Part shown: one piece after another, positions 1 through 25,394 of the stretch
Numbering within the stretch: the stretch's first letter is position 1
How the letters are laid out: each line of letters begins with the position of its first letter
From: a virus
Reading direction: 5' to 3' (one strand)
Virus record (IMG/VR): IMGVR_UViG_3300032073_000223
Coordinates: 1 to 25,394 of that record
DNA: 25,394 bases
Position numbers and translations under genes: made by a program
The notes under the pieces: generated by a model
The model's database searches: none
Told to the model about the DNA's origin: nothing
What the model saw: the letters and a program-made list of their open reading frames with translations, nothing else

Positions 1-26
1 TATTGCAGCATAAAAGGGAAATTATT

Positions 27-146
27 ATGACTAATGACGAAATTAAATCGCTATACGATAGCAATATAAATTTAACTCTGGCTGAATTATCGGCAATCAC
101 TGGTAAATCAATAAAGCAATTAAAGAAAATATTATTAAATAAATAA
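27..146 (+). CDS. Tiny HTH-like phage protein (39 aa)
   Basis: This is a 39-residue reading frame from ATG, preceded by an AAGGGA ribosome-binding site at about 15-20. Its stop lies 9 bases before the next start, inside the next gene's AAGGGG site. Residues about 17-37 (LTLAELSAITGKSIKQLKKI) look like the two helices of a small helix-turn-helix, with LAELSAITG as a plausible positioning helix. That would fit a small DNA-binding regulator, but at this length the motif is only suggestive. It is the first of three short AT-rich genes read in the same direction. The function is unknown to me. The coding call rests on the ribosome-binding site, the tight spacing and the codon use it shares with its neighbours. 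Confidence 0.55.
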   Translation: MTNDEIKSLYDSNINLTLAELSAITGKSIKQLKKILLNK

Positions 147-155
147 GGGGATAAA

Positions 156-452
156 ATGAATAATTATTGTATTTTTGAAGTTTATAACGATCACGGCGGT
201 TTATATACGTCATTCGCTGCTAATTTTGTTAGCCGCGGAGTTAAACACTCTCAATCAATGATTGATAATTTTTGCAGTGTTTATAAGGCTGCCAGCAATA
301 GGCACGACTATAAAATAAACTTTCAGGTTTTCTTTAATACTACAAACCCGGCTTTTATGGCTAATCAGTTGAAAGTTTACCGCGGTAAGGTATCCGGTTA
401 TACCAGCCACCAAATAGCTAATAAGAGTGATTTAATCTCAACTACTGTATAA
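156..452 (+). CDS. Hypothetical phage protein (98 aa)
   Basis: The gene starts at ATG with AAGGGG five bases upstream. It encodes 98 residues with no transmembrane segment, signal peptide or motif I recognise. The composition is mixed and aromatic-rich (YCIFEVYNDHGG at the N terminus, INFQVFF in the middle), which suggests a compact alpha/beta domain. It is the second of three small AT-rich genes in a probable transcription unit that ends at the terminator near 786-811. Codon use is strongly A/T-ending (AAT, TTA, ATA), unlike the structural genes further on. That fits an early or accessory gene rather than a virion gene. The role is unknown. Confidence 0.6.
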   Translation: MNNYCIFEVYNDHGGLYTSFAANFVSRGVKHSQSMIDNFCSVYKAASNRHDYKINFQVFFNTTNPAFMANQLKVYRGKVSGYTSHQIANKSDLISTTV

Positions 453-466
453 TAAAGGGGTTTTCT

Positions 467-733
467 ATGCGTATTAATAAAGAACATATTGACGCGGCAA
501 TTATTGATTTAAATATTGCAACCGGTAATAAAGCCGGCCATTTTTTACTCACTGAATCAGGATTAATTAAAACCGGATATAAGTTTAGGCAATCAGCGAA
601 TCAATATATAATTGAATATATAAAGCCGGGGATTAATAAGCCGGTCCTAATAGCGCGATACAATACTAAAAAAGAATTATTCAATAGCCTACAATTAACA
701 ATCAATATACTAGAGCGGTATAAAAGAGAATAG
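467..733 (+). CDS. Hypothetical phage protein (88 aa)
   Basis: The ATG start has AGGGG six bases upstream, and 14 bases separate it from the preceding stop. The 88-residue product is lysine- and isoleucine-rich. An N-terminal helix (about residues 5-18) is followed by what looks like a short beta region (KTGYKF, QYIIEYIKPG, KPVLIARYN) and a C-terminal helix, LFNSLQLTINILERYK. No catalytic or membrane motif is visible and I do not recognise the family. Three copies of AAGCCGG fall inside this gene. It is the last gene before a strong intrinsic terminator, so it ends the left-hand unit. Confidence 0.6.
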   Translation: MRINKEHIDAAIIDLNIATGNKAGHFLLTESGLIKTGYKFRQSANQYIIEYIKPGINKPVLIARYNTKKELFNSLQLTINILERYKRE

Positions 734-1080
734 CCTAAACCCGGGGCTTTATATCCCTTCACTGTATACAAGTATATAACCTATTAGCCGGCATTAAGCC
801 GGTTTTTTTTTGTCGCATTGCTTTATAAACCACAATCAATTAAACTCAAAAACATTAAATAGATTATTTGTCGCGCCACTATAGGATGCCCCAAAATAAG
901 CGCGTATAAGCTTTAATATTTAGCTATGTATTTCTATTGCTAAGCCGGTAGTATTCAGTAGGCGGCGATATACAGCCAGCTAGGGTATCTAGAATGCAAC
1001 AAGGGGAGGGGTTACCCGAATCAATAGCGAGATGCGGCGTTAGGAATACACCCCATAAATTTTTATTGGAAAAATGACTT
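734..1080 (+). other. Non-coding gap upstream of terminase; possible packaging-site region
   Basis: This 347-base stretch has no convincing open reading frame on either strand. It contains the terminator at 786-811, two copies of AAGCCGG (796-802 and 942-948), a GGCGGCGA octamer at 961-968 that matches part of the lambda cohesive-end core, and a purine-rich run, AAGGGGAGGGG, near 1000-1010. I see no tRNA and no clear sigma-70 promoter. In cos phages the packaging site commonly lies just upstream of the small terminase gene, which is exactly where this gap sits. That assignment is positional inference only. Confidence 0.3.
786..811 (+). terminator. Rho-independent terminator
   Basis: A CCGGC / GCCGG stem (788-792 with 798-802) closes a five-base loop, ATTAA. 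A-U and G-U pairs extend it outward, and it is followed by nine T residues (803-811). It sits about 50 bases after the stop of the 88-residue gene and would end the left-hand small-gene unit before the terminase operon. Confidence 0.85.
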
Positions 1081-1437
1081 ATGAGTAAACGTGGAAGGCC
1101 GATGGTAGAGTTTGATTATGATGAGTTATATGAGTTATCAAAGACTCATTGCTCCTTTGTGGACTTAGCTAAGTTCTTTAACTGTTCTGAGACTACTGTT
1201 AATGACAGATACCGTGACGACCCCGAATTTAAGACTGCGGTGGATAGAGGTCGCTTTGAGGCTATCAAAGGCCTTCGTAGACGACAGTTAGAGCTAGCAA
1301 TGGATGGCAACACCCAAATGGCTATCTGGCTCGGTAAGCAGCTCTTAGGGCAGACTGATCGTGTTGATGTTGACCAATTATCCCGTGTAGAGCCGATTTC
1401 TATCGAAATAGTCAATCCTGACGGCACTTTATCGTAA
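1081..1437 (+). CDS. terS: Terminase small subunit
   Basis: This is the DNA-recognition subunit of the packaging motor. It binds the phage packaging site and delivers DNA to the large subunit, whose gene follows directly. The 118-residue length is short but normal for the family. Residues about 11-47 form a helix-turn-helix (FDYDELYELSKTHCSFVDLAKFF followed by CSETTVNDRYRDDPEF). A helical region, GLRRRQLELAMDGNTQMAIWLGKQLLGQ, corresponds to the oligomerisation segment typical of small terminases. The ATG has only a weak GGA upstream. The gene is identified by its domain pattern together with its position before a clear large terminase. Confidence 0.85.
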   Translation: MSKRGRPMVEFDYDELYELSKTHCSFVDLAKFFNCSETTVNDRYRDDPEFKTAVDRGRFEAIKGLRRRQLELAMDGNTQMAIWLGKQLLGQTDRVDVDQLSRVEPISIEIVNPDGTLS

Positions 1438-1448
1438 AAAATAAATTT

Positions 1449-1466
1449 TCCGCTACGCGGATTTTT
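1449..1466 (+). terminator. Weak hairpin and T-run between terminase subunits (attenuator-like)
   Basis: TCCGC and GCGGA (1449-1453 and 1457-1461) pair around a three-base loop, TAC, followed by five T residues (1462-1466). The stem is short and the T-run overlaps the leader of the large terminase gene, so it would at most reduce transcription. It could also act at the RNA level near that gene's ribosome-binding site. Confidence 0.4.
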
Positions 1467-1482
1467 GGGAGCTTTTTGCTTG
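1461..1482 (+). repeat. 22-base leader repeat, copy 1 (RBS plus TTG start of terL)
   Basis: The segment consists of A, five T, GGGAGC, five T, GC and the TTG start codon. It matches 23806-23827 at 21 of 22 positions. It spans the Shine-Dalgarno site and initiation codon of the large terminase, with the ribosome-binding site framed by two T-runs. The first T-run is also the tail of the 1449-1461 hairpin. Confidence 0.8.
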
Positions 1483-2718
1483 GCTAAACTGACACCGACA
1501 AAACCTCAGTTCGATTATATCAACTCTACGGCTAAGTTCCCAGCGTTAGTTGCGGGTTTCGGTGCAGGTAAGACTGAGGCGGCTGTACAGAGATGCATCA
1601 TCGGCAAGTTAAGGAATCCCACTACCAACCGGGGTTTCTATGAGCCGACCTACGATTTAATCCGTATGATTGCGTGGCCTCGCTTTGAGGAGATACTCAC
1701 AGACCTCAACATCCCCTATAAACTCCATAAATCACCCCTTAATTACATAGACTTAGGGGCTTATGGACAAATAATCTTCCGCTCTATGGATGATGTAAAC
1801 AGAATCATCGGTTATGCCCACGCAGATGCGGATATAGACGAATTAGATACCCTGAAAGAGTCTACTGCTGCCGCAGCATTCAGAGCTATCGTTGCTCGTA
1901 ATCGAGAAGTCAAACCCAGCGGTGAAGTCAACACTGTAGGAGTGACCACTACCCCGGAAGGCTTTAAGTTCGTGTATAAAACGTGGAAGAAAGACCCCTT
2001 ACCCGGTTTCGAGCTCATACAAGCCCCAACAATGTCTAATCCACACCTTCCAGACGATTATGTGGATAACTTACGCGCTATTTACCCCAATAACCTACTC
2101 ACAGCGTATTTAAACGGTGAATTCGTTAACTTAACCCAAGGTACGGTCTATAACGGCTACAACCGAGATACCAATCAGTCAAAAGAAGAGATTACACGCT
2201 TCGATCACCTTATGGTGGGTATGGACTTTAACGTAACCAATATGTCTGCCGTTGTTTTCGTTAATAGGGGTGGCGTTTACCACGCAGTACACGAATTAAC
2301 AGGGATTTACGATACACCGAATATGATTCACACACTTAAGACTAAGTGGCCTGACCATAACATCGCTATCTACCCTGATGCCTCTGGCGCATCCAGAAAA
2401 ACCGTCAATGCGAGTATTTCTGACATAACACTCTTAGAATCCGCTGGTTTAGAGTGTAGAGCACCCAAAAAGAACCCATTTATCAAAGATAGGGTGATGG
2501 CTGCTAACGCAGCTTTTGAATCTTGTCAAGTTATGGTAAATTCAGACAAATGTCCCGAATTAGCGAGTAGTTTAGAGCAATTATGCTACGATAATAACGG
2601 TATGCCCGATAAAACGAGTGGTCTTGATCACTTAATCGATGCCGCAACTTATCCTATTGCCTTTGAATTGCCCATCATTAAACCTATAGCGGCTGTGCCG
2701 TTCAAATTTGCGATCTAA
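1480..2718 (+). CDS. terL: Terminase large subunit (ATPase-nuclease)
   Basis: This is the packaging motor that translocates and cuts DNA into the capsid at the portal. I chose the TTG at 1480 because GGGAG (1467-1471) sits eight bases upstream; an in-frame TTG at 1465 overlaps that site and has none of its own. The 412-residue product has a Walker A at residues 26-33 (GFGAGKTE), an acidic Walker B at about 117-121 (ADIDE) and a coupling motif near 154-158 (GVTTT). The C-terminal RNase H-like nuclease has acidic residues at D249 (GMDF), D300 (YPDASG) and D383/D386 (GLDHLIDA). Length and motif order are complete. The leader and start share 21 of 22 bases with those of the lysozyme gene. Confidence 0.93.
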   Translation: MAKLTPTKPQFDYINSTAKFPALVAGFGAGKTEAAVQRCIIGKLRNPTTNRGFYEPTYDLIRMIAWPRFEEILTDLNIPYKLHKSPLNYIDLGAYGQIIFRSMDDVNRIIGYAHADADIDELDTLKESTAAAAFRAIVARNREVKPSGEVNTVGVTTTPEGFKFVYKTWKKDPLPGFELIQAPTMSNPHLPDDYVDNLRAIYPNNLLTAYLNGEFVNLTQGTVYNGYNRDTNQSKEEITRFDHLMVGMDFNVTNMSAVVFVNRGGVYHAVHELTGIYDTPNMIHTLKTKWPDHNIAIYPDASGASRKTVNASISDITLLESAGLECRAPKKNPFIKDRVMAANAAFESCQVMVNSDKCPELASSLEQLCYDNNGMPDKTSGLDHLIDAATYPIAFELPIIKPIAAVPFKFAI

Positions 2719-2720
2719 TT

Positions 2721-4145
2721 ATGAGTGTTGATACTAAAAATCCAGAATACGAAACTTATGTACACGAATGGGAATCCGTTCAAGACTGCTGTGATGGCCA
2801 GCGAGCCATAAAGTCTAAGAATGTCAGATACTTAAAGCCGATGGAGGGTGTGAGCTCGAGAGATAATCGGTATTTAAACTATTTGAACCGCGCTGTCTTT
2901 GTTAACTTCACAGGAAAAACCCGTGAGGGATTAACTGGTGCTATCTTCCGCAATAAGCCGGATTTCTTACTACCACCCGAATTAGAGTACCTAGAATCTA
3001 ATGCAGACGGTGCGGGGGAGTCTTTGGTCAGTCTAGCGAAAGATGTGACCGGAGAAGTCATTGCAAAAGGCCGACACGCCTTACTTGTGGACTACCCACA
3101 GATTGAAGAGAACCTCAGTCTCGAGGAATTCAACCTCATCCAGCCAAAAGCAACAATTAATCGCTACAATTGCGAAGATTTCATCAACTGGCGTGTTGAT
3201 GTCATCAATGGTAACAAATTATTAACCTTAGCTGTCCTTTGTGAAGCCTATGACAGCGATGAAGACGAATTTACCTACGAAGAGTCTAAACAATACCGAG
3301 TTTTGCGTCTAAGAGATGGTGCTTATACCCAACAGTTATATAGAGATGACGAACCTATAACTCCTGAGTATATGCCTAAGAAATCTGACGGATCACCGTT
3401 TGAATTTATCCCATTATTCATAATTGGTAGCGAAAATAACGATGCGACTGTTGATGTGCCGCCTCTAGGTGATATTGCGGCCATAAACATTGCTCATTAC
3501 CGTAATTCTGCTGATTTAGAAGAAAACTGTTTCGTCCACGGTCAACTAACGCTCGGTGTGTCGTCTTCGATGTCCTTAGCGCAATTCCAAGAGGCCAATC
3601 CTGACGGAATTATGGTTGGATCAATGGCGGGTCACTTCTTAGGTGAGTCTGGGGGCTTTTCCTTTGTGCAAGCGTCTGAAAATCAACTTGCTGACCGTTT
3701 GATGGAGCGAAAAGAAGATCAGATGCGTAAATTGGGCGCAAGAATGATTGCTTTGACCTCTACTAAGACCGCAACACAGACATTGATCGAAGCTGCTGGC
3801 GAAACTTCAATAATGACCACGATTTCTAAGAATGTGAGTGAGGGTATCGCTAAGTGTTTGGAGTGGTGCGGGATGTTTATGGGTTCAAACCAAGAAACAC
3901 GCTTTGCCCTATCAACCAAGTTCTTCGATGAGGTTGCTGATCCTCAAATGTTGATGGCAGCAATGCAGTTGAACGAAGCAGGTATTCTTGCTAAGTCTGA
4001 TATGCAGAACCTAGCCCGGTCACAAGGTGTAGTGGCTGAATTGCGATCAAATGATGACATTGATGCTGATTTAGGTGAAGAAAATCAACAAACTGACCAA
4101 ATAATACCTCAAACTTTGACAAATAAACCAGAGGGTGTTATATAA
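2721..4145 (+). CDS. Portal protein (DUF4055-like)
   Basis: This is the ring through which DNA enters and leaves the capsid and on which the terminase docks. The 474-residue protein matches the DUF4055 portal-like pattern as I remember it. The N terminus has a tryptophan/cysteine-bearing segment and then KSKNVRYLKPMEG; RDNRYLNYLNRAVFVNFTGKT and REGLTGAIFRNKP follow; and GRHALLVDYPQ is the conserved central strand. The C-terminal half is helical. The ATG lies two bases after the terL stop without a good Shine-Dalgarno site, which implies translational coupling. The acidic, glutamine-rich C terminus (about 450-474) looks disordered. Position between terminase and scaffold supports the call. Confidence 0.88.
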   Translation: MSVDTKNPEYETYVHEWESVQDCCDGQRAIKSKNVRYLKPMEGVSSRDNRYLNYLNRAVFVNFTGKTREGLTGAIFRNKPDFLLPPELEYLESNADGAGESLVSLAKDVTGEVIAKGRHALLVDYPQIEENLSLEEFNLIQPKATINRYNCEDFINWRVDVINGNKLLTLAVLCEAYDSDEDEFTYEESKQYRVLRLRDGAYTQQLYRDDEPITPEYMPKKSDGSPFEFIPLFIIGSENNDATVDVPPLGDIAAINIAHYRNSADLEENCFVHGQLTLGVSSSMSLAQFQEANPDGIMVGSMAGHFLGESGGFSFVQASENQLADRLMERKEDQMRKLGARMIALTSTKTATQTLIEAAGETSIMTTISKNVSEGIAKCLEWCGMFMGSNQETRFALSTKFFDEVADPQMLMAAMQLNEAGILAKSDMQNLARSQGVVAELRSNDDIDADLGEENQQTDQIIPQTLTNKPEGVI

Positions 4146-4153
4146 CAACTTCT

Positions 4154-4173
4154 GCCACTGGGTGGCTTCTTTT
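4154..4173 (+). terminator. Possible weak terminator after portal gene
   Basis: GCCAC (4154-4158) pairs with GTGGC (4162-4166) around the loop TGG, followed by TTCTTTT. It lies nine bases after the portal stop and before the scaffold ribosome-binding site. The T-run is interrupted, so partial read-through is expected. Confidence 0.5.
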
Positions 4174-4191
4174 ATAACTAGGGGTTATAAG

Positions 4192-4869
4192 ATGATTAAG
4201 TACAATGTAAGTGAACAAGAATTTTCAACTTTAGACGAATCACAGCAGGGGTTATATTCGCAGGGCGATGATGGCTTCACGTTAAATGTTGAAGGTGTGC
4301 CGAAAGAAGACGTAAGCGGTCTGAAGAAGAAAATTGATGAGTTGTTGACTGAGAAAAAAACAGCACAGCAAAAAGCAATTGAAGCTGAAGAATTAGCTAA
4401 GGCTGAATCGGCTGAAAAGTTAAGAAAAGCAAATGACTATGAGCAACTGTATAACAGTTCTGAGTCAGAAAGAGAAAAAGCCTCGAAAGAGTTAGCTGAA
4501 TTAAAGGCTACGATTGACAGGCAGAAGGTATCAAATGAAGCGACTGATGTGGCCTTTCAACTCACGAAAGACCCAGCAAGAGCTAAATTGCTTACTGAAC
4601 AGATTTCTACACGCCTTGCGCTGGTAGATGGCGAGGTAAGAGTGTTGGATGGTAGTGGAAACCTTACTGTCAGCACTATTAACGAATTGACCTCTTCAAT
4701 TAAAGCGGAATATCCGTTTTTGATTGATGGGTCGCAAGCTGCCGGGGGCGGTGCAACAGGTGGAAGCAGCGGGGCTGGGGATACCAAACAAGTAAGTCGT
4801 CAAGATTTTGAATCGATGGATGCGTCTAAGCGTATGAAGTTTGTTAAGTCTGGCGGCAAAATTATTTAA
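4192..4869 (+). CDS. Capsid scaffolding protein
   Basis: This protein directs procapsid assembly and is lost before DNA filling. The ATG at 4192 was chosen because AGGGG (4180-4184) precedes it by seven bases; an in-frame ATG at 4135 lies inside the portal gene and upstream of a hairpin. The 225-residue product is highly charged. Residues about 38-110 form a long Lys/Glu/Ala coiled coil, followed by a smaller ordered region, a Gly/Ser linker (AAGGGATGGSSGAG) and a basic C-terminal tail, MDASKRMKFVKSGGK, of the kind that scaffolds use to touch coat protein. No protease motif is seen. Its place directly before the major capsid gene supports the call. Confidence 0.82.
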   Translation: MIKYNVSEQEFSTLDESQQGLYSQGDDGFTLNVEGVPKEDVSGLKKKIDELLTEKKTAQQKAIEAEELAKAESAEKLRKANDYEQLYNSSESEREKASKELAELKATIDRQKVSNEATDVAFQLTKDPARAKLLTEQISTRLALVDGEVRVLDGSGNLTVSTINELTSSIKAEYPFLIDGSQAAGGGATGGSSGAGDTKQVSRQDFESMDASKRMKFVKSGGKII

Positions 4870-4890
4870 TTATTTTTTTGGAGAACCAAA

Positions 4891-6027
4891 ATGGCTTATA
4901 ACACCACAATCGATGCCGATTTAATGTCGGACATCTACGTTGCCGCTGATGTAGTTGGTCAGGAAGCAGTCGGCTTCATCCCTTCCGTTACTATGAATGC
5001 CGAAAGCACTCGTGCTGGTAAAGGTGACTTTATCCGCGCTGCATTCACTCAAGAAGCTAGCCTTGGCGACATTGCTGAGTCTATGACTATCGCTGATCCT
5101 TCGGCTGTAACTATCGATGAGAAATCATTGCAAATGAGCAATGCTAAATCTGCTAAGTTCAGCTTAAGCGGTGAAGATACTCGTGGTCTTTCTAACTCTG
5201 GCTTATACAACACTGTTTACGGTGATTTAGTTGCTCAAGGTATGCGTAAGCTTATCAACGAAATGGAAAGCGACTTATTTTTAGCTGCTAAAAACGGTGC
5301 TTCACGCGCAACTGACAGCACTTTAGGCTCTACATTGAACTGTATTGCTTCTGCTCGTCAGATTCTTGTTGATAACGGCTGTCCTACTGACGACTTAAGT
5401 TTAGTTGCAAACACTACTGATGGTGTTTTAATCCGCAACAACGCTAACTTGTTAAGTGCAAACCAAGCTGGTACTGACGCTGTTCGTGATCAAGGCATCT
5501 TGATTCCTGTTCACGGCTTGAATGTTCGTGAGTCTTCTCAGATTGCTACTCACACAAAAGGTACTTTAGGAAGCAGTCCTTTAACTGATGTTACTGACGC
5601 TGTTGACGCAACCTCTATTGCCATTAACGGTGGTACTGGAACTATTGTTGCTGGTGATGTTGTTCAGTTTGGCGGAGCAGGTAACAAGCACGTTGTTGGT
5701 ACTGGTACTGCTGATGCTTCTGGTGGCACAATTGTTCTTAACCAAGGCTTGTTAGCTGAAGTTGCTAATGATACTGCTGTTGCAATCAATGCAGACTACC
5801 TCGGTAGCTTTGCCTTCCACCGTAGAGCAATTGAGCTTGCTGTTCGCGCTCCAGCGATGCCAGCAGGTGGCGATGCCGCTACTGATGCAGTAACTGTCCA
5901 AGACCCACGCACTGGTCTAGTCTTTGAAGTACGAATCTATAAAGGCTACCACACCAATATGATTGAAGTTGGTGCTGTTTGGGGCGTTAAAGCTTGGAAG
6001 TCTAACTTCATCGCAACAATCATTTAA
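4891..6027 (+). CDS. Major capsid protein (P22-coat-like, HK97 fold)
   Basis: This is the main shell subunit. Its ATG has GGAGA seven bases upstream. The 378 residues begin with a typical coat N terminus (ADLMSDIYVAADVVGQEAVGF). Helical material around 105-160 fits the spine region, and the family-like signature FAFHRRAIELAVRAP lies at about 307-321. A Gly/Thr/Val-rich stretch at about 222-300 looks like a beta-barrel insertion, comparable to the insertion domain of P22-type coats. No N-terminal delta domain needing proteolysis is evident, in line with the separate scaffold. Codons are strongly biased to GCT, GGT and CGT, as expected for the most highly expressed virion gene. A strong terminator follows. 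Confidence 0.9.
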   Translation: MAYNTTIDADLMSDIYVAADVVGQEAVGFIPSVTMNAESTRAGKGDFIRAAFTQEASLGDIAESMTIADPSAVTIDEKSLQMSNAKSAKFSLSGEDTRGLSNSGLYNTVYGDLVAQGMRKLINEMESDLFLAAKNGASRATDSTLGSTLNCIASARQILVDNGCPTDDLSLVANTTDGVLIRNNANLLSANQAGTDAVRDQGILIPVHGLNVRESSQIATHTKGTLGSSPLTDVTDAVDATSIAINGGTGTIVAGDVVQFGGAGNKHVVGTGTADASGGTIVLNQGLLAEVANDTAVAINADYLGSFAFHRRAIELAVRAPAMPAGGDAATDAVTVQDPRTGLVFEVRIYKGYHTNMIEVGAVWGVKAWKSNFIATII

Positions 6028-6040
6028 TCTAGGTAGTGCT

Positions 6041-6091
6041 TAGCCGTCCTGTGGGGTTTCCCTCCCTTTCCCTGCGGGGCGGCTATTTTTT
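6041..6091 (+). terminator. Intrinsic terminator after major capsid gene
   Basis: TAGCCG (6041-6046) pairs with CGGCTA (6080-6085), with further G/C-rich pairing possible inside the loop, followed by six T residues (6086-6091). It stands between the capsid stop and the next ribosome-binding site at 6093-6098, so downstream genes need read-through or antitermination. Confidence 0.8.
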
Positions 6092-6103
6092 CAAGAGGTA
6101 TAT

Positions 6104-6592
6104 ATGGCGGTTAGTGCGATAGTACAAGAAACCGGTCAGCAATCAACAACAGCTAACTCTTATGTTACTGCTGCGGGTTATGATCAGTATCTTGAAAACC
6201 GTTATGCTCGTACTGCTCTAGGTGATGTTGACGCGAACCGAAGAAATATATTTCGTGCAACCACTTACTTTGAGTCACTACAGTTTATCGGTTATAAAGC
6301 TACTGACGAACAAGCTTTGCAGTGGCCTAGAAGTCAAATTTTAATTGATGGTTACAGTTACACTTCTGAGGAAATACCCTCTGAGGTTTTGGCTGCAATC
6401 TACGAATTAGCCTACGGGTATGAGCAAGGATATGCTCCTGACGCGCCTATACAGCGCGAATCCCTAAAGGAGAAGATAGGTGAGATTGAAGTTGAATATA
6501 AAGCTTCAAGTGCTCATCGTGTTTTATTGCCAGCAGCATCACAGGCTCTTAGAAAGCTGGTTAAGAACCCTATGAGGGTTGTGAGGGCATAG
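6104..6592 (+). CDS. Head-tail connector (adaptor, DnaT-like family)
   Basis: This is probably the adaptor ring that sits directly below the portal. The 162-residue protein resembles phage neck proteins often annotated 'putative DnaT-like ssDNA-binding protein'. It has an N-terminal NSYVTAAGYDQYLENR segment, a helical ANRRNIFRATTYFESL block, the conserved LQWPRS motif at about 74-79, EEIPSEVLAAIYELAYGYEQG, and a basic C terminus, ALRKLVKNPMRVVRA. The LQWPR and EIP-x-EV-x-AAIYELA pattern is typical of such adaptors. AAGAGG lies five bases before the ATG. It leads a set of four neck genes in standard siphovirus order. I give the structural role over the DnaT label because of that context. Confidence 0.78.
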   Translation: MAVSAIVQETGQQSTTANSYVTAAGYDQYLENRYARTALGDVDANRRNIFRATTYFESLQFIGYKATDEQALQWPRSQILIDGYSYTSEEIPSEVLAAIYELAYGYEQGYAPDAPIQRESLKEKIGEIEVEYKASSAHRVLLPAASQALRKLVKNPMRVVRA

Positions 6593-6946
6593 ATGGCCTT
6601 TAATTACGCGCCTTTGGCGACAACAGCTACAAAATTAATCACCGACTTTGGTCAGTCAGTGACGTTTACACGTTTTTCTAGCGTCAATTACAACCCGGCT
6701 GCTGGAGTAGCTTCTAGTAGTCAAACTACTTATGACGCACAGGTAGTATTATTTGATCAGTTGAAAGTTGAGGATGGTGAAACTAATTTGCAGGTTAAAG
6801 AGTTCCCTGCATCAATGTCCTCATCGACAGCCCCTAAGATTGGTGATACTGCTACGATTAATTCAGAAAAGCTTAGGGTTGTTGAGATAAATCCAATACA
6901 ACCTGCAGCAACGGTGGTTTATTATGAGCTTCGACTCAGAAGTTAA
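6593..6946 (+). CDS. Head-closure / head-tail joining protein
   Basis: A 117-residue, mostly beta protein starts immediately after the previous stop (TAG then ATG), with GAGGG upstream. An early VTFTRFSSVNYNPAAG element, a middle YDAQVVLFDQLKVEDGE and a final LRVVEINPIQPAATVVYYELRLR resemble head-closure proteins of siphoviruses (SPP1 gp16 or lambda FII-like fold). These form the ring under the adaptor and plug the capsid. The assignment leans on size, beta character and position between adaptor and tail-completion genes. Its last 23 bases overlap the next gene. Confidence 0.65.
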   Translation: MAFNYAPLATTATKLITDFGQSVTFTRFSSVNYNPAAGVASSSQTTYDAQVVLFDQLKVEDGETNLQVKEFPASMSSSTAPKIGDTATINSEKLRVVEINPIQPAATVVYYELRLRS

Positions 6947-7316
6947 TGCCGCAATTGCGAAGATTGAAGAAGATGCTACAACTGCTGTTCGCAACAGGGT
7001 TACTGACGTTATGCACGGCATTGTTTATTATAATGGTCAGCGGGCATTTGATACTGGGCTTCTTGTTAACAGTTGGGAACCTTCTATCAACGAGCCTTTT
7101 ACAAATGAAGAAGGCAATGGTGCTGTTAACGATAGAAGTGGGCCGGAGTCTGTTAGACGAATACAACAGATTTATAAAAAGATAAATCTTGGCAATAAGG
7201 TTTATTTTACTAACAGTATTCCTTATGGAACAGATAATGAGCTAGGAACAGAGAAAATACGTCCAAGAAGGTTTTTAGGTCAGGCTGTGCAAGAAGGAGG
7301 CAAAGATATTAAATGA
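6924..7316 (+). CDS. Tail completion / neck protein (HK97 gp10-like)
   Basis: This 130-residue protein starts inside the 3' end of the head-closure gene (23-base overlap) and ends in an ATGA junction with the tail terminator gene. The N terminus is helical (SEVNAAIAKIEEDATTAVRNRV). The C-terminal part contains VYFTNSIPYGTDNELGTEKIRPRRFL, close to the 'N..PYA..vE.Gt...rp..Fl' pattern of HK97-gp10 and minor tail-completion proteins. I read that pattern as complete, with a tyrosine, a glutamate-glycine-threonine element and a proline-arginine segment. The likely role is joining the finished head to the tail. The family match is from memory. Confidence 0.72.
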   Translation: MSFDSEVNAAIAKIEEDATTAVRNRVTDVMHGIVYYNGQRAFDTGLLVNSWEPSINEPFTNEEGNGAVNDRSGPESVRRIQQIYKKINLGNKVYFTNSIPYGTDNELGTEKIRPRRFLGQAVQEGGKDIK

Positions 7317-7822
7317 GTGTTGATTACGGTTTAATAACGGAAAGCACTGATTTAACTGTAATTGGTGGTGCTACTGCTGATAACTCTAAATTTTTTCGTA
7401 ATATTCGTATTGCGTTAGAGAGTCAGTTTAATCAAATGGCCGATGATGCAAGTATTACCACAAGAGTTTTTGAAAATATAGAGTTTGATGTTACCTCGCT
7501 AGAAAAAGGCAACCTAACTAATGAGTGGGTAAGAGGTACAATAATACCTGCTGAGACAACAGCTTCGAGCTCAGGTACTATTGGTCGAGATTTGCATCAA
7601 GGTATATTTCAAATAGACTATTATAATAGGGTTGGGATTGGAGCTTATAGCGATAAGCTAGATAGTATAGCTAACGCTTTTAAAAGAGGCTCAAAATTAA
7701 GCGTGAATGACAATGTTGTTCGCATTCGTAACGTATCACTAGGCGTGGGGCGCAGAGATGGTGCATTTTTTGTTAGAAATATAGATGTATCTTATTTTGC
7801 GGTAACACCCGCTAGGAGTTAA
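7313..7822 (+). CDS. Tail terminator protein
   Basis: This is the likely ring that caps the tail tube and stops its growth. The 169-residue product has an alpha/beta layout: an N-terminal helical segment (FFRNIRIALESQFNQMADDASI), then strands separated by turns (FENIEFDVTSLEKG, EWVRGTIIPAETT, GIFQIDYYNRVG), a helix (SDKLDSIANAFKRGSKL) and a final VRNIDVSYFAVTPAR. That order is common in gpU-like terminators. Its ATG overlaps the previous stop, and AAGGAGG lies 12 bases upstream. The position directly before the tail tube gene is diagnostic in siphoviruses. Confidence 0.75.
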   Translation: MSVDYGLITESTDLTVIGGATADNSKFFRNIRIALESQFNQMADDASITTRVFENIEFDVTSLEKGNLTNEWVRGTIIPAETTASSSGTIGRDLHQGIFQIDYYNRVGIGAYSDKLDSIANAFKRGSKLSVNDNVVRIRNVSLGVGRRDGAFFVRNIDVSYFAVTPARS

Positions 7823-7824
7823 AA

Positions 7825-8766
7825 ATGGCAATAGCAAGTGGAACTAATGTAGTCATTGGTTTTAGAGAAGAAACAACGTATGGGACATCAGCCGGGGCAT
7901 CGAATGACTATGACATCATACCTTTTAAATCGGCAAGCTTGAGTCTAGCTAAGACCAATCACGAATCTGCCGTTATAACTGGTAATCGTGAAATGCAAGA
8001 TTTGGTTATGGGTGCTCACTCTGTTACTGGCGATATTGCGTTTGATTTAGCACACCAACCTGCATACCTTAAAATGATGCAAGCTGTGCTAGGAGAAGAT
8101 GCAGATGGAGCTGATACCGCTTACGGTGTTGGCAGCACTCGACAGTCATTTACTATATTGCAAGACTACAGCACTGACCTTGCAGCCGGAAATGATGTAC
8201 ATATTTTTACAGGTTGCGAGTTTAATACTTTCTCAATGACCATACCTGCTGACGGCCTTATTGAGTGTTCTGTTGGTATTGTTGGCGCAACAATGACCCC
8301 TGCGGCAGACACATTAGATGGAGATGGTCTGGATGACGATGGTAGTGAATACCTTGAGGCTAATGACCCTTACCACTCATCTAACGCTACGATTACAGGT
8401 GATTTTTCTGCTATTTGTACAGATTTGTCTTTAAGTGTCGAGAACGGGATTGAGACTACAAACATAGTTGGTAATACTGTGCCAATTCAGGGTGGAATCG
8501 GTAAATGTCGTGTAAGCGGCTCTCTTACTGCTCATTTCACTAGCAGCACTTTACTTCAGAAGTTTGTAGATAATGCCTCAAGCTCTTTAACAATCAAGTT
8601 TGGCGGTAATGATGCTGGCGGTATGAGCTTTACTATGGCTAAAATCATCTATACTACAGGTGCTGTAGAAATTGGTGGTGAGGGCTTATTATCTGTATCG
8701 ATGGACTTTGTTGCAGTCACAAATGGGACAGCCTCTACATTAGTAATTGATACCGACCTATCTTAA
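7825..8766 (+). CDS. Major tail (tube) protein
   Basis: Hexamers of this protein stack to form the tail tube. The ATG has AGGAG six bases upstream. The 313-residue protein begins with a pattern common in siphovirus tube proteins (SGTNVVIGFREETTYGT, about residues 5-21). A core (DIIPFKSASLSLAKTNHES), an extended hydrophilic region, and a C-terminal second beta domain (about 200-313; KCRVSGSLTAHFTS, LLSVSMDFVAVTNGT) follow. The acidic stretch LDGDGLDDDGSEYLEAND near 172-189 is probably an exposed loop and could bind a divalent cation. A strong hairpin terminator follows, mirroring the one after the capsid gene. Confidence 0.85.
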   Translation: MAIASGTNVVIGFREETTYGTSAGASNDYDIIPFKSASLSLAKTNHESAVITGNREMQDLVMGAHSVTGDIAFDLAHQPAYLKMMQAVLGEDADGADTAYGVGSTRQSFTILQDYSTDLAAGNDVHIFTGCEFNTFSMTIPADGLIECSVGIVGATMTPAADTLDGDGLDDDGSEYLEANDPYHSSNATITGDFSAICTDLSLSVENGIETTNIVGNTVPIQGGIGKCRVSGSLTAHFTSSTLLQKFVDNASSSLTIKFGGNDAGGMSFTMAKIIYTTGAVEIGGEGLLSVSMDFVAVTNGTASTLVIDTDLS

Positions 8767-8783
8767 TACGGTAGGTAAACTAT

Positions 8784-8808
8784 AGCCTCGCTGGGCGGGG
8801 CTTCATTT
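8784..8808 (+). terminator. Intrinsic terminator after tail tube gene
   Basis: AGCCTCGC (8784-8791) pairs with GCGGGGCT (8795-8802), one pair being G-U, around the loop TGG. It is followed by TCATTT. The stem is strong and the T-run imperfect. It lies between the tail tube stop and the GGGGG ribosome-binding site of the chaperone gene. Confidence 0.7.
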
Positions 8809-8824
8809 AATCCTTGGGGGATAT

Positions 8825-9196
8825 ATGAAACTAGACGAACTTTATACGACCGACTTACACGATGCAGGTGCAGAGGTAAGGATTTTAGACGGTGAGGGCA
8901 ACGAAACGGATTTATACATAACTGTAGTGGGTATGGATTCAAAAGCCTTCAGAGCGCACACCAAGAGGTATCAGAAAGCTTATTTAGAGTCTTTAAGAGA
9001 AAAGAAAGACTTTAGTGAGGAAGAGATGACGGTCAGGGGGTTAGTTGACTGCACATTGAGCTGGCGTGGCGTAGAAGAGAAGTTTAGTAAAAAGTTGTGT
9101 TCTGAATTGTATAGCAAAGCACCATATATCAGGGATCAAATTGATAACTTTATGGGCGACAGAGCAAATTTTACAAAAGCCAAACCGAAAAAATAA
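8825..9196 (+). CDS. Tail assembly chaperone G-like protein
   Basis: This is the upstream frame of the two-frame chaperone between tail tube and tape measure. Its position, size (123 residues) and overlap with a second frame match lambda gpG in layout. The N terminus (MKLDELYTTDLHDAGAEVRILDGEGNE, beginning at residue 1) resembles chaperones that carry a beta-rich head, and the C terminus is charged (ANFTKAKPKK). A GGGGG site lies four bases before the ATG. The gene ends with CCG-AAA-AAA-TAA. A six-A run next to the stop, with the -1 frame open through it, suggests that some ribosomes slip into the T frame. Confidence 0.75.
   Translation: MKLDELYTTDLHDAGAEVRILDGEGNETDLYITVVGMDSKAFRAHTKRYQKAYLESLREKKDFSEEEMTVRGLVDCTLSWRGVEEKFSKKLCSELYSKAPYIRDQIDNFMGDRANFTKAKPKK
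9166..9193 (+). promoter_or_regulatory. Candidate -1 ribosomal slippery region
   Basis: Two candidate sites lie in the short window where both frames are open. One is A-AAT-TTT at 9166-9172, which fits the X-XXY-YYZ heptamer rule in the upstream frame. The other is G-AAA-AAA-TAA at 9187-9196, a six-A run directly before the stop. I favour the second because it adjoins the stop codon, but cannot separate them from sequence. No strong downstream stem-loop is evident. Confidence 0.6.
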
Positions 9197-9519
9197 TCGA
9201 GTTTGGTAAGTGGATATTTTTTGCTAACGGTCGCACACCCGGGGCTAAGTCAACAAGATTAGATACTTGGAAAGCAATAGAGAGGATGACGGGTACAGCT
9301 CCACTGGAGTTAACTCGTCAGCCATTCCTAGATGACTGCTTGATGGGAGTCTGGGATGCATATTGCTTAATTGCTCAGGGCGTTGAAAACATAACGCTCC
9401 AAGACATAAAGGCGTATACTGATCTCTACGATGAACACTTAAGCATTTGGCAAATTGATGCAATTATGGGTCTTGATAGAGAAAGGCAGAAAGAATGGCA
9501 GACACAATCGCAAGGCTGA
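9193..9519 (+). CDS. T segment of G-T fusion, made by -1 frameshift
   Basis: The frame is open from about 9148 to the stop at 9519 with no good start codon near its beginning; the first ATG is at 9286 and has no clear ribosome-binding site. If ribosomes slip -1 at the six-A run (9188-9193), decoding continues ATA-ATC-GAG and gives about 108 extra residues after the 123 of G, a 231-residue G-T protein. The T part is helical (GKWIFFANG, RLDTWKAIERMTG, FLDDCLMGVWDAYCLIAQGVENITLQDIKAYTDLYDEHLSIWQIDAIMGL). In lambda-like phages G and GT bind the tape measure and recruit tube protein. Internal initiation at 9286 (77 residues) is the alternative. It overlaps the tape-measure start by 25 bases. Confidence 0.75.
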   Translation: MIEFGKWIFFANGRTPGAKSTRLDTWKAIERMTGTAPLELTRQPFLDDCLMGVWDAYCLIAQGVENITLQDIKAYTDLYDEHLSIWQIDAIMGLDRERQKEWQTQSQG

Positions 9520-11798
9520 TATTTCAAGCAGAAACTAAAGAGCTTCAAGCAGCCACAAACAGATTAAAAGAGATAGGCAAGGTATCTAAGTCTACTGCGT
9601 CTAGTGTTCGCTCTTTAAACAAAGCATTTAATGACCAGCACAAAGCCTTAAAGGGCGAGCTCCAAACAACCAGTAGTGCCACGCAGAAAAGAAAAGAGTT
9701 CGGCAGGGCTACTAAAAACACCGCATCTGAGATTAAAAAGTCAACGGTTATTGTTGACGCGCAGGGTAATGCCCTTAAGAAACTTAAAGACACTGAGAGC
9801 AAAGTCACTCAAGGTACTCAGAAAAACACCGAAGCAACAAAAATAGCTAACGCGGTAAGAAGAGCTGAGATAAAGGCGTATCAAGAGAACGCTAAAAGAA
9901 AAGAAAAAGCGGCATTAGCTAGCAATAAATTAACAAAAAAAGAAAAAGAGCTGACAAAAACCAACGAAAAGTTAGCTAACAGCTTTAGAAACGCATCGAC
10001 AGCAACGGCTGCACTTCAAGGCCCGCTCAATGGCCTCTCTGGTCGATTGTCTTTTATAGCCACAGGTTTAGGTAGAATAGGTGTATCTGGCCTAGCAGCC
10101 TCTGCTGGTTTTGTTGGCTTAGCCTTTGCTGCAAGAAACTCACTTAAAGTATTCCAAGAATACGAATTGCAGATGATAAAAGTAGACACGCTTGTCAGAG
10201 CTACAGGCGGAACTGCTGGTTTCACATCCAATCAATTAAATGAAATGGCTGTTGGACTAGCCACAGCAACGATGGCATCTGCTAATGAGATGCGTAACGC
10301 ACAGGGCATACTTTTAACATTTAAAGCAATATCTAATGATGTTTTTAAATCTGCTCTTGAACTTACAGTTGATGTTGGCGCAGCAATGAATCAGACAGCA
10401 TCATCAGGTGCTAAGCAGTTAGGTAAAGCTTTAGAAGACCCTGCCAGAAATATGACTGGCTTGACTCGCGCAGGTATATCTTTCACAGCACAAGAAAAAG
10501 AAAGAATAACCGTATTGCAACGAAGTGGCGATTTGCAGGGCGCACAAGCAATCATTATTAAAACATTGCAGGATCAGTTGGGTGGAGCGGGTACAGGTGG
10601 TGGTTTAGCTGGCGCGGCAGATTTGGTAGCAGATAACTTTGAAAGATTAAACATTGCCATCGCTGAAGAGTTTGGGTTTGCCGGTCTTGCAACAAAAGCA
10701 ACTATGGGTCTTGCAAACGCTCTGGGATTTTTAGCTGATAAGATAACAGAGACCCCAGAAGAGGAGTTAGCTCGGCTTTTAGGTACAGATACAGCAGCTT
10801 CTACAAGTACGGGCGGCAGGTCAAAGAATGTAGACTTTTCTAAGACATCTAGTGGTGAGCCAGCAACAAAGCAAGCTTCTAGCTCAAGAGGTGGTAGATC
10901 AAAAGATGTAGAGTTTGACCCGTTACAAGCAAGAATTAAACAGCTTCAAGACATTATAGCTGAAGAGGAAAAAGCACAAGCAGCAGCAGCCGTTGCAGCA
11001 GAAGCAAATCAAGTTAGAATTAAAGAAGAGGCTAGGATTGAAAGAGAGATACTAGCTGAAAATATGAACCTTAAAGTTATGGAGCTTGAAGAGCATAACT
11101 TAAGAATACAAGGGTTTGAAGAAGAAGCTAATTTACTTAAATTTGAACGTCTAACTTTACAAAATGATTTAGAGCTTGAGGCGGCCAGAAAAAAACACGG
11201 TGATCTTGAAGAGCTTGAAAGAATACATCAGAATACAAAGAACAATATTATTACTGAACAAAATTTAGCTGAAATGAAAATAGCAGATAAGCGTAATAAA
11301 ATTAAAAAAGCTGGCGATAAACAAGCTTTATCTGACACTAAAAAAGTTCTTGGACACTTTGCTCAAGAGAGCAAAAAAGCATTTAAAATTAAAAAGATGG
11401 TAGATATAGCAGAAGCGGTTGTTTCTGGGCATAAGTCAGCACTTGCAGCTTTTGAGGCTGGTATGAAGACAGGCGGCCCTACTGCTCCCGCAGTTGCAAA
11501 AGCTTATATGACCGCATCAATTGCAGCAACAGCCGTACAAATTGCAGCAATAAAATCAACTACATTTTCTGGCGGCGGCGGTGGTGGCGGCGGTGGTGGT
11601 GGCGGCGGTGGTGCTGCTGGAGCGGCGTCTGCTGCGCCAATACAACCTGCGGCTAATGACGAGATAGTAGCTGCTCCTCAAGCTATTAACGTAACGGTAG
11701 ATGGCTCTATTGACCCAACCGGGGCAAGACGTATCATAGAGGCCATAAACGAAGCCACTGAAGATGGCTTAGAAATTAATGCATTGGTAGGTACATAA
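9495..11798 (+). CDS. Tail tape measure protein
   Basis: This protein sets tail length and is ejected ahead of DNA. Its 767 residues begin within the GT 3' end, with AAAGG before the ATG. The first 170 residues are Lys/Glu/Thr-rich and largely helical. A glycine/alanine-rich hydrophobic region follows at about 184-215 (IATGLGRIGVSGLAASAGFV). A domain at 220-375 is of the lambda-H/prophage-tape-measure type (VDTLVRATGG, LEDPARNMTGLTRAGISFT, RITVLQRSGDLQGAQAIIIKTLQ). Two copies of GGRSK-[ND]-V-[DE]-F occur in the linker, then a coiled coil at about 475-600. A run of 14 glycines at residues 693-706 precedes the alanine/proline-rich C terminus. By the usual 1.5 Å per residue rule the tail would be about 115 nm. 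Confidence 0.9.
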   Translation: MADTIARLIFQAETKELQAATNRLKEIGKVSKSTASSVRSLNKAFNDQHKALKGELQTTSSATQKRKEFGRATKNTASEIKKSTVIVDAQGNALKKLKDTESKVTQGTQKNTEATKIANAVRRAEIKAYQENAKRKEKAALASNKLTKKEKELTKTNEKLANSFRNASTATAALQGPLNGLSGRLSFIATGLGRIGVSGLAASAGFVGLAFAARNSLKVFQEYELQMIKVDTLVRATGGTAGFTSNQLNEMAVGLATATMASANEMRNAQGILLTFKAISNDVFKSALELTVDVGAAMNQTASSGAKQLGKALEDPARNMTGLTRAGISFTAQEKERITVLQRSGDLQGAQAIIIKTLQDQLGGAGTGGGLAGAADLVADNFERLNIAIAEEFGFAGLATKATMGLANALGFLADKITETPEEELARLLGTDTAASTSTGGRSKNVDFSKTSSGEPATKQASSSRGGRSKDVEFDPLQARIKQLQDIIAEEEKAQAAAAVAAEANQVRIKEEARIEREILAENMNLKVMELEEHNLRIQGFEEEANLLKFERLTLQNDLELEAARKKHGDLEELERIHQNTKNNIITEQNLAEMKIADKRNKIKKAGDKQALSDTKKVLGHFAQESKKAFKIKKMVDIAEAVVSGHKSALAAFEAGMKTGGPTAPAVAKAYMTASIAATAVQIAAIKSTTFSGGGGGGGGGGGGGGAAGAASAAPIQPAANDEIVAAPQAINVTVDGSIDPTGARRIIEAINEATEDGLEINALVGT
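11571..11612 (+). repeat. GGC/GGT triplet tract encoding 14 glycines
   Basis: Fourteen consecutive GGN codons, only GGC and GGT in irregular alternation, lie in frame near the 3' end of the tape-measure gene. The mix of codons argues against simple slippage of a pure repeat. It encodes a flexible glycine linker. Confidence 0.85.
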
Positions 11799-12688
11799 TG
11801 GGCGCGATATTAGCAGAGAATGAGTTACATCACGCATATTGGCGGTCTGCCTCTAAGCCAGCTATCACAACTGTTTCTGGTGGTGAAAAGTCAGGCTTTG
11901 AGTTTGTTAATATGTTTGATAACAATGCTCATACATCTTTTAAAAACAACACAAATACGCAGAGTGTTATTTACTTTGATTTTGGCACAGCTAAGAATTT
12001 TAATGGATTTGCTATTTATGGACATAATCTCACCACATCGCAAGCAATCAAAATAGAATATAGTTTAGATAATTCCTCCTATACCACTTTTACTGATTCT
12101 GCTGTATATCCTGCGAATGGAGAAATCTCACCACCTAATAACAATGGCGAGGCATTTTGTGTCTATTTGAAGGGTCAATCAAACGTAGGTCGGTACTGGA
12201 AAATTACCACTATAGGTTGGGACACAAGCACTTTTATAACCACATTAGCTTTAGGTAGCTTTGTGGATAATGTAAACATATCTGCGCCATACACGATGCC
12301 TAGTTTTACACCACAAGAGGTATCCATTAAGAGAAATAATCAAGGAAATTTATTAAGCTCTGATGTTAGAAAGATACCGCAAAAGTTAAATATAAAGCTA
12401 ACCACATTGCAAGAGTCAGACCTTGATGCTACTCAAGTTGGGATTACAAATACAACAATCAATGGACTATTTAATACTTACTCATTTATTGATTATCTAG
12501 GCCACTTTGTCTCTAGATTTCCATTTTTTGTTTTGCACGATGATGGCGGTGATGGGAGTAATGCAGAAAAGAAAGCAGACAGGAACAAGGTTTATTTCTG
12601 CACTATTGATAAATCATTAAAACAACCTGCCTTTGCTTCACCTACTACTCTTAATTGGAGTATCAACGCTATAGGATATATATCGTGA
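11798..12688 (+). CDS. Distal tail / minor tail protein with discoidin-like domain
   Basis: The ATG overlaps the tape-measure stop (TAATG) and the gene ends in a GTGA overlap with the hub gene. The 296 residues hold an N-terminal region (about 35-140) resembling a discoidin / F5/8 type C beta-sandwich: IYFDFGTAKNFNGFAIYGHNL, IKIEYSLDNSSYTTF and GRYWKITTIG are its recognisable strands. Such domains often bind carbohydrate. The rest (ISAPYTMPSFTPQEVSIKRNNQG onward) is beta-rich and likely docks to the hub; FPFFVLHDDGGDGSNAEKKADRNKVYFC is a notable strand-turn-strand. In gene order it occupies the place of a distal tail protein or lambda M-like tip protein. The exact role is inferred. Confidence 0.68.
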   Translation: MGAILAENELHHAYWRSASKPAITTVSGGEKSGFEFVNMFDNNAHTSFKNNTNTQSVIYFDFGTAKNFNGFAIYGHNLTTSQAIKIEYSLDNSSYTTFTDSAVYPANGEISPPNNNGEAFCVYLKGQSNVGRYWKITTIGWDTSTFITTLALGSFVDNVNISAPYTMPSFTPQEVSIKRNNQGNLLSSDVRKIPQKLNIKLTTLQESDLDATQVGITNTTINGLFNTYSFIDYLGHFVSRFPFFVLHDDGGDGSNAEKKADRNKVYFCTIDKSLKQPAFASPTTLNWSINAIGYIS

Positions 12689-15600
12689 CGAAGAAGTTTC
12701 ATCCGCACGTTTTAACGGGAAAGATGATTGGCTGGTGGGATGCTGAAGACCCCTATGCTAATAATGGTCACGGTTTGCCTAAAGATGTTTCCGCCACCAC
12801 CTCAAATTTAAGAGTCGATAGGTGGGTTGATAAATCCTATACAGGAACAGACTTCATTCAGACCACTACTAGCAATATGCCAAAGTTTGGTGTTGGAAAG
12901 CCTACAGCTTTTTCTGTTACAACGCCATCTAGCGGTATGTATGGGGGAGTAAGCGGCTCTTTTGGAAACATTAGAACATTATCAATAACCACAGCCAATC
13001 CTAATTATAGTGACGCTAATGCTCCAATAGTTGATTTTACCTTAGCGAGTGGTGGCGTGTTGTCATCTATAAATAGTGTTCAAGGCGGTGTTAATTGTAC
13101 TGTCGGTGATGTTTTCAGAACAGCATATTATGATGGCAGTATCTTTGGCGACCAAGGAGACAGGATTACCGTTACTGAGGTTTCTAATCAAGGCTGTATG
13201 GATTTTAACGCTAGTGGATTTATGCAGACAGAGTTGCAATCAAATCTACCAACAAATTTTAGATTATTTATTTGCGGAGCTTTATCTTTAGATGAGCAAG
13301 ACACCAATCGTAATGAGCCATTCTTTTCTATAGTTGACCAAGATGGTACAGATCATTTATATATTTGGCAAGAAAACGACACGAACAATACAAATGGTGT
13401 AGCGGTCGATGATACAGTTGGAAAGGTTACTTACAAAGATTCAGGGGGCAATACTGTCAATGCTGGCACTTTTGCAGTTCAGAGTACAACAAGGGACATT
13501 GTAGAGGTAGAAGTAACACCTGCAAAAGTTAGTACTTCTCAAGGTACATCAAGCACCTTACTAGGCACAAGCACCGCCCCTGACCTTCCTGAAAACTATA
13601 AGCTACAAATAGGTGGTTCTACAGGCACAAAGCTAGACGCTTTTGAAATTATTTTAATTGATGAGACAGATGGTCAGATAACGGTAGATGAGCGTTTAGG
13701 CTTAAAAAAATACTTAAACAACAAATGGAATACTATTGGCTCATCAACTGAGGTAGATGCAGATTTATATAACAATGCTCACAAGTTAAGCCCTAGAGAG
13801 CCATTGCAGATGGTCAAGATGTATCTTGATGAGTGCGATAATGTATTTGGGGTAGTTTCTGGATTATCAACTTGTAACGCTACACCAAGCACAGGCAGCG
13901 AGTGCTATAACACTAAACATACTTGTTTAAATTTAAGCAAATACAGAGTAGGCACGAATGGCAAAAAAGAAATAACATTCTCTCAAGAGGTTGGAAGAAA
14001 TCTTGCTGGATTTGAACCAGCCGCGCACCCTGCTTTAATCTCTGTTACATCTGCACCCAGTGAGATACAACCTACTAAGGGCGTTTCTGTTAGGTCAAAC
14101 ATTACTATTAAACTGAGAGATTTTATCTCTGATGATAAAGGTATTGACCCCTACTTTTCTACTCGCAACATTATTGCTTTAGAAAACGGAACATTCTTTC
14201 AGAAGTTACTAGCTAGAAACCCACATTACTACGGTAGGCCAATAGAAATCTATGATGGTTTCTTTGACTTTGATGGCACACCACAGGTACACGATGGCAA
14301 AAGAGAGTACATCATTGAGAGCATTCATTTAGATAATGATATTTGTACTATTAAATGCAAAGACCCTATGTCGCTTGCTGACGAATTAAAATCTAAAGTG
14401 CCGACACCAACTGAGTTTTCTTTAGGTGAAACCTTAAATACATCTACCCATAACCATATTAATTTAAAATACCAAGACATAGCTTTAGATGGAAGCGTAC
14501 AAGCAGACAAGGATAAGGTAACTGCTTATTTTGGAGCTGATAATGCTACAGGATTTATTAGAATCAACGAGGAGATTTTAGGGTATAGGGTCGATGTCAG
14601 TGGTAACGAGGCCGCTTTAGATATTACTTCACGCAAAGATTGGGGTACTGATGGTAACACAGATGCTTACGATGTAGATGATTCAATACAAAAATGCTTA
14701 TCGTTTGGAACATATGGTAACTCTGCTACAGGCTCAACGATTGATGATGTGGCCTATGAGATATTTGTAAATGGTGCTGGTGTATCACCTCTTGCAATCA
14801 ATAAAACTGCAGGAGGAGAGTATAGTTGGGAAGATGAAAAAACAAATTGGCTTAGCTCTTTTAAAATAAACACTGTTATAAGTGAGCCAGAACAAGCTAA
14901 CAAGCTAGTTAATCAGTTAGGCTCTATGGTCGGCACTAACTTTTTCTACGATGACCTAGCCGCAAAAATTGTTATGCGAGCTGAGATGCCCATTATAAAT
15001 CCGTTAACCATTCAAACCATTACAGATGTTGATATAGTTGAAGATTCTTTAAAAATAATAAATTCAGAAAAAGACAGGATTAGTCGAGTTTATTATTACT
15101 ACAATAGAAAAAATGGCGTTGAGGATAGGGATAAAAAGAAATCATTTAAAAATCTATACGTTAATATTGATATTGATTCTGAAGGTACTGAGGAGTACGC
15201 AAAGCAATCAAATAAAGTTATTTACGGTTGGGGTGTAGTTGATTCATCTACCGCAACAAGTATTTCACAAAGGATTTTAAACAGGTTTAAAAATGTACCT
15301 AAAACAGTATCATTTAAGCTAGATGTTGGCTCTAAGCAGATTGCAACAGGCGAACATTTTTATTTACAGACTAAATCCATAGTAAACCTAGACGGTGGTA
15401 TGACTGCGCGTACTGAAATGCAGTGCATTTATAGTAAATTTAATGATAAACTACAGGTCTACGAAATAAAGGCTCAACAGTTCAAATTTTCTGATGCTAA
15501 TTTTGGTCAAATTACAGTCAATGTTCTATCTATCCACGTTGCTGGTAGTAATTATGCTGAAAACGACACAATGACATTTACAAGTGGCAGTAACGGTGCG

Positions 15601-15906
15601 ACAGGATTAACTTGTAAGGTTACTTCTGTTGATGTCTCTGGTGGCGTTACTGGTATAGCGATTACCGCGATAGGAGATTTAAACACACCTAATAAATATT
15701 TAATTTCTAACACTTTAACTGAAAATGGCGGCACAAATAGCGGGACAGGTTGTCTGGTCAGGATATTTAGAGAATACTTTTTAGGCGAGGGCGCTGGCAC
15801 TGGTACAGTTGAAGACCCATACACAGGCGCAAGAGCTACAGAGTCTTATATTTGCGATGATGATTTACAAATGAGTGATGGCTCAGAGCCATATAGGATA
15901 GTTTAA
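12685..15906 (+). CDS. Large tail hub protein with lectin-like and four-cysteine regions
   Basis: This is the central baseplate/tip protein. The GTG at 12685 overlaps the previous TGA and has AGGA nine bases upstream; an in-frame TTG at 12655 is less likely. Of 1073 residues, about 1-365 look like a concanavalin/LamG-type lectin (IGWWDAEDP, VDRWVDKSYTG ... LGLKKYLNNKWN). It is interrupted at about 93-170 by a beta-domain containing NYSDANAPIVDF. Cysteines 384, 397, 407 and 414 form a cluster (LDECDN, STCNA, SECYN, HTCLN) recalling the metal/Fe-S site of lambda-type L tail proteins. The hub body follows to about 930 (GTFFQKLLARNPHYYGRPIEIYDG among its motifs). A second NYAENDTMTF-type domain lies at about 940-1030. 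It probably binds the tape-measure tip and fibres. Confidence 0.8.
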   Translation: MTKKFHPHVLTGKMIGWWDAEDPYANNGHGLPKDVSATTSNLRVDRWVDKSYTGTDFIQTTTSNMPKFGVGKPTAFSVTTPSSGMYGGVSGSFGNIRTLSITTANPNYSDANAPIVDFTLASGGVLSSINSVQGGVNCTVGDVFRTAYYDGSIFGDQGDRITVTEVSNQGCMDFNASGFMQTELQSNLPTNFRLFICGALSLDEQDTNRNEPFFSIVDQDGTDHLYIWQENDTNNTNGVAVDDTVGKVTYKDSGGNTVNAGTFAVQSTTRDIVEVEVTPAKVSTSQGTSSTLLGTSTAPDLPENYKLQIGGSTGTKLDAFEIILIDETDGQITVDERLGLKKYLNNKWNTIGSSTEVDADLYNNAHKLSPREPLQMVKMYLDECDNVFGVVSGLSTCNATPSTGSECYNTKHTCLNLSKYRVGTNGKKEITFSQEVGRNLAGFEPAAHPALISVTSAPSEIQPTKGVSVRSNITIKLRDFISDDKGIDPYFSTRNIIALENGTFFQKLLARNPHYYGRPIEIYDGFFDFDGTPQVHDGKREYIIESIHLDNDICTIKCKDPMSLADELKSKVPTPTEFSLGETLNTSTHNHINLKYQDIALDGSVQADKDKVTAYFGADNATGFIRINEEILGYRVDVSGNEAALDITSRKDWGTDGNTDAYDVDDSIQKCLSFGTYGNSATGSTIDDVAYEIFVNGAGVSPLAINKTAGGEYSWEDEKTNWLSSFKINTVISEPEQANKLVNQLGSMVGTNFFYDDLAAKIVMRAEMPIINPLTIQTITDVDIVEDSLKIINSEKDRISRVYYYYNRKNGVEDRDKKKSFKNLYVNIDIDSEGTEEYAKQSNKVIYGWGVVDSSTATSISQRILNRFKNVPKTVSFKLDVGSKQIATGEHFYLQTKSIVNLDGGMTARTEMQCIYSKFNDKLQVYEIKAQQFKFSDANFGQITVNVLSIHVAGSNYAENDTMTFTSGSNGATGLTCKVTSVDVSGGVTGIAITAIGDLNTPNKYLISNTLTENGGTNSGTGCLVRIFREYFLGEGAGTGTVEDPYTGARATESYICDDDLQMSDGSEPYRIV

Positions 15907-15907
15907 T

Positions 15908-16534
15908 ATGCCAACTTATAGAGAAATACAAAATACAGAGGTTGAGGTTGATGCGCCTCTTACTCAGCAATTATTACAGGCTTTAAAAGACAACTTGACA
16001 TCAGTCATTGAAGATGACGGAACAGCACCATCAATTAAACGGTCAGCTATATCAGACGCTGTATCAGATCAAAAACTAGCTGTGGCAGGTGATGTGTCTA
16101 TTGGTGCTGAAGAAGTCTTAACTGTGACGATTAGTCAGTCATTGCAAGGTGGTTCATCAGTACAAGATACAAATTCGCAAAAATACGTTATTGCTGTCGC
16201 TGGGCGTTATAAAATACAAGTGGCGGCATTTAAATTACAGTCATCATATAATGGAACAGTTCGCGCACAACTTTATGTGAATGGATCATTAGTAGCAACC
16301 GCTGGTTATATAGGCGGTTCAGATTTTGCTTTAGTAACTTTAAGCGATTATGCATTAAGCGCCGGCGATGAAATCTACATCAAATTTGAAGAAGGCAATG
16401 CATTAAGTACCCAAGCGAAAGCGGAAGTTCGAGCATTCATTGGTGTATCAGTTGAAACTGCGGCTTTTTATAATAGAATTGGTGGCCTTGATATTGGCAC
16501 TATAACAACGGCTAATGCACCAGAATTTGATTAA
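15908..16534 (+). CDS. Tail-tip protein with C1q-like jelly-roll
   Basis: A 208-residue protein starts just after the hub stop, with AGGA upstream. The N terminus (about 1-55) is helical and probably attaches to the tip; YREIQNTEVEVDAPLTQQLLQALKDNL resembles other tail-linked proteins. Residues about 60-187 fit a C1q/TNF-type jelly-roll: VAGRYKIQVAAFKLQS, GTVRAQLYVNGSLVATAGY, LVTLSDYALSAGDEIYIKFEEG and AEVRAFIGVSV correspond to successive strands, with the 'aGdxIyixf' core typical of such domains. It could be a trimeric receptor-binding or decoration protein. The next gene shows the same pattern. The function is inferred from fold resemblance and position. Confidence 0.62.
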   Translation: MPTYREIQNTEVEVDAPLTQQLLQALKDNLTSVIEDDGTAPSIKRSAISDAVSDQKLAVAGDVSIGAEEVLTVTISQSLQGGSSVQDTNSQKYVIAVAGRYKIQVAAFKLQSSYNGTVRAQLYVNGSLVATAGYIGGSDFALVTLSDYALSAGDEIYIKFEEGNALSTQAKAEVRAFIGVSVETAAFYNRIGGLDIGTITTANAPEFD

Positions 16535-16548
16535 TATTGTGGCTGATT

Positions 16549-17010
16549 ATGACTATTACAGCAGGTAATATAGATTGCGGCTTGGAAAAAACCCTTTCAG
16601 TTGGTTATGCCGATGATATTGGGGAATTTGACAGCGCACAAAACTGGATAGTGGCAAAAACTGGAGTCTACAGGCCATCAATAAAGTTGCGTGTAAGCGG
16701 TAATTCTGGTGCAGCTAGGGCATATTTAAAAAAAGTTGTTGATGGTGGTACTGATGTTAATTTAGCCACATCAAATCAAATCACTAGCACTGGCACTGAT
16801 GTTGATGTAGGTACAGACGTTACATTATCTGCTGGTGACAAAGTATATTTGCGCCTAAGTGTAACAAATAATTTTAGCGGTTCAGGTGCAAAAGCTAAAG
16901 GTGCGCTTGGCATATCTGCGGCAAGTTTAGCCAAAAGCAATATTGACAGGCTTAACGGAACGTCAGGCGACTTAATAGGTGGTAGGCACATTAATGATAT
17001 GTTTTTGTGA
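16549..17010 (+). CDS. C1q-like tail protein, paralogue of the preceding gene
   Basis: I take the ATG at 16549 (153 residues). A TTG at 16537 would add four residues, and neither has a strong ribosome-binding site. The body matches the previous protein in layout: TGVYRPSIKLRVSGNSGAARAYL, VVDGGTDVNLATS, DVTLSAGDKVYLRLSVTN and KAKGALGISA align with its strands, including the shared LSAGD-[EK]-[IV]-Y-[IL]. It lacks the N-terminal attachment helix and is nearly only the jelly-roll, with a short C-terminal tail (IDRLNGTSGDLIGGRHINDMF). It may be a second subunit of the same tip structure, or a split-off duplicate. It ends at GTGA. Confidence 0.55.
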   Translation: MTITAGNIDCGLEKTLSVGYADDIGEFDSAQNWIVAKTGVYRPSIKLRVSGNSGAARAYLKKVVDGGTDVNLATSNQITSTGTDVDVGTDVTLSAGDKVYLRLSVTNNFSGSGAKAKGALGISAASLAKSNIDRLNGTSGDLIGGRHINDMFL

Positions 17011-17058
17011 CTGATTTATTTGGTGAAAATGCGGCAGATTCAATTGATTAGGTGATTT

Positions 17059-17787
17059 ATGGCTACAGCAGTACAACAAAGGCGCGGAACAACCTCAGAG
17101 CATAGCTCGTTTGGTGGGCTTGAGGGCGAAATAACAGTAGATACAGAATTAAAAACTGTCATTGTTCACGATGGTTCTGGCAACAATGGTTCTGGAACAC
17201 GATTAGCTAAGTATTCTGAATTAGGTGCAACAATTACAGCGGCAGATGAGTCTAGTGATACCACTTGTTTTCCAGTTTTCACTAAAGATGCGTTAGGCGC
17301 ATTAGCCCCTAAGACAGATGCAAGCGCATATACTTATAACGCTGGCACTGGAACATTGTCTGTTACTGTTTTGAATGTTAATGGCACTGTAACTGCTGAT
17401 GCTTATACAGGTTCACAAACAATTAGCAATTACGTTACTGACACTGCGATTGATGTCACAGAGTTTGCATCTTATGCAGGGAAAAAGATTATATACACTG
17501 GTGCGGCAAGCACAATTAGCTTGCCTAATGTAGTGGCCGCAGATATAGGCAAATCTTGGACAATAGTTAATGCTGGCACTGGGGTAATTACTGTAGATGT
17601 TGACGCATCTGGAACAGCGCAACAAGTTAGACACGCACACGCGGGCGGAGTAAACACATCAACAACTGACAGAACCATTGCTATTGGCGGAGTCGTTGAG
17701 ATTATTTGTATCGCTGAAGATAGTAGCGGCATAACTAATTCTAGCTCTAAGCCTAATTACCTAATTTACGGTGGCGGGGTTATCTAA
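17059..17787 (+). CDS. Tail fibre-like protein (Mtd-N-type N terminus)
   Basis: GGTGA lies three bases before the ATG. The 242-residue protein opens with TAVQQRRGTTSEHSSFGGLEGEI followed by TVDTELKTVIVHDGSG. This is close to the 'QxRRGT...GExxVDxxxxxxxxHDG' module at the head of many phage fibres and of the major tropism determinant. The middle has an ordinary fibre-like Thr/Gly/Asp repeat region. The C-terminal part (about 140-242; GKKIIYTGAASTISLPNVVAADIGKSWTIVNAGTGVITVDV) resembles a small beta-structured domain found in fibre proteins. It is short for a complete fibre, so it may be a tip or adaptor. No diversity-generating retroelement parts are present in the window. Confidence 0.68.
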   Translation: MATAVQQRRGTTSEHSSFGGLEGEITVDTELKTVIVHDGSGNNGSGTRLAKYSELGATITAADESSDTTCFPVFTKDALGALAPKTDASAYTYNAGTGTLSVTVLNVNGTVTADAYTGSQTISNYVTDTAIDVTEFASYAGKKIIYTGAASTISLPNVVAADIGKSWTIVNAGTGVITVDVDASGTAQQVRHAHAGGVNTSTTDRTIAIGGVVEIICIAEDSSGITNSSSKPNYLIYGGGVI

Positions 17788-18254
17788 TGTCTAGCGCGGG
17801 AGTCATAGCTACATCTGGCCGAGTATTTAGAATGGCATCTAAAACACCAGATAAGTTTGGCGCTAGGACAGGGTTTCTGCGTGATGTAAATCTTGTTCAG
17901 TCAAACACACCTGCTGATGATAACGGTGTGACAAAGCTAGGTAATTTGAGTAATCCAATTATAGAGATTGGCAGTGTGGTTTATAATATTACTGGGTTTG
18001 TTCATTTTGCAGTTACACAAACATTGACAATAAAAGACCCTAACAATGATTTAGTCAAATCAGACATTACGTCAATTAAGACGCATCTTGGCACATTACT
18101 AACCAGTGAATCATATTGCTCATCAACTCACAATAATGGCTATACGCTTTGGTCTTTTATTTTAACGATTGGGGGATCAAATAATCCACCAATTATTATT
18201 GACCCGCTTCTGACATCATCTACTAGCTCGTTTTCTTATTTGGAAATCACATAA
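17787..18254 (+). CDS. Hypothetical tail-region protein (155 aa)
   Basis: The ATG shares its A with the previous stop (TAATG), and the gene is linked the same way to the next. It encodes 155 residues that are mostly beta, rich in Thr, Ser and Asn, with no charged coiled coil, membrane segment or signal peptide. Readable stretches are FRMASKTPDKFGARTGF, NPIIEIGSVVYNITGFVHFAVTQ, TLTIKDPNNDLVKSD and GYTLWSFILTIGG. Between a fibre and another tail-linked gene, it is most likely a virion or receptor-binding accessory protein. I do not recognise the family. Confidence 0.5.
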   Translation: MSSAGVIATSGRVFRMASKTPDKFGARTGFLRDVNLVQSNTPADDNGVTKLGNLSNPIIEIGSVVYNITGFVHFAVTQTLTIKDPNNDLVKSDITSIKTHLGTLLTSESYCSSTHNNGYTLWSFILTIGGSNNPPIIIDPLLTSSTSSFSYLEIT

Positions 18255-18700
18255 TGTATACGGTCGAGAAAATAGAAAGCATTGACGCAAGCGTATTCAA
18301 TCAAATGTACGCAGATGACCAAGAGCGTTTATCCAGCTATGTTGGGTTTGATAATGTTGACAGATACAGGCAACCGTTTGAATGCACAGACCAACAGACT
18401 TTACTTTTTAAGGTTTCTGACGGTGACACTGTTAAGGCTTATGTTGTAGGTGTTGCAGACGACACTGATGCTAGAGTAATTAATATGATTACTGCGGGTT
18501 CAGACACAATAACGCATTTTGTTGAGCCAAGTGCTAATCTGCTTAAATCGTTAGGCTTTACTAATGTTATTTTTTATACTTACACAAACGTAAGCACATA
18601 CGGTTACATCAAGAACAATCTTAATCGTGATGATGTTTACCATTACGTTAGTGAAGAAATGGTTGGCGATGTTTGCCATATTACTTTAAATCTATTGTAG
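18254..18700 (+). CDS. Hypothetical protein, possible GNAT-like fold (148 aa)
   Basis: Another TAATG-linked gene, encoding 148 residues. A charged N-terminal half (MYTVEKIESIDASVFNQMYADDQERL) leads into TLLFKVSDGDTVKAYVVGVADDTDARVINMITAG and then SANLLKSLGFTNVIFYTYTNVSTYGYIKNNL. The last segment has the 'LLKxLGFxxVxxxTxxxN' flavour of an acetyltransferase C-terminal half, and the preceding strands would fit its central sheet. No clean acetyl-CoA-binding (R/Q)xxGxG/A loop is visible, so activity is doubtful. It could be a remnant fold used structurally, or not GNAT at all. The role is unknown. Confidence 0.45.
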   Translation: MYTVEKIESIDASVFNQMYADDQERLSSYVGFDNVDRYRQPFECTDQQTLLFKVSDGDTVKAYVVGVADDTDARVINMITAGSDTITHFVEPSANLLKSLGFTNVIFYTYTNVSTYGYIKNNLNRDDVYHYVSEEMVGDVCHITLNLL

Positions 18701-18714
18701 CAGGGCAAATTGAT

Positions 18715-18912
18715 ATGACCGTTAAAGAATTACTAGCTAAATTAGAAAAGCACGAAGAAATATGCACTGTTAAGTTAGAAAACATCAAGGAACGCTTAGA
18801 TGATGGGAAAGAAAAGTTTGACTTCTTGCAAAAGTCCATCTGGGGGTTGTACGGGATTATTATTACTATTACTGTCGGTGCTTCTTTTACTCTTGCCCAA
18901 TTTATCTCATAG
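18715..18912 (+). CDS. Small coiled-coil protein with one C-terminal membrane segment (XhlA-like)
   Basis: The ATG at 18715 follows CAGGG by nine bases. The 65-residue product has a charged, heptad-like helix (about 5-40; LLAKLEKHEEICTVKLENIKERLDD) and one hydrophobic segment at about 42-62 (IWGLYGIIITITVGASFTLA), then a short polar end. That layout is typical of XhlA/haemolysin-type lysis accessory proteins and of some class III-like holins. A true XhlA identity cannot be shown from sequence alone. A separate holin candidate lies at 23327. Its last 113 bases are also read in another frame as the start of the next gene. Confidence 0.6.
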   Translation: MTVKELLAKLEKHEEICTVKLENIKERLDDGKEKFDFLQKSIWGLYGIIITITVGASFTLAQFIS

Positions 18913-19507
18913 CCAAGATATAGACAGTGGTAACAGCTCGACTCAATCTGGTGATTTAAACACTAATCAACAGGGTGCTACGGTAGACAGTAACAACACA
19001 ACAAACACAAACACCAACCAATACAACGGGGCTGGTAGTGCAAGTGAGATACCAGTTGCCTCAGCAGTCGCTCCAAGCCTGATGTCAGGCGGTAACGATA
19101 GCTGCTTAAAGTCTACCAGCGGGGGCGTATCTACATTGCAGATAGGTATAAGCTCTGGTAAGTATGTAGAAGATGAAGATTGCAACAGACGTAAAGATGC
19201 ACAAATGCTATTTACGCTGAATATGAAGATAGCGGCAATAACGAGAATGTGCCAGCACGATGCCAACTGGCTGAGTATGTTTGAAAGTGGTACGCCTTGC
19301 CCGCTCATAGTAGGGGGTAAAGTAGTAGCAGGTAAGAATGCTTACCTAATGATGAAGCGTAAACCCACACTCTTTGTAAGGAATTATGAAGATAACAAGG
19401 AATATTTTGATGTCGCGTTAGGCATCAATGGAGATACAAATGGCGAAGATAAAGAAAATGGCGATGGTAAGTCTGTTTCTGAGCGTTTCAGGTCAACTGA
19501 GTGGTGA
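18800..19507 (+). CDS. Secreted Cys-containing phage protein with low-complexity N-terminal region
   Basis: AAGGA (18788-18792) precedes ATG-ATG at 18800/18803. The 235-residue protein has basic residues (K4, K5, K11), a strongly hydrophobic core (LLLLLLSVLLLLLP, about 20-33) and a likely signal peptidase site after SHS-38. The mature part starts Ser/Thr/Asn/Gln-rich (to about 78). Then comes a more ordered domain with PVASAVAPSLMSGGNDSC and four cysteines, 102, 128, 151 and 167 (DEDCNRR, ITRMCQHD, GTPCP), probably two disulphides in the periplasm. Similar domains occur in other phage proteins that I recall, without a settled role. The two remaining cysteines (10, 17) precede the hydrophobic core and do not form a lipobox. 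Confidence 0.65.
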   Translation: MMGKKSLTSCKSPSGGCTGLLLLLLSVLLLLLPNLSHSQDIDSGNSSTQSGDLNTNQQGATVDSNNTTNTNTNQYNGAGSASEIPVASAVAPSLMSGGNDSCLKSTSGGVSTLQIGISSGKYVEDEDCNRRKDAQMLFTLNMKIAAITRMCQHDANWLSMFESGTPCPLIVGGKVVAGKNAYLMMKRKPTLFVRNYEDNKEYFDVALGINGDTNGEDKENGDGKSVSERFRSTEW

Positions 19508-20516
19508 TACAGGGGTTTACTATCCGCAATCAATTACGTTTGGGGCATTAATTGATCCCAACATAAACCCACTGCGCCCAGCAGGTGAGTTTGTAGAGAT
19601 ACAAGAGTTGGTAAATACTGCCGCGTACATTAACACTCAGGTTAGCGATGCTCAGGCCAGCGTTATAGAGATGTCTATGGGCGTTCCTCAATCTGCCGGG
19701 TCAGTTGAAGGGCTTGTGGTCCCGGTTGCTGGGCGTACAGATTCTCACAAGATAGACCTTTTAGAAGTCGCGTACTACAATCAATCCATCCTAGATACAG
19801 CAAACGCTAATTACTATTCAGCGGAACACTTACTGGTAGATTCTTATGAAGAAAATATGGATCAAATGGAAGCGGCTATCGAGATGTTTGCAGGTGCGGC
19901 AACAGAGATTTCAAAGGCAGAGGCAATATATACAGAGGCTATTAACGCTCAAACTGATGATGAGCGTATACAGTTGCAGAATTATATACGGGCAAATGAC
20001 GTTCAGATCAACCAGTCCACGGTCCAAGAATTCAATCAATCGCTTGATATTATTGAAGATAAAGCGCAAGCGGCTAGTGCGAGCCTATGGGCAAGCCAAG
20101 ATAGCGCAACCCTTGCAATGATCAATTACGATGGGATTGCTACACTGAGCAATATGACTAACTCTACAGTAGCCTATGACGCTTGGACTGACCAAATGAC
20201 CATCACTTGGGACAATGCAACCGATACAGTGTTGCAGGGCGTATTCTTCAACAACGATGCCAATATAGGGTGGACACAAGCCACTACAGAGGTCTATGAC
20301 GGCTTTTACGGTGATACCCCTCCCGTTAGCATTAATGAGATGTATTCAGCGTACAGCTACGGTACAGGAGAAACTGTGGCCTCTATGGGGTCTGGTTATC
20401 AAGTAAACGCTAAACTTTATGATCCTGTACAATTAGTGCAAGATGTTTTAGACGTACAGAATGAAACGCCTACTACACAATTCAACAATGAAAACGGTAA
20501 TTTAGGCGGTCTGTAA
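19440..20516 (+). CDS. Secreted or membrane-linked helical protein of unknown function (358 aa)
   Basis: The ATG at 19440 has GGAG (19430-19433) six bases upstream; an ATG at 19428 is less well placed. The N terminus (MAKIKKMAMVSLFLSVSGQLSG) looks like a short signal peptide with a weak cleavage site around residues 18-23. The next stretch is ordered (VYYPQSITFGALIDPNINPLRP). Residues about 60-215 are almost wholly helical and low in positive charge, rich in Ala, Glu, Gln, Asn and Asp. The C-terminal third is beta-like and Tyr/Thr/Asn-rich (AYDAWTDQMTITWDNATD, FYGDTPPVSINEMYSAYSYG). No cysteine is seen. It overlaps the previous gene by 68 bases out of frame and abuts the next by TAATG. I do not recognise it. 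Confidence 0.6.
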   Translation: MAKIKKMAMVSLFLSVSGQLSGDTGVYYPQSITFGALIDPNINPLRPAGEFVEIQELVNTAAYINTQVSDAQASVIEMSMGVPQSAGSVEGLVVPVAGRTDSHKIDLLEVAYYNQSILDTANANYYSAEHLLVDSYEENMDQMEAAIEMFAGAATEISKAEAIYTEAINAQTDDERIQLQNYIRANDVQINQSTVQEFNQSLDIIEDKAQAASASLWASQDSATLAMINYDGIATLSNMTNSTVAYDAWTDQMTITWDNATDTVLQGVFFNNDANIGWTQATTEVYDGFYGDTPPVSINEMYSAYSYGTGETVASMGSGYQVNAKLYDPVQLVQDVLDVQNETPTTQFNNENGNLGGL

Positions 20517-21013
20517 TGGGTATTGAAGATATAGAGTTAGATGTAGGCGGGACTAAATTCAAGGGTATTTACATTGCTATTCTTATGTCCTTTGCTACCA
20601 CGATAGGCGGTGGTATATGGGCGGCAAGTGAATTTGTGTCTAGAATTGACAATATAGAGGCTAATTTAGAAGCAACTATCGAATCTATACCTAATATAGA
20701 GCCAATAGAACTGGAATTAGCTAGTATTCGGACTAAAATAGAAGATAATGATTTAGGGCATTTGCAGGGCAAGCTCGCTGAACTTGACACATTACTTCTT
20801 AGCATAAAAGAGCGACAAGCTGAAGTCCTGTCAAATGCCTCAGAATCTACAGCTAAAGTCAATGCAATGGAGAAAGATTGGATTGAGGTTAGGAACGAGT
20901 ACAAGGCGATGGCTGATGCCATTAAACAATTTGAAGCTCAAGTAAATAAATTTAAGGCGGAGGTTGATGACCTCTGGAAAGGTTTAGATGCAGCGAGCTC
21001 ACCATTGGGGTAG
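20516..21013 (+). CDS. Membrane-anchored coiled-coil protein (inner-membrane spanin candidate)
   Basis: The gene is TAATG-linked, with AGG upstream. The 165 residues have a short acidic cytoplasm-side start (about 1-16), one membrane segment at about 17-37 (GIYIAILMSFATTIGGGIWAA), and then a nearly continuous charged helix to residue 160 with coiled-coil character (IDNIEANLEATIE, LGHLQGKLAELDTLLLSIKERQAEVL, VNKFKAEVDDLWKGL). N-terminal anchor plus periplasmic coiled coil is the i-spanin layout, and the length is close to Rz. No outer-membrane lipoprotein partner is visible nearby, and the closest lysis genes are 2.8 kb away. A virion-associated or other envelope role is therefore equally possible. 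Confidence 0.55.
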   Translation: MGIEDIELDVGGTKFKGIYIAILMSFATTIGGGIWAASEFVSRIDNIEANLEATIESIPNIEPIELELASIRTKIEDNDLGHLQGKLAELDTLLLSIKERQAEVLSNASESTAKVNAMEKDWIEVRNEYKAMADAIKQFEAQVNKFKAEVDDLWKGLDAASSPLG

Positions 21014-21016
21014 ATT

Positions 21017-21178
21017 ATGGAAAGTTTTATTGATGAAATAAAAGCTGTAGTAAAAAAGTATAAAGCTATAGCATCTGCTAGAATTACAGCATTCATTAGC
21101 TCTATTAAAGTTGCTTGGGCTAATCTAATTAAAAAGCCAGCACCACAAAGTAAAGAGAAGGTAGAGAAGAATGGCTAA
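21017..21178 (+). CDS. Small amphipathic helical protein (53 aa)
   Basis: The 53-residue frame starts at ATG with GGGG at 21007-21010, three bases after the previous stop, and overlaps the next start by eight bases. Residues about 3-40 form one long helix (SFIDEIKAVVKKYKAIASAR, then ITAFISSIKVAWANLIKKP) with hydrophobic and lysine faces. The C terminus is Pro/Gln/Lys-rich (PAPQSKEKVEKN). It could lie on a membrane surface or bind another helix such as the coiled-coil protein just upstream. Function unknown. The coding call rests on the ribosome-binding site, spacing and overlap. Confidence 0.5.
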   Translation: MESFIDEIKAVVKKYKAIASARITAFISSIKVAWANLIKKPAPQSKEKVEKNG

Positions 21179-21455
21179 AGACCCTCGGCTAGATAAGGTT
21201 GGTGTCAAGGGATATAACAAGCCTAAAAAAACCCCTAACCATCCGACTAAATCTCACGTTGTTGTCGCTAAAGAAGGCGATAAGATCAAAACAATCCGTT
21301 TCGGCCAACAAGGTGCAAAGACAGCAGGTAAGCCTAAAAAGGGTGAGTCTGAGGCTATGAAGAAGAAGCGGGCATCCTTTAAGGCTCGTCACGCAAAGAA
21401 TATAGCTAAAGGCAAAATGTCTGCGGCATATTGGGCTGACCGTGAAAAATGGTAA
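21171..21455 (+). CDS. Conserved small basic phage protein (94 aa)
   Basis: GAGAAG precedes the ATG. The 94-residue protein is very basic and carries a set of short motifs that I recognise as conserved in many podovirus- and siphovirus-encoded hypothetical proteins: GYNKPKKTPNHPTKSHVVVA, TIRFGQQGAKTAG, FKARHAKNIAKGKMSAAYWA and a terminal DREKW. The charge and the ordered tyrosine/tryptophan motifs point to binding of nucleic acid, but no function is established that I know of. It overlaps the 53-residue gene and is followed closely by the metallophosphoesterase. Confidence is high in the family, low in the role. Confidence 0.75.
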   Translation: MAKDPRLDKVGVKGYNKPKKTPNHPTKSHVVVAKEGDKIKTIRFGQQGAKTAGKPKKGESEAMKKKRASFKARHAKNIAKGKMSAAYWADREKW

Positions 21456-21461
21456 ATAGCT

Positions 21462-22616
21462 ATGGATCGAAAGCTTTTAGAGTTTTGTGAGACAGAAAGA
21501 CAAAAAGAAATACTCACAACTAGAATTGAAAGTAAAACCAACAGAGAAGCAGCCAATAAACTTGGTATTGGCGTTAGAAATGTGCAATTTGCCATTGCTA
21601 GAGTAAGAAAGAACGCTGCTAAACAAGGGTATTCTCCAAGTCACGATATGAACCACTCAGTCCCTGATGGGTTTGTCGCCAAAGGGGTTTCCACACTCTA
21701 CGGTGATGAAGGTCAAGTAAAAGCGCAATGGGTTAAAAGCAGCCTTAAAAAGCAAGATGAGCTAGATCAAATAGAGTCAGCATTAGAGACATTCATATCC
21801 AGCCACGAAAAAAAATCCCCTAAAATACCTAAACCAAAAAAGAAGCTCAAAGATCAAGAATTAGCTGTGGTCAACATTGGTGACGCGCACTTTGGAATGC
21901 TTGCCCACGATGACATATCGGGCGAAAACTATGACTGCAAAATAGCCGCCCAGAGGCATAAAGATGTATTTCTGAGACTAATGAATAATGTGCCTGATTG
22001 TGACACAATCGTCATAAATCAACTGGGTGACTACTACCACGCAGATACCTATCTTGGCACAACCACTAAAGGCACTCCTTTGGACACTGACGGGCGTTTA
22101 GAGCACGTTTTCCTTATAGGGCTTGAGGTTATGTCGTTTATCGTAGAAGAGTCTCTGAAGCGATTTAACAAGGTTATAGTGCGCCATTGTCGCGGGAATC
22201 ACGATGCGATAACCTCGATGGCCTTAAAAGCCCAGCAACAGGCCTACTGGCGCAACAATAAGAGGGTTACCATAGAGATGTCACCTGCGGTATGCTGGGT
22301 ATATCAGCACGGTAAAACGTCATTTATGGTCACTCACGGTGACACAATAAAACACGCTAAAATGGCTGAATACTTCGCTGCTAGATACCCTGAGATATGG
22401 GGCGCAAGCACCCATCGATACTGCTGGCACGGTCATATCCACAGTAAGCAGATCAGTCAGGAAACTTACGGGCAGACAGTAACGGAATCGTTCGCAGGTT
22501 TGCCCCCGGCAGATGCTTGGCACGATAGCTCTGGCTATGTATCTGGACAATCAATGTGCTTGCTCGTTTTGGACAAAGATAAAGGCGAGGTAAGGCGATC
22601 AACGGAGCGCGTATAA
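21462..22616 (+). CDS. Metallophosphoesterase with N-terminal HTH
   Basis: A predicted dimetal phosphoesterase, most likely acting on nucleic acid or nucleotides. The 384 residues start with a LuxR/sigma-type helix-turn-helix at about 10-50 (RQKEILTTRIESKTNREAANK, then LGIGVRNVQFAIARVRK). A charged linker with KIPKPKKKLKDQ (121-132) follows. The calcineurin-like core carries the metal motifs GDAHFG (140-145), GD (189-190), RGNHD (244-248), HGD (292-294) and GHIH (324-327), so all five are intact. LGDYYHADTY also fits the fold. Related proteins occur in many phages beside late genes. The substrate cannot be read from sequence. The HTH suggests it acts at DNA or binds the phage genome. Confidence 0.85.
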   Translation: MDRKLLEFCETERQKEILTTRIESKTNREAANKLGIGVRNVQFAIARVRKNAAKQGYSPSHDMNHSVPDGFVAKGVSTLYGDEGQVKAQWVKSSLKKQDELDQIESALETFISSHEKKSPKIPKPKKKLKDQELAVVNIGDAHFGMLAHDDISGENYDCKIAAQRHKDVFLRLMNNVPDCDTIVINQLGDYYHADTYLGTTTKGTPLDTDGRLEHVFLIGLEVMSFIVEESLKRFNKVIVRHCRGNHDAITSMALKAQQQAYWRNNKRVTIEMSPAVCWVYQHGKTSFMVTHGDTIKHAKMAEYFAARYPEIWGASTHRYCWHGHIHSKQISQETYGQTVTESFAGLPPADAWHDSSGYVSGQSMCLLVLDKDKGEVRRSTERV

Positions 22617-22816
22617 TGGCTGAAATTAAAGATATTACAGGACATAAGGACTTTACTTACCGGGATGACGCATCTGACGACCTTTACGAAGAAGTAATGT
22701 CTTTGGTGCAAAAATACGCAGAGCAGGGTGCTATTACTGCTACTGATGCTGTTGGCGTGTTACAATGGGCGACTACAACAATTATTGTTATGAACACTGA
22801 TTTTGGAGGCGAATAA
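22616..22816 (+). CDS. Hypothetical phage protein (66 aa)
   Basis: The gene is TAATG-linked to the phosphoesterase and to the following basic protein. The 66 residues are acidic. An N-terminal polar part (MAEIKDITGHKDFTYRDD) is followed by two predicted helices: DLYEEVMSLVQKYAEQG and ATDAVGVLQWATTTIIVMNTD. No motif I know is present. Its acidic character contrasts with the strongly basic neighbours, so it might neutralise or bind one of them. That is speculation. Coding is supported by tight linkage on both sides. Confidence 0.55.
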   Translation: MAEIKDITGHKDFTYRDDASDDLYEEVMSLVQKYAEQGAITATDAVGVLQWATTTIIVMNTDFGGE

Positions 22817-23007
22817 TGGCTAAGTTTTCCAAAGTTGCCAAGACCAAGGGCGGTGTGCCGAAGAAGTACGTTAAAGGCAGTAAAAACAAAAAAGCAACCG
22901 AAAAAGAAATTAAGTCCACTGCGGCCAAATATAAGGCCGGAAAGCTCACTAAAGAAGAAATGAACCGTATTGCGAAGCGGAGGGCTAAAAGTGGCAAAAG
23001 GAAGTGA
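22816..23007 (+). CDS. Small very basic conserved phage protein (63 aa)
   Basis: GGAGG at 22805-22809 precedes the ATG by six bases. The 63 residues begin MAKFSKVAKTKGGVPKKYVKG, a pattern I recall from small proteins of marine podoviruses. They continue with a lysine-rich helix (KEIKSTAAKYKAGKLTKEEMN) and end RIAKRRAKSGKRK. About a third of the residues are Lys or Arg, which points to binding of DNA or RNA. It overlaps the next gene by 17 bases. Role unknown. Confidence 0.65.
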   Translation: MAKFSKVAKTKGGVPKKYVKGSKNKKATEKEIKSTAAKYKAGKLTKEEMNRIAKRRAKSGKRK

Positions 23008-23239
23008 TAAAACACTACAAAAATTTTCTGAGCAATATGATGTCCCGCTGTCTATACTTAAAAAAGTAATGAAGCGAGGCCAAGGTGCTTACTTCTCCAG
23101 TGGCTCTCGACCCGGCCAGACTCCTACATCTTGGGGTTTGGCTAGGGCGAGGTCTTTTGCATCAGGCAAAGGTGGTGCTAGAAAGGCTGACAGCGACTTA
23201 TGGGAAAAGGTTTTAGAATCACGCAGACGAGGTAAATGA
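22991..23239 (+). CDS. DUF5824-like basic phage protein (82 aa)
   Basis: I chose the GTG at 22991, because GGAGGG at 22979-22984 lies six bases upstream; a TTG at 22970 has none. The product has 82 residues: a helical start (DKTLQKFSEQYDVPLSILKKVMKRG) and then GAYFSSGSRPGQTPTSWGLARARSFASGKGG with ADSDLW. The 'GxYxxSGSRPxQTPxxWxxAR' pattern matches the DUF5824 family as I remember it, whose function is unknown. The C terminus is basic (ESRRRGK). Related proteins in other phages often sit among small late genes, as here. Confidence 0.72.
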   Translation: MAKGSDKTLQKFSEQYDVPLSILKKVMKRGQGAYFSSGSRPGQTPTSWGLARARSFASGKGGARKADSDLWEKVLESRRRGK

Positions 23240-23240
23240 T

Positions 23241-23330
23241 ATGCCACAAGGTAAAGGCACATACGGATCAAAAATGGGCAGACCGCCTAAAAAAGCAAAG
23301 AAAAAAGCACCCAAGAAGGGTAAGAAATGA
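23241..23330 (+). CDS. Tiny Lys-rich conserved phage peptide (29 aa)
   Basis: The frame has GAGG at 23229-23232 and overlaps the next ATG by ATGA. It encodes MPQGKGTYGSKMGRPPKKAK followed by a lysine-rich tail. The pattern 'PxGxGTYGSxxGRPPKK' recurs as a short phage-encoded peptide, so this is likely a genuine gene. GRPPKK resembles an AT-hook core (GRP flanked by basic residues), which suggests minor-groove DNA binding. Virion-packaged or condensation roles are possible but not shown. Confidence 0.65.
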   Translation: MPQGKGTYGSKMGRPPKKAKKKAPKKGKK

Positions 23331-23800
23331 ATTTTGATGCTATAAAGAGCGTTATTGGTGCTGTTGCACCCACATTAGGCACGGCTTTAGGTGGTCCTTT
23401 AGGGGGAACTGCTGCAAAGGCGATTAGTGCTGTATTGGGGTGCGATAGTGACCCTAAATCGCTAGAAAAAGCTATTCAGCAAGCAACACCAGAGCAACTA
23501 ACTGAGATAAAAAAGGCGGAGCTTGATTTTGAAACTCGTTTGGCAGAGCTTGATGTGGATATATTTGCACTTGAGACAGCAGATATACAGGATGCTAGAA
23601 AGTCTTTTGCAGGCGATTGGACTCCTCGCGTTTTTGGTCTTTTTAGTCTTGTGGGGTTTCTGGGGTACATTTTTCTCGTTACTGTACAACCACCAGACGC
23701 TAACTCTGACACTATTGTGTCTCTTGTTTTGGGTTATCTGGGTGGATTAGTTAGCGGTATCAGCAGTTTCTATTTCGGTGCTAGTCACAAAACCGATTAA
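23327..23800 (+). CDS. Holin candidate (GTA-type, membrane protein)
   Basis: The gene overlaps the previous stop by ATGA, with AAGGG upstream. The 157-residue protein has an N-terminal amphipathic glycine/alanine region (about 5-38; IGAVAPTLGTALGGPLGG), then a charged helix (DPKSLEKAIQQATPEQLTEI, EIKKAELDFETRLAELDVDIFALETADIQDAR). Two membrane segments follow, at about 102-120 (RVFGLFSLVGFLGYIFLVTV) and 130-150 (TIVSLVLGYLGGLVSGISSFYF). The helix ending in 'D..DAR.S...DWTPR' followed by paired membrane helices is the layout of the GTA_holin_3TM family. It lies directly before the lysozyme, so a holin that releases it is the natural reading. Confidence 0.75.
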   Translation: MNFDAIKSVIGAVAPTLGTALGGPLGGTAAKAISAVLGCDSDPKSLEKAIQQATPEQLTEIKKAELDFETRLAELDVDIFALETADIQDARKSFAGDWTPRVFGLFSLVGFLGYIFLVTVQPPDANSDTIVSLVLGYLGGLVSGISSFYFGASHKTD

Positions 23801-23805
23801 ACACA

Positions 23806-23827
23806 ATTTTTGGGAGCTTTTTCCTTG
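23806..23827 (+). repeat. 22-base leader repeat, copy 2 (RBS plus TTG start of lysozyme)
   Basis: This copy differs from 1461-1482 at a single base (CC in place of GC before the TTG). It covers the ribosome-binding site and TTG start of the lysozyme gene. The copies are 22 kb apart and are followed by unrelated coding sequence. Confidence 0.8.
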
Positions 23828-24241
23828 ATAGATTTAGAAAGACTCAAGGCGCAGCTTGTGCGCCACGAAGGAATGGTATTGACCACCTACGAGTGTACAG
23901 CCGGGAAAACCACGCTGGGCGTTGGAAGAAATGTCCAAGAGGTCGGGATAACCGAAGCTGAAGCGATGCATCTTCTTTCCAATGATATAGCCAGAGTCGC
24001 TGGTGAGTGCTACGGGGCATTCTCTTGGTTTAAAGACCTCGATGAGCTCCGAAAAGAAGCAGTGATTAATATGGTGTTTAATCTGGGCCTGACTCGATTC
24101 AAGCAGTTCAAGAAAACTATATCTTACATTGAAGCCGGAGAGTTTCAGCTCGCGGGTGCTGAAGCCCTCGACTCTAAATGGGCTAAGGACGTTGGTAATC
24201 GCGCTGTAGAGGTTGCTAATCAACTGGCTGGAAATCCATAA
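23825..24241 (+). CDS. Endolysin, T4-type lysozyme (GH24)
   Basis: It cleaves the peptidoglycan sugar chain to release virions. I start at the TTG at 23825, eight bases after GGGAG; an in-frame TTG at 23810 overlaps the site. The 138 residues have the GH24 catalytic layout with Cys in place of Asp: E15 (RHEG), C24 (YECT) and T30 (KTTLGVG), the E-8x-C-5x-T variant known in some phage lysozymes. Then comes LRKEAVINMVFNLGLTRFKQFKKTISYI, the conserved C-terminal lobe, and the last helix, VGNRAVEVANQL. No signal or anchor is visible, so it needs the holin. The gene ends 26 bases into the converging minus-strand gene. Confidence 0.92.
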   Translation: MIDLERLKAQLVRHEGMVLTTYECTAGKTTLGVGRNVQEVGITEAEAMHLLSNDIARVAGECYGAFSWFKDLDELRKEAVINMVFNLGLTRFKQFKKTISYIEAGEFQLAGAEALDSKWAKDVGNRAVEVANQLAGNP

Positions 24242-24653
24242 AGGTAAATTGTTCTATGCTGTAGTGAGCCATAGGTTGGATGTCATCGGGTCTTCCTCGA
24301 TCAGTCCGACCTTCTACAGTGACCTTCACCGGCTCCTGCTGCAAGTCAAGCCATCCAATACTGTCATCCCACTCAACCAAAAAGATTGACTGATAGCCTA
24401 GTGCGTAGAGCTCATTAGCTTTTATGATCTTATTGAACGGGATTATCGATGTTGGGTACTTATTGACTGGGTTGAATCGCTTCTTTACTTCTACGAATCC
24501 TACTATCTTGCCTTTACGCAGCATTGCGAAGTCCAACACATAATGCATCGGTATCTTCTTTGCTTCACAGTTCCAAGCCCGGCAGATATAAGAAATTATT
24601 CTATCTTCATTAGGGTCTGGCTTATAGTGCCTAGCGTACTTTGTATCGCTCAT
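24216..24653 (-). CDS. PD-(D/E)XK nuclease-like protein
   Basis: The 145-residue protein is read leftward. Residues 38-58 (YVLDFAMLRKGKIVGFVEVKK) contain D41, E55 and K57 in the order D-x13-E-x-K, the core of a PD-(D/E)XK nuclease. A basic helix follows (IIPFNKIIKANELYALGYQ), then the hydrophobic strand SIFLVEWDD, as in restriction-like folds. Small phage nucleases of this type commonly act in replication or recombination. It is the first of a leftward set that includes a NinB-like protein. Its 3' end overlaps the lysozyme gene by 26 bases, so the two operons meet head-on without an intergenic terminator. Confidence 0.72.
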   Translation of the reverse strand: MSDTKYARHYKPDPNEDRIISYICRAWNCEAKKIPMHYVLDFAMLRKGKIVGFVEVKKRFNPVNKYPTSIIPFNKIIKANELYALGYQSIFLVEWDDSIGWLDLQQEPVKVTVEGRTDRGRPDDIQPMAHYSIEQFTFMDFQPVD

Positions 24654-24786
24654 AAAACTCCCTATCTGTTGTTATATCCATATAGTCCAGCTCTTCATCC
24701 GATAGATCAAGAAGGTCTAATATAGTCTCTATAAATCGCTCGGCTTCAGTCCGGCTTACTTTGGGTTCACGCACGGTATTCAGCAT
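24631..24786 (-). CDS. Small acidic hypothetical protein (51 aa)
   Basis: Read leftward from the ATG at 24786, the frame codes for MLNTVREPKVSRTEAERFIE and a continuing acidic helix (TILDLLDLSDEELDYMDITT), then DREFYERYKVR. It overlaps the nuclease start by 23 bases and the next upstream gene by 20, which is normal for this gene set. No clear ribosome-binding site is seen, so coupled translation is likely. A mostly helical small protein of unknown role. Confidence 0.5.
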   Translation of the reverse strand: MLNTVREPKVSRTEAERFIETILDLLDLSDEELDYMDITTDREFYERYKVR

Positions 24787-24943
24787 AGTCAGTGTAAATG
24801 TACTTATCTATTTCAATTAACGCTTTCTCTAAAAGCTTTTTCTTTTCTGTCTCACTATCGCAGGTATACGCCATATAAAGCAAAAACCTTACATCGCTTA
24901 TGTCTTTATAACTTTCGCACCTTACTCTATTGGTTGGTTTCAT
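24767..24943 (-). CDS. Small hypothetical protein (58 aa)
   Basis: Read leftward from 24943, with GAGAGG seven bases upstream on the coding strand. The 58 residues begin MKPTNRVRCESYKDISDVRF and continue through LLYMAYTCDSETEKKKLLEK to a C terminus of KYIYTDYAEYRA. They appear helical and Tyr/Lys/Glu-rich. Two cysteines (9 and 29) do not form a known motif. It overlaps both neighbours by about 20 bases, so it belongs to the same leftward operon. Function unknown. Confidence 0.55.
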   Translation of the reverse strand: MKPTNRVRCESYKDISDVRFLLYMAYTCDSETEKKKLLEKALIEIDKYIYTDYAEYRA

Positions 24944-25391
24944 CTTTTAGCCTCTCATACTCGCCCATAGCCTCTAATATCAAGCCTTTTTGTGCCGCGA
25001 AGGCTTGAAACCATTCCATAAACATAAACATTTCGCCCCGGTCATACTTACTGGTAGACTTTAAGACGAACGCAGATACCCCTGTATCAATATTTGTAAC
25101 TCTTTGACATAGCCAATCCCACTTCATATCCTGATAGCAGCCCTGCTTAGCCAGCAGCTTGATTGCCTCTATATCTTCATCAATAACTTGCTTTGTCTTT
25201 TTATTTAGACGCATTCCAGCGTATTCTCTAAACCAAATATGCAATAAGGCACTCTGGGGAAGACTCCTTTCAGACACTGATTTTACAATGACTTTAAGAA
25301 GCTTCCCCTCTTGTATAGCACCATCAAGATAGGTGACGAATGTATCAACACTATCCTGATTGCTAGGGTTTATGATGAATTCGGTCGCCAT
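24927..25391 (-). CDS. NinB-like recombination protein (154 aa)
   Basis: Read leftward and complete, from an ATG near the window edge. An early VIVKSVSERSLPQSALLHIWF segment is followed by a charged middle and then TSKYDRGEMFMFMEWFQAFAAQKGLIL. The latter matches 'sTsrm...EMxxfxexxxxxaxxxGi', the C-terminal pattern of NinB-type (orf family) recombination proteins of lambdoid phages, and 'xxxRSLxQnxLlhxwf' is their N-terminal part. Those proteins bind single-stranded DNA and act with SSB in phage recombination. The family is recognised from memory and the match is partial. Confidence 0.6.
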   Translation of the reverse strand: MATEFIINPSNQDSVDTFVTYLDGAIQEGKLLKVIVKSVSERSLPQSALLHIWFREYAGMRLNKKTKQVIDEDIEAIKLLAKQGCYQDMKWDWLCQRVTNIDTGVSAFVLKSTSKYDRGEMFMFMEWFQAFAAQKGLILEAMGEYERLKDETNQ

Positions 25392-25394
25392 TAT

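Follow-up and report, generated by a model that had tools for sequence, protein, structure and literature searches.

A family-specific 22-23-nt repeat ahead of the large terminase and lysozyme genes of uncultured phages resembles a control site

Why should the large terminase and lysozyme genes of one uncultured phage begin within almost the same 22 nucleotides? The question arises from the window, the whole 25,394-nt stretch of viral DNA analyzed here (IMG/VR record IMGVR_UViG_3300032073_000223), which has the following features at the two sites.

1081..1437, plus strand: terS, small terminase
1449..1461, plus strand: short hairpin TCCGC-TAC-GCGGA followed by a T-run, between terS and unit 1
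1461..1482, plus strand: first copy of the repeat unit, immediately 5' of the terL start and extending into it (core TTTTGGGAGCTTTTTGCTTG from 1463)
1467..1471, plus strand: GGGAG, Shine-Dalgarno-like part of unit 1
1480..2718, plus strand: terL, large terminase (Terminase_6N/6C, phrog_2), with TTG 1480-1482 from the unit
23327..23800, plus strand: 157-aa holin-like protein (phrog_1544, function unknown), with its stop 5 nt before unit 2
23806..23827, plus strand: second copy of the repeat unit, between the holin-like gene and lysozyme (core TTTTGGGAGCTTTTTCCTTG from 23808)
23812..23816, plus strand: GGGAG, Shine-Dalgarno-like part of unit 2
23825..24241, plus strand: lysozyme (Phage_lysozyme, phrog_7 endolysin), with TTG 23825-23827 from the unit

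The pairing potential of GGGAG was judged from the general anti-Shine-Dalgarno sequence, and we infer from its position that the 157-aa product is holin-like. Elsewhere in the window, positions 21462-22616 encode a predicted 384-aa exonuclease with a weak Sigma70_r4_2 match at the N-terminus (E 5.2e-05, under the curated cut-off) and another weak match, to Metallophos_2.

Results

Two copies in the window

Direct comparison of positions 1461-1482 (ATTTTTGGGAGCTTTTTGCTTG) and 23806-23827 (ATTTTTGGGAGCTTTTTCCTTG) bears out the original prediction that they agree at 21 of 22 bases, being one base apart, and that each encloses an RBS-like GGGAG and the TTG start codon of terL or lysozyme; 8 nt separate the end of GGGAG from TTG at either site. 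The TerL alignments of relatives begin at the TTG codon at 1480. A degenerate 21-mer with up to 3 mismatches allowed has three matches in the window versus 0.01 expected from shuffles, the third being a weak minus-strand site with 3 mismatches (23297-23317), and there is no further copy. Some exact repeat of at least 17 nt is also present in 8 of 200 dinucleotide shuffles of the window, so that the pair alone is only mildly unlikely. The earlier argument that chance identity is improbable is thus weak within the window alone and holds through conservation in relatives, which is the reason why we accept the repeat as real.

The repeat unit and the terL junction

Comparison of relatives identified the element as a single unit of an asymmetric, family-specific repeat of 22-23 nt, about TTTTGGGAGSTNTTNNNYTR, which belongs to one family of uncultured phages and looks like a control site. 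Its fixed loci are an early array of 3-4 units, one or two units 5' of terL, and one or two units 5' of lysozyme; some genomes have a further unit 5' of terS or at the NinB junction. In the viral collection, five stretches contain the exact 21-mer TTTTTGGGAGCTTTTTNCTTG, three of them 5' of terL and two 5' of lysozyme. A 16-mer retrieved 47 stretches from viral_contigs, eight of which are terL or lysozyme sites of the family by context (the other 39 were set aside), and the bacterial genome collection yielded four exact matches in unrelated contexts. No cultured phage matches a 118-nt array query, and the cultured terL relatives are below 60% identity. Conservation ahead of the same two genes, the check proposed at the outset, was found in relatives, where the element carries both the Shine-Dalgarno sequence and the start codon.

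At terL, 80 loci were retrieved, and 78 were long enough upstream to be scored (L071 and L082 were too short). GGGAG[CG]T lies within 50 nt of the terL start in 18 of the 20 testable loci with at least 85% identity, the two close relatives lacking an intact unit being L055 (degenerate) and L070 (none), and in none of the 58 loci under 80% identity. GGGAGS precedes the start codon, which is ATG or TTG, by 3, 7, 11 or 14 nt, and thus conservation is stronger for the core than for its spacing. The genes terS and terL overlap in 50 of 57 empty loci under 80% identity (six others have small gaps, and one was unreadable), as they do, by 1 nt, in the unit-free L070. Of the 18 filled loci, the 16 that were measurable have gaps of 25-118 nt; in L054 the gap is exactly 25 nt and contains the unit. 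Unit-bearing junctions are open by about one or two unit lengths, the unit bringing the Shine-Dalgarno sequence, together with the TTG codon at lysozyme and in part of the terL genes. The hairpin and T-run ahead of the terL unit are present in some terL clades and missing from others.

Several family members have a G-run followed by (T)NACC 5' of terS (window positions ~1003-1016, G001 just after 19552, and G022), and several family contigs start close to terS/terL; together these features point to a possible packaging (cos/pac) site.

The lysozyme junction with and without the unit

Among the best 42 of 80 lysozyme loci (L231-L272), 16 are filled and 26 are empty. The remainder, L273-L310 with less than ~50% identity, lie outside this count, and seven of them inspected by eye show no unit. 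The holin-like and lysozyme genes overlap by 4 to 11 nt in 21 of the 23 empty loci with a recognizable holin-like gene, L245 and L254 having gaps instead, whereas the measurable filled junctions have a gap of 17-24 nt with one unit or 40-42 nt with two. The spacing from GGGAGS to TTG is 7 nt in all nine genomes checked. The empty, overlapping junction is presumably the ancestral state. On the lysozyme tree (46 rows, 20 of them filled) the filled/empty label needs four changes (3-5 over bootstrap replicates), of which well-supported branches force just one.

The pattern TTTTGGGAGST is absent from all 18 empty records searched, with sizes up to 50 kb; of the other records in this search, 12 filled ones had been picked for having the unit, and a thirteenth, picked for its HTH gene, is without it. 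Seven large empty records (G038, G041, G043, G046, G048, G049, and G039, the latter covered for 20,000 of 21,950 bases) match the holin-like protein (64-84%) and lysozyme (56-68%) only, with no match to terL, terS, portal, capsid, tape measure, or the HTH gene. The lysis pair is thus common to other phages, and the unit tracks the genomes of the family and not the lysozyme gene. In the seven large records the pair is mostly formed by overlapping genes. Synonymous codon conservation in the holin-like gene (seven genomes aligned, one near-copy left out of the pair counts, three genomes dropped whose gene the start-codon search missed) does not rise beside the unit, nor was extended upstream regulatory conservation seen; hence the constrained stretch is the unit itself.

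Arrays, whole genomes, and orientation

Of 34 family records, 20 contain TTTGGGAGCTT, each on a single strand and several of them in tandem; the reversed control pattern had no match in the family records. A paired-unit scan returned 29 stretches, from which the arrays of L177, L187, L192, and L197 were set aside by eye as unrelated and L190 was left out. Arrays of 3-4 units are present in 11 records (G001, G008, G009, G014, G017, G020, G035, G036, G037, L185, and L191). Their units follow each other at a step of 22-23 nt, about two DNA turns, with one exception of 32 nt and one of 55 nt, and keep the TTTTGGGAG core with few exceptions. As judged from gene context (L191 left out, the contig of G020 beginning just before its array), the arrays occupy a non-coding divergent region between a leftward operon, headed by a small HTH gene, and rightward genes. 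No conserved reading frame follows the arrays read, and their units are far from any start codon. A sigma70-type promoter was seen by eye some 250-300 nt downstream of the array, which is thus probably not in the leader of that promoter. In G014 and G037, boxes CTGTATATATATACAG and CTGTGCAAAAACACAG, respectively, which we take to be LexA-like from the box consensus, lie between the array and the rightward genes, hinting at SOS control.

The ends of G001 and G017 overlap, giving circles of about 33.4 and 32.0 kb, and both genomes are probably complete. G001 has one unit at lysozyme, three in the early array, one at terL, and a weaker one ~100 bp before terS; G017 has two at lysozyme, four in the early array (one degenerate), and a truncated one at terL. 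These ~6-7 units at 3-4 loci all point one way in both genomes, and all copies at terL and lysozyme are in the sense direction. In G059 and G060, a full unit is located in the leftward operon, at the 3' terminus of a NinB-like gene and ~1.6-2.0 kb beyond the lysozyme unit; it is antisense to the local operon, yet has the same genome direction as all other units. This site rests on two records and is missing in the eight other genomes compared. Because only about five loci are independent, their common direction is weak evidence. The opposition of the NinB copy to local transcription favors a DNA site or a rightward-transcription signal over a pure RBS role.

Copies in non-initiation positions, named beforehand as the case that would speak against a translation-control element, were thus found in the arrays and at NinB. 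With arrays of 3-4 units in non-coding DNA and two antisense copies, the element is not a gene-start feature only, and pure translation control can be only part of the story. The suggestion that TTG reflects deliberately low initiation finds no support: TTG is part of the repeat unit, recurring in array units with no gene behind them, and need not mean weak initiation. Similarly, nothing points to binding of Hfq or S1, the single lysozyme site folding no better than shuffles.

Discussion

A polar operator and its rivals

We tentatively favor, at somewhat less than even confidence, a polar DNA operator resembling a stoperator and serving as RBS and start as well, because the constrained stretch is the unit itself. 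The unit would be a polar site for a putative DNA-binding factor controlling rightward transcription of the packaging and lysis genes, the early array would serve as a strong site near the operon head, and the RBS/start role may have been built into the operator when the terS/terL and holin/lysozyme overlaps were opened. Joint control of packaging and lysis by one factor would be plausible. It is possible, if rather doubtful, that the unit forms a cassette of operator and punctuation, in which a protein site, a Shine-Dalgarno sequence, and a start, with an upstream stop adjoining, were placed into overlapping gene pairs, including the shared lysis cassette, and brought packaging and lysis, together with the early array, under a single control point. 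If true, the lineage rewires imported genes through a single short site set where they join, and this would account for a shared lysis cassette passing under the control of a new phage; nature provides the gene pair both with and without the unit, a clean set for testing this.

Against the operator stand the ~3-5 loci per genome, compared to 20-30 sites in stoperator phages, and the constant 7-nt spacing at lysozyme, which is what a role in translation would demand. Nor did the candidates examined yield a binding protein. All 14 records searched lack a tyrosine integrase, so a lysogenic repressor is not obvious. The neighboring small HTH protein was rejected as the cognate binder: G027 has the HTH gene and no unit, the unit core is constant whereas the protein varies, with 46-63% identity to the first row of A2, and phage H6/1, which has the best HTH match among cultured phages, contains a single TTTTGGGAG match and no array.

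The main rival, which we regard as possible but less than probable, is a translation element like the Start-Associated Sequences (SAS), in which the Shine-Dalgarno sequence would act with its U-rich flanks and TTG to set TerL and lysozyme output jointly, perhaps through a protein of phage or host that binds them as RNA, the early array being a decoy or leader. It would account for the usable Shine-Dalgarno distance at both genes, the constant lysozyme spacing, the sense direction of every terL and lysozyme copy, and the independent start that the unit makes where other genomes have overlapping genes. However, the arrays lie outside genes and ahead of the likely rightward promoter (seen by eye), terL spacing varies while the core stays, conservation extends beyond the Shine-Dalgarno positions, the unit is antisense to local transcription in two records, and RNA folding is ordinary (z from -1.5 to +0.7), so that RNA structure was rejected as well.

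An RNA signal acting on rightward RNA polymerase, such as a put/nut-like antitermination or processing site, seems unlikely. The common rightward direction and the terminator-like hairpin with T-run directly 5' of the unit in several terL clades would suit it, but the lysozyme copies show no hairpin, the unit lacks a conserved stem, the early rightward promoter appears to come only after the array, and there is no Rfam match. Other readings tried and rejected are a sigma-70 promoter within the unit, since the terL unit contains no promoter-like site (the scan covered 1-19900, with the lysozyme unit outside) and no -10 element is conserved among units by eye, and an antisense RNA target, the complement CTCCCAAAA occurring 0 times in G001 and G017.

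We consider it quite unlikely that the unit is a short repeat of selfish or mutation-driven origin, inserting or expanding harmlessly at gene junctions. In favor of this are the occurrence of whole units, one or two per junction, their tandem expansion, and the opening of junctions by about a unit length, at lysozyme (17-24 or 40-42 nt) and at terL of L054 (25 nt); yet diverged clades retain the same few loci although the flanks change, only one direction is used, and among close terL relatives L070 alone lacks the unit outright, L055 being degenerate. Finally, two ordinary U-rich ribosome-binding sites alike by chance are highly improbable, since, despite the exact repeats found in 8 of 200 shuffles, this is contradicted by conservation of the element ahead of the same two genes in relatives and by its presence in arrays.

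Comparison with known systems

Iterons of replication origins are direct repeats about 22 bp apart. This role was rejected for the unit, which is also found at the late genes terL and lysozyme, a separate repeat being present at the replication gene. That other 22-nt tandem repeat, TCTAATGGTTGCAGGGGTGGGG, occurs in 3-4 copies at the replication-protein gene (G001 14215-14278, G017 27435-27514, and G014 1660-1739, in terL-strand coordinates); it likely represents lambda-O-like origin iterons and is a better origin candidate than the unit. Among the titles and abstracts listed in searches of open-licence PMC papers, none matched the motif or a like system.

The nearest systems are SAS in appearance and stoperators in layout. 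SAS of cluster K mycobacteriophages is a 13-bp sequence, GGGATAGGAGCCC, present in 11-19 copies in the non-structural half, mostly at ATG starts, and its role is described there as still open (PMC3203893). Like SAS in that account, the unit is a short asymmetric family-specific repeat with a Shine-Dalgarno core, located at terL and lysozyme just 5' of starts, mostly in one orientation, and conserved also at positions that have no pairing to 16S rRNA (PMC3203893). The single orientation is shared by the units, and start-codon proximity is seen at terL and lysozyme but not in the arrays of the 11 records or in the NinB copies. In contrast to SAS, the units are 22-23 nt long, occupy ~3-5 loci including terL and lysozyme, contain TTG, and form tandem arrays outside genes; the SAS consensus has no match in the window with up to 2 deviations.

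The stoperators of cluster A mycobacteriophages are 13-mers found in 20-30 copies per genome, at which a known repressor stops elongation (PMC6550527, PMC9283540). The resemblance to that description lies in asymmetric sites placed in an early control region and at short junctions between genes; the stoperator sites are oriented with transcription (PMC6550527, PMC9283540). Here, the sites are far fewer than 20-30 (the ~6-7 units of G001 and G017), no tyrosine integrase was found in the 14 records, and the candidates examined gave no binder; the units keep one genome direction throughout, but run against local transcription at NinB in G059 and G060. If the resemblance holds, these phages would add a family with a SAS- or stoperator-like system, apparently outside the mycobacteriophages.
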